From the NCBI GenBank assembly GCA_905147135.1, contig LR990056.1, forward strand, positions 12,720,001-12,784,000: DNA of 64,000 nt, written 5' to 3'. Shown here in pieces: positions 1 to 64,000 of the stretch; position 1 is the first letter of the stretch, and the number at the start of each line of letters is the position of its first letter. The DNA comes from Blastobasis lacticolella (lineage: Eukaryota > Arthropoda > Insecta > Lepidoptera > Blastobasidae). The notes under the pieces were generated by a model that worked only from the letters and a program-made list of their open reading frames with translations, had not been told where the DNA came from and searched no databases. Both the position numbers and the translations under genes were made by a program.

Positions 1-2480
1 ACAGTCGAGTATAAGCCCAAGGGGCTGGTGTTGATTTCAAGGGTCATGAGTACTGCTCTGCTATCTGTTAAGATCCTTATAGGTTGTTACTCTACTTTTT
101 TGTCTTGTACAGCGTGTGTGGCTACGACAATTCCCATGCACTCCGCTCGTAAGAGCGTGTTGTACGTACTCAGTCTGTTTTGGACTCATCTGTAAAAATC
201 CTTACTTTCCGTATGTTCCCTCCCGCGGGTCCTCGTGAAATTGTATCTTGTATTTTTTGCCGTTGCTACCAATCTAAGCAATATACGGTTACTAATAGAT
301 TCTGTCATTGGTTCCTCTTTTGTTTCTTCATAGAAGAAATCCGTATGTGGGTATCGGTACTTTGTCCAATAGATTAGTGTTTTAAATGTACCATTGCTGC
401 GGCTTCCTCTTATTGTACGTATAAGTAAAGTGAAGTTAGGTTGAGCTTAGGTTCCAGGGCTGCAGTTAAGGTCGTCCTCATGCAGCCGCTAACTGCCATG
501 CAAGCTAGTCTTTGTAATTTAGGTACAGTGGTGGATTGCTTGGTTTTAGTCCACTCCGTTTTAGCACTCCGTCCGATCACTGTTTTGTAAAGCCATAATT
601 TGCGGGATAGTCCCCAGGTTTAAAATTATGATATGAGTTATATTAATTGTGCTGTTGCTCTTAGTTGTAAGCGTTTGTACTAAAATTTGTATGAACTCAC
701 ATGTGCGTTTGAGGAATTACATTTTTAATATATATTTTTTGTAGAGTACACAGTTTCAAGTGAATCAACTGAAGAACTATAAATTTGCGGTTGGGATGCA
801 AAATTTCAAGGTTCTTGTAGTTTCGACTCTTTGTTAATTACACACAGTCAGACGTCTACAGTTTTATATTATACAAGTATATAGATATAATTCTGTCAAT
901 TTGAATCAAAATGTAGATAGCAGTGATGCTATGCTGTCGCGTGGTAGCTGAAGCAATTTATGTCAATTAGAGGCTAATTATTTGTTTACATAGCCAGCGT
1001 CATATGGCTCTGCACGGCTAGTGCAATACAAGTGTACTGTCGTGCGCGATAAGCGAGAAAAGGCGCGACGTAGGTACTGCTATCTCTTTCATCTTAGTAT
1101 TGAGAGAAGGAAACAAACGCTCACTCGCGGCGCGAGATGTGTCACGTGCACACATGTGCTAGCCGTGCTGAAATTAACTAAATTTTTAAATTCAAATTTT
1201 AATTATATGCCACGGTACTATGAATGACAGCGGCGACGGGTTTTCAAAAATAAAATGACATCTTGATCATTTCGAACCCTGACGGTATCCTACAGGCTAC
1301 AGAGCATGTGACCCGATAGGCCTTCGACACGAGTAAACGTCAGTGTTGACAAGTCTGTATCTGTAGCCAGCGTTTCATCAACGTCCCGTGGTTTTAAGCG
1401 AAACTACAAACATTTGCTAATATAGCTAGTCTAAGGACAACAGCGCCACTCTTCAAAGGTACTAAATGATGATACAAGCAGGTTAAAGAAAATGCCGTCG
1501 CCTGTCATTTGTTTTTGCATGACGCGCGATACCAGATTCGCGTTTACGTGTGCTGCCATAAAGTTGAATATCGTCTGTACTTGAAAAAGCGACTTACAAC
1601 TGTTATTCACAACTTAAATATTACAAAAAATTAAAGCAGACTTAATATGTATAACGCACAACACCTACTTACTTTACCACTCTACTTTAGACTCAACACG
1701 TGGTTACGCCATAAAAAAGGGAAATCGAAAAATTAAATGTAGTATTCATTACTAAATACGGTTCCATGTCCATCAACAAACCATGCTCCTGACCATACAA
1801 AAAAGTAGAAAGAACTATCACAATAGTTACTAATTTGCCGTATTTTTTGTGAATGTTTATTTGGTTCGCCGAAAACCACTGTCCAGTCCAGTCCACAGTG
1901 ACTTTGATATTGAAAATTAGTTTCACTCGTGATTGTGAACACATTGCCATATGTTACTGGATACTTATGTTAAATGACCAATGCTTCATATTTTAAAATA
2001 TGTTGTGTTCTACAATATGGAAGCAAGTAGCTACATTATATTAAACGCGATGGTTTTACTTCGCTGGCTCAGCCACCAGAAGTGGATCTTGGCCTCCGAG
2101 TTCCGACATAAAGATTCCCCATTGGTCGCTCCCTATACTGCGCGATTTGTTTCCAATTAGCTATCTGGAGTTCGTGCACGTCTTTCTTTCCTTTTGGTAC
2201 GTACATGTACACTAATTACTAATAATTTACAATATTTCCTGAAAGACCGGAAATAATTTTGAAGACGATATTCTCCTTTCGTGACTCTGGGGCAACGAAA
2301 ATCTAGGTATTTTCCTCGGTGATAGTGCGAATAGGAACAGGCGATACGCTGGCAGCGCTGCGGCGTGACGGGTACAATGCGCGGGAGTCGCCGACGGTAA
2401 ACCTACACCCACTGTCTACGTCGCCGCCACCGCCGCCGCCGTCGCCCGCTGCCGACCACTCTACTAGCATGACAAACTTG
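1..2480. other. AT-rich sequence, no gene recognised
   Basis: Both strands carry only short open frames with no recognisable motif, high-GC exon pattern or paired splice sites. It could be a distal UTR or intron of a neighbour, but nothing in it shows that. Confidence 0.5.
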
Positions 2481-2507
2481 ACCTATAGTGCAGTAGAAAT
2501 AGTTTTA

Positions 2508-2703
2508 GAGGTGGAACTAATTGCAACAGACATAATTAGTGCGGCAAATTGTACTAGGTAATACGCTTCTAATCAACATACTAAAAACAACAAACAAAAA
2601 GCAGAACAGGTACAGACAGATGTATATTTCTAGTATGTTGATTATAAGCGTATTACCTAAAATTTGGCGGAATAATAATTTCTGTTGCAATTAGTTCCAC
2701 CTC
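2508..2703. repeat. Foldback MITE with ~75-bp inverted arms
   Basis: The left arm (from GAGGTGGAACTAATTGC, through TAATACGC and AATCAACATACTA) is mirrored on the right (TAGTATGTTGATT ... GCAATTAGTTCCACCTC). Weaker matching continues outward to about 2480 and 2740. It has no coding capacity, so it is a non-autonomous DNA element; the superfamily is not assignable by eye. Confidence 0.8.
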
Positions 2704-2740
2704 GAGCCCCATTTTCGGTTAATTCTACTACACTACTAAG

Positions 2741-3511
2741 CCAAATTTCCTTCAGTATTCGCAGTCAACCGACAGATGTTCACTGCAAGACAAAGGGCAT
2801 CTCCAAGAGCATGTCTTGCTTACTCTCTCTTACGGTTTCCTGATACATTCGTGAACCCCGATTTTGCATGTTATTGAACTCACAAACGATGACAATATCT
2901 TTATCAACTGTTGTTAATTTGTTGATTAAAAACAAGTCAAGGTAACAGAAAATATAATGGAATAGTTTCTACATCTCCAATCCGGCTGTTTCTATACTGT
3001 TGTTACAGCTAACGGCTGAAGCTCATTAGCTCCAATGTCGAGGCGGAATGAGGCATTTACTCCGGGGACGCTTTACCTCCATCATATAATTGAGTATTGT
3101 TTGTGTAACATAATGCGTGTTTGCGTTTACTTAACGCCTAAATGACGCCTGTTCCCCGCAGTCACTAGGTCACGTGCGTGTGGAACGGCTAGGCTGCCCG
3201 GCTGTGACGACTTTCTTGTGTGGAGAGAGGGGCGTGTTTTACTTTGAGCATTTATCGGATGTATATAAGTAAGAACGATAGAAATTATCAACTTATCACG
3301 AAAATAAAGAATTTATTAGGCGAACATACTTGCTTATGTTTGTAAAAATATGAAACGAAATTGCTTTTGTTGCTCCGGTAGAGACTTGTTAATTACGATT
3401 TGCGCCGGACGAAACATTTTCTCATCTAAATAGAACGTAGTTTCATTAGGCGCTAACGATGTGGTTTATTGTGGGTTTAGCTAAATTACTTTGGGCGGCT
3501 AGCACCAAATT
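2741..3511. other. No gene or clear repeat seen
   Basis: AT-rich spacer between a foldback element and a SINE. Nothing recognisable on either strand. Confidence 0.4.
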
Positions 3512-3830
3512 AATAAAATCATCTTGGCGTTAATGACCCGGTTGTGCTCATTCGGGATTCGGCTTCAATCTAGGATTCGGCAGGTCAGGTAATTACAATG
3601 GAGCTACTGCCATCTGACCTCCATGACCCTGCTACCAGGGGAACCTGACCAGATTGGATCATGGTTACACACACATCCAGTCGCCTGAATGTGCAAGTTT
3701 CATCACGATGTTTTCCCTCGCCGAAAGAGCGTTAGTATTCAACTAATGTACATAACTCAGAAAACAGTCATTGGTACATGGCCGGAGCCGGGACCTCTGA
3801 TACTCTAACCGCTCGGCCACCGACGCTCTT
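3512..3830 (-). mobile_element. tRNA-derived SINE
   Basis: Same family as the copies at 42.6, 51.5 and 63.3 kb. The tRNA-like head is at the right end, so the element lies on the minus strand, and its tail starts at the left with TTGGCGTTAATGACCCGG. GCACCAA flanks both sides (3502-3508 and 3831-3837) as the probable target duplication. The B-box region is degraded compared with the 63.3 kb copy. Confidence 0.8.
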
Positions 3831-4060
3831 GCACCAATTTCTACCATGAATTAATACAACCCTAGTTCTAACTTAAATTTTGGATGTTCACGACTTTTAC
3901 ATTGATTGAACTAGTATTAAATTTGTGGCTGCTACACTAGTGATAATAGCTTATCTGTACATTATACTGATATCTACATTTTGATTGACATTGGGAACAG
4001 AATATGGCAACGGCGCCCCCGACGGACTTTTTTATCGATCTGCTAGTCAGGGGTTTTAAT

Positions 4061-4715
4061 AGTAGTTTATGCAACTGTCATATAAAAGGGGGTATTAAAA
4101 CATGAGTGTCTGTTTATCATACGAGGCGTAGCCGAGTATGATAATAGGTTGACACGAGTGTTTTAATACCTAATTATATGCAGTTGCATACACTACTTTA
4201 TCTACACTCGTATTTTTATGTTAAAATATCGTACCTATAATTTTCTCAACTTTGCTGGTAGTAAGCTGCGAGTCAGTTCTGTTGTATCTACGCGTCGAGG
4301 ATATCAAGCGGCGGGAAATTCACTTTACTACTCTCACATTTATCTATTTATTTACTTAAAATAAGAAAAAACATTCACAAACACAAATTACAACAATTAC
4401 AAAAAATATTTTGTTTAGCGGGAAAATAATTACACAGAATATAAACAGGAAAATTTAAATTTTGATTTGAATTTGTTAAAGACATCTAGGTATTCAGCCT
4501 ACATTTGACCGTGTCCAGGCGCCCGACGAGAATTTAAAAAATATAAGTGTTGCATAATGATTAAAAAGTTATTTTACGATACAGCTGTCATGAAAATAGT
4601 ATGGGAAATGCTGTATCGAAAAGTAATTTTTTAAATTTTTATAGACTGGCGTGAAAAAAGTGTATCCTTAAACGACTGTTTTTGAATATGTAATTGGAAC
4701 ATTACACTATAAGTG
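4061..4715. repeat. Dispersed ~650-bp repeat, uninterrupted copy
   Basis: It begins near TAGTTTATGCAACTGTCATA and runs to about GAGTGTAGATAAA-like sequence. A second copy lies at 29,759-31,525, interrupted there by a hAT-like insertion. This copy has an extra stretch at 4085-4165 that the other lacks. There are inverted sub-repeats (TATGCAACTG / CAGTTGCATA) but no coding capacity, so it is probably a non-autonomous DNA transposon. Confidence 0.75.
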
Positions 4716-4949
4716 TAGATAAAAATCCTTATTCAATTGGTGTTAGGAAATTTTTTATTTAAAATTTTGGTTTTTACTTTTTTGATTACAGTGTTTACAA
4801 TTTTCTTATGGCATTCAAAGCATGTTTTTTATGCATCGACAGACGACAAACGCGTTGAATAGAATAAGGGTCATTGTTAAATCAGGCGTTTTGGAAAGCG
4901 GAGCAATGCAAAAAGTGCGAAAGTTGTAGTTTTTTAGATTTTTGCTTAT

Positions 4950-5241
4950 TAGGAACCGCAGAATACCGCAGCTAAACAATACTCTTTTAAATAGTATTGT
5001 GTTTCTGCCGGTGAGTAAGGTTTCCAGTGCTCCATGGGGTGGGGATTTAGGGAACCGTGGCTTTGGCAGTGGAGGGGCATTTGCCTTTTTGCTGCCAGAG
5101 CAACGTGTTATAGAGGTGGGCAACGCATTAGCGATACTCTTAGTTTTGCTAATGTCTATAGGCAGTGGTGACCACTTTCCTTCAGGTGGCCCGCTTGCCT
5201 GTTTGCCTACCGTATGACATAAAAAAAAAAAAAAAAAAAAT
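4950..5241 (+). mobile_element. Short retroelement with long poly(A) tail
   Basis: It ends in an uninterrupted run of more than 20 A (about 5220-5241), a sign of retroposition that has not yet decayed. Body segments (CAGTGGTGACCACTTTCC, GCCCGCTTGCCTGTTTGCC) recur inverted at 58,365-58,580 and partly at 41.8, 50.1 and 63.9 kb. The left boundary is uncertain. It has no convincing ORF. Confidence 0.7.
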
Positions 5242-6830
5242 TAAAAATGATGTCTTAAATAGAAAATATTTTCGTATTAGTTTAGTTATAGATCTACACA
5301 TACTTGTATAAATTGTAGTCGTAATTAAAACTAAACTAATTTATGTAGTTTCTAGTTCTTGATTTATCTTTTGAAACATATAAATATGTATTTCAAAAAT
5401 GTATTCGTTGATATTTTTAGTTTAGTTCTTCAGCTATCCTCTGCAATTTTTAGATTGGAATTGGCCATCCACGCCAATCTGGACGTTTAAAAATCATACG
5501 TTTCGATTCAATGGACGCCATGCTTACCTTAACGGACCAATTTCTTTGTATCTCGATAATTTTCCATACAATATTATCTCGCAACTAATAATCCATTGCA
5601 GAAAACCGCATCTAAATCGGTCAAGCCGTTTTTGCACGAGATAAATGACAAGATTTGTGAAAAATGTTGATTGCAGCGCCCCCTGGATTGTTAACCCAAT
5701 AATATGAATTAAATCACTTTTTGTACACTAGTTCCACTTTATTATACAATTTTATTAAATTGCAACCGGTTTCGAATTACTCATCTTCAGGCAATTACTT
5801 TATATTTTAACCCAATAATACTTATCTAAGAACCACCGCTGAAGAATAAAAAAATGGTTGAAACCACATCGAAATCGGTTCAGCCGTTTTTGAGATAAAT
5901 GACAACTCACCCCAAACTCATATACCATCTCCGTTCCGTCGTTGGTAACAAAATTTCATACAAAATGTCGTTAAACGTCATTCTATAATGTGTTTAAGAA
6001 TTTGGTATAAGCCAGACTTAGTGTAATCAACCTTTTTTTTACAAACTTATTTTACTTGCCCTAATGCTTTAATGGCATATTGTTGCCGGGTTCCCGTCCT
6101 TCCATCTTTCCCGTCTATATTATTCATCGCTCGCAAATTTCCAAGAAAGAATATTTTCTAACTAATTATGGTAGAAAAAAAAACCTGTGTACCGACACTT
6201 TACCTGAAAAAGTACCGTCAATGCGGACAACTTACATGGAGCCTAATCGGCGTCTAGCTGGCAGCCGTCCAATGCTGCACTGTCTCGCAGAATTGGCCGG
6301 ATAAGTTATTTCCAACATTTTGCAAGTTCCATTTTTGCTTATATTCAGAAACGGTACGCTTTACATTGTTATTGTTACGTACAGCCGCCAGTTTCTTTGT
6401 TTCGGCGGCACTCGCCAAAAATAGCCGCATCCAAATTGATATAAATTGACGAAGTTACCTACGGCAATAGGAGTCGGAATGAACAAAAGTGGGCGCAATC
6501 CTATTAGCTAGGGTGGAGCGGCGGCGCGCAACAAGTCGGCGGCGCTGCATGTAAAATTCAGGAGTTTAGTCTAACATCCGCAATGCTTTAGCTTGCAGAT
6601 TTCTTTTTCTTGTATTGAGCTCTACATTCAGTATTCGATTTAGAGGATAAATAAAAACCTGCTAAGACATCATTATAATTTATTATGAATGAATTCATCA
6701 CACAAGTAAGCTTGTTTAAAGTTATAATACATTAAATAGAGCAAAGATGAATCACAAAGGCTTCCCTCGTGGACTCGTTTTGATTTGCTATTACCAGCGC
6801 ACCCCGAGTTCCGGATCTATCAAAGGCTCT
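5242..6830. other. No gene; short repeated motif
   Basis: It contains two copies (about 5600-5650 and 5860-5910) of a motif around AAATCGGTCAAGCCGTTTTTG / AATCGGTTCAGCCGTTTTTG followed by GAGATAAATGACA, a sequence common in lepidopteran repeats. Nothing else was recognised. Confidence 0.45.
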
Positions 6831-7100
6831 CTATTTAGAACGGGGTCGCTATAACGAGGGGCAGAGCGCAGGTAACGAGAGGCGGTCTCGGGCCACGGAA
6901 GCGCGTGTACGCGGCCAAGGGCGGCCCATCGATCCCGGGAGGGGGTCCTGGCCCGACCCTGACCGCTCGGGAGACGGCGGCGGGCCCAGCCGGAGCCGCG
7001 GGGCGCGCTCGTCTGGTGACGTCAATACGCGCCCGCGCCCCGCCCCCGCCCGCAGACGCGCGCCGGCTCCGGCTCCGGCTGCCGGACACGTCCGAAACAA
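6831..7100. promoter_or_regulatory. CpG-rich patch with CRE-like site; candidate promoter
   Basis: About 270 bp of very GC- and CpG-rich sequence in an AT-rich setting, with a perfect TGACGTCA (CREB/ATF type) at 7017-7024 and GC boxes (CCGCCCCCGCCC-like) just after it. Several frames are open only because of composition. It may be the promoter or 5' UTR of the plus-strand gene whose first recognised exon is at 15,512, since that exon is internal (phase-0 entry behind an acceptor). There is no direct proof of transcription. Confidence 0.35.
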
Positions 7101-7484
7101 TACTCGTTCCCGACATAAAAACGAATATGTACTTTTCTGACGTGACCTATGTTTACTTCACCGTGCTCGGCTAATCTGACACTAAATTTGCTAACCATTG
7201 AACTGGAGTTGACTAGGGTAGAGTTACCTTATGGGCTCCCCTATTATTTGTCGACACTCGACCGCCCTTTCCGGCACAATACGAATCCGCAAACATTTAG
7301 CTGCTATTTTACCATTTTCGCAAATGTCTATTCAATCTTAAAAATAATTTATTGGTTTTCAAAAATTTACATAGCATCATAATTTACTTAAAATGTAGGC
7401 ATTATATACAAGCTTCCAAACTAGGTCGAACCCGTAACTTCTTTTATGTTCAAAATAGAAATAGGATATTTAAAACTATTATTA

Positions 7485-7740
7485 TGATACATTCACCACC
7501 ACCACCATCACAGCCCATAACAATCCACTGCAGGACTTCGGGCCTCTCCCACGAAAGGGGAGGTCATTGCCATAATCTCCACGCTTGGCAGGCGGGTTGG
7601 AGATCGCAGTGCAGTTGATGTAAATCTACCCAGAAAGATGCTGCTGCCCATCTTTCGGATCTGTCCCTTAGTCGCCTTTTACGACACCCACGGGAAGAGA
7701 TGGGGTGGTGCTATTCTTTGAGGTGGCGGCACCACACACC
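7485..7740 (+). repeat. Interspersed repeat (CCACTGCAGGAC family)
   Basis: Marked by CCACTGCAGGACTTCGGGCC, CTCCCACGAAAGGGGAGG and CACGCTTGGCAGGCGGGTTGG. Related copies lie at 13,262-13,400 and 62,628-62,765 (same strand) and 51,080-51,246 (inverted). Read on the minus strand, the right part gives a LINE-like peptide tail. Likely a retroelement 3' fragment. Confidence 0.7.
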
Positions 7741-8690
7741 ATATGATACATTATGTAGACAGAAAGACAAAAGCGAAATGGTTTGAACGTCATTACTTTT
7801 AGTAGGGCTCGTTGTGTTCTATCAACTTTAATAAAATTTAATTTATTTGAACCACCCCATATTTTAATACAATAGCACAGGATAGATTGATCCAAGGCAT
7901 AATACACTGTTTTTAAAAGTTATATATTAGCTACTTGTCTGATGCCCGATTTCTCCCTCACTTAATAAGTTTTAAGGGAGGGACCCTTATAGCACTTTAA
8001 GTGACGGATTTGCCTGAAAAACATTACACTTAAAAGTGTTAGAAGTCCCTTAAAACTTAAGGTTGATGGTGAAAACGGGCATACTGTTTTAAATGCGAAT
8101 ATAAGTTTGCGAATTGGTTCTGATATTTTATTTATCTGGGGCTTCAATGTGTCTCATCAAGTAGTAACACCTAAATATTTTATATTTGCTACTCTTTCAA
8201 GAACCTCACATCTAGACTTTGGTTTCTAGTACGCCAATACGCTGGATCTCGGACCGACTCCCTTCCGCACAATAGTGAAGCTTATTCTAAGATTGTCGTT
8301 AGTCGGGAGTCCTTTGTACGTATAGCAAAGGCGATTATCTTGGTTTTATTTAAGTTTAGTGTGACCTTATTTATCTTAAGCCACTGAGTGACTGTTCTCA
8401 AGCAAGCTTCTGCCATGGCCCCAGCCTCTTCCCATATTTTGTCATGACAGATTATTACGTTTATAATCTGTTTAAATAAAACGTCCATTGCATTTTTTTT
8501 GTTCAAGTTTCTGTGTCACGTAATCTGTGCGATCATTCACTACCTCTAAAGTAGATCTTCCAGTTCTAAAGCCATACTGGTTTTGCGAGAGAATATGTTT
8601 CTTTTCGAGATACAATACAAGTCGTTTATTTATTATTTTCTCTGCTATTTTAGATAATGCAGACTGAACGAAAATAGGCCAACATTATTT
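7741..8690 (-). pseudogene. Degenerate non-LTR retrotransposon RT fragment
   Basis: Translated pieces match non-LTR reverse transcriptases of the CR1/Jockey type: NQYGFRTGRST (about 8.57 kb), WLKINKVTLNLNKTK (about 8.35 kb), INKISEPIRKLIFAFKT (about 8.12 kb), then YCIKIWGG and RTQRALLKVM (about 7.82 kb). The part that should hold the catalytic Tyr-x-Asp-Asp is missing, there are stops and frameshifts, and a MITE splits the C-terminal part. It is a dead relic with no function for the host that I can see. Confidence 0.8.
7942..8092. repeat. MITE inserted in the LINE relic
   Basis: About 150 bp with ~40-bp inverted ends: TGCCCGATTTCTCCCTCACT on the left, mirrored by sequence ending ATGGTGAAAACGGGCA on the right, both enclosing TTTTAAGGGA blocks. 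It interrupts the LINE reading frame between the IRKLIFAFKT and IWGG segments, so it arrived later. Confidence 0.7.
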
Positions 8691-8699
8691 TATTAATGT

Positions 8700-11600
8700 T
8701 AGTTATTACTAATGCATTTAGAAAGTGTTTTTACACGGTTTTTAGCAGCCCACTCAGCGTCACCGCTCATTAATATATCGTTAACTAACTGACCCGCCCT
8801 GACTTCGTTCGTGTGTTGTCCTACCCTATTAACATTCCTCTTGAATCACTATCTATTGTTGAAAACAGCATAAAAATCCGTTGCATAGTTTAAAAGATCT
8901 AAGCGTACATATATACATACATACATACATTCGGACAGGCAGTGGGAAGCGACTTTGTTTTATACATGTATTGATTGAGGGTTCTATGTCAATAGAAGAT
9001 AATTTTAAGTTACTTTGCATTCCTTCAAGTTTATTTCCCAAGTTCGAAATATATTCCAGATGTACCTTTCTCGCACTTTCTTGAGTTTAAATGGACATTT
9101 CATCGTATTTGTTTGATAGAAATTGTAGGGATTTTTCTATTTTTAGGTTAGAATGATGTATTGTGGAGTTCTAACATTTTATCTCGGCAACTTCGGAAAT
9201 TTCATAAACTGAAACGTTTCAGCTTGGTCTTTAAGTTAATTAGGTTATCATCAGAAGAGTCCCAGCGTCGTTTATTACGTTGACTAACAAAAGATTGGCT
9301 GTTTGGTTCGTTAGATAATTTGGTTAAATCTGAGTCCGATTTCACATGATATACGGGGCAATTTTAGACGATTCATTTCCCTTAGGATTGCAGTTTATGT
9401 GGTTAGTGTGTGTGTACGCAGCAAGACAATTTTAATTTGAGCTCCGTGTCACTGCTTTTACCGTAGTCAACCCTGGTCGTAGTATAGTGGTGACTTTGTT
9501 TATATTGACTTCTCGTTCGTTGTTGGGGATACTGCTCACAATAAGAAGTTATGCACTGTGGCTCCTATAGTTTATGCCCCTCATCATATTGGCGCTATGT
9601 CCCGGTTGCGCTCCTGCGCGGTACACGAGGGCCAGGGGTCCGCCCTCCTACTCTTACTGGCAAATTTCGCTCGGTCTTCGGCGTCAAGCCTTGCCGACCG
9701 CTTCTTGATCGCTTGATCGCTTCTTGGACCAACCTCTCCTTTCCGTGTCTGACGAGGCTGGCATGACCAGACAATTGTTCCCCACGTATTTTGCCGATCT
9801 GCACAAGACGCGGCCATACCATCGAAGGCGGTACTATTGCAGCTTATCTGCGATGTCACGGACGCCAAGGCTACCTCTAATGCGGGCATTTCGAACGCGA
9901 TATTTCCGTAAACTCCACATATCCGTAGGGGTAGGGTAGGGGATCTGCATTTTTGCAGGCCATGTACTCTGTCTTCTTCATTTCCTTTAGTTTATGCCTG
10001 CCTCTTACTTACTACTACTTTTGTTTTACTATCATTAGATAGTAAATACTACTTTTACTTATTATTAGGAACTTTTGCTTATTATTGTATATTTAATTTT
10101 TATTAAATTAAAATTAACGATTTGTACGTCTAAACGCTTTCGTGGTTCGGAGGGAAGGGTATATACATATATCGGTTTAACATTGAATCGCGGTTTATAA
10201 TATGTTTTTAAGGAGCGTATGTGTCAATATAACTTGGTGCAATTTCCGATTGCTGTAAATAAGCAGTTAATGCTAAAATTAAAACCAGTTTAATCACTGT
10301 TTAGTGTTTACGTAATAATTTTAATACCAGTCGTCTCGTCTGTCGGTAAAATATTTACATACATATACATGATTTCAGAACACGCTTTAGTTAGAGTATA
10401 AGCCTTAATCCTTAGCTTACTCTCCTGTTCTATCACTTATGAAAGCTAATATGTACGATATAGGGATAGCATTTCATATCTATTACTGGTATTTCATTAT
10501 CGTAATGGTTCCGAAGCGCAATAGCGAGTTGACGCTCAGTATATTATTATTGTCAGCGTGATTGTGAATATCATTGAATTTGTGATTGACTAGAGTAACT
10601 TCAAAGAAATTAAAATCTTGTTTCATTTGTTCTGAAGTGATATACCTACCATTATTATTTGTCTATGTATGTATTAAATTTCTTATATCACTTCCACTGC
10701 GGAACGTAATCAAACATGTCCGCTACGTGAGGTGTCGTGCGGTTTGTCATGTTTACGCAAACTGCATTCTCGTAACGCTAGAGTCGAGTAGGCGGCTTGA
10801 CCAAACGCTTGGGCTGGTGCCAGCAACTCACCTGTGCCTTGGTGCAATGAAATCTTTTACTGTGTTTTCCGCTCCTCAAATTTCTTTACAACCCTTGTAT
10901 TGATCTTGCACGCCTCGGTTTGCCGTCTTGCCCCTAGTCGTCTAGTAGCGGCGTAGATACTATGTACTATATAATGGGTATTTTCTCAATGTTTAATTTT
11001 ATGAACAAATTATAAAACGGCTCCTTATTTTGAGCTGTATACTTCTTATTCTTTGTAGGCATTTGTTACAGAATGATCACGTCATACACACACATTCCCT
11101 AAATTACGTTGGCGTTCTTTTATTGTAGTTTTACGCGATGCAGGTGGTCTGGTGAAGTTTCTATTCTTCATTATTTTATTATCTTGTCATCAAAGACACT
11201 ACTGACGCCTGTTTCAATGTCGTTCTTCGTTTTATTCGAAGCTGCGGATGAAATCGGCTTTCAAGAATGTACCTACACCACATAATCTGCCTACACCTAC
11301 GATGAAAATATGTTTTCCTGCCAACGTTACTGCGCTGTGGTTAATTGTGAAAAGGCAGATAACCAGATGTAATCAAAATATGTGATACTTCCTGGGCGTA
11401 AAAGTTTTTGTGGTACAAAATTACCCTGAATTTGTACTATTTTGTATCACAAAAATCAGAATTTGTACCTCTCTAGTTCCGGAGATCAGGTGGTCGGCCC
11501 AGGGAGTACCACTTCCTGGCCCGACCAAGCTGAAATCAATACTAGCAAAGCAGTTGAAAGCTTGTGAAGATGCCTAAAAATTTGTACCGATGTTGTACTC

Positions 11601-12355
11601 CTATTTGGTTAATAAAATTGTGATAAATTGCCGTTATCCCTACCAAAAAGTGAGGTTATGTTACGTTTTAAGGTGCCTGCAAATAGAAAATCATTACTTG
11701 TGATTCTCACTTTTCATACAAAAAATGTTTTTTTTAATGAAAAGTGAAAGTCGAAACATTTTTTGTATGAAAATTTACAAACAAGCCACAATCGGCAGGT
11801 TTCACGGCACTAATACCCCAGCTCTAAGATACTTGGTACAACATACGTGCTATGCTATCGCCATATTAAATGTTGAATGGATGCAGAGACGGTGTGTCTC
11901 GTAAATCTGTCGGTTGGCACGTGTCCACGGCGCTGCGCGATCAGCTGATAGCGTCGGCTCGTCGCTATCGCGGCTCTCGTGCACGCCTCCGCGGCAGCGA
12001 TTATTTATATTAATACCCCGCCCATTGCTTCTCTGTATTCCGAGTGATTACATTATCAAGCCTGCTTCGACATCGGCTAAATACACGCTGTTATGGGACT
12101 CCATGGACCATCATGCCGCTTGATAAAATGGCATGATCAATTGTGTATGGGGAATTTTTCGTCAGGCGGCTTCCTATATTTCTCCAATATTTCAATATTT
12201 TCTCATACACGGTCAGTTTGGCTCGATCAAGCCTATTTTATCATGCCATTGATTAAGACGCGTGATGTTGAGTGGCCACCATTAGCAAATCTACAGACAA
12301 TTATTTCCCTCTTTTTGGCTTTACCACATAATAATAATAATACTGCTTTACCATA
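8700..12355. other. No gene; scattered repeat pieces
   Basis: No exon-like GC-rich island with splice sites is seen. About 9690-9900 resembles 48,590-48,760 (shared GCAGCTTATCTGCGATGTCA and CATACCATCGAAGGCGG-like segments), so it is an interspersed repeat. An ATAC/ACAT microsatellite lies near 8910-8935. A short inverted repeat around TTTTCATACAAAAAATG lies at 11,710-11,775. Confidence 0.45.
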
Positions 12356-12755
12356 CTGCCGTCAAAGAAAGAGTACAGTAAATTACCCAAAATCGGTTAT
12401 GAGATAAAGCCGTTTAAAAGTTGCGCGCGATATTTTGACGACTGTGTGGAAATCTGTGTAATACCTTATAAAGTAAGGTCCACTTACTGCACTGTTTGTT
12501 AGTTATATGATATTCGTAGTAAATAATACAATATGTTAACTACAACCTAACCACTTACTGTTCTATTCCTTGAAACTGTTAACATGTTATTCAGTCATAC
12601 TGTATTGTTTATACATACTAAATCGCAGGAAAACATAATACGTCAACGAAACCTAGACAAAAAGAAAGACGCGTTATTTTTCAGCGATCATTTCTGTGTA
12701 TCTAACTTAATTTTGTCAAAATGACCACTTACTGTACTCTTTCTTATGACGGCAG
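12356..12755. repeat. Foldback MITE (~400 bp)
   Basis: The left end CTGCCGTCAAAGAAAGAGTA and the right end ending TCTTATGACGGCAG are inverted copies over about 26 bp with one gap. The interior repeats CCACTTACTG. No ORF. Confidence 0.75.
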
Positions 12756-15511
12756 CATAGTGAGCCAGGTAAAAAGTTATCTGTATTTAACCCGGCAACA
12801 TGGGGGATGGGAAGTCCTTGTAACAATTGTTTACTCCCACGACGCCAGGTTAAAATACGCATTATCGCATTAGCCAACTTCTCGGTAAGAAAACTTTAGA
12901 TAACCTTGAGGGCCGGTGCCATACAAAGTTTTGTTTACATCGCCGGTGGACAATAAACCGTGAGCGTTATAAATCAGACTAATAGACCGGTGTCGTCCCT
13001 GGCTCACCTGAACGTGGCGATGCGATAACAGAAATAACCTTGTGCCTATGACGTAGCTCGATACCGAACAGCGTTATCAGTGCTTTGATGCTATTATGTT
13101 ATCGTTCACACATATCAAACGTAACACTCAATCGCATCGCATTGCTTTAATCTGAATGCTATGCTAGGGATTGCTTCAAGGATAGCATATTCACGTCGGT
13201 TACTCGGGGCCCGACTCGGTCATCCTACTACTTGACTGCGAACTGACCTATTATCATTACAGCTCGTAACAGTTCACTGCAGGACTAAGGACCTCTCCCA
13301 CGAAAGGAGAGGTTATTGCCATAATCTCCACGCTTGGCAGGCGGGTTGGAAATCGCAGTGTCATAAATATAACAATGGATAACGCTGCTGCCCATATTTC
13401 AGCTAAATCTTTTGTCTCGAAAACATTAGTCGTCTTGTACAGGATAAGCCTAATCTGCTGGCTATGCCAGTCCGTCCACGAAACTAAAAACAAGTACGGC
13501 CAGCCATTTCCCTAGATAATGTAACAAAGACAGGTAGAAGGATTGCAGGCAAGCCGGGACACCGCAAAAACTTTTTTTTGGTTGTAAAAGTGATAATGCT
13601 TTCTGTGGCGTTGTTCGAAAGTTGGGGCGGTTGCTTTCAGTACGAAATATGACCATTTTTTTTTTAAATAGATTAGAATCCTTTGTTGAGCAGAGCGGCT
13701 GTGTATGCGTCCCAAATGGCTATTTCGGATACCTCTCTTACAGTAAGAACCCGACTTGGTTTCATTGTGGTCTTGAGGGCCGTGGAGTCTACAACTGTTA
13801 AAGCCAGCAGACTTTAACACGGGTTTCTGGGTGCTCAACGTGTTTTAGTGAACTCACTTGTGTTTACTCGGACATTGAATCATCAAGAAATCATCTCTTG
13901 TAATCCTCAAGTAGGTGTGGTGTTGGTGATGTGCTAAGTCAATGTGATAGTGACGCGCCTAGCTTGCAGCATTCGATCATTGGAACTTCTGGAAGTCGCG
14001 TCATCTTTGCCACGTATTTGGCATATTGTGTGTGCTGAATCATCGACAGTCATTTTTATTACTATTACGAAATGTCGATGAAATGTCAATTTCCTCTACA
14101 TCGAATCCACGAAGAATATTGGGTATGTTCAATTGTATATATTCTATATTCGCCTCGACCGCTTGCTTTTGCGAGACCTTCAGCTTTTAATGATTACAAC
14201 ATCCTAGTTACGGTTACGGCCGGGCAATTTATCGTGATTTGTTCTGATAAAAACCATTCGCTACGTAATTAACAAAAAAAGTAGATTAATCAAATCGAGT
14301 GCACTCGAATTTCATTTCATTACAATGCAGTTTACATTTGAAAAATCGCTGAATACACTAATCGTCGCTCTCATTATGACGAGCATAATTTAATTTATAA
14401 ACTTTAATTGTTGTGTATAATTAATGACAGTGGAATGTGCAGATTTAACAATTAGCGTGGCAACGATAAAGCTGTGTGCACATGATCCACTTTCGCGCGC
14501 GGCAATGATCTCGCGGTGACCGCCGCGGACGCGATAAGGGAGGCCGTTGTAGCTTTCTAGCCTTGACATTATTGTGCCCACACCGGACCGACACTGATAC
14601 ACTTGGAAATATTATTGACACCCATTGGGTTCTTTCCATGTCCTACGTTTGAATCTCCTAGGGGTTAATTCGGGCTGAGTCTAACATAATTCTCTGTTGT
14701 CTCAAAATCTCTAAGTGTAATCGGTAAGTCGCCAGCGTGACTGGCGGCCGTACTTGTTGTTGCCACAACCACAGGTGGAACCATACTAACGATATACCAG
14801 ATTAACGCGGTAATTACCCACGACCGGTATCAAGCAACTCTGGAAGGTTATAATATGCAGTTATTTCGGTAACATAGTAAAGCCAGCCGTCATTCGCCGA
14901 AACCTCGCATATTTTGTTACATTTTACTGTTGTAGCAAGCGTACAAAACCTACAGTTTAAAGTTTGGTACGCCCAAGAGAGCAACTTGCTCAAATGAAAA
15001 TGATTTGTGGTGCTTTCATGAGACAAATATGCTTCCTCAACTTTTCCCAAGAATTGTTCGCTTCAGCCGGCGATAAATAATGATGTTTTCCAGGTCATAA
15101 TCTCGAATGTTTCGGTCGCACAAAAGATATTAAAGAGATCGTGCGATATCCGCTAATTTAAATGCGTCATTGTTGAGTTTTATGATACGAGTGAAAAAGT
15201 AAAAAGACTAGAAAGTTTAAGAAACGCATTTAAAAAATATCTGCAATGTAGGTCAAGTATAATTAGTGTGTATGGATGGCGCGTGGCTGGGGTGGCGGCT
15301 CGCGAGTTTGATGTTAACGATTTTGAGTTTCCTAACGAATACTATGAAAGAGACGCGATTATTCAAAGTTGTATACGTAAAGTTGTTTAGCCATGAAACT
15401 ATAAGCCATTTGTATGTCGTATTTAGATGTAATCAAAATGCCAATCCACGCGAGCCATTCCTATGTTCTTATCCAACAATACTCATCAGTATTGATAATC
15501 TATTGTTGCAG
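12756..15511. other. No gene recognised; one interspersed repeat
   Basis: Positions 13,262-13,400 hold another copy of the CCACTGCAGGAC repeat family. The start of the plus-strand gene must lie upstream of 15,512, but I cannot place its initiation exon by eye here or further left. Confidence 0.4.
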
Positions 15512-15622
15512 AACAACAAGAACGTGGAGCATCTGGACGACGGGCAACTGAAGGCCTTGCTCGACGAGGCCATCACGTATAAGTGCCCGAAGGACCGCGA
15601 GGGAAAGAGCAGCCTCTTCAAC
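15512..15622 (+). CDS. Unknown disordered protein, first recognised exon
   Basis: Acceptor TTGTTGCAG and donor AAC|GTCAGT enclose 37 codons, phase 0 to 0. The peptide includes VEHLDDGQLKALLDEAITYK and a basic PKDREGK, which looks like an amphipathic, conserved N-terminal helix. Because it enters in phase 0 from an acceptor, at least one earlier exon with the start codon is missing from this annotation. I do not recognise the family. The exon's GC content and lack of in-frame stops contrast with the flanks. The phases of all eleven listed exons add up to an unbroken frame ending at 33,539. Confidence 0.8.
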
Positions 15623-16301
15623 GTCAGTAACACACAGCCCGGCCGGGGCCCGTAGCAGAAGCGAGCTCTGCCAAAGGACTAGAGGCCTTGGGAATTATGA
15701 CCTAAAGTCCCTTTGCAGATGGGTTACGTCGCAAGTCTAGATCAAAAGACGTACAACTACGCTTTTTCTGCTGGTCCCGGCTATTACTTTCCTAATATTC
15801 AATGAGATCTTAATGACATTCTCCGTTTCCAGTTTCATATTAATACTTCATATAAATTCTCCATATACCTCCATTATAAATATATTACAGTGTATCAACA
15901 CTCGACAGAACTATTTAAATAAAAGTTGTAAGTTGACATAACACGGTTCGTTAGCAAGTACATATTGATGTCTCAATGTCATCAGCCCAGTAATTTAATT
16001 AAAGCTGTGGGAATTCCGTAAAGTAACGAACCGAACCGATGACACAATTATGTTTTAGTAACAGTGTTCTACCTACTGTGTCATTTCAGAGTGATATTTC
16101 ATTATTTTATTAAATTGCAACGTGTTGTGTAATTTTTTATCGTACTAGATAAGATAGTGCAGGGAAAGTCAGTTGTTCTGGCATTATTACTCAGCCCGGC
16201 GTATATCCGGCTCCTTCGTTACCACATCAGCAAAGTATTGCTTCGGAATAAAGTAAATAATAAATCACAACTACTAGATTAGTTCATTAGCAGCGAAGCC
16301 A

Positions 16302-16455
16302 GGAAGTGGAGCGTCGGTGGCCTGGTTAAGGGGTTCGACACGTACCCCGAGATACCGGGTTCGAACCCCAGTCCCGCCGATGCTCTTACGTTGAGGGGAA
16401 ACATCGTGATGAAACCTGCTGTCACTGTAATTACCTGTCTGGCAAATCACGAACT
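16302..16455 (+). mobile_element. SINE head with tRNA-like A and B boxes
   Basis: Same family as 42.6 and 63.3 kb but in plus orientation. It shows an A-box-like TGGCCTGGTTAAGG and a perfect B-box-like GGGTTCGAACCC at 16,358-16,369, which are the internal RNA polymerase III promoter of tRNA-derived SINEs. The body is truncated after about 150 bp. Confidence 0.8.
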
Positions 16456-16570
16456 CACGACAGTGGTACTCGCACTACAGTAATATTAATACTACAGTAA
16501 AATCTCGTTTGCTAACGTTGGTTTACACGTGTAAATAGTAAATGGACTAGCCCGCAATTATAAATATAAT

Positions 16571-16853
16571 CGTAAACGCCAAAATAGATTCTTGCCTTGG
16601 CTTGAATCAAGACGGGTAATCCCAGCATAATAGGTTATGGACACGCTATGTTTACTTATTTTAGTGAGACGGTTATGTACAAATATGTATACTCCAGCAT
16701 TAGGAGCATACATATTTGGACATAACTATCTGCTCGGGTGCCACTGAGTAGCATAAAAAAGAAAAAATAAGTAAACAGCGCCTCCAGAACCCATTACGCT
16801 GCGATTACGCGTCTTGATTCAAGCCGAGGCACGAATCTACTTCGGCATTTACA
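16571..16853. repeat. Foldback MITE
   Basis: The left arm CGTAAACGCCAAAATAGATT ... GCTTGAATCAAGACG is mirrored by CGTCTTGATTCAAGCC ... CATTTACA on the right, arms about 45 bp plus an inner AATAAGTAAAC pair. No ORF. Confidence 0.75.
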
Positions 16854-17229
16854 ATAATTTAGGAAACCGCACGAAATCCGCAATTTAGGAAGTTGCAATG
16901 CACGAACCCTATGCGAATGCGTTGGACCCCTGGTCCCCTGGTCACAACACCCGGCCAGGTGGGTAATTACCCTTTTCTACGTTCTCCATCTTCGCTTCCA
17001 ATATTGGCGGCTCCCTTATCCCTTACACCGCCAGAGTTCTAACACCCATAACACAAGCTTTGCTTACTGTGGGGCTAGATGTTGCAAAAAAACAAATGCC
17101 AACATTAGCGGCTCCCTTACCCCTCACACCGCCACAGATCTAACACCCATAACACAAGCTTTGCTAGCTATTGGGCTAGATGAAGCAAAAAACAAACCAA
17201 GTTGCTGAACCCCATGCCTCCCCGCCCAG

Positions 17230-17482
17230 GAGCTCCTGGAGGAGGTGGAGCAGGACGAGCAGGCGCTGGAGGCGGCGCGCGGCGCGGGCGCGGGCGCGGC
17301 GCGGGCCCGCCGCGGCGCCGGCGGCGGCCGCTCGCGCCGCGCCCTCCCGCACTCCAACTCGCTGCAGAACCTCGAGCAGGAGGCCCTGGCCGCGGAGTGC
17401 GCGCTGCGGCGCGTGCGCAACCACGCCCCGGTCTCGGCGCGCGCCGGCCACGGCGGCAGCTTGCCCTCCGATGTGGATAAGT
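17230..17482 (+). CDS. Unknown protein, exon 2: acidic helix plus Ala/Arg-rich part
   Basis: Acceptor CGCCCAG and a strong donor AAGT|GTGAGT, phase 0 in and 1 out, 84 codons plus one base. It begins ELLEEVEQDEQALEAARG (acidic, likely helical), passes through an Ala/Arg/Gly-rich low-complexity part, then SNSLQNLEQEALAAECALRR, a second helix. It joins exon 1 as ...SLFN-ELLEEVEQ. GC content exceeds 75%. Long open frames on the other strand here are shadows. Confidence 0.8.
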
Positions 17483-19247
17483 GTGAGTTTACGCTCTGGT
17501 ACTGCTTTCAGAACTTGACAAAAACAATATTTGATATATGTACTTGATTGTAAGCAAATGTGTGGTTGCTGTAAAACTGTGAAACAAATCAATTGGTAAA
17601 TTAGGCTCCTGACATTACCCTAATTTATTTATTTGTTTAATAAATTAGGCTAATGTCATAATTAGGTATGCTTTTTGGAGTTGGAGATGATTTAATGTTA
17701 ATTTATTTATTCGTATGGCAAAAATACAATATAGGTGAAACACATTCAGCTACGAATTGAAATCAAGTGAAGTCAGCCACTTAATTGCTTCATCACTAGG
17801 GGTGATCAGGTCCTCCGCCAATGTAAGTTAGTGGGTACAATAGAATACTACACCGGTTTATTTAAATTTCTTACTCCGAATCCGATTTACGGGCGCCGTA
17901 AAAGCATACCTGCTTTAAAGAAAGAAATACATCATTTATTACACAGGACGCCCCGACAAGATAATTTTGCAATACAATAAAATTTAACAAAAAAAATCGG
18001 TACATAATAAACGGGGGTTTGGGTTATCCACAAACCCAGATATTGTACCCAATTATTGGGTTCTGTTTTTTGTTCTCGTAATAGTATCTCCAACTCCGCC
18101 AACGTTATTCTTCCAACCGCAACAACAACGCAAGAATTGTTTGGCATCAGAAGGCGATGGACCTCTATCCAGACATTTCTCAGTCTTGACAAATCTGTAA
18201 GAGCAGTAAATTTTATTACATATTTGGTGTTTGTAAAAAAAGGTGTAATCTGGCACCGACATACCTAGAAACAAACATAGCTAACCTACGTAGCTAAACG
18301 ATATATTACGAGTACACATTGTGTTTGATAAATAAGTTTTTTTCCGCATGTGACGTGCACTTCACTCAAGGGATTTACTCGTAACGTCGGTAAATGTCAT
18401 TCCCGACTTGTCAGTCCTATTCAGTCGCCCAATTAACAACTGTCTATCAACTTCACCAATGTGGACGAGTTCGCGTTTAACTAGTGTGGCAGTGTTCCTG
18501 TTGTTGGAAACGACAATTTTTACTTCTCTATCCTGTTCAGCGGCCTTAAAGAAGTTTTATGAATCTCTCATCTAACTGTTGTACTTTAGCCTCCTCCATA
18601 TTAATGAAGGGGTTTGCCGTGTTCTTCCTTTCAACAGCCCCGTATAGAACACTCACACTGCCAAGTTCCCATAATCATTATCTTCATCGTCCGAGCTGTC
18701 AATCCCGGCTTTTACCAAGGTCCGCTTACCTACTCTTTCTTTCACTCTGGCCGGTTTTCAGGATCCTCACATCGTAGGCCTTCGTCCGTCGCATCTAACT
18801 CACCGAGATAGATTGCATCTTCCTGGACCCCTCGGGACCCTATACTAATACCAGTAGATTTATTCACCAATTTCCCACGTATCCCTCGGACGATACGCAG
18901 CACGTGAAAAAACCAGCACCAACGAGCCTTTTCAATCTTATCCGCTTCGTCTCTCATGCCAAGTTCCCTATGCTATGGCCGTGTTTTTATAACACTTAGG
19001 TGGAAAACTAGCTTACAGCCTGCCTAATGGTAAGCACGGTTGAAAAAAAGTATTTATTGAATTAGGACTACGTTAATTAATCTCTTTTCAAACGTCAACA
19101 ATCTAATAAAAAACAAAGGAAAAGTTAAGCGAGCTCATCCAAGTTGGTTGGTTGCTCCACCGACATTACCAAGGCTCTTAAATGATGATGATTGGGCGCA
19201 GTCACCGCAGCCTATATCCGTGTTGTAACCCTGTCCGGTGCTGGCAG

Positions 19248-19380
19248 CGTTCCTGGTGGGCGAGGAGCCGCGCGCGGGCTACCTGGCGACGGTGCGCTGC
19301 GTGAACCCGCCGCCGCTGGCCGAGCGCCGCGTCTCCGCCAGCGACGCCAACGGGCCCGCCGAGCTCGAGTTACTCAACAG
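19248..19380 (+). CDS. Unknown protein, exon 3
   Basis: Acceptor GCTGGCAG, donor CAACAG|GTACCT. It enters in phase 1 and leaves in phase 2. Peptide: FLVGEEPRAGYLATVRCVNP, then a proline-rich turn and SDANGPAELELLNR. The join to exon 2 gives ...DVDK-S-FLVGEE. The start of this exon (GYLATVRCV) looks like a folded beta segment rather than disorder. Family not recognised. Confidence 0.8.
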
Positions 19381-20021
19381 GTACCTACCCCCAGCGAACG
19401 CAAGGCGTCGTACTAGATACTGAGCCAGTCTGCAGGACTTCGTCGATTTTGCCTTTTGTAGCATTTTTTTATGTAAGTGTCGGCACAGGGCGCCCGAAAA
19501 GAACATATTATGCTGATGAAATAAATAACCTTTTTCAAAAAGGGCCGGTTAAGATTACTTACAACCGGCGTAAAGGTATGAATGTGTAAGAGGCAAAAGA
19601 GGTGTGTCAGAATCGTAGCTTATGGCACTCGATAGTAGATACGGGTGTGAGAGTGTTTGTATGATTGAGTCGCACTAGGACATCCTGCAGAACCCGGTCG
19701 AGTTCGCCTTTTCTAAACAATGTTTTTAAGTATTTATTAGTACCAGCCCACGTAGCATGACATCGCCGATGCATAGTCACAGTTGGAAATTGCAACATAA
19801 CAACGTGATTACGTGTCGCCATTTAAGTTAACTTTGAACCATTAATTAACTTAAGAGATTACTTAATGCACGTTAAAGAATCATCATAATTACTTAAGGA
19901 GATAATCATTACTTAATGGCATAATCACTACTTAGGGGCACAACAATGGAACTAGTTTGGTATATATTCGGGTTTGGTAGGCCTATTTCCGCATACACAG
20001 TTAACATTCTGTTTCCGACAG

Positions 20022-23000
20022 ACGCAGCAAGCCACCGTTCCAGATGACGTACACGGCGCGCGCAACGCTCGAAATCAGCGGCAGCAGCGTGAGCTCGGGC
20101 CGCGCGGTCACCACCACCACGGCGTCCAACCAGGTGCGTACCCGCCGCCCGCGCGCCCCCGGGCCCCCGGAACCGGACCGCACGCCCTATCTACCCAACG
20201 ACCATAACAACACTAAACAACGCAAAACGTCCAAAGTTGTACGCGAAGTGAATCGAAGAGCCGGTGGTGCAGATGGTCGCGTGGACACCGCTGGTAACGA
20301 GACGTGGCATTCGGAACGCGCCAGGCCGAACGAGACGTGGCATTCGGAACGCGCCAGGCCGAACGAGACGTGGCATTCGGGACGCGCCAGGCCGAACGAG
20401 ACGTGGCATTCGGAACGCGCCAGGCCGAACGAGACGTGGCATTCGGAACGCGCCAGGCCGAACGAGACGTGGCATTCGGAACGCGCCAGGCCGAACGAGA
20501 CGTGGCATTCGGGACGCGCCAGGCCGAAACTAGATATTATGGATGTGGCAGTGATACGGAACCTGATACAAACAGTAGGTGTCACTGATAAGACTCATCG
20601 CGGGCGATCGAAAAAACCTACGGCTAAAAAAGAGACTGATGCACAGTGTCACAGGCAAAAGCAGCTAATGAAAGCCGTAGTTCCGAACGTTGGCAGCGAT
20701 GCGAAGAATTCTGCAATCAAACAAACGGAAGCTACGGAGATACCCGCCTGGGCTAGTTGCCGCTCGCGCTCTCCCAGCCCCCCGGAACTATACCGCACGC
20801 CCTATCTACCCAACGACCATAACAAAACTAAACAATGCAAAACATCCAAACCTGTACGCGAAGTGAATCAAAGAGACGGTGGTGCTGATGGTCGCGTGGA
20901 CACCGCTGGTAACGAGACGTGGCATTCGGGACACGCCAGGCCGAACGAGACGTGGCATTCGGGACACGCCAGGCCGAACGAGACGTGGCATTCGGGACGC
21001 GCCAGGCCGAACGAGACGTGGCACTCGGAACGCGCCAGGCCGAAACTAGATATAATGGATGTGGCAGTGATACGTGACCTGATACAAACAGTAGGTGTCA
21101 CTGATAAGACTCATCGCGGGCGATCGAAAAAAGCTACGGCTAAAAAAGAGACTAATACACAGTGTCACAGTGTTGGCGGCGATGCGAAGAATTTTGCAAT
21201 TAAACAAACAGAAGCTACAGAGAAACCCGCCTGGGCAATTAATTATACGACGAAAAAAGGAATGCCTCGTAACGGCGCCACGAAGAATACTACTACTAAA
21301 CAAACAGAAGCTAAGAAGCTTGCCTGTGAAACTAATTGCACGTCGAGAAAAGAATCGCCTCGTGAATCTCGTAATAAAGTTTCGGACGGTGACAATAAAA
21401 ACTTTTATATGTCCAAAAATGTGTGTAGTGACGAAGTGAGAAATAATCCGGACACTGACTACTTGTATACCACCCGAGTAAATATGTGGTATCAAGGACT
21501 AGATAGGTATCAATTGCAAAGTAGTTTGACGAATACGTCTAACCAAACACCAATTCAGGACACAAATAATAACATTCCCAATGATAATCTTGTGCCTTAT
21601 ATGCCTACCCTTTATGAAACCTCGGAAACCGTGGATAGTTTAGATGTTTCAATCAATCAAATAGATGATGATGAATCTCCTTGTCATTACGATGACCTCA
21701 CGAAGCAAGCATTTGCAGCAATTTATCCACCAGATAGAAACGTCGACGATGACGTATACAATCAGCATACAGGGAGCACATCACGACCGCGTTCTGTAAG
21801 AGGTATGCAACCTAAAATAAATAAGCCACAGCACATTCTAAGAAATTTAGTGCCAGCTGATTTATCATCTATTAACTCAAGAAATATACTAAACATGACG
21901 ACAGGACCTCCGGCAAAATATCAGCCTACAGCGAGCACATCACGACCGCGTATTGTAAGAGAAATGCAACCAAAACTAAATAAGCCACCGGCTTTTCTAA
22001 GAAATTTAAAGTCATATGATGATTCATATATTAACCCAAGAAATATACGAAAAATGTCGATTGGAACTCCGTCAATCACTCGAGAAGACGTCAAGGCGGC
22101 ATCGCCTGCGACTGATATCAGAGCTAACCGCGATAGCAGTGCATTTGATAAGGAAGCACCAAATGACTGTGATAACAGAAATTGCAGTATCGATAACCGT
22201 GATCCAGTCTGTAATTTGAGTGTTAACAAAAGTTGTGTCAGAGAGTTATCTTTGGACCAAGATAACGCAGCTAAATCTGCTAATAATATAACGTCCAAGG
22301 CCAAACTTGTACCACGCACACAATCAATTACAGGAGAAAGTGTTGAATCATTAAACAAATCAAAGTTTAATATGGCCGATTCTACACCAAAGCTTGATTT
22401 AACCTTGAATCCAGATAATACAAAAGCATCATACTTAAACGCAGACGAATCTTACATTGACAATGGAGATGATTCGACCGCAAATTATATTGAAATGAAA
22501 TCGGTGAATCGTCTACATGTTGAAGATCAAGATGTAGAATTAAAAGAAATGGTCACTACTACCCGGGACATAAATCTTCAGAGTTCGTTTGCGGAGTATA
22601 TGCAAGGCCAAGAACGCCTAATGAAGCTATTAAAATTAGAAGATAACCGTATTGAAAACAATATCACACCAGACAAGATTTCAGTCAAAGAATCAGAGAA
22701 CGTTATGTCAGAAAACATCAAGCAAAGCGAAGAAGGGTGTAACGAGTGCGACGATATCGAAGAAATAAATAGCGACGAGCGTTCTGTTGTTAAACTGGAA
22801 TCGTACCGACCCGGCGCGGGCGCACAGTACGTGCTGGACGAGCTCCCGAATAACTCATACGTCTTGCTAACATTTCCTAGCAGCCTGTCTTCTGCAATTA
22901 AGTTGGAAGCGCTCGCCGGCGTCCTAGCTCTGTGGAATAGTATGAAGCAGAAATCGGTAGTGTTCGATCCGAAGGACGGTGAGAGTACCATAATCAGCGG

Positions 23001-23100
23001 GAACCCTAAGGCGCTACGGTTCTGCGACGTGGAGAGGTCGCGCGGGGAGCCAGCGGAGCGCGAGGCGGGCGCGCGCGACTCGGAAGGCGCGGGCCGTCAG
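20022..23100 (+). CDS. Unknown protein, long exon 4 with repeat array
   Basis: Acceptor CCGACAG at 20,021; phase-2 entry completes the Arg of LLNR. The first 37 codons (RSKPPFQMTYTARATLEISG, then Ser/Thr-rich ASNQ) reach a good internal donor CAG|GTGCGT at 20,133. The frame then stays open for 989 further codons to a second donor CAG|GTAGGC at 23,100, also phase 0. That extension holds two blocks of an 11-residue repeat (NETWHSERARP), a ~600-bp duplicated unit, a 53-residue duplicated segment (STSRPR..R.MQPK.NKP), long Asn/Asp/Ser-rich disorder, and a more ordered end (QYVLDELPNNSYVLLTFPSS, LEALAGVLALWNSM). An open frame this long in AT-rich DNA argues that it is translated. The short (112-bp) and long (3,079-bp) exon forms are both frame-compatible with exon 5. 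Confidence 0.75.
20164..21240 (+). repeat. Nested coding repeats: 33-bp array in a ~600-bp tandem duplication
   Basis: Block 1 (20,164-20,765) has seven copies and block 2 (20,778-21,240) four copies of a 33-bp unit encoding NETWHS(E/G)(R/H)ARP. Each array is preceded by RTPYLPNDHN ... VDTAG and followed by KLDIMDVAVIR.LIQTVGV. Offset between blocks is about 615 bp. A third degenerate trace is at 21,275-21,335. Since 33 is a multiple of three, several other frames are open too; these are shadows. Confidence 0.9.
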
Positions 23101-23196
23101 GTAGGCCCAGCGATAAGGACACTGGGCAGCAGGCAACAGGCAATCGCGACCCAGCGCACCGGCAACATTGCACTAATCCACTACTCACTACTCTAA

Positions 23197-23340
23197 AGTC
23201 GTTGATGAAAGTAAAGATCAAATATGTAAACACAACTGTCAATGTCAAAGCCGGTTGCTTTTCTTTTTTGCCTAGTTTTTGTATTTTTTTTGGTGTATTA
23301 GCAATAAAGATTTTTTCATTTATTCATTCATTCATTCAAA
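23197..23340 (+). terminator. Possible intronic poly(A) site or LINE 3' end
   Basis: If the donor at 23,100 is not used, the frame reads 31 more codons to a stop at 23,194-23,196. AATAAA follows at 23,303-23,308, then a CATT-rich tail. This could be an alternative last exon. Equally, ATTCATTCATTCATTC tails end many non-LTR elements, so the signal may belong to a retroelement fragment. Confidence 0.35.
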
Positions 23341-26300
23341 GTGACTATCCAGGGGTATGAAACCTTTTTTATCGAATATATTTATTTACTAAACAATTAT
23401 GCATCATGCACACTTATCAGTATGGTTTACAATGGCTGGTAAACTTCCGAAAACGAAACAAATCGATGTTCATTAAAAAAGTAATAACTCTGATACTATT
23501 AGTCTTAGAACACCAGTTACGGAACTCCAATATTATGCTTTGTCTATTGGATGATTATTTTGACAGCTCACAATTTCTTGGTCCTTCAGAATCAGAAATA
23601 ATTTATTGTAAAACTGTAGTAGGTACATTGTAGGTGGTATTTGATTTGGAGCAGACCTATAACAGTTTACCCAAATTTGGGTGTACAATAGGATGTTATA
23701 ATGTTACAATTTCCATTACAAATAAATTAATAATGTCACAACAATATTTAGATTATGTCAATATAATTACAAGTAATAATGTCATCATAATATCCAACTA
23801 ATGTCACAGATTGAAATATTTACTTATTCTCTATATTCTATTTATATATTCTCTGTCATTTAACCATGCCTTAAATTTAGTTTTGAATGCGTTGCCTTTA
23901 AGCATTTAAATGTCAAAAGGCACACGATTGAAAAGTCTTACAGCAGAGACAAAAACATTTTTAAACGTTACTGAGCCATTTGATTTAGGGATACAATAAT
24001 ACAATTTTTAACAAAATATTCGTTATGGTTTTTCAAAAATAAAATACACGTACTTCTAATATATAAAAGAAGATTATTTTGCTTAAATATATTTGCGCAC
24101 GCCTATGAAGTGTAATTTTTTTTTTCGGTAAAATGTACGACGGATAATGTCGTACTTCATGGACAGGTACCGCCCGACAGTGGACAGACCGTCGAAAATC
24201 GGGTTTCAAATAAAATAATCGAATATTGAAATTTAACATTTAGGTAATTTATCATTTCTTTTGTAACTAAATTCTCATTTATTGTTTGGATTTCGCCCTA
24301 AGAGACCTTTCACACCAACGATTTCGGCTCGCGCATTGACTGACCGAATTAAAATACGCACGTGTCGAAATCGTCGTTGTGGGAGGGTTTTTAAAATGTC
24401 GTATAAATAAATTGTAATTATAAAAGAAAAAAAAATGTTTTGTATTATACAAACAACATAACCATGCAACTATCGATTCCTAGTTCAAAGACAAAGATAA
24501 TCGAATAGATTCATTAACGATTTTACACTACCCCATCCCTTTTGTTAAAATTATCATCCTAAATTGGACAATGTATAGAAGTAGTGACCGCCATTTTGGA
24601 CTCTTGTTACTGGACCAATTGTCATCAAAATCTATATCTTAGCCATTTTAAAATCAATATCTATACCCAGATATTGATTTTGAAAGTAATTGGTCCATTA
24701 TTAAAAAGTTAAAACTGGCGACCACTATTTTTCTAAAATTGGCCCCAGATTAATATTGAGGGGGTACCAAGCGACCGGCCACACAGAAAAAATTTAAGAC
24801 GCAGACACGGCGCCTACTCAACTTACTTTCATACAAAATGTATAGAAACGTCGCGACACAAAACAAACCGCAAATACAGGGCGCGGACGCGACGCAGACA
24901 CGTCTTCGCCCTTTTGCAAAACCTACAGAAATGACGGGACACGGGCGCCGCGGGCGAGGCCGGGGGTGCGGGGAGCCGGGCCTCGCCCACAGCGCTTGCT
25001 GTCCTTGTCTTGCCTGCGTTCAAAACTGGTCCGTGGCGCTGCCGCGTCCGTGCCCCGTCTTTTCTGTATGTTTTAAAAAAAGTCACGTCCGCGTCCTTTC
25101 TGTGCCCTGTCTTCGTCTTACGTCTTTTCTGTCTGATCGACGCTCATCTGAGCATCAATCGTGTAAGCAATCGGTCCAGTAACAGCAAAGGTCAAAATGA
25201 CGGCCATTTTTTCTATTTAGACTAGAGATGAAACGGATATCCAGTTACTATCCGGTATCCGGCATATCCGGCGTGAATTTACTATCCGGCCGGATACCGG
25301 ATAGTGCGTTAATATCCGGCCGGATACCGGATAGCAAATAAATATATTAAAGGTACATAAAAATAATTTTATTGATAGGAAAAAGTAATCCCATAAATTA
25401 TTAATAATCCTTTATCAAAGCACCGTTAATTAGGTACCTACCCGTTGTTCATTTAGTAGGTATATATTTAATCTATCAAAAGTAAATCTAAGGTAAATTA
25501 TTAAAAATTGGGTTAAATACGAATTGCTCCTCCATTGAGAGGTAGCATTCGGTTTCGTGTGTCTTCTTATGCGAGCTTAAGATAATCTTTCACTACACGT
25601 TGTTCCACGATGCTGGGGCTAATTACCTGTATTTAGAATCGAAGGTACCGTCCTAGGTCGGAAGAATTGTTCAGAATAAAGTTCAAATTATTTGTATTTA
25701 ACATACATAAAACTTGAAATCACGTAAACACCTGCAGTTGTCTAATTTCCAACCCACGCTCATAGTTTGCACAGTCTTGTTCAGAGACTATGTCCTGCCA
25801 ATTATCCGGCCGCCGGATATCCGGCTATCCGGCGTATGGGGTGGCCGGATATCCGGTATCCTGCCAAACAACTATCCGTTACATATCTAATTTAGACACT
25901 ATATTTTTGTTGACTCTCAAGGGACGCTCATATATCGTTTTGAAAACAATCTGGCGAGCTAAAAAGTTTAAAATGGCGGGATCTTTTTATTTTATTTGGC
26001 ACCGGATTTGCATTGGTAGTCCCCAGCACCCCCCGGATATCGAATTTGACGGCAATAAATAAATAAATATGCTTGGACAAATTCACACAACGCCATCTAG
26101 CCCCAAAGTAAGAAAAGCTTGTGTTATGGGTGTTAGATAACTGATAAATTCCTTATATACAATATATACTTTATACATACTACACCTAGACCCGTAATAG
26201 AAATTAAAATTCAATTTCTGCTCGGCCGGGAATCGGACCCGAGACCTCTGCAAGGCGAACGGCAAGTTAACCAACTGAACCACTCAGGTCGTCTACAACT

Positions 26301-27095
26301 ATCACTTTTTACTAATATTGAAGTTATCTTAAGATCTAGGACCAATAGTTGCCGACCTTGGTCTTGGTGGATCTTTTGCCTAAAAATTGTTAGAAATCTA
26401 GTATCATTTCCTCGCAATATTTGAGAAAAGTAGTTAGTATATTTTCCTCGTCGTCGGTCAATCCTTAACTTTCCGAGGCTTTGCAATAATGTATACTATA
26501 ATTACGAACCAAATGTTTAGAATTTCTTATTTCTTAGATGCATAAATAAAAAGTACACATATTTTATTAAAATCGCACAAATACGCAACATAAAAGACAT
26601 TGTTCCATATTTAACTCAGTAAAAAAGTTTTATTTCATTTTGAATGTGATAATTTTTATCATTGCATATATACATACATACACAAAGCTCACGCCTGTGT
26701 CCCATTATTACAATGATTTTAAACAATCCACCATTTGGGTTAATTTTTTAAGTGGCAACACATTTGTTTACATTTTTGATCTTTAATTTGATCTCGTACT
26801 ATAGATTTTATTGCTTTACTCGAGCCTTGGTCGCATCGGCGCGAGTATTTTAGACTAGCAGCAGTACATCGCTTGGTTGGTTTTGATGCATCAAAATCGT
26901 CTCGAGCCGTGCCGAGGCTATCGGAGCTCGTCCGAATTACTCGCCTCGACGCGAACAAGGCTCCCCTGTAACTTTTGTTTTCGTTTGGCTCCCATCCTTC
27001 TACCCAGTGTCCATTGTTCTATTTTTTTTTGTTTTAAGTGTAGTATTAGTGTGGAGGTGAAGGTGGGTGAAGTATAACGGTGCATGGTTTAGCAG
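23341..27095. other. Intron 4 with a hAT-like element
   Basis: Intron of the plus-strand gene. It contains the hAT-like insertion at 25,223-25,889, a hairpin at about 24,595-24,695 (GGACCAATTG ... CAATTGGTCC-like arms), and a small inverted repeat near 24,307-24,390. An open GC-rich patch at 24,880-25,000 has no splice logic I can support. Confidence 0.6.
25223..25889. mobile_element. Non-autonomous hAT-like element with 8-bp TSD
   Basis: Ends TAGAGATGAAACGGATA and (inverted) TAGATATGTAACGGATAG are flanked by a perfect 8-bp duplication ATTTAGAC at 25,215-25,222 and 25,890-25,897. Both subterminal regions are dense arrays of CCGGATA/TATCCGG. 667 bp with no transposase. An 8-bp duplication and short inverted ends are the hallmark of the hAT superfamily. 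Confidence 0.88.
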
Positions 27096-27194
27096 GTGGA
27101 CTCTGCGATTCCGTTCAACTGCATCACCACGTCCGAGGTGGCGGACAGCGCCGCCGCGGCCGCCTCGCCGCCCGCCGCCGCAGACGACCAGAAG
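27096..27194 (+). CDS. Unknown protein, exon 5
   Basis: Acceptor TTTAGCAG, donor AAG|GTATCG, phase 0 to 0, 33 codons. Peptide VDSAIPFNCITTSEVADSAA then an Ala/Pro run and DDQK. It joins either form of exon 4 without a frame change. Confidence 0.8.
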
Positions 27195-27683
27195 GTATCG
27201 TGTCTAAGACTACGTAATGCCAACTCATTCGCTACCTACCTACTATCAGCTAACCCTCGGTCGACTTTAAATGCGCTACACCATTTGCATTCTTTTTGAT
27301 TCCATTTCCGATTAACACTTTCGTACTAACAATTTTGACGTCTTTCTCCATTTAGGTCTCCTTTCTCTGTCTTTGTAGCATCATTTTAATTTTTTATTTA
27401 AGAGAAATATATAACTATCTTAACATGTTTGGCATACGAATATTTTATTTTTCAATGTATATTTTCGACACACTGGTTGTGATGCAATGTACCGGTAATC
27501 GATGCCGATCTCGACCGTGGCCGGCGAGCGCCGCCTGCGGCTCGACGGCAGCACGACGCCGATGTCTAATACCACGAGTCGAGGTCGCGATCCGATCGGA
27601 TCGAGCGGAGGTCGTGGTCGGTGGGCGTGTCGGACGTTGTTGGAAGTCAGTCGCGTTGGCAGCTCGGTGCGGTGTGCATGCAG

Positions 27684-27803
27684 CCGCTGCAACTGGGGTC
27701 GGAGTACCGCGCGGTCGCCAGCCTCGTCGGAGCCGCGCCCGCGCCCGGAGCCGCCGTCCCGGTCGCCGCAGCCGCCGCAGCCGCCGCTTCGTCGCCCCAC
27801 CAG
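27684..27803 (+). CDS. Unknown protein, exon 6 (alanine-rich)
   Basis: Acceptor TGCATGCAG, donor CAG|GTACCG, phase 0 to 0, 40 codons: PLQLGSEYRAVASLVGAAPA, then a long Ala/Pro stretch ending SSPHQ. The 180 bp upstream (27,500-27,680) are equally GC-rich, so a longer exon through another acceptor cannot be excluded. The frame used here is open only back to about 27,621. Confidence 0.65.
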
Positions 27804-28088
27804 GTACCGCTCGGGCTCAACCGCGACCCCAGGGGTCGACCCTATGTCACTAGATCGGTTTGTGTGGTTTTTCATGCCAGTAAATGTTGCTAGAGCACCG
27901 GACAAGCGGCGCGTGTATAACGTGTCGCTGCGGGCCGATCAAAAAGTGTGTAAATGGTGCGCTCGATCCCGGTCCTCCCGCCGCCAAAGCGTCGCCGGGG
28001 CTTCGCGGTCGTGTAAAGCTTTCACTGTGTATTATAATGTGTTGCGAGCCGATGCGATGTGCGAGCTTAATGTGTTCCCTGTGCGCAG

Positions 28089-28172
28089 TCGCGCGGCGCC
28101 ACGTTCAACGGGCTGCCGCTGCCGCGCGCCGCCTACGGAGCCACCGCCGCCGCCTCCCCGGAAGAGTTCAAG
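28089..28172 (+). CDS. Unknown protein, exon 7
   Basis: Acceptor GTGCGCAG, donor AAG|GTACCG, phase 0 to 0, 28 codons: SRGATFNGLPLPRAAYGATA, then AASPEEFK. The following intron is only 73 bp. The donor matches that of exon 6 (AG|GTACCG). Confidence 0.78.
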
Positions 28173-28245
28173 GTACCGCCTCGTTCCTCGTTATGCTTAC
28201 ATTTTCTCGTCGCCAGCAATCTCACGTCACGCTCGCCCATTGCAG

Positions 28246-28690
28246 AAGTCTCTCGACGAGAACGGCAACTCGCTGCAGGGGCTCAGCTCGCCGCTCTCCG
28301 GCTCTAGTCAACTGAAAAAGCCGCGGAGGAAAAAGTCGTCCAAGAACGAGACGGTGATGACGTCCGACCAGATCGACGGCTACAAGGGGGACAAGGATCT
28401 GAACGAGGTGCTGCGCTTCATCGAGTCGGCGGCGGGCGGCACGCGCGCGCCCAAGCTGCCGCACCGCAAGCACGCGCACGACGACGACAAGGGCAAGAAG
28501 CGCTCCGCCGAGCGCCGCAAGGACAAGGAGCCGGAGCCCAAGCGCGCGTCCTCGCTCGAGGAGCTCTCGCGGACCACGCTCGAGGAGCTCACGGACGAGC
28601 CGCGGCGGCACGACCCGCCCGCGCCCGCCAAGCCCGAGCGCCGCTCCTGGGGCGACGACGCGCGCGACTACTACGCCGAGCCCGCGCCGG

Positions 28691-28728
<38 letters not shown>

Positions 28729-29214
28729 CAGGCCGCGAGCGCGGGCTTCCAGACCGTGACGAAGAAGCGGCGGCCGCGGCGGCGCGACGAGCGCGACGAG
28801 CCGCGCGCGCGGGCCCCGGAGCCGCGCCCGCGCCGCGTCTCCGCGCCGCCCTCCGACCGCTCCGGGGACTCCAACGACGACCTCGACTCGGTCCACTCGC
28901 TGCCGGCGCTGACCCCGCGCGGCGCCCCCACCCCCGCAGCTCCCCCGGCTCCCGCCCCCGCCGCGCCCGCCCCCGCGGCGGTGTCGTACGCGGACATCGC
29001 GCGCACCCGCCACAACATCCCGGACCTGATCGAGTCGTGCAACTTCTACGCGGAGGGCCCGCCGCCGGCCGAGCCGCCGCCCGCGGTGGTGGACGCGGAC
29101 ACGTACCCGGCGCTGGAGCCGCGGCGCCCGCAGCGAGCCAACGCCGCCGCCGCACCCGCCGGCGGGAAGCCCGCGACGGAACCGCCACGGACACAGGACC
29201 CGCCACGGCGCAAG
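28246..29214 (+). CDS. Unknown protein, large exon 8 with basic and Pro/Ala-rich disorder
   Basis: Acceptor CCCATTGCAG, donor CGCAAG|GTGAGA, phase 0 to 0, 323 codons. Order: KSLDENGNSLQGLSSPLSGS, a basic KKPRRKKSSK (possible nuclear signal), a likely folded helix DQIDGYKGDKDLNEVLRFIE, a long charged region rich in Lys/Arg/Glu, EELSRTTLEELTDE, poly-Gly, FQTVTKKRRPRRR (second basic cluster), SNDDLDSVHSLPALTPRG, poly-Pro/Ala, then VSYADIARTRHNIPDLIESC and DADTYPALE. The last two segments look like short linear binding motifs in disorder. Very high GC makes other frames open (for example 263 codons on the minus strand); those are shadows. Family not identified. Confidence 0.88.
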
Positions 29215-29758
29215 GTGAGATGTTTATTTATTTGATTTGCCAAGAGATTGAACTATTTACAATGCCCTTAAACTATTGTAACAATAACAATTTACATAAA
29301 TTTAATACCAATAACAGGAAAAGCTTACGTGCAGTATATAAATCGTGTACTCTCTTCGCAATGAGTGTTATTACCTGTAGTATCTATCGTTTTGTTTTGG
29401 CCAACCTACGTGTTTTTGATTTAGTGGTTTGTTTATCCCACAGTAAAAACTACATCCAAAATATTAGAGTTTCCGTCAAACCAACGCGGTGGCAATCAAT
29501 TGCATTTCCTTGCATGTATGTGAGGCTTCTAAGATGCGTGTGATGGCAGTGAGTAGCTTTCGCTGATTGCCACCGCATTCGCAGTTTAAACGCATAGCTG
29601 ATGATGAGACCTTAAAGGATGTAATTGCCGCAAAATGCCTCTTTTTCACGTTAACCCTGAAAGTGTTACATGGAAAACGACTCTTCCGTTGTGCGTTTAA
29701 ATATCACAATGAGCATCTTCTTAACGTAAATATATTTTAACTACTTTACCCAAGTTTA

Positions 29759-31525
29759 AAATAGTAGTTTATGCAACTGTCATATATGTCATGTATGATA
29801 AACAGACACTCATGTTTTAATACCTAATTATATGCAGTTGCATACACTACTTTATCTACACTCATATTTTTATGTTAAAATATCGTACCAATAATTTTCT
29901 CAACTTTGCTGGAAGTAAGCTGCGAGTCAGTTTTGTTGTATCTACGCGTCGAGGACATTCACATAAAGCGGCGCGAAATTCACTTTATTACTTTCACATT
30001 TATCTATTTATTTGCTTCAAATAAGGAAAAACATTCACAAACACAAATTACAACTATTAGAATAAATATTCTGTTTAGCGGGAAAATAATTACACAGAAA
30101 TATAAACAGGAAAATTTAAATTTTGAATTTGAATTTGTTAAAGACATCTTCGGTATTCAGCCTACATTTGGCCGTATACATTTTAGGTATTCAGCCGTGT
30201 CCGGGCGCCCGACAAGAATTTAAAAAATATCAGTGTTGCATAATGATTAAAAAGTAGAGATGTAACCGGATATCCGGCCACTATCCGGTATCCGGCCTAT
30301 CCGGCCATAATTTACTATCCGGCCGGATACCGGATAATGCGTTAATATCCGGCCGGATACCGGATAGTAAAAAATGTATGAAAAGCCCATAAAAGTGATT
30401 TTGCTCATCGGAAATGTATGCCCTTCTGATGCAGTCGAGTAAAAAGTCGTATCAAAACGTTTAAAAACCATAATTATTAATCAAAGAACTATTGATTATG
30501 TCGGCATCGGCACCTTTTCTACTCGTATCGTTCATTTGGTAGGTTAGCAAATTTTTTTAATAGTTTTCTGGTCTCTTCTTTTTGCACTATGCCTATTCCA
30601 TTAGCTGGAGTCAACTCTCCTTGTCTGCTTCCTCCATTTCTTTCTATTTTGAGCAGTAGCAGCGTCAATAATATTGTCCTTCAGGTCCCGTTGGTCCGCC
30701 GTCAGAGAGGTGGCGTGTGGGTGGGTGTCTTCCGCGTCAGCGAGTCGTCGTCGCCAAATTTAGGGCTACTTGCACTAAGGTGACCTTTGGGGCGGCGGAG
30801 CACATGCTCACACCATCGCATTGAGCGTTCTTAAATTTTCTCGGGCATAGGTGTGACTTTAAAACTTCCACGAGTGTGGACATTACGTTCTTTGCCTAAC
30901 AGGGTGACACCCGCTGATCTGCATAAATACGCATTTTTGTCGTGTGTAGTTTTGACAAGTGCTGTTTAGTATTAAATGTACTAAGTGTAATAATTTAAAG
31001 TCAATCAAGATATATTTATATTGATATTATAGATATGAAAACATATTATCCTGGATTAAAATATGAATTTCTTTATATTTAGAGGTAGTATACGATGTCG
31101 TTTATCCTCTACGATACTGTTGGCTAATATGTAATCCATTGGTGGGCGGAAGCATTGTTCAGTTCAACGTTCAAATTATTCACATTAAACAAAAACTTTA
31201 AATTACATAAACATATGCAGTCGTATAAAGTCAGCTTGTACAAACTTGTTCAGAGACTATGACCTGTGAATATCCGGCCGCCGGATATCCGGCTATCCGG
31301 CTAGGAGGCTGGCCGGATATCCGGTATCCGGCCAAACAACTATCCGTTTCATCTCTATTAAAAAGTTATTTTATTTTACGTTACAGCTGTAATGAAAATA
31401 GTATGGGAAATGCTGTATCATAAAGAATTTTTTTTAAATTTTATAGACTGGCGTGAAAAAAGTGTATACTTAAACGACTGTTTTCGAATATGTAATTGGA
31501 ACATTACGATATGAGTGTAGATAAA
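29759..31525. repeat. Dispersed repeat copy 2, interrupted
   Basis: Matches 4061-4715 on both sides of the hAT-like insertion. The uninterrupted copy reads straight through GATTAAAAAGTTATTTTACG where this one is split, so the older repeat was hit by the younger element. Confidence 0.85.
30255..31357. mobile_element. Non-autonomous hAT-like element with 8-bp TSD
   Basis: 1,103 bp with ends TAGAGATGTAACCGGATA and (inverted) TAGAGATGAAACGGATAG. The 8-bp duplication TTAAAAAG lies at 30,247-30,254 and 31,358-31,365. Subterminal CCGGATA arrays are shared with the 25.2 kb copy, but the interior differs and is longer. No transposase frame. Confidence 0.92.
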
Positions 31526-31707
31526 GTATGTTAAAGAAGTCATCCCATGTTAATACCCATATAATTGATGTACTTTATTTTTATGTATTATGTATATCGT
31601 TTTGTTGGTAGGAAACTAGGGATTTATCTATTATATGCTTTAAAAATTATTCTGTATACTCTGTTTCTTTCTAAATAAAGAAAAAAATAAATGTTTTCCG
31701 TGACCAG

Positions 31708-31876
31708 GAGCGCTGCAGTTCCCTAGCAGAGTCCGTAGTGGTCGCGGAGTCCCCGCCGCCCGCACCCGACGTAGTGGCGGACCGGCGGCCACCCGTCATC
31801 CTCCTGGACTCTGCCAGCCGACCCAAGGACATGGACGGCATCACCTTCGGATTCGACATCAACGAGCAACTGCTCG
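31708..31876 (+). CDS. Unknown protein, exon 9
   Basis: Acceptor TGACCAG, donor CTCG|GTATGT, phase 0 in and 1 out, 56 codons plus one base. Peptide: ERCSSLAESVVVAESPPPAP, then RRPPVILLDSASRPKDMDGI and TFGFDINEQLLG. The last part looks like a short conserved folded or binding segment. If the intron is retained the frame stays open to 32,287-32,289 through a 60-bp repeat array. Confidence 0.85.
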
Positions 31877-31969
31877 GTATGTCCCTACATCTAGGAAAGC
31901 TAGGAAAACTAGGCTACACGGTCTCTGTTCTCTCTAGAAATTTCCCGGGTTGGGAGATACGCGGCGTAT

Positions 31970-32210
31970 TTTTAAACTTCGAAGCGAAAGAGAGGAAATC
32001 TGTCGGGACATTGCCGCAGCTGTCGCCTTTTTTAAACTTCGAAGCGAAAGAGAGGAAACCTGTCGGGACATTGCCGCAGCTGTCGCCTTTTTTAAACTTC
32101 GAAGCGAAAGAGAGGAAGTCTGTCGGGACATTGCCGCAGCTGTCGCCTTTTTTAAACTTCGAAGCGAAAGAGAGGAAGTCTGTCGGAACATTGCCGCAGC
32201 TGTCGCCTTT
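31970..32210 (+). repeat. 60-bp tandem repeat, four copies
   Basis: Four near-identical 60-bp units around GAAGCGAAAGAGAGGAA and GTCGGGACATTGCCGCAGC, in the intron after exon 9. The unit length is a multiple of three, and the frame from exon 9 runs through all four copies (20 residues each, LNFEAKERK...). Confidence 0.92.
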
Positions 32211-32775
32211 CCACTACAGTCTTCTCAAGGCTTCAGTGAAACGTCGGGGAAACAAATTGAAAGGTATGTCGCGTGTGAGTCCTGTTTAATATAATCATAT
32301 TTATATATGTAAAGAACGCGAGTTTAGTTTAAAACAAACCAAAATATAATTGTTATCAAGTTTCACGTGTGGTGTGTGTACAGTTCCTCAGTTCGACATA
32401 CAAAGTTTCTTCCCTTATTTCACTCGCTGCAGATTTATTTTTGGAAATAATTGGAGATGAAAAGCCCATGTCCTTACCCAGATTGCCATCTATCAAATAT
32501 TATAAATAATTACTATAATTTTCTAAAAACTTTAGTAGTTTCGGAGATTTGATTACATACAAACCTTTATCACCTCCCTCTTTTTCTTTTCTAAATAATG
32601 ATTTGTTTATTTATTTCATTTACCAACAGATCTTAATTTTTTTACAATGCTCTTAAACTAGTGTTGTTAACAATTTACATAAATGTTAAGCCAATAACAG
32701 GCAAACTATCCACCTACACCTACCTAACTATGTACCTAATGTATATATAGCTAACAAACAAATCCCAATCCCCAG

Positions 32776-32982
32776 GTGGCCCGGCGCCGCGGCCTCGCTG
32801 CGACTTGGTCCGCGACGCCCTCGAAGTATGGGACGGCGGCGACGGCGGGGGCGGAAGCTCAGTGGCGCCCGCGGAGGGCTCGGTGGCAGTGGTGGCGGGG
32901 TGCGCGGCGCTGCGCTACGTGCCGCCCGAGCCCCCGGCCGATACACACCACCTGCTGCAGATCGTCGATTACGTGGGATCCG
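32776..32982 (+). CDS. Unknown protein, exon 10
   Basis: Acceptor AATCCCCAG, donor TCCG|GTGAGA, phase 1 in and 1 out. Peptide GGPAPRPRCDLVRDALEVWD, Gly/Ser linker, VAVVAGCAALRYVPPEPP, HHLLQIVDYVGSG. The tail runs into exon 11 as YVGSG-AWEDVV, which looks like one conserved C-terminal module. Confidence 0.85.
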
Positions 32983-33483
32983 GTGAGATTATTCATTCTT
33001 TAATATACCAAAGGAGTACATATGTAAAACTTACAATTTAGTTTAGACTTAGATGCACCCCACCCCCATGATATGCTCGAGATTGAGCCTCCGAGGCTGA
33101 CCTTCCTACTGATATTGTAAATGCGAAAGTTTGTAACGTTGGATGAGTGAATGGAGTTTGAACTGTTCAACCAGGCTCAGGGTCCTCAGCGGAACGCATT
33201 GACCTTAATAACATATATTTATTAAGAAAAACAGTCTTACACAAGTCTTATATACCTAGTCTGTCACAAAAGGGTTGGTCCTGTAATATACTCTACCGGT
33301 AATAGAAAACAACAACATCACACAGAGATGGACACAACCGGACCCACTCATCCAACCAGTAGTGACGATTGGGCAATCCAATACACCTTGCTGTTGTTGT
33401 TGGTTTGAATCTCCCTTTGAACCCGTTCCATCATAAATGCGACATTAATATTAGTGAAAGTAACACAATGTTGTTTATTGCAG

Positions 33484-33539
33484 CGTGGGAGGACGTGGTC
33501 CGGTGCGGTAGCGGCAAGGTGCGGTACTTCAGCGAGTAG
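33484..33539 (+). CDS. Unknown protein, last coding exon
   Basis: Acceptor TTTATTGCAG; phase-1 entry; WEDVVRCGSGKVRYFSE then TAG at 33,537-33,539. Summed over the eleven exons the coding length is 2,313 bp (short exon 4) or 5,280 bp (long), both multiples of three. The protein has no signal peptide, membrane segment or catalytic motif visible. The basic clusters suggest a nuclear or RNA-associated scaffold, but that is only a guess. Confidence 0.85.
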
Positions 33540-36500
33540 CGCGCCGCCGCAGCCCCACCGGGGGGCCCCCAGTGCCGGTAGTGCCGCGAGTACCGCAAGT
33601 GCTGGCAGTGTTGCAAGTGCCGCGAGTGCCGGCAGTGTTGCAAGTGCCGCGAGTGCCGGCAGTGCTGCAAGTGCCGCGAGTGCCGGCAGTGCTGCAAGTG
33701 CCGCAGCGCCACCAGCGCCACCAGTGCCGCGAGTGCCAGCGTATTGCCAACGTTCAGTGCGCGATTGCGTCGTTTAGTGAATAGTGAGGAATCTTCCATA
33801 GTGTCGTGGACCGTGACGCGTCGAGACGTTACCGAACCGGACGAGTACAGAGCGCCAGCGCACCGCGCGCCCCGCTCGACCACCTAGGCGTCTTCGCTGT
33901 GACTAATGATAAATTTGTTTTTGCTTTGTAAATATGAAAGTTGAGAGAGCTATTTAAGCATTTAATTACATGCACTCACAAAAACGTAAAAAAATTATAA
34001 TAAAATGTTATCGGTTAGAGTCTGATGTTTTGTTGTCGTGTTGCGTATTGTTTAGTTTGGATGTCTGGGCCTGGCGCGACCGGCCGGCTCACGGCGGATG
34101 CGTGGCCGTTTGTCGCACTTATGTTTTCATACCCGTCATAAAACGTTCATTTCGTACCCCAGTCTGTGCTTTGTACGAAGAGTGGAATGCCTATGCGGAC
34201 ACCATTTGACAGTACCAAATGAATATCGCAAGTGGCGAATACTGGACTTGGAAATAAGCGCCGCTCTTGTTGATTCGATATATTGTGTAGACTGTACCAC
34301 TGTTCTATTTACGGAAACAACAAGTAGTGTAGCTTGGCTGAGGCCTGCCCCGGCCAAGCCCAAGCGGCAACCGCTCCCGCGCCAGGCCGCTTTGAGTATG
34401 AGTAATTATTTTGTTTCTGTTGATGTTTATTGTGCTTGAGTTTTGTTATTATAATCACAAATATTTGGTAGATTTTTTTCTAACTAGCCACTCATGTCTA
34501 ATTTGTTATGTATTTTTAAGTTTTACCATTTAGAATTGTAAATAAAATGAAGATCTATTAAAGTGTAACTGGCCATATTAACATATGGAGTGTACTTCAC
34601 TTGGTGTTGTTCTATTAGGGTAGTTTTTATAAATTAAACCATTGGTAACATTCGTTTGTATTTTGTCTGTATGTTAACGTTGTACGTGAAGTCAGGGCGT
34701 TTACGTTGGTTTATTTTGTTACCCTCGTGGATACAGAGCGAAGTGAAGTAGCATGTGTGAGCTGAACTTTAACATTACATTATTGAATTGTATTATGTTC
34801 GAATACTTGGTGAACACTGAAAAGATATCGCGCGTGCACAGTGGCTTGTGCATCCTTTGCCTATGACACGCGTTTATTACCATGATCTTACTTGTGTACA
34901 TATATGATAACTCAGAATCACTTCCAGACTTTCATTCTGAAATATTTTCCTACCCCATATATATACATTGAAATAGTTACTTTGGTTAATGTTCCTATTA
35001 TTTAGTTAACATATAATTCAACTGATTACCAGAATACTCATATACATATATCCATACTATATAATAGCTATGCATACAGAGCTGGTTCCTGGAGTGATAT
35101 AAGATATTACGATATGAATGAAGGTCATAGCGAATGCACAAGTCACTTGATATTTTTGGCAACAGTGAAGTGTGAGACGAGTATAAATTTTAATAAAGAG
35201 ATGAATAATTAAACTAATTTTTTAGCAAACTAAAGTTTTACCAGATACTAACAATTTGGCATCCTTTTTAAACAATTACATTGTTTTCCTATAAATGATA
35301 TATGTTACCAATTTGCATTCATATAATATTATAAAATTATTTGAAGAGATATTAGAAAGAAATAAAAGAGGTAAAGAAGAAATATTTGAAATATGTCCAG
35401 AGGATGTATTGGTATGCCTATGATAGTCAACCTTTTAATGAACTATTTAGTTAATAACTAGCTTCTTAGTTGTTCATTGTGCCGGGCGATCGACTGGTCC
35501 CGTGGCTCTGGATTGTATAAAGGAACGGCCAAGCCATCCACCAAATGGATAATTCAACAACTGGACTAGAAAAAGTAATAAAATTTGAATATGTAAAAAT
35601 ATTTCTGTACATACATAACCTTATTGTCATATGTTTAACTGCATATACTCTGTAGTGTACATTTTCAATAATGAAACATTGTCCATAGATTCTAACTTAA
35701 GAACTACATGTCTCAATGTGCATTCTTCATAAGTCCATTATTGACGCAAACTAAAAGAAAAAAAAACGAAAAATGTTGCATCAAAAATATATTGGAAAAA
35801 AAAATATTTTTTTATTAATTATAATAGGTAAAAATGAAAGTTAATTTGCTTTTGATATACACACTAGGATTTACTTATTATGTTAGTACATCATAAGATA
35901 AATTCCAGACAAGTTCTGGATTATGCATTTTCTACTTTACTCCAAACTCAATGTTGTTAACTGTATAGCTAATGTTTAGATTTCTTGAAAATACAAGTGT
36001 TGTAAACTTCATTTATGCTATAACGTTATAGCTAGCTGTCTTTACGTCTTTTTGGAATAAGTGATATTCACAATGGTGAATAAACAAATTGTATGGCCAC
36101 AACTGTAAATAAGATGTAATTATACATTAATTTAATTTTACTTTGGAAGAGAGAATGATTTTTCATTATAAACATGACTGTTGAGATTGATATCATTAAA
36201 GGCTCTGAAGGTATGCTCATATCAAAGGTATAGAAATATTATTTATTATTTCTCTCCCTTGTAAAATATGTAAATAGATACGCAGAAAATTATTGGATTT
36301 TTTATTCTTAGTGCATACTAGATGTTGTAGATGCGAGATCTCTGGGTTTGGACGTTTCGAAATAGACGGCGGCGCGGGCCGGGAAGAGCCCGCCGCGCTC
36401 CAAAGGATATTGGATCCCGACTTTATTATTTCATTATTAATTAACCCATCTGCTTCTTTTTAATTTTCGCCTTGAGATCCAAAATTACGAGAATGTGAAG

Positions 36501-36930
36501 TCATATAGACATATATACGACATAAAATAAATGTATTTGTGGAAAACTGGAGTGATATTGCTTAGGAAGGCTATTTGGCAGTGTAAATGTATAAATAAAT
36601 TAATGCTGAAATATACAAATAATCAATGTCTCACTATCTGAATAAAATCACAGTGATGTCTACTTTGTTCAAAGCACTAGTAAAAACTTCTAGATTTTCC
36701 TAATGTTTGGATAACCAAAGAATAAACTTTCTTTTTAAAAAAATGTATTCAGATAATGAGACCATTGGTCTGATCGTACATATATTATGTATTAATATGA
36801 AGATTTTATTTATCTGCTTGTAATTCTATACCTTTATTTTGTTCCTAGATGGACATCATGAATTTTAATTACTGAAAGTTTCATATGTATGTCGTTTTAT
36901 TATAATTCAATAAACTTTTACTTGAAAGCC
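33540..36930 (+). other. Probable long 3' UTR of the plus-strand gene
   Basis: AT-rich sequence after the stop. Candidate AATAAA signals are at 34,541-34,546, 35,192-35,197, 36,909-36,914 and 37,117-37,122. Six exact TGTANATA (Pumilio-type) motifs lie at 33,927, 34,537, 34,895, 35,606, 36,104 and 36,269. The true cleavage site cannot be decided by eye; the end given assumes the 36,909 signal. Confidence 0.55.
33591..33710 (+). repeat. 30-bp tandem repeat, four copies, just after the stop
   Basis: Units of GTGCCGCGAGTGCCGGCAGT followed by GCTGCAA (or GTTGCAA), about 50 bp beyond the stop codon. All frames are open through it because 30 is a multiple of three. High GC in an otherwise AT-rich UTR. 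Confidence 0.88.
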
Positions 36931-37184
36931 ATTTTTGTAATAATATATTTTATCTGCCTACCTCTATATTGTATTTTGGCGCGTCTTGATTGAGATAGGA
37001 ACAAAATAAAAATATAGAATGTACTTATTCCTAAAGGATTTAAACTGTAAAATGAAACAATATTGTAACCAACTGCAATTTACAGTTATGTACTTTTTCA
37101 CTGTTTCCGTTTTCTTAATAAAAACGTTGAAAATAATCTAATGGTGTACTTATTATCAATCCACTAATAATAATAAATAATATT

Positions 37185-37325
37185 CTTGGCGTTAATTTCA
37201 CGATTGTGCTTTCGCACGCGAGGGCCAGGGACCGCCTTGAGCATGATCCAGGTTTAGCTGGTCAGGTAATTATTGTGCTCCAACTAACGTACTACATACT
37301 CAGAAAAGAGTCATTGGTATAGTCG
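37185..37325 (-). mobile_element. SINE fragment
   Basis: Internal part of the same tRNA-derived SINE family (TTGGCGTTAAT..., GATCCAGGTTTAGCTGGTCA, CAGAAAAGAGTCATTGGTA) with its middle and head deleted. Confidence 0.75.
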
Positions 37326-38892
37326 ACGGAACTAAATGTTGATGATGTGAAATTGGCCATGTTACTATTTTATCTCGTCTGGTTTGACATTAATGTTATT
37401 ACGCTATGTTTCTCGAAATCATACCAACAAATTAAGAAGATTAGTTAACTGCTAAACATTCAGTTGAGGCTTTACATGACGTCATGGCGTCACTCTTCAC
37501 CATTACTCTTTTTTATTTATTTTAGTTAGTAGAAAAGCAATCATTATTTTTGTTTAGTGAAAATGTTATTTTTAGAAAAATATGATGCAAGTTTCTATTT
37601 AATAGATAATTTTAATCAATCTGTACTTGGGGTAAAAGTCGGAAGAACAATCAGATGTGAATTCCGGTTATCCACCCCGTTCAGGGTGGATAGATAGATG
37701 GACACGCGTTTCCGAGTTTCCACCTTTGGGTGGATAAACGGAACTCTAAATAATACTAATAAATTAACCAGTAAACAATCCGGTACTGGCCGGAACGGCA
37801 CGGTATGTTTATTTATTTATCGTGTAAACTTTATTTACTTTAGACAACGTTCATTTCTAGTTTGGTGTCGCCAACCTCGCCAACTTAGAGATTTCGCCAC
37901 TGATAGTTAACGCTTAACAGGTGCTCGTGTGTTACACCTAACAGCTCTGGATCACGAATAAATCGTGTTACTTTCTCCACCGTACCTCAACAGCTAATTT
38001 TGGCTGATCCAGCTCAATGGTGGCAAAAGTAGTATGCCATACAAGACCGAACTTGTGCTTCGTGCTGAAGCAGCTGTTTTAGATTGAAGTACCGCCTAAC
38101 CTTTGAGAGAAGTCGAGTTTTCGCTTTGGTTTCGGTTTAAGTTGTGCATAACTTCTATCAACACTGCTGCAGTTTATCCGTAAAGCAATGGTAAAACAGG
38201 TTGTAGAGTAAAAGGGTGTGAAATAACTAGAAGTAATCCGTAAACATCAAACAGATCCCATCTTTCTCCTTACAGAATATATGATCCTTGGTGCTGTTAA
38301 TCCTCAATTTTCGTGCTTGTGCACACAACCACAGTAAGTTGCGACGAGTGAGAAAAAGATTGGTCGATTTGGGGAGAAATACATTCGAAAGTTGCGTACA
38401 TCTTGGCCTGTAAAATGCCCCTTGATGTGCCTGTATTTACGCGAGTTTAAGGATTTTTAACCCTAGGCCTATTACGATAGGATATTACGTGATAACCTGA
38501 TTTGGGCTGTATTGGCATTCCGTCAAGGAGCATTCTTGGTGAAGTCTCTGGTCTATAATACGTTCGAATAGCTTCACTGTGTGGCTCATAAGCTTGATAC
38601 CTCGATAGTCGCCGCACTCTTGTACAATGCCCTTTCCTTTATAGAAAAGCAAATCCAGGCAAATATCTTTTCCAGGGGAATTTTGGGAAGAATTACGTGC
38701 AGTAGATTCATACAGAGATAGTTTATAATGCTACAACTCTGGGTACGCGACCCATGTAATATTACCAATTCTCCTTTCGTGGCGCTTTGTATCAGTACGA
38801 TACCCGTCAGATGAGGGGCTGGTGCAAATATTCTCCGCCAGTCAGCTCAATAGGAAAGAAAGGAAAACAAAGAATATCATATTGCGACATTA
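37326..38892. other. Intergenic space between convergent genes
   Basis: No exon recognised. A short perfect hairpin (ATCCACCCCGTTCAGGGTGGAT) lies at about 37,671-37,692 and a related GTTTCCACCTTTGGGTGG follows at 37,717. Confidence 0.5.
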
Positions 38893-40333
38893 TTTATTCT
38901 CATAATCAACATGATACAGATGTTATGGCTTTGTATTCAAATATCATTCTATTATTATAATAAAAATATTAACAAATTATCTTACATCCACTTGAAAATG
39001 TACAATTTGTAATAGATCTTACAAAATATTTTCGAACACCCCAAGTTGATACCGGCAACTGGAAAGAAAACGGGTCGTTTTGCAAACTGATGGAAGGGCG
39101 CCCCGGTATCAACTTGCATTCACTGTAACACTTACAATAAGGCATTATAGATAGTTATGATTATCTCTTTTCGGTGGACGTAGAGCTACTTTTGCCCATC
39201 CCCAAAGACATGTCCTTGTCTTATTTTTGATTAAATATAGCGGACATTTCAATAACAAAAACGATGATAAAATAGAGCGGGCAAAAATGGGAGACTGGCC
39301 TGCGCAGACGAAGTACGTGCAGGATAAAAATCCTAAAGTGTAGGAAAAATATCCATCGAGGATTTCCCACGAACATAACACACACAGTATGCGATCATTT
39401 GTTCGCCGCCGTACGTCATTCTAGCGCCTAAACTTTAAGTTAAAGTCGCGTTATGACACACAGCGGACTTCGGGTCACTGAACTCCGCTATGTGCGTTGA
39501 ATGCGCGTCAGTTCTAGGGACTTCCACGTACTTGTGTCCGTTCGTCAGGCCTGTTGATCCTAGGTTATTCGGGGGACATTTTCGTACGCGATAGTTTTAA
39601 TCCCACATGTGCGTTATTCAATTCAGTTAAGAGCTATCTATTTCGACGGACAAAAATGCACCTCGAGGACCGTTTCTCGTCTGCGCAAGCCTCGAAAGCG
39701 ATGTCGATGTTAGATTTTTAGTATTTTGGACAGAAACATGAAGGATAGTTGGGCTTTTTAGGCTAGCGTAAAGCGCGACCCGATTTAATTCAATATATTC
39801 TATAAAGCACTTGCGATTTAACAAGACGAGCTGCGTCGCGAAGGCCTCGCGGCGGCGTGCGCCAGGCGGGAGGCAGCCGTGCTCGACTTCAAGATAAAGC
39901 AAAAAACTTGCTCCTCGTCCTTCATCTCAATTCCAACAACCAATACAGATGTCGACCGTTTATCGATTATCCAAAACCAGAGTTATTAGGCCACAACAGT
40001 CAGCTACATTACCAGCGGTGATTCGGTTAAAACACGACTCCAATAATTATTTACACAACAGAACCGAACAACAACAAAAAGATCACTATGAATTTCCGAA
40101 CGAACAACAACAAAAATAAAATAAATTAAACGACCACATTTGAACGGAACGGGTACCCGAAAGGATTCAAACATTAAAATATATAACGATTTGATCTGTA
40201 CACGATAACTGAGACTCCGATCGTTAAAAACGCTACAACGTTAAAGGATTAGATTATGCGTCACACCGTCAGTCGACTCGCGTCACACGGTCGGATCACA
40301 GGGCAGGACACTCGGCGCCGGCGGCGGGTCGGG
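38893..40333 (-). other. Osbp: Probable 3' UTR of Osbp
   Basis: Sequence downstream of the Osbp stop. A minus-strand AATAAA lies at 38,893-38,898, the best candidate poly(A) signal, giving a 3' UTR of about 1.4 kb. Inferred from position only. Confidence 0.5.
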
Positions 40334-40694
40334 CTAGTAGATGTCGGGGCAGCCGTCCCAGTCCTGGCGCTCCTTGCACTCCCAGTAGCGGTTGTTGTAC
40401 AGGTGTCGGAGGTGGGGGTCTCCCCCGGGTTTGGGGGTGGCCTCCCGGGTGAACCAGGCGGGTTTGGGGGTGGCGGGTGAGGGGGAACCGCTGCGGGCCG
40501 CGGCCTCGGCGGCGGCTTCCAGTTGTCGTCGGACGGCTCGCTGTTTTTCCTCGAGCCGTAGTTTCTCGTTGTTGGCTTCGTCCCAGAGTCCTTCTTCCAT
40601 TAGGCGCTGGTCGGGCCGCCGCCGCGAGTCGGTGGGCGCCACGCCCTGCTCGGGCTCGTTCAGCTGCGCCGCCAGCACAGTGAAGTTGTACCAT
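40334..40694 (-). CDS. Osbp: Osbp last exon: ORD C-terminus
   Basis: Encodes the end of oxysterol-binding protein. Acceptor CCTCCCCAG with phase-2 entry, then WYNFTVLAAQLNEPEQ, TDSRRRPDQRLMEEGLWDEA, NNEKLRLEEKQR and the family-typical end YWECKERQDWDGCPDIY before TAG at 40,334. The RPDQR..ME.G.WDEAN block with Glu-Lys...Lys-Gln-Arg holds the basic and acidic residues that help coordinate the PI4P head group in OSBP/ORP proteins. The Gln/Ala-rich stretch and SPSPATPKPAWF linker are less conserved. OSBP exchanges sterol for PI4P between ER and trans-Golgi membranes. Confidence 0.96.
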
Positions 40695-41590
40695 CTGGGG
40701 AGGGGGGTAAGGTTAGTGTTGGAGTTGGGAGGTGGGGAGCGAGTTTGTCGAGGTCTAGTATGAAAAATAATAAATATCTTAGTTATAATAATAATTAATA
40801 GTCTTTTATTTCAGACATTTTACACCCATATTTCAGGAATTTTATGCCAATAAATCGAGACATCGGCCGGCATGCCTGGGTAAGAAAACTCAGAAGCTCT
40901 TTGGGTCGCCGCTGCAGATCCTGGCTTAAAGAGTTTTTTATTTATTTAACAGTTATTGTGCACAATCATATTTATAAGAGTTGTAAGAATGGCAGACCTT
41001 TGCCCGTTTAAAATTAAAGACAGATCGGATGATTATCAAAAAACTTCTTGCCTTGCTTCAACAAGCTTCGAATGAACGTTCAAAACAAGCCTACATACCT
41101 AACTCAAAAGCCGGCAACACCTACACAACACCCCGGATGTTGCGGGTATCTATGGGCGGCTTGATCACTTTCCATCAGATCATGGCCCTATCGCCAACTC
41201 TTTAGGAATTTACGATTACATTGACTACCTCTCGTTCGTTCCGTTCACGGCGCTTTCATGAGCAAGAGAGATGGCAAGTCATAAGCGATAGCATCCGAAT
41301 TAAGCAGTCGGGCCCCAGGTGGCTTTTTGCATTTGGCCTTTTTTCGTTTGCCTGTCTCTATTATAAAAAAAAGCAGAAATCAATAAGGATTTCTACTATT
41401 TCAGATGGCGCTAATGAGGCGCCAGGTCTGTTATCAGAATACTGCAGTGCAGTTAGAAAATGCTGTTATAAAATGACGACTCTATTCCAGCTTTATTTCG
41501 ACACCAGACCTTACGTCACATTAACGCCATCTCGTGAATTTTGTCATTGTTAAAACCCTCATTAGCCCATTCGCAAAGCGTCATACTCAC

Positions 41591-41733
41591 TTGTCGGACG
41601 TGGGCGGCGCAGGCACCTTCTCCCAGGCGACGGTGAACTTGCCGGTCTTGCACTGCGTGTTGTCGGGCGAGGCGCTCGTCACGGGTGCAACCTCGATTCG
41701 GCTGTCCCAGTGCCCTTGGAGCACGTAGCGGGG
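41591..41733 (-). CDS. Osbp: Osbp exon: ORD strand region
   Basis: Acceptor CCCGCAG, donor GACAA|GTGAGT, phase 0 in and 2 out. Peptide PRYVLQGHWDSRIEVAPVTS, then TGKFTVAWEKVPAPPTSDK. It matches the OSBP stretch with the conserved L.G.WD turn. The previous exon ends DPHGV, so the join reads HGV-PRYVLQGHWD. Confidence 0.93.
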
Positions 41734-42570
41734 CTGCGGGGGAGCATGTTGCTTTATGATTTTTTTTTATTGCCTACGTAGGCACACGGATATACGGTCC
41801 ACCTGATGGAAAGCGGCCACCGTCGTCCAGGAGGGCGATTCTAGCGCTGTGACATCACAAATTCGAAAATTCTTTAGCCAAAAATCTGTATTAAAAAGAA
41901 GTCGCTGAAAATGATCTTCGTCAATATATGACAAAAACAATATTTTTGGCTGCAATAGACATTTAAATGTCATTATTAATGGAGATCTGTGGCTAGACAA
42001 AATGTCGTATTCGAGATGTCACAGCGAGAGGATTAGGCCCCAGGACGGAGAGCTAGGGGAACGGATGCGGTGCCGCCGGCCTTTGAGGTACCTGTAGACA
42101 TCCCTTTGAAGAACCCCATGTTATAGTGCAAAGACTTCGGAAGGGAGCCTATTCCATAACTTGCACGTGTGCGGTGTGCGAGTGCTTTATCATCATCGTC
42201 TCAGCCGAATGACGCCTAGTGCTGGGCATAGGCCTCTCCCAGAGATCTCTACAAAGACCGGTCCTGTCTACAGTGCAGTCTTAACTGCAATATTAATCAA
42301 TTCTTCGCCTTTAATGTATTTAGTAGTAAATTTTTAGTACTGTTGTTTTAATTTATGCAATATGGAATCTACATTTAATTGTTAAGATAATTTTGTTTGC
42401 TATGTTTTTTATTATTTTGCAGTGCCCTTACAGGATCACATGAGATACTTACCTACTTTTAAGATTCAATGTTATTATATTACCATGTGAAGCAATAAAT
42501 AAATGATTAATTGATTTACAAAGACGTGGGAAATAATCATAACCATGTAAAATATAACCCTATAAAATAT

Positions 42571-42948
42571 AATAATCATCTTGGCATTAATGTCCCGGTT
42601 GTGCTCTCGTGTGCACTAGCGTCCGGGGTCGACCTCGACCATGATCCGAGATTTGGCAGATCATTATCTGATCAGGTAATTACAGTGGAGCGACTGCTAT
42701 CTGACCTCCGTGCCCTGCTACCAGGGGAACCTGACCAGATTGGATCATGGTTGCACATTCAGTCACCTGAATATGCAGGTTTCATCACGATGTTTTCCCT
42801 CACCGCAAGAGCATCGATTAGCATTCAACTAATTATACATAATTCAGATAAGGTCTTTGGTACATGGCCGCAGTGGGATTCGAACCCGGTACCTCGCGCT
42901 TACGAGTCAGATACCTTGACAATTCGGCCACCGACGCTCCCTGTGACA
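42571..42948 (-). mobile_element. Full-length tRNA-derived SINE with 15-bp TSD
   Basis: 378 bp in an Osbp intron. Perfect target duplication AACCCTATAAAATAT at 42,556-42,570 and 42,949-42,963. The B-box region is GGGATTCGAACCC read inverted near 42,880, so the element is on the minus strand. Confidence 0.92.
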
Positions 42949-43016
42949 AACCCTATAAAATATTGTACGATAATTAATGTGTGAAACTCTCAAAACAAAG
43001 TCTTCATCCAACTCAC

Positions 43017-43205
43017 CACGCCATGCGGATCCTTCACGACCCCGGTGACCTTCCGCTGCGTGTCCTTGCTGAAGTATCCGTACGGTAAATACTTGAGATG
43101 TGCCACGTAGCCGGCGGCGGGTCCCGCTTCGCCCACAATGTCCATATCGCCGTGGTTGTCCACCCACAGCTTGCCCACTATTATGTTGTGGACCGTTGTC
43201 GTCAC
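43017..43205 (-). CDS. Osbp: Osbp exon: ORD core (HNIIVGKLW)
   Basis: Acceptor AATCCGCAG, donor GGCGTG|GTGAGT, phase 0 to 0, 63 codons. Contains TTTVHNIIVGKLWVDNHGDM, LKYLPYGYFSKDTQRKVTG and VVKDPHGV, all diagnostic of OSBP itself rather than more distant ORPs. It accepts either upstream exon (45,348-45,521 or 44,121-44,294) in phase 0. Confidence 0.96.
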
Positions 43206-44120
43206 CTGCGGATTCGATTTTGGGAGTGTCAATGTTGCGTCCATACATTTTATTTTATTTTTTTAAGTACACCAACAGTTGTAGTAGCTAGTAAAGTACA
43301 TATAGTCACGCCACTGTCCCACAGATGGGGTAGGCAGAGACTATGGACCGCCTATATTGCGTTCACGTTTGGGAAAATTAGTTTTCGCGTTTCCAGATAG
43401 CGGTTCTGAGAAGCAAGTGCTGATGTTAAAATCATACTCATTTTACAGCAGTTGTTTCCATCAAATAGTATGGCATTATTCGATAAAAAGCTTCTCGAGG
43501 CCTAGCCTTCATTTATATTTCGAGTAAACAGTACCTACTTGAAATATAAGTTGTCGAGTTGCAAGGAAACGAACGATGTGATTACAAAAATACCGTGGAA
43601 GAGTCGCTATCTTATACTGGACACTAATGTCATTACTAGAGTGTCTTAAAAACAATACACAAAAATTTTTAACTACATAAATTTCATTCTAATAACCTGA
43701 CAAAAAAATAAGCGGGCGGACCACTCTCTTCAATTAACTTGTAAAACGCACTTCTACATACAATGGGGCTCCATTAGGTTCGTTCTCACAACAATTTCGT
43801 GCTACAACAGGACAAATTAACAAAGTTTGCAAGATACATGGTAATGTAAACGTCCATAACGCTGACTATAGTTCCCGTCACTCACACTACTGCTCCGTAG
43901 CCCACATACGACTACGAAAAAGAACGCCGAGCGACAGTGGCGTCCGCCAACTTCAAACCACACATTTTTTATAACATTTTTGCATATATTCCAAAAAAGC
44001 AAAACGGTCAGCGTTGTTTTTACTTACCATTGGACGGCTGCACGCTTTGCGCCACAAAAATACATCTCTACGCATCTACCGCCGCTACGCATTACCTGTC
44101 ACCGTACCCTATCCACGTAC

Positions 44121-44294
44121 CCGGCCCCACGTGAACTCCGCTCCGGTCTTCGCGAAGCGCACGCAGTTCTTCGTCTTGGGGTTGACGTGTATCACTTGAC
44201 CGCGGAAGTGGCTCGATATGGCCATCGTCTGCCAACACACCCAGCCGGCCGCGCCCTCGCAGTGCAGCGCCATCGTGGGCGGGTAGTGCCGCAC
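44121..44294 (-). CDS. Osbp: Osbp alternative exon B (V-R-H-Y-P-P version)
   Basis: A second version of the ORD signature exon, 1.05 kb downstream of exon A in the gene. It has acceptor ATGCAGCAG and a good donor CGG|GTACGT, and is 174 bp, 58 codons, phase 0 to 0, exactly like exon A. Peptide starts VRHYPPTMALHCEGAAGWVC and ends FAKTGAEFTWGR. It shares 20 of 58 residues with exon A, at the expected structural places (H.PP, CEG.AGW..WQ, HFRG/KFRG, final W.). About 52 of 58 third positions are G or C amid low-GC flanks, so it is under coding constraint, not a decayed copy. The second His of the signature is Tyr and the preceding Ser is Arg. Probably mutually exclusive with exon A; inclusion of both would stay in frame but duplicate beta strands. 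Confidence 0.88.
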
Positions 44295-44331
44295 CTGCTG
44301 CATTCTGCTGCATTGCACCCACTGCACCCAC

Positions 44332-44940
44332 TGCGCACTGCACCCAACGCTGTACCGACCTATATACTTGATGCCGTCTCGGTGGGCCGTCCGCGGTGGA
44401 TGCTGTCTCGATTTGTTACATGTTGTGTCAGTCCAATGCTCGGTTCATGTTGTGTAAGTTCTATGCTCGATTTACCGGTGTACTGCGCACTGCACCCAAT
44501 GCTGTACCGACCTATATACTTGATGCTGTCTCGGTGGGCCGTCCGCAGTGGATGCTGTCTCGATTTGTTACATGTTGTGTCAGTCCAATGCTCGGTTCAT
44601 GTTGTGTAAGTTCTATGCTCGATTTACCGGTATACTGCGCACTGCACCCAATGCTGTACCGACCTATATACTTGCTACTATCTCGGTGGGCCGTTCGCGG
44701 TGGATGCTGTCTCGATGTGTTGCGTGTTGTGTCAGTTCTATGTTCGATTTATCGGTGACTACCGGTGTACTGTTAGATTCTTGGTTTACTGTCCCTACTG
44801 CCTATTATCTCGATATGTTGCCTGTTGTGTCAGTTCAATGCTCGATTTACCGATGTACTGTTAAATTCTCGGTTTACTGTCCGTACTGCCTACAGTCTGC
44901 CTGTCAGTTCAATAATCGATTTCCGTAATGCTGTCTCGCC
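44332..44940. repeat. 152-bp minisatellite between the alternative exons
   Basis: Units start at 44,332, 44,484 and 44,636 (TGCGCACTGCACCCA...), exact 152-bp spacing, with a degenerate tail (GTTGTGTCAGTTC, CTCGATTTACCG) to about 44,940. It begins about 40 bp from the acceptor of exon B. Confidence 0.93.
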
Positions 44941-45347
44941 CGATATGCCTGCCGTCCAGCTCTACAGTCCCATATTGCCTACTGTCTCGGTCTAACTGCC
45001 TGTGGTGTCACTGTAATTATGACCGTTTCGTCTGCTTTCCCGGTTCACTGTTCACAATCTGCTATCAGCTCAACACATACCTACCTATTTTAGCGTTGTG
45101 GTGTTTCCGCCGCCTGCCTGTCCCGCCTGCGCCTAAGCACATATTAAAATGTAACGTGTCAATGTTGAACTTGCAATCGTATGTGTTGTCTACTAAGAAT
45201 TTGGAAGCCACGAGGCACTCGTGTCAAGACCAAAGGTCAGGTATGTCACGAGTGTCACGCCCAATCAAGTCACGAGCGCACGCAAGCGTCACACCCTTGT
45301 AAATTCCAAGCTCAACACAACAACGCGTCAAGGGGAGCGATTCGCAC

Positions 45348-45521
45348 CTTTCTCCAGGCGTAGCGATTCCCCGAGTTCGGGAAGTAGGCGGTGGCGCCCC
45401 CCATGGGCACAATCTGTAGGTATTTCCCGCGGAATTTTGTCGTCATCGTGAACTCCTGCCACAACTGCCAGCCGGCTTGGCCCTCGCAAAACTGCGCTAC
45501 CATCGGGGGGTGGTGGGACAC
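45348..45521 (-). CDS. Osbp: Osbp exon A: canonical signature V-S-H-H-P-P
   Basis: Acceptor TGTCCCTAG, donor AGAAAG|GTGCGA, phase 0 to 0, 58 codons. With the preceding exon (…SISEQ) it spells the EQVSHHPP fingerprint of the OSBP family, whose two histidines bind the PI4P phosphate. Continues QFCEGQAGWQLWQEFTMTTK, FRGKYLQIVPMGG and SGNRYAWRK, as expected for OSBP. The donor (GTGCGA) is weaker than that of exon B, and the acceptor pyrimidine tract is short, which fits regulated choice. Confidence 0.97.
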
Positions 45522-47128
45522 CTAGGGACAATTTTGATGGTATTGAATGACCCTATATTTGTACAATATAGGAGGAAAAAAAACAGTAGAGATGGAAGGA
45601 GTTCCAAAAAAATTGAAAGAAAAGTTGGACAAAAATAATCGTATTTTTCGACGTGTTTCCATTTGAGAAGGAAGGAAGGGCCGGCGTTGCTGGAAGGAGT
45701 TTGGTAAGGAATGGTATTCTGGCAAAGGTTATTGTAGGAATTATAGAATGAATTGAGGATGGACTGTGCTGGAAAGAATTTGGGAAGGCAGGCAGGGTAC
45801 TGTGGTTAACGTTATTGCTTCTAAAAATCCTATCATTCAAGTCTAAATAGCACTTTTGAAAATAATCAAGGATGGGCTGTTGGGGTGGCAGACAGAGTAT
45901 TGTTTGTGGCATTGATAATAAAATAATCAAGACAGATGGCTGCTCACACAATGAGGAGTTTTTCAGTAGGTATTGTCAGTTGGTTTCAAAAAGCATCGCG
46001 CTCCTACAATTTTGGTAATTTTTAAAAAATATGTATGTGGCAGCGATATCATGCAGCCATTTAGTACTAAACTTAAAAACAAAATGTTTATTAATATAAA
46101 TATAACTTTTAAAATTCGAACGAAGAAATATTTATAAAGCAGGAACTTTGTTCCATTTTAATACCAACCTTTCATATTTGTATTACGTCCATTCTTGATC
46201 CTAGCATCCATGAAACGAACTGACTCAGTCAAATTGATGTTTGTTGTGTTTGCAATAATTAATTACAACCTCTAAAATGGTTGATAAATACAATATTATC
46301 CAATACAACGTACCCAGTGTTTATATCCTGTTTGCTAAGAACCTATTTCAAGCGATTATCGATTACCAAAATTGTCGGGGCGCCATCTAGTGAATGGTTA
46401 GAAATGCTTTAGATACCTATTGGAAAACTGCTCATTAATTATGTAATGGGGTATTTTCACACAGCAACTTTAAAAAGTGTAGCTCATCGTACCTCACTAG
46501 ATGGCGCTGCTTAGAGAGGATTCTCGGGTATTGAATTTAGTAACCGAAGTTACTCGGTGTTTCGTAAAAAAATTAGTTTAGTTTACTTAGTTTTAGTACC
46601 TTTTCTGAGAAGAAAATACAAAATGTCAACATTTTTATACATCTAACGGTATTGTTTATATTTATTTTTGAGACTCGTGTCTTATCAAAGCCATTTATTA
46701 CAAAAAGTTGAAAAATTTTCATCGGCTCTCGCAAAATCACCCATCGTAGGTAATTAAAGAGGAATTTTAATCTAACGAAAGTTAAAAGTAGTTTTGGAAA
46801 GAATCCCTGTAGTGCCAGAAGGAATTTGGAATATCAGGAAGGGTATTGGTGTGGTGATAGTTACAGAAAAATAATAATTTAAAAAGCGCCGATTTTTCAA
46901 TCCTCAGATAAAATTTACCTGCCCGATAAAGTAATATACATCCAAATTAAAACAAACTATAATCCTTCACTTATTTAAGAAGTAATGACAATTTTATTTT
47001 AGTCGCATATGACTTATCGGACTGATATGTTTTATCTGAGGATTGAAAAATCGGCCCTAAGTACTATAGGATCAGGATATTAATAGGAATTGTGTGTGTC
47101 ATGTGAAAAATGTAAGTGCAAATGTTAC
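45522..47128. other. Osbp intron with repeats
   Basis: No exon seen. It contains a foldback MITE at 46,886-47,057, an interspersed repeat at 46,378-46,575 (shared with 57,640-57,800: GTACCTCACTAGATGGCGCT / GTGCCTCACTAGATGGCGCT; GGTATTGAATTTAGTAACCG), and short imperfect duplications around GGAAGGAAGG near 45,668. Confidence 0.65.
46886..47057. repeat. Foldback MITE
   Basis: Arms GCGCCGATTTTTCAATCCTC and (right) GAGGATTGAAAAATCGGCCC, about 28 bp, enclosing ~115 bp. Common lepidopteran type by memory. Confidence 0.85.
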
Positions 47129-47216
47129 CTGCTCCGATATCGATCGCCAGCCAAGGTCGGCCATGCGGTCGCATTCGAACGTCTCACCCAATAACGGGTT
47201 GAATGGTTTGTTTGTC
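47129..47216 (-). CDS. Osbp: Osbp exon: NPLLGETFE block
   Basis: Acceptor GTCCTGG region read inverted as CCAG|G, phase-2 entry, donor GAGCAG|GTAACA in phase 0. Peptide TNKPFNPLLGETFECDRMAD, LGWRSISEQ. NPLLGETFE is a conserved ORD block near the sterol pocket lid. It ends precisely at EQ, so either V-S-H-H-P-P or V-R-H-Y-P-P can follow. Confidence 0.96.
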
Positions 47217-47585
47217 CTGGAAAAAAAAGGTCAGTGTTAATATTATTATAGGGCTGTTAAAGGTGGGTAAATGCCGTCGCCGGATAGTATGTAAGTTATC
47301 AATGGAGGGGGTTTGTTGTGAACTGTGAATGAGGGAGTAGAGTAATAGTAAGAAGCTCCTAAATGGGCAATATTTTACTGCAACATGTAGCTGCAATATT
47401 GTCACACGAAAAAAGATCACAAGAATAGAAACCGCTATGCCACAATATGAAGATCACAATAAAAGCATTTGAATTTGAAGATGGTGAGGGTGGAAAAGCC
47501 TGGCAGGGCGTTGTTACCAGGGAACCAAGGATCCGTCAGTTGATCATCGGGAGTAGTATCTAGCGCGATGTAGAACGGTCAGCGC

Positions 47586-47978
47586 CATATACAAGGTGTC
47601 CCAAGCCGAAGTGACCGGCGAGTTGTGGTTGAATATTTAGACAAAATTATCGATAAAAAACTTTAATTTAGAGTTCTATCGATATTAGTTTCTTTTTTAT
47701 TGCCATTTCTTTTATTTTAGCCGAGACTGACTGACTGATTACTAAGTAACAATAATAGCTATGAAATAAAAAAAACAGAATGGAAAATAAACTTAAAACA
47801 AATAAAATATCACAAAAATAGAGCAACAAGTCAGCCGTCTCGGCTAAAATAAAAAAAATGGCAATAAAAAAAAAACTAATATCGATAGACCTCTAAATTA
47901 AAGTGTTTTATCGATAATTTTGTCTAAATATTCAACCACAACTCGCCGGTCACTTCGGCTTGGGACACCTTGTATATG
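47586..47978. repeat. Large foldback MITE with ~140-bp arms
   Basis: CATATACAAGGTGTCCCAAG at the left is matched by the inverse ending GGGACACCTTGTATATG at the right. Arms run through GACCGGCGAGTTGTGGTTGA, ATTATCGATAAAA and AGCCGAGACTGACT-like sequence. 393 bp, inside an Osbp intron. Confidence 0.92.
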
Positions 47979-48101
47979 CGGATGCTTGCTAACCTTGTGT
48001 TCGTGTACTCGTATTGCTGAGTTTCTCTATTGGAGCGATAGGACACTACAATACGCGAGGGCTATGGGCTATGGGCTATGGGCGGTCGCAGGGGGCCGTA
48101 C

Positions 48102-48288
48102 CTGACGGCCGTGGTGGCGTAGGCGGAGACGGTGAAGGCGGCGACGTAGGCGAGCTGGTGCGCGGGGTCCGCGAGCCGCGCGGCCGCGTCCAGGACTGGC
48201 GAGTACTCGTAGTCCTCCGTCAGCCGTTGGAGCATCGACAGCGGCTCGCTGAAGTTCACCGGGATCGGGATCTTCGATAGCTCCTTGC
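48102..48288 (-). CDS. Osbp: Osbp exon: ORD lid region
   Basis: Acceptor CACCTTCCAG, phase 1 in, donor GTCAG|GTACGG, phase 2 out. KELSKIPIPVNFSEPLSMLQ, RLTEDYEYSPVLDAA, YVAAFTVSAYATT. KELSKIP.PV.F.EPLS is the strongly conserved entry of the OSBP lipid-binding domain, forming the lid and first strands. Confidence 0.97.
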
Positions 48289-48326
48289 CTGGAAGGTGAC
48301 AAGGCGCCGTTAAGACCGATCCAAAC

Positions 48327-48503
48327 GACACCAACTTATGCTTGCACCGCGCGTTTGTACAAACGAAGTTTACCCAAACGGATCGAATAGACGTCAAATT
48401 TTAAGTTGGCGTCAAATTTTTTTATTTGTAATTTAACGTCTACACGATCCGTTAGCCCAAACTTCGTTTGTACAAACGCGCTATGCAAACATAAGTGTGT
48501 GTC
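48327..48503. repeat. Foldback MITE 38 bp from a splice acceptor
   Basis: Arms GACACCAACTTATGCTTGCA ... GCGTTTGTACAAACGAAGTT and the inverse on the right (AACTTCGTTTGTACAAACGC ... AAGTGTGTGTC), ~70 bp each. Confidence 0.88.
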
Positions 48504-49234
48504 CTGTGGACCCGGCTTTAGCCGCATACTGATTCGCCGAGTGCACTATTCTCGGACTTCCGTATTCATGGTGGTGAGTTGTCAAAGTCAAAGCATCGCT
48601 TCTTGGGCCGACCTTCTTTCCCGGGGGTGGCATGGTCAGAGATTCGTTAGCTACGTAATTTGTAGGGCTGCGCAGACGTGGCCATACTATCGAAGGCGGC
48701 ACTATTGCAGCTTATCTGCGATGTCACGAATGCCAAAGCTACCTCGAATATAATGAGATTTGTAATGCTGTTGTAGCAGTCTGCCTGAACGTCTGGTTAG
48801 GCAGACTGATACAACGTATCATCATCATCATCATCTCAGCTGAAATAAGAACATTGCCGGGCATATACATTCTCCACCAAGGCCGGTCCTGTGCCTTCCG
48901 CATCCAGTTGATACCAACAATCTATACCAGGTCGTACCACTTTGTCTCTACCCAAGCAGCGTCTTTCGGTACGTGATCGCTACACGAGAACTTTACTGCC
49001 CCATCGGCCATCTGTTCTGCGAACTATTTGTCCCTACCCACTGCCACGTAAACCTGGCCATCTTCGGGCTATGTCGATGACCTTGTTTTGCTTGCGGATC
49101 TCCTCATTTCTGATTCGATCGCGCAATGAGACTGCGAACATAGCCCTTTGGGTAACGCACGTCAGTCGAGTAAGAGCATAAGCCCATCACGTATGTCTGA
49201 CAAATAAAGAAGAAACACCTTAACCGAAACTCAC

Positions 49235-49349
49235 CTATACAGTTCTTCATAATTGACCATAGACTGAGGGGATAGTTGGGCCTGTCCGGGACGCGCGTCC
49301 GCCGCGGGTGGCCGTCCACCATGCTGTTCACGGCTTGGGACACGTGCGG
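49235..49349 (-). CDS. Osbp: Osbp exon: linker into ORD
   Basis: Acceptor TCTCCACAG, phase 0 in, donor TGTATAG|GTGAGT, phase 1 out. PHVSQAVNSMVDGHPRRTRV, then PDRPNYPLSLWSIMKNCIG; the PNY.LSLWSIMKNCIGKELSKIP block across the junction is diagnostic for OSBP. Confidence 0.95.
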
Positions 49350-51289
49350 CTGTGGAGAGACAACGGGGGGTTACGTTAGTTGGTGGTGTGGTGTTGGCTA
49401 GTAAGCAATCTCTTCGGAACGATTCTATTGCGATTTTTGATGGCAATTTGTCGGTAGGTCGGGGAAGTACCGCGACTGCTATGAAGCTGCCGTAGCATGA
49501 AAAGTTTTGTCACGCGCGAGAGGGCGACATGAGTTTGGCTATCTCGGTCGAATTGCGTTGAAGCAAGCAAGATAAAAAATCTATGTCGTGCGATGAAACT
49601 CGTCATGCTGAGCAGACTAGGTCCTGATTGTTAAACCGTTCGCATTACTCGTGTGCTACGTAAATAATACAGCGAGAAAACAAACAACAACAAAAATGTG
49701 TTTTGAAATGTAAAACGTGCTATAATAATTTTATGATAATAATTATTATAAATTATTTATGTAAATCACCTTGAACCCTGCATTTTATTACTGGTTAATG
49801 ACTGACTTACACTACTCATTAACATAGGTACGTATTCGAATAGTTAAGGTATCACATGTTATTGTAAATGTCATTTGATTGCGACACAAATCACAGCAGG
49901 TTATCATTTCATAGAAAGAAAGTATCTTCATTATTGTCAGTAATAGCAACAATAACTCCTTGAGACACACTAGCTACTTCACAGATAAAATTATTGATAA
50001 TTTTATCATATGAACACATTTGTTTTATTCTAATTAAGCCTAAGCGGTGGGAACCGCTTTATCTATTTCTGCCACTATGCAACAATGCATTTTTGTGTTC
50101 CACTGGAAGACCTTACTCACCGGCAAGAACACAGTACTATTGAAATGATATAGCTGGGCTGCAGTACTCTGCAAGGTGGACTCCAATGCTCTCTGAATGT
50201 TAGAGCTGCGTAACAACACTCATCCAAAAGATATCGATCTCTTTGTCAAGCGGTCGCGGGCACTTCCGAGACTCTCGGGAGCCAGTTTCCACCCCGTGAT
50301 ATACCTAGGCTTTCTCCGCAACTCGACTAACATGCACCCTATTTCACGGTAGATATGTCGCAGCCATCTAGTTAAATAAGCCATTTAATGAGAAGGCTAG
50401 TCAGTTATTTAAACGCCGGCATTCAATTAAGTGGCTAAAGGACAACTAGCCAAGTAGATGAATGTAACGTTCAGCTACTTGGCTAAACGTTATTTAGTCG
50501 TTTTGTTAAAGGGGATGTTTTGTTAGACATAACTTATGTAATAAAGAAATTATTTGTGGCAACAAATTCATTCAGTAAATATATACAATCAATTGTATTG
50601 CGAGTACCTATGCATTTACAACAATAAAAACTTTAAATATGCAATTGCACGAAACTATGACAGTCATTTATGTTTCTAATTATAAGTATAAATAGAAACT
50701 GAACAAATTAAGTTATCTTAATTCTTACTTTATTATGCACATACATATTTGTTTTGGCACTACCAGCGCCGAAATGGGTAAAATTTGAACTACATTTAAA
50801 TCACCTGCCTGATTTAGTGTCAGCCGTCTTTAAAGGGCTAGCTTACTATTAGCCAATTAGTTAAACGTTGAGTGTTGCTAGTTCATTCAACGATCGGCCT
50901 AGGCATTCATTTGATTGTCGACGTTTAATTAACGTACTAGCCTTCTCGTTAAATGGCTGATTTAACCAGAAGGCTGCGACAGATACAAGGCGGTGAGGTG
51001 TCCGGCAGAGTAGAATAGCAGCAACCCCTTACACTCGTGAGTGTCGTTCAAGGCGACTAACTATTTCTAGGCAAAAGATCAAAAATCTCCGGCGGCTAGA
51101 AAATGGGTAGCAACGTTTTCTATTGTCATATTTATACCACTGCGATCTCCAACCCGCCTGCCAAGCGTGGAGATAAATTATGGCAATACCCTCCCCGTTC
51201 GTGGGAGATGCCTTAAGTCCTGCAGTGGACTGTTATGGGCTGGGCTGATAACAAGGCGGTGTTAGAAGTCCCAATATTGTGGCACTCAC
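49350..51289. other. Osbp intron with a foldback element and repeats
   Basis: It contains the foldback element 50,357-50,980 and an inverted CCACTGCAGGAC-family repeat at 51,080-51,246. No exon seen. Confidence 0.65.
50357..50980. repeat. Foldback element with ~45-bp inverted ends
   Basis: The left end GTCGCAGCCATCTAGTTAAA ... GAGAAGGCTAG is the inverse of the right end (CTAGCCTTCTCGTTAAATGG ... GGCTGCGAC). The interior is rich in GGCTA/TAGCC motifs in both directions. Confidence 0.82.
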
Positions 51290-51403
51290 CCATACGATGT
51301 CGATCTCCTTGTCGGGCGGCTTGCTGGCGGCGGGCTCCGCGGGCTCGGGCTCCGCGCCGCCCATGGCGCTGCCGGCGCGCTCGCGGTCCTCCACGAACAC
51401 CAC
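51290..51403 (-). CDS. Osbp: Osbp exon: variable acidic linker
   Basis: Acceptor GTTCCCCAG, donor GTATGG|GTGAGT, phase 0 to 0, 38 codons. VVFVEDRERAGSAMGGAEPE, then PAEPAASKPPDKEIDIVW. Low conservation expected; it lies between the FFAT motif and the ORD. Phase 0/0 means it could be a cassette exon. Confidence 0.85.
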
Positions 51404-51482
51404 CTGGGGAACGACACCGGTACAGTTTGCCTAGCGACACTACACTTTCGATACTTTTGCAGATTTTTACACTGCAATACTA

Positions 51483-51768
51483 AATGTCATCGTCATCGTC
51501 TTGGCGTTGATGACATCATGATCATGATCCCGGCTGTGCTCTCTGACTATGATCCAGGCTTTGGCAGATCAGGTAATTACAGTGGACCGACTACCATTTT
51601 CCCGCCGTGACCCTGCTGAATAGGGGAACCTGACCAGATTGGATCATGGCTACACATTCAGCGCCTGAACATGCAGGTTTAATCGCGATGTTTTCCCTCA
51701 CCATAAGAGCATAGGTTAGTATTAAACTAATGTACATAACTCAAAAAAGAGTCATTGGTACATGACTA
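51483..51768 (-). mobile_element. SINE, head-truncated
   Basis: Same family as 42,571-42,948 (TTGGCGTTGATGAC..., GGGGAACCTGACCAGATTGG), ending at CATTGGTACATGAC without the tRNA-like part. Confidence 0.85.
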
Positions 51769-52954
51769 TACTTAATACATGTATCAACGTCATTTCCGAA
51801 ATTGTCAGTTGGTTGTTAGACTGTGCGCTAGATAGCTGATCATTTCCTTTATTTAATGTATAGAGGTGCTGGTAGCACAGTTTTTAAAAATTGTCGCGCT
51901 TTCTCAGGGTCTACTGTCCATAGACAGACTCTATCTATGATTTATTATAGTTGCATATTATTAACACTTTTAAGGAATAGCATTAGGAGTGCTACAAACA
52001 ACGATCTTGACACCTTTCCACCCTTCTCTTCCCTAATCCACATCTATACAACTTTTCATTAATTCATGCTATTTCTAGAAATGCAAGGCATGACAGAGGT
52101 CTCCTTAACATGCAAAGAAGAGATTAGTGACCCCCAACAGATTGACTCTAAGTTGCAGAGCCTCGAACATCAGCGTAGGCTTGCGCATCGGTCTGTCTCT
52201 TACTTAGTGGGCGGATTGGAGATCGCAAAACGAAGTCAAAGAACACCATATACTTGACTGATGACAATTATCATTATAGATTAATGATAATTGTTTATTT
52301 GTGCATTATGAAATCGGTACTCTAGTGGCAGATATCACCCCTACATACAAAAAAGTATTGTTACCTTAGTAAGTTAGGTACCTCTTTATTTGTAACAAAC
52401 TAACCATTTGATATGGATAAGGTCTATTAACCCATCTCATAAGTTTTCATTCAATCACATTCAAGTCAATAAATCACTTTATAATCTAAATAAATATTTT
52501 TTGCTTTATAATCGTAAAACATTGCATGACATGGTAAATTTATTGTATGTTAAGGAAAACAATATATTTAAATTAAAAGTACACAACTATTAAATACTAG
52601 TCAAGACTGAATTACGACTTCAAAAATGATTCATTTGCAGTATAAATGAGAGAATACTATACCATTAAGTACCCTTGTGAAGACTGCAGAGATTTGTCAT
52701 ATTTGTGAGTCACTTCAATGCACCTTTTATTATGATTTAAGCTGAATATAATGGATATTTTCTTTGTCCATTTACTAATAACAGTTAAGACTGTTCACTA
52801 AAAGAGTTTTATCAGTTTGTATTTACGATCTCCTCTACCGACTATAACAAAACTCAAGCCTATTTTACGGTTGCGTTATTTTAAAAATCTACGAATGTTA
52901 CCAAATATTTGTGCTAAGTATAATTTGCGGTGAGTCGCGTCCTTGTCCACTGAC
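51769..52954. other. Osbp intron, nothing specific
   Basis: AT-rich, no repeat or exon recognised. Confidence 0.5.
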
Positions 52955-53038
52955 CTGCTGCGTCTCAGTCACGGTCTCGCCCTCGGAGTCGCCGGAGCTC
53001 TCGCCGCATTCACTTAACGTTTTGTTTTTCCTATTTAC
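52955..53038 (-). CDS. Osbp: Osbp exon: serine/acidic linker
   Basis: Acceptor CTCTTTGCAG, donor CAGCAG|GTCAGT, phase 0 to 0, 28 codons: VNRKNKTLSECGESSGDSEG, ETVTETQQ. Ser/Glu-rich, similar in character to the phosphorylated linker after the FFAT motif in other OSBPs. Possible cassette exon. Confidence 0.82.
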
Positions 53039-53525
53039 CTGCAAAGAGACACACGCGTGACAATGGGGCGCACACACGAGCACACACACACCGCGCCATG
53101 GACTGAAAACACCCACCGACGGCCGCGAGTTGTCGCCACGAGACATAACGACATTCAACTTGGCACCTCCCGAAACGTGACTCAATCACTCGACTCACAA
53201 TATGTACAATAATAATTATATACATTGGCTTTGCGTATTCAGACGAGCACAGTGAAGTATCACATGAATAATGGCATGATACTGAATACTCCAAGCTCTC
53301 TGTGTATTGAAATCAAAACATTTGTGTCCTTGATGAGATGCCAACTTATCTATTATCATTATCAGTTTAATAGATTATTAATTATGCTAACAAAGATCTA
53401 GTGATGAATTACGATGTTCTTCCATATTGTTATAAGTATGGCTTGATTTATAAAGATACCACAACAATTTGGGCTTTCTGAAATATTGAGGTATGGTGCG
53501 AAAAGAGATATTTTAAATAACTTAC

Positions 53526-53644
53526 AGGCACTTTAATTACAAAAGAAGTTTTGTCGTCCACAGCACTATCTGTCTCTTCCATGGCGTCGAAAAACTCATG
53601 ATCCTCATCCTCAGTTTCGTTGCCTTGATTGTTGCCGTTGCCTC
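53526..53644 (-). CDS. Osbp: Osbp exon with FFAT motif
   Basis: Acceptor GCGTGCAG, phase 1 in, donor GTGCCT|GTAAGT, phase 0 out. GGNGNNQGNETEDEDHEFFD then AMEETDSAVDDKTSFVIKVP. EFFDAME fits the FFAT core E-F-F-D-A-x-E perfectly and is preceded by the usual acidic tract. This motif binds the ER protein VAP, tethering OSBP to the ER. Confidence 0.94.
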
Positions 53645-56600
53645 CTGCACGCAATAAACAAATATATCAATATTTACACTTACAGATTTTTACACAATTT
53701 AATTGAAGACTATCGTAATTGACCTACCAAACACTATAATCAAGTAAGTATCCTAAAATTATAATATTTACCAATGTGCTAGTATGCCTAATGTACCTAT
53801 TTATTTATTTAAATGACCTAATACCATAATCAGTTGTTTATGTAAATAGTAGTTTGTTATCTTGAACATACTTTCAATTAATAATTTAATAGTTTAGCTG
53901 TAATTAAGTATTAAAATTGCTTTGAACTTGTAGTGACACTAAAATAGTATACATTCAAGGAAATATAATATCACAAAGACTAGTTTTTAAAGTTGCGGTT
54001 GCCAGAGGCAAATTAGGGGGTTCACTCTAATAGAGTGGGAATGTCACTGACTTTCCATAACTCTATGGAGTTACCGAAAGTCTACCACTGGCTTTTTTGT
54101 ACTGTCTGACTTCAACAGTTCTGAACTGAAACTTAACTGAATTTAGTAGTTCTGTCATATTTCGAATATGGTACTCTATCTTTTGCTAATACCTCTAAAA
54201 CTATGTGAAACCATTTGTTACTATTGCATTATTCTAAAATATATTTAATTCTACATGAAGCACTACACTTTGAAACAATCTGTAAGAAGCATGATATGGT
54301 GGTGTAATGTAATATTGGATTTACATATTACATTTTATGGTGTAACATATTTTTAAATGTAAACACTAATAAGACACAAACTTCATTGCTCACCTATACC
54401 AAGATATACAAGCCATCTATAAACTATATCCATATATCGACAACATTCAGTGCCAAGAAACCTAAAAGTGAAGCCACAAATAAATTGTTTGATAAATACA
54501 TTGTTCAAACAACAAATACACAAGTATTGTAAAAATTCAGCCACATGAGGCATAAGACAATTTAGTTTTTTGTTCATATTAAACAGAAAAAGACATAGCT
54601 ACATATGTCTTTTTATAAAAACTACCTTTGCACCATGACTTTTGTCTGTGTAAAATTCCAGAATCATTCCTGCGAGAACTTTTAGGGATAATTTATATGG
54701 CTATAAGCTATATTACTGTCAAATTAAATCAAAATAAATTCATTACTTGGTGTTTATGTGAAGGACTAACAAACATTGATACAGCCTTATTGTCTAACCT
54801 AAATGTGTAACATTCAAGCATTTCATAAACATAATTTGATAAACATTGAATGTGTGATATTGCATGAACTCCGGGCAAATATATGGACAGTTGGAGTGTA
54901 GCAAAGGGGGCGCTGAGGAAAAGACTTGTAAAATTGATGCACCCTTTGGTATCCTCTAACCCAACATACACATGATAAAATTATTGACAGTGGTTCAAAT
55001 AATATTTCCATAATTATGTTTTATCATGAAGCCCACAACCAATGGTAAATAAGCTTGATCCATTCCACTTGCCACAACATATTTTCACTTACCACCCATG
55101 GCTTGAGAGTTTTTAGTCGTGATCGGTTCAAATTTACATGGAAAATAACCTATAATATTGTAATAACAAGCTGTAACTACGAAGGCCAAGATCACTATGC
55201 ACCGTAACAAGATTCTGTTCGCTGTTTGCACTGCCTGCCAAAAGACAACAGACGGCGTACGCGGCAAATGATAATTAAATCAACGGACACGTAACAAAAA
55301 GTAACCAATTACTGTTGCATTACTAGCTATACGATTAGTAAATCAACCTTGGAAGACCATCAAAAATATCTGAAAATCACTACGTTCTCGAAAAATGTCA
55401 ATAAGCCGTCTGGATTACAAGTTTACATACCAAAACAATATTGCTATTTTTTTACACGCATTGTATTTACTGAATAACACTAATTAACACACTGAATAAC
55501 CAATTTTACTGAAAATATAACGAAATTATTAAATTTTCCCCATCAATTGCCCGATTTTATCTGTCGGTCCGTCCGTCCGTCCGTCCGTCGCTATCCGTCA
55601 CCGACCGCAGTCACTAGTGATGCGCAACGTGTCACGATAATAGGTAGGTACTATACTAATACTAGCCACTAGTTCTTTGAAGGCCCAGTAACTTTACCGC
55701 CCTTGAAATTATTTAATAATTAACACAAAATGCTTTAGTCATTATTAAAAATAATAGGTAGGCATCACTAGCCAAAGATACCCTAAGTAACATGTTTAGA
55801 TGACAAACTCATTAAAAGATTTAATAAATAAATTGTAATAGGTCAGTTTTAAGCGAACTAGGTTATAGAGATAACGGAAAAGTAATTAATATTATGAATA
55901 AGCGAAATTAACGTAGCGGATGCAATTTCTTTTAAAATCTTTTCAACATTTTGGGGGTGACGAAACATCAATACTGAATCGCAATTTGATTCTGAGAGAG
56001 AAAAGAGTAAGAATATCTCGTTATTTTAATCTCTGTAATGGTTTCAGAGCCCATGAAGCCAAGCTAGTATCTAGCTCGAGGAAATATCGGTAAACTTTGT
56101 CGCAGCACTATTCAACATAATATTGCGTTCCATTTCACGAAGACTCTGAAGTTTCGAATAAGATTTTCGCTAGATGCGTTACTAAGATACGACCTCTCGA
56201 GCGACACTCGAAATAGGAGGATCAATAAACAATGCAATAAACAATGCGATATGCTTTGTTTACATTTGGTAGCGATAAAAATGTAATTCAAATAAAAAAT
56301 TGTAATCTACTGTGTAATTTAATTGTAATCTGTTGTATATTGTAAAAATTAAACTTGTAATCTTATCTATAACTAGCGGATCAGCGGCTTTTACCCGCGC
56401 GCAGTTCGGATCTCTGTAATCAATAAACTTTTTCCGGGGGTACCTATTATTTTCGCGGGATAAAAGTAGCCTATGTTACTCAGTTAATCTTAGATGAGAG
56501 CATGAATTTATTGAAATGTGATGTACGAAGATAGACGAAGATAGACTAATCAAAAGAAAAACTGATCAATGACTCTCCGCATATCAAAGTTACCCCAATT

Positions 56601-57429
56601 ATCCGGTGCCTTGGTAGTTAATACTATTACTTTTATTTGAAATTCACGTTACGAACTGCAGACACCAACTCTTCAAATTGTCGAACAAAATATAACGCTA
56701 CACAGAGGAGGTACCTATGTAAAACGAAGGGTTTTGTTAGAGCTTTTGTGTAGCTTAATGTTTGTTCAAGTGTACGTTAAAAACACAGTGTGTTAATCTC
56801 TGTGTAGTCTTGTTTGTTTGACTGCACGCTGTAGGTACGTCAAAAACGCTGCATGTTTATATCGCAGAAAAATTGTAGGTACCTCTGAGTAATGCTGCTA
56901 GAAACCTGTTAGTTTTAAAGTTGCTTGACTTTAAACAATCCATAATCTAAGTCCGGGGTCGTCCCGGGAGTTAGGTTCGAGACTTCTCCGATTTTTTGAC
57001 ATTGTCATTTTAGGGCTACTGTGCACTAACTAAGCTATACATAATATTATCTATAGATAGTCTTTAAAGTGCCGTGGTTATTAGCGAAACTACATTCACG
57101 AATGGCTACGATATATCTACGCTAGAGACAACAGCACCAATACCCATAGGTACTAAATGTTGAAACAGATCGGCAACCGTCGAACGTGACGTAACCGCTC
57201 CGTGGACGCAGTTTCATTTGTTTCTACGCAAGATGTGAGCAATCGATCAAATGACGATATCGTACCTATTACCAGCAGTGTTACATAGTCACCTTTTTGC
57301 TAATCTTTTGTATTAAGAGCAGCTTAGTACTTACGTCGTAGGTTTTTCTTGGTCCACGATCTTAGTTGACGACCTAAATCTATCGAATTACACGACGAGC
57401 TTAAATCAATTTGAAGACTAACAACGTAC
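53645..57429. other. Osbp intron with candidate alternative first exon
   Basis: Mostly AT-rich. It contains the ATG/donor at 55,093-55,099, a pyrimidine-biased GTCC/CGTC tandem repeat at about 55,566-55,590, and nothing else recognised. Confidence 0.5.
55093..55267 (-). CDS. Osbp: Candidate alternative first exon for a short OSBP
   Basis: Minus-strand sequence CAAGCC-ATG-GGT-G followed by a consensus donor GTAAGTG (ATG at 55,099-55,097, donor from 55,092). Phase 1 out matches the FFAT exon entry, giving M-G-G-G-N-G-N-N. The frame upstream of this ATG stays open to 55,267 with a hydrophobic stretch (CIVILAFVVTACYYNIIGYF), but has no other ATG and an in-frame stop further up, so it is probably 5' UTR. 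The start context fits Kozak. Product would be about 526 residues: FFAT motif plus ORD, no PH domain. Not proven transcribed. Confidence 0.45.
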
Positions 57430-57604
57430 CTGCATGCGGATGCGGCTTGCGCCTGGCCGTGACTGTTTTCTCCAGCGTGTCATGTTGCCTCGCCAGCTGT
57501 TCCACCACCTCTTGGAGTCGCATCTTCTGAGCGCGCTCGTGTTGAAGAAGGCGGTTCGAGCGCGCCGCCGAACCCGCCGCCGAGGTCATGAACTCCGAGC
57601 ACGC
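57430..57604 (-). CDS. Osbp: Osbp exon: coiled-coil
   Basis: Acceptor CCCACCAG, phase 0 in, donor GCAG|GTACGT, phase 1 out. ACSEFMTSAAGSAARSNRLL, QHERAQKMRLQEVVEQLARQ, HDTLEKTVTARRKPHPHAG. The Q.ER...RL.E..EQLA.QH..LE helix matches the OSBP central coiled-coil used for dimerisation and length control. Confidence 0.95.
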
Positions 57605-59715
57605 CTGGTGGGCAACCAGAAGTCTCGGTGTCACAATGGGAGATTTTCAGACAGCTACTTTAAAAAGAAAAAAGTGTAATTCGGCGTGCCTCACTAGATG
57701 GCGCTAATTAGACGGGATTCTCAGGTATTGAATTTGGTAACCGAAGTTACTCGAAAATGGTGTTTCGTGAATAGATTCTTGGTTTTAGTAACTTTCCTAA
57801 GAGAAAAGCCTTTAGTAAAAAGTATCCTGAGACTGGTGAAACAGTCGCGGGAGTCAATTGGCACCCCGTGACGGTACTTTTTCTAATAGCCATGTGGCGG
57901 TCCGGCAGATTAGAATATGGCAACTACCCCTTCCGACTTAAGCATCTATGGCAGACAGCTGCGGCCTGCGGAGGCGACCACCGAATACTACTGACCGCCA
58001 TAGCGGGCCTATTTGAACCCACTTGGCAACTTCACATACTTTGCAAGCGAATACAAATGGACACATTTACAAGAGATGTCTCATCGATGGGAACCTGATA
58101 ACCGTCTGGATTGGAGTTCAGAAAAAGGTTCACGCCCTTCTACATCCGGTAAATAGATGGGTTCTGTTGCCAGTTGCGTGAGATCATTGGCCAGATCAAA
58201 TTTATGGGCGGATCTCCCGGCAGGGTTGGTTAGGAAACTACTTACCAACTCGGTGGAAGGATACCGATCAATAACTTGGTCAGTAGCGCATTGAATGTGC
58301 TCGACAGACTGATCTGTCTTAGTTAAGTGCTACCTGAGATTACCTTCTGCAGATGTACATGAAGTCAGCAGATCAACCTTTATTTTTATGTTATACGGTA
58401 AGCAAACAGGCAAGCCGGCCACCTGCTGGAAAGTGGTCACCGCTGCCTATAGACATTAGCAACACCAGGGGTATCGCAAATGCTCACATCTATAATACGT
58501 TGTTCTGGCAGCAAAAAGGCAAATGCCCGTCCACTGCCAAAGCCACGGTTCAGCACTGGAGACCTTACTCACCGGTAGAAAAACAATATTATTTATAATA
58601 GTATTATTTGGCTCCGATTCGAACGGGAGTCCCCACTATGCCCTACCTCTCTTGAACCTACCAAAAATCAGTATAAAAGGAGCTAGCACTGCTATGTTCG
58701 TCCATAGAGATCCTAGCATCATCTTATACTGGTTCTGTATAGGTTAATTTGATGCCTTCTGTACGAGTAGTGTCTTACTTTTAACACAATTAGTTTTACT
58801 AAAAGGGAACTCGCTAAAGCCTGAGAAGGTTTCAGAACAGCCATTTCGTGACTATTTCTGCCGCTGGGCGATATTTTTGCGTTGTATTCCAGTTTGAAGA
58901 TATACCTCTAGCTAGATGCGTACGGCGTGCGTGCTTGGAGTGATAATAACCCACGCGGTTCTGCATTTTTGTTATACACAATGAAGAGTAAATGTATGAA
59001 TCACAAATGTTACGAGCGTAATTTCCCGCCTTCTGTCAGGGTCAGGAGTCAATAGAGACTTTGATAGGGGATTTACGAGTTTTACAGAGTAAATTGCTTT
59101 ATCGTTCTAAAGGCGGGTTTCCACGGTGCGTGATTTTGCGGACGGACGCGGCCCGCACCGACGATCGTAGAAAGAGTGTAGTCTAAACTTATCGGTGATA
59201 CTGACTTCCAGTTTTGGCCACCGGGTCAGATAAGTTTGTGGCACTCTACACAAGGCCGTCCGTGGTCGTACGAAGTGCGTGATAATCCGCAGAATCACGC
59301 ACCGTGGAACTCCGCCTTAAGGTTAAAGTTCTAAGGCTACGCTACTAGGTAATTTGTTTGCTACTTTGTACTCAATTGCTGGCCGATAGGCATCGACCAA
59401 TAATAGCAGTATGTCGATCCTGAGTCATGAACGTATCAGAGACAAACATTTGCACACAATGTTTTAAACTATCGCGGTTATTATCACACATTTTAACTGG
59501 ACTGTTGTCCCGTGACCATAATGCATGCAACTGCGTCGAAATATCGGGCTACTCGACAACAAAGGTACGCAGTAGGAAACCCGGAAAATACCCTTAAAAT
59601 GTGAAACATTTGCACATTAAAAATATCATGAAGCATTTAATATTTATGGGATGAGACATATTTTCCTAATACTCCATTCGGCATTTGGTTAGTCAGTTAA
59701 CTAATAGTCACTCAC
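57605..59715. other. Osbp intron with retroelement pieces
   Basis: Contains an interspersed repeat at 57,640-57,800 (shared with 46.4 kb), an inverted copy of the poly(A)-tailed retroelement at 58,365-58,580, and a foldback MITE at 59,110-59,319. Confidence 0.65.
59110..59319. repeat. Foldback MITE
   Basis: Left AAGGCGGGTTTCCACGGTGC and right (ending CACGCACCGTGGAACTCCGC CTT) are inverted; GGACGGAC and CGTCCGTGG blocks pair inside. About 210 bp. Confidence 0.82.
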
Positions 59716-59986
59716 ATTCATCATGGCGTTGCACGATATCCTGAACAGCGTGGCCCTCTCGGAGACTTGTTTGGCGGAGTCCGTGGGCGGTATCTCCAGG
59801 TCCACCAGCGACCGCTGCAACGCCGTCCCGTGGCGGGAGACCAGCTCCGAGCAGGTGCGGAGGTCATGGAACCTTGCGGCGAGTTCGCGAGCTAGACCCC
59901 CCGAGTCCTCCCCGTCGGTTGTGGTCGTCCCCCCGTCGGAGACAGCGGTCAGCTGATCGTCCTCGTCGTCGGACTCTTGCGCGCGG
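59716..59986 (-). CDS. Osbp: Osbp exon: acidic linker and helical start
   Basis: Acceptor TGTTTGCCCCCAG with phase-2 entry, donor ATGAAT|GTGAGT, phase 0 out, 90 codons. RAQESDDEDDQLTAVSDGG follows the PH domain as in other OSBPs (AKAKA-I-RA...E). Then LARELAARFHDLRTCSELVS, RHGTALQRSLVDLEI and QVSERATLFRISCNAMMN, the conserved HGTALQRSL...ERATLFRI.SNAM block. An upstream phase-compatible acceptor (60,067) is less likely since it adds repeat-derived residues. Confidence 0.93.
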
Positions 59987-60701
59987 CTGGGGGCAAACAC
60001 TGACGCTGTAGCGGGGTGGGTGAGCTTCATCCACGTTCGCAACTCGTTTTCGTAACCAGTTACGAAACTGAAAATTTTGCTATTTTCGTAACTGGTTATC
60101 AAACAAGAATATTTAATCCACGTTCGTCTTCTGTAACCAACTATGACTCCACATTTTTCATATTTTCGTCACTGGTTATCAAACAAGAATATTGCTTCCA
60201 CGTTCGTAACCACCATATTGTTGGTAAAGGCTATAGAAATTTACCATTCCACACTCCATGCTTACCCGTGGTACTACCGCTAGTACAACTGGTACCACGG
60301 TCGTAAACTTGTTACTCAAATATTCCTTCTTTTAAAATATGTGTATTTGATATGATGTGTATTTTAACTTAGCTGGGGGTAAAACTGGTGGTGAGTGATC
60401 GAACAGACCAGTTGGTGATGGCTATAATTTTTGATGTCGATTACGATTGCAAATATTTAATTAGATATAACTTTTCAACGATTGGTTGCTTGCGCGCGCG
60501 GTAACACTGGCTCTGTAGGAGTGGTTCGTGAGCATACGTGTTGGTTTCGAGATGAATGTGCAATAGTGAGTGATTACATCTGATTTTCCAACGCCGCGTC
60601 CACCGGGTTGGCAACGTCGTGTGTACTCCATATTTGCCTGGGAGCAACACTGACACTAAAGCATGATATAACAGTTCGAGCCACGCACAAAGAGCCCTGC
60701 T

Positions 60702-60918
60702 GGCTAATTACGTAACTGTGTTGCTAACAATTATCCGATTTCAATGATTGAGATTGTTACTTTTGCGATTCCGTATCATCAATTTCATGAGTTCCGTTGC
60801 TAACAAAGCTCCATTGCAATAAACTGACGCTATTAAATCGATCATACGTAATCGCAAAAGTAGCAATTTCCATAATTGAAATCAGATAATTGTTGGCGAC
60901 AGAGTTACGTAATTACCC
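60702..60918. repeat. Foldback MITE, family member 1
   Basis: Ends GGCTAATTACGTAACTG / GTTACGTAATTACCC with long inverted arms (AACAATTATCCGATTTCAAT and its inverse). Sister copy at 61,434. Confidence 0.85.
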
Positions 60919-61129
60919 TACTGACTGGCGATGAGTAGGTACTTGAGTCTACATACATATATGGCAAGTTAGAAGTATGAGGTGAGGGAAAACGCGTCGT
61001 ACTATTGGTACATCAATCGACCGTCACGCGCCATATGCCTATCCCCAGCTCTGCCCTTGTCGCTAAAGGGTCTACTAAAGTGGCGGGAACTTTATAGGTG
61101 TTGATGAGGAATGTATGATTTCATTTTCC

Positions 61130-61215
61130 GAAGCACCCGGCTGATCTTCGTCGCAGGCCTCTTGCGCGCGGCTGGGAGCCACATCCACACTAGACGGTGG
61201 GTGAAAACATGGTTT
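61130..61215 (-). pseudogene. Partial duplicate of the RAQESDDEDD exon start
   Basis: On the minus strand, sequence TCACCCACC...CCCAG-CCGCGCGCAAGAG copies the intron end, splice acceptor and first codons of the exon at 59,986, then diverges (RAQEACDEDQPGASENE). The open frame runs to a TAG with no in-phase donor, so it is probably a dead exon fragment. Confidence 0.7.
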
Positions 61216-61433
61216 CATGAGGACGGGTTTGGAGAGTGAGATGAGTATGTGGATGGAGTAAATGTGAAGATAAGCGTTTACAGCTTTTTTTTTGTAATTA
61301 TACTAGCTAGCCATTTTACCGCCATCTCACCTGGTGGTAAGTGACAAGTTGACTTTCCACTGCAGCATTCAGCAATTCAGCCTAGCCAGCGGACTCTGGC
61401 GTGTAAATTTGGTTAGAGGATATTGACAGTGTA

Positions 61434-61614
61434 GGCTACTTACGTAACAAACAATTCTCCGATTTTAATTACGTATCATCGATTCAATGGGTTCAGTTGC
61501 TAACAGTTCTATTGCAATAAAGAAACTATTAAATCGATCATATGTAATCACAAAAGTAACAATTGCAATCATCGAAATCAGAGAATTGTTTGCAATTGCG
61601 TTACGTAATTAGCC
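61434..61614. repeat. Foldback MITE, family member 2
   Basis: Ends GGCTACTTACGTAAC / GTTACGTAATTAGCC with the same interior blocks as 60,702-60,918 (ATCGATTCAATGGGTTC, AAATCGATCATATGTAATC). Confidence 0.85.
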
Positions 61615-61774
61615 TACTGTACAACTGGATACCATCCAACCATAGTTTATGCCTCTTATGATTCAGAATAAGTCCAAAGTTCAAACTAATTTTTAATAGG
61701 TAGTAAAATTGACTTTAGCAACCACCTTGAGGTGTTAGGTAGGTATTAGTGTTGAATGATAAATGTGATAGTGC

Positions 61775-62100
61775 CAAAAAGTGTAAATGTGCAAGTTTCA
61801 TCACGATGTCTTCCATCACGGCAACAACATAGGTTAGTCTACTTATGTATATAACTCTGAAAAGAGTCATCGGTACATAGCAACAGTAGGATTCGAACCA
61901 GGGATATCTCGCTTATGAGTCGAAACTTTCGCTGCGGCCGACTCAATAATTAGGTCGAAATCGGCGCTACGCGTGCGCGCACGACTCATCAGGCCGCTCC
62001 ATTTAATACGTGCGCTACGTACGATACTTAGCACTGCTGTAGCCTCTCTGGTATTTCAGTTAACAGGGGAAGTGTTAACCACTCGGCCATCGACACTCTC
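61775..62100 (-). mobile_element. SINE copy split by other sequence
   Basis: The family body (TGCAAGTTTCATCACGATGT, GTCATCGGTACATAG, AGGATTCGAACCAGGGAT) breaks off near 61,935, then the tRNA-like end (ACCACTCGGCCATCGACACT) resumes at about 62,075. The ~135 bp between them are unrelated and GC-rich. Confidence 0.7.
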
Positions 62101-62292
62101 CCTATTATTAATATTATATGTACTACTCTAGTAAGCCTCGTAACTAAACAGCGTGTCTACATACTTTACAAAAGAAAATTGTTAGTAGTGCGATTGAATC
62201 TGATTGTGCTCCAGAATCCTCCACCTCTTGTTACTCTGCACATAACAATAGGAGTATCTGAACTGAGCCAATATTACCGAGGTAACACTAAC

Positions 62293-62481
62293 ATAGCTTT
62301 CGCCTTGGCGAGCTCCAATGCAGTGACCCAGCTCTGGCGCTCTACTTCATCATGGGCCCGAATGTGGAAAGTCTGAGTCCCGCCGTTGCTTATCACGAAC
62401 GTGCAGGAGTCTGCGGTGTGGATCAGTGCACCCAGTAGAGATATTGTCCCCCGGCACGTGTGGGCCATCTCTGCTTGGTTT
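62293..62481 (-). CDS. Osbp: Osbp exon: second half of PH domain
   Basis: Acceptor TTTTGTTCCAG, phase-2 entry; donor GCTAT|GTTAGT, phase 2 out (a second donor 6 bp on is possible). NQAEMAHTCRGTISLLGALI, HTADSCTFVISNGGTQTFHI, then EVERQSWVTALELAKAKA. This is the OSBP PH domain, including the final Trp-containing helix, which binds PI4P and Arf1 at the trans-Golgi. Earlier exons (start codon, first half of the PH domain) are beyond the right edge. Confidence 0.96.
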
Positions 62482-64000
62482 CTGGAACAAAATAAAGTTT
62501 GCAAATTGGAGTATGGTTATACTCATTCATATGAACTCCAACAGTCCTCTACTGCCGTCTATCTAATTATTATCAAGGTTCCTGAGGTAGTAAAGTGTGC
62601 CATACAAGACATAACAATACAATCAACACAGCCCGCGACAGTCCACTGCAGGACCCAGGGCCTCTCCCACGAAAGGGGAGGTTATTGCCATAATCTCCAC
62701 GCTTGGCAGTTGGAGATCGCAGTGTTTAAACATAACATTGAAAATGCTGCTGCCCATTTTCCAGACTACGGAGACCCTTGATCATAACAATACAGTCATT
62801 AGTGAAATCTCCCTAGAGTTATATTGTGCCATTCAACCCAATAAATAATTAATTAATTATATAATTGCTGTACAAATAGTTACAAAATCACATCATTGTC
62901 ATCACTAAATATTGTAAAACAAAGTCCCACTCCTCATCTGTCTGTCTGTCTGTTCATGATAAACTAAAATACGACTGAACAGATTTTAATGTGGTTTTCA
63001 CTAATAGACAGAGTGATCTATGAGCATTGTTTGTGTATATAATATATGCATATTATAATAGAGTAACCCTGGGAAAACACATGCAAAGCCTAGTTCAACA
63101 TAAGTTAGAAACTCGCTAGTACAACATAAGTACAACACATAAAACTATGGAATTCCTATGTCAACAAACAGAGCTGCTAATTAGAATCAGAGTCATCAAT
63201 TTGCACCTCTTCTTTATAAACGAGGTCAGCCAATGGACTATTATCAATGTATGAGATCACCAGCTTTTCTCCTTAATTATAAAAATTAAAAATAATCATC
63301 ATAATAGCGTTAATGTCCCGGTGGTGCTCTCGCGCACAAGGGTCCGGGGTCCGCCGTGACCATGATCCAGGATTTGGCAGGTCAGGTAATTACAGTGGAG
63401 CGATTGTCATCTGACCTCCATGACCATACTATCAGGGGAACATGACCAGATTGGATCATGGTTACACATCTAGTCGCCTGAATGTGCAGGTTTCATCACA
63501 ATGTTTTCCCTTACCGTAAGAGCATCGGTTAGTATTTAACTAATGTACATAACTCAGAAAACAGTCATTGGTACATGGCCGGAGCGGGATTCGAACCTGG
63601 GACCTCTGGCATACGAGTCGGATACTCTAACTGCTCGTCCACCGACACTCCAAACTTTCTCCTTAATTATAGGTATAATTTATTCATTCATAGTTTGTGG
63701 TTAAAAACAATCTTAGAGCTTATATGTTATTTAGTCCTTTTTCTATATCTGTGCCAAAAATTAGGACAATAAGATGTGCCATATTTTTCCTTTTTATTGT
63801 GTAGATGAAATTTGCAAACTTTTTTAAAAGATACTGTTAATAGTGTAAAATCAACTAAAATATGTATAGTGGCAAACAAACATAAGGCCTGCCTGATGGT
63901 AAGCAGTCACCGCAGCCTATGGACGTTTGCAATACCAGGGGCATCACCATTGCCTTGCCGACCCCGTAAAAAACTTTTCACCCCTTTCTTTAAGAACTCC
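62482..64000. other. Osbp 5'-side intron with repeats
   Basis: Holds a CCACTGCAGGAC-family copy (62,628-62,765), a full-length SINE (63,282-63,655), and the start of the poly(A)-type retroelement family at about 63,880-63,960 (inverted). No first PH exon found here. Confidence 0.7.
63282..63655 (-). mobile_element. Full-length tRNA-derived SINE with 16-bp TSD
   Basis: Perfect duplication TTTCTCCTTAATTATA at 63,266-63,281 and 63,656-63,671. The tRNA-like head, inverted, includes GGGATTCGAACC near 63,589. Confidence 0.93.

Follow-up and report, generated by a model that had tools for sequence, protein, structure and literature searches.

The mutually exclusive exons described in insects, such as those of Dscam1 and Mhc (PMC3923563, in its accessible part), the ryanodine receptor and nAChR alpha6, consist of homologous exons in tandem, alike in length and phase, that can be interchanged within one structural unit. 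As far as the accessible parts of OSBP reviews go, the isoforms of ORP1, ORP4 and ORP9 are short forms without the PH domain, and none swaps the exon that carries the signature. The ORD signature is usually treated as a defining and well-conserved part of the ORP family, and it is exactly this segment that the putative splice switch considered here would replace.

Neither mutually exclusive exons in OSBP nor the splicing of OSBP in Lepidoptera was found described in open PMC papers (supplements and subscription papers lay outside this scope), in agreement with the original prediction, which knew of no such description for an OSBP gene. The main text of papers on mutually exclusive exons made no mention of OSBP or oxysterol, and a term search for splicing in reviews of OSBP returned nothing beyond one mention in a reference. 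Here we analyse a pair of exons, A and B, in the Osbp gene of Blastobasis lacticolella. We consider it likely that they go back to an old tandem duplication of a single lepidopteran Osbp ORD exon and are maintained as mutually exclusive alternatives. Judging from sequence, the group to which this species belongs probably makes two forms of OSBP that differ in their lipid pocket.

The exon pair in Osbp

The features of the locus within the window, by which we mean the whole 64,000-nucleotide stretch of DNA that was analysed, are given in Table 1. The Osbp gene model covers the portion of the gene in the window up to about 62.5 kb, and the end portion alone of the PH domain was located there, as an exon of the same gene further upstream (NQAEMAHTCRG...ELAKAKAM, at about 62.4 kb) whose letters are identical in the Plutella protein P0006. 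With OSBP and ORP4 of group I, exemplified by human OSBP (7V62), the gene shares the PH domain, the ORD and the signature EQVSHHPP, the last being assembled from the upstream exon and exon A.

Table 1. Positions of the Osbp gene, its exon pair and neighbouring features in the window.
Feature	Position	Strand	Details
Osbp gene within the window	40334..62516	-	from ORF with PH-domain end (62516-62277) to TAG stop (40336-40334)
Upstream constitutive exon	47129..47216	-	...TNKPFNPLLGETFECDRMADLGWRSISEQ; acceptor ...ttccag at 47217; donor CAG/gtaaca after 47129; encoded segment ends ...GWRSISEQ (last base 47129)
Intron preceding exon A	45522..47128	-	1607 nt
Exon A	45348..45521	-	canonical ORD segment VSHHPPMVAQ...YAWRK; 58 codons, 174 nt, phase 0/0
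A-B intron	44295..45347	-	1053 nt
Minisatellite	44330..44736	.	152-bp unit, 2.7 copies, 35 bp from exon B acceptor
Weak acceptor of exon B	44295..44334	-	7/20 pyrimidines; last 40 nt without a pyrimidine run above 1 and with six AG; tandem CAGCAG/GTG
Exon B	44121..44294	-	alternative ORD segment VRHYPPTMAL...FTWGR; 58 codons, 174 nt, phase 0/0; B-diagnostic FRGQ
Intron following exon B	43206..44120	-	915 nt
Downstream constitutive exon	43017..43205	-	VTTTVHNIIVGKLW...; starts VTTTVHN (first base 43205); acceptor ...ccgcag/GTGACG

Either exon alone joins ...SISEQ to VTTTVHN exactly, and the two combine equal length, the same phase and compatible splice sites with homology. They are identical at 20 of 58 residues and at 56% of nucleotides. 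Their ungapped BLOSUM62 score is 122, far above the maximum of 38 (mean -58.6) reached when B was shuffled 100,000 times, so that the likeness is not due to chance. This score is 37% of that of A against itself, and the default minimum for the homology of mutually exclusive exons in Kassiopeia, whose score may be calculated somewhat differently, is 15% (PMC3923563, in its accessible part). The coordinates, lengths, phases, residue identity and perfect joins of the original prediction are all correct, and the exons have GT donors and AG acceptors. Its description of exons with high third-position GC inside AT-rich flanks holds for the exons themselves (GC3 0.83 in A and 0.90 in B) and for the introns before A and after B (GC 0.34 and 0.40), but less so for the intron between them (0.50).

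Both exons match the ORD family PF01237, A with E = 5.1e-15 and B with E = 1.8e-11, and both match human OSBP1 (7V62), A with 3.3e-14 and the window B with 1e-6 over residues 1-57; a profile of B exons aligns with 7V62 over residues 1-58. With exon B the window signature becomes EQVRHYPP, so that EQVSHHPP is not kept. At the EQ junction of four B-only proteins with a clean join it reads EQVLHHPP, EQVSHHPP (Manduca, where it is kept), EQVVHHPP and EQVIHYPP. The identification of B as an ORD segment rests on homology over the whole segment and not on the signature.

When 2711 six-frame fragments from the window were scanned with HMMs, no third copy of the exon exceeded the inclusion threshold, the next-best matches after A and B having E = 0.14 with the A profile and 0.029 with the B profile. 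A search of the species' own genome with exon A (577 Mb in 45 contigs, E up to 0.001) returned three places: A, B and one exon on another contig (C24, 2031619-2031789). This sole match outside the window, with 43% identity and E = 1.3e-6, is probably an exon of another OSBP-related gene. We ruled out that B is a separate gene or retrocopy, as it sits inside an intron, has splice sites that could be used and makes both joins, and that it is an assembly duplication or allelic copy, given its nucleotide divergence from A. Searches among phages (with DNA 44100-45600) and plasmids (with the exon B protein) gave no matches, as expected.

Several other repeats were noted in the window. The intron before exon A contains inverted arms of 45 nt, 87% complementary and 84 nt apart (46885-47058), that resemble a small inverted-repeat mobile element. 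Two arrays of a near-identical 33-bp unit (AACGAGACGTGGCATTCGG...) lie about 380 bp apart at 20296-20528 (7.1 copies) and 20911-21044 (4.1 copies). A 60-bp unit present in 4.0 copies at 97% (31969-32210) is open in more than one minus-strand frame, and a 27-bp repeat of 6.2 copies (33571-33737) is open in several, encoding for example a His/Cys-rich or an Ala/Leu-rich peptide.

Splice sites and the proposed choice between A and B

The GT donors of A and B each match the consensus at 7 of 9 positions. The acceptor of exon B is the poorest of eight scored in Osbp, a set that includes the last-exon acceptor, read one base off; the one-base-off donors of two upstream exons were left unused. Exon A has 11 pyrimidines of 20 at its acceptor, as does each of the two exons after the pair. 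Because the B acceptor is poor and that of A resembles those of the two following exons, the simplest model of the choice would have A as the default and B as the exon that is activated. The minisatellite upstream of the B acceptor may affect the use of exon B in this species.

Nothing that would enforce strict exclusivity was found in the reading frame, the length of the A-B intron or RNA pairing. As 174 nt is 3 x 58, inclusion of both exons would keep the frame, which rules out exclusion through frameshift and NMD. Steric exclusion was discarded since the A-B intron is, by inference, too long for it, and incompatibility of U12 and U2 sites was discarded as no U12-like donor was seen by eye. 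Competing docking and selector pairing was tested for 21 pairs of segments, all with |z| under 2.4. Among 25 of 39 inverted pairs that were examined, one match of 20 nt at 80% connects exon B with the intron before A, which we took as chance. A scan for branch-site motifs was uninformative, exon A also being without a motif within 200 nt. Exclusivity might still be imposed by regulatory proteins, or by kinetic competition at the acceptor of the downstream exon.

B-type exons in other Lepidoptera and the history of the pair

B-type exons were sought by a region-limited protein search that gave 287 homologues, of which we took the 120 ranking highest in similarity to the B query. The database is clustered at 90% identity, which may hide B isoforms that are close to A isoforms, and the 120 proteins were typed by eye, with P0021, which has no readable motif, left untyped. 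Among them a B-type exon occurs in seven proteins from seven lepidopteran species, namely Plutella xylostella, Hyposmocoma kahamanoa, Choristoneura fumiferana, Epargyreus clarus, Zerene cesonia, Manduca sexta and Spodoptera exigua, each from a different superfamily of Ditrysia. In all eight species, the window species included, the exon has an open frame of 57-58 residues. By eye, none of the named non-lepidopteran proteins among these best 120 of 287 carries a B exon; one trichopteran protein (P0010) has A and is a single isoform, so that B may also be present in that species. A further protein search with the Manduca B exon gave two matches from seven candidates, and one with the B alignment gave a B-like ORF of 64 aa (P0123) on a 920-base metagenome contig, which was left out of the tree. 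Its frame continues into other sequence and not into VTTTVHN, and it is therefore probably genomic DNA of some lepidopteran.

Exon A is also present in four of the seven B-carrying species among the homologues listed. Plutella oxysterol-binding protein 1 has A only in isoform X4 (P0006) and B only in isoform X2 (P0059), the two differing additionally by a stretch of 23 residues upstream; this pair exists as database entries, and no description of it was found in open PMC papers. Manduca likewise has an A-only (P0053) and a B-only (P0011) database protein. Epargyreus X2, Zerene and Hyposmocoma X2 contain B only, with no A protein for these three species among the homologues listed, and the upstream part of the Zerene gene model is irregular. 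The original prediction, which read the pair as mutually exclusive and named the loss of B, or stops within it, in close relatives as what would count against this, is supported by the open B exons in seven superfamilies and by the A-only and B-only database proteins of Plutella and Manduca. On these protein sequences, B is conserved beyond the window species, in seven superfamilies of Ditrysia.

The two exon types differ in how far they have diverged. The eight B exons have a mean identity of 48%, against 86% for 22 A exons from Lepidoptera, and B is the more divergent in all ten comparable species pairs. Position 33 is Gln (FRGQ) in all eight B exons and Lys (FRGK) in all 35 A rows, while position 35 is Ile or Val in B (Ile in seven, Val in the eighth) and Leu or Phe in A. 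The first signature histidine is kept in 8/8 B exons and the second in 6/8, being Tyr in the window species and Hyposmocoma; the last residue of the exon is Lys in 7/8 and Arg in the window B. With a profile built from the seven B exons of the other species, the window B scores 88.2 bits and the window A 83.8, hardly any preference; the A profile separates them clearly (129.1 bits for the window A, 66.3 for the window B). At 11 columns where the B and A majorities differ, the window B has the B letter at five and the A letter at one. With its frame open in all eight exons and 15 columns invariant in the seven outside the window, B is under constraint, weaker than that on A.

The tree has 43 rows of a single 58-column exon. 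Warnings from the program concern the small number of columns, the long branches and a bootstrap that had not settled. Seven of the eight B rows group at 96/93, and the Plutella B lies among A rows on a long branch; all eight are united in 40% of bootstrap trees. A single duplication before these lineages split would be the simplest reading of these data, though B may have arisen separately in Plutella. That B-type exons stem from several independent duplications in different moth lineages is an unlikely, though not far-fetched, account of the placement of the Plutella B and of its letters at 12 distinguishing columns, where it has the B majority at four and the A majority at four. It sits poorly with the grouping of the other seven exons and with the Gln at position 33 and Ile or Val at position 35 that the B exons have in common, and forcing all eight into one clade costs 0.73 log units (AU p 0.47), so that a single clade is neither rejected nor shown.

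We think it improbable that B, although maintained in Lepidoptera generally, is becoming a relic in the window species because growth of the minisatellite so close to its acceptor has damaged that site and it is rarely spliced. The absence of pyrimidine runs and the six AGs before the exon would fit such decay, as would the change of the second histidine to Tyr, the residues at positions 54 and 58, which differ from those of the other seven B exons, and the long end branch of the window B (3.65). Comparable branches are, however, found for the B exons of Plutella (4.12), Hyposmocoma (3.43) and Choristoneura (2.77). The frame is open, GC3 is high, and 13 of the 15 columns invariant in the seven other B exons are kept. 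When change without constraint was simulated at 0.25 substitutions per site, 29% of runs retained an open frame, and 0.025% retained both the open frame and the 13 residues invariant in all eight B exons, the window included. Still less credible is B as a cassette exon added after A, giving the ORD segment twice. Its length would permit this, and two gene models hold A followed by B, that of Choristoneura (P0003) with an exact join and that of Spodoptera exigua (P0004) with additional peptide both ahead of A and separating it from B. This extra peptide, however, looks like a gene-prediction error, a second hairpin with its strands would presumably break the ORD barrel, and Plutella, Manduca, Epargyreus, Hyposmocoma and Zerene all have proteins with B and without A.

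Predicted consequences for the ORD and comparison with described systems

If A and B are an old duplicate used as alternatives, each would be spliced alone to give OSBP-A or OSBP-B, proteins identical outside 58 residues that form the signature hairpin and the next strands. A, with its better acceptor and near-frozen sequence, would be the default exon. As the B acceptor lacks a pyrimidine tract, inclusion of B would need help, and a regulated choice with tissue- or stage-restricted use is probable.

The exon would cover about residues 520-577 of human OSBP if the 404-residue chain of 7V62 extends to residue 807, the final one given in a figure legend (PMC9786093, in its accessible part). In the structure of ORP3 with PI4P, both signature histidines ligand the 4-phosphate, with further contacts from strand beta2, helix alpha8 and a backbone atom called Met660 in the lid (PMC8049286, accessible part). 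The beta2 and alpha8 contacts fall outside the swapped exon, and ORP3 residue 660 aligns to a Lys at exon position 33, not Met, so that the Met660 contact is unplaceable on the exon. According to a docking statement on OSBP, 25-hydroxycholesterol may contact K577 (PMC11830314, accessible part); under the assumed numbering this would be the residue that closes the exon.

The A and B isoforms of Plutella were modelled with AlphaFold, the alignment in each case comprising 22 of the 120 proteins. The models were poor overall (mean pLDDT 57 and 53, pTM 0.36 and 0.40), and their superposition on 7V62 by Foldseek gave rmsd values of 11.2 and 15.7 A. We use them lightly, for a suggested local ORD match and similar strand positions within the exon.

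OSBP-B would fold as an ORD, keeping the first PI4P-coordinating histidine and a basic residue at the exon end. Gln takes the place of the conserved Lys of FRGK, the wall of the pocket varies more and, in the window species, the second histidine is Tyr. That it is a dead form seems unlikely given how far both histidines and the final Lys, or Arg, are retained; the better guess is that it exchanges lipids with an altered headgroup affinity or sterol preference. Lepidoptera must obtain sterols from the diet. More tentatively, the change from FRGK to FRGQ and the loosened signature might shift B, in particular tissues of ditrysian Lepidoptera, from counter-exchange of sterol and PI4P to a different lipid pair, for instance phytosterols from the diet or precursors of ecdysteroids, or to a weaker coupling to PI4P. 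Comparison of ORD-A with ORD-B could test what the second signature histidine and the FRGK lysine do. The isoforms would amount to a natural experiment across many lepidopteran superfamilies, differing at the entrance to the pocket while having their PH domain and tail in common.

Unlike systems of the Dscam1 and Mhc type, Osbp, whose product exchanges lipids, has one pair, with no competing RNA structure found and a frame that does not enforce exclusivity. The pair shares with those systems its tandem homologous exons alike in length and phase, and is a known type of exon pair in an unexpected place, OSBP, on record in the Plutella database entries even if undescribed.
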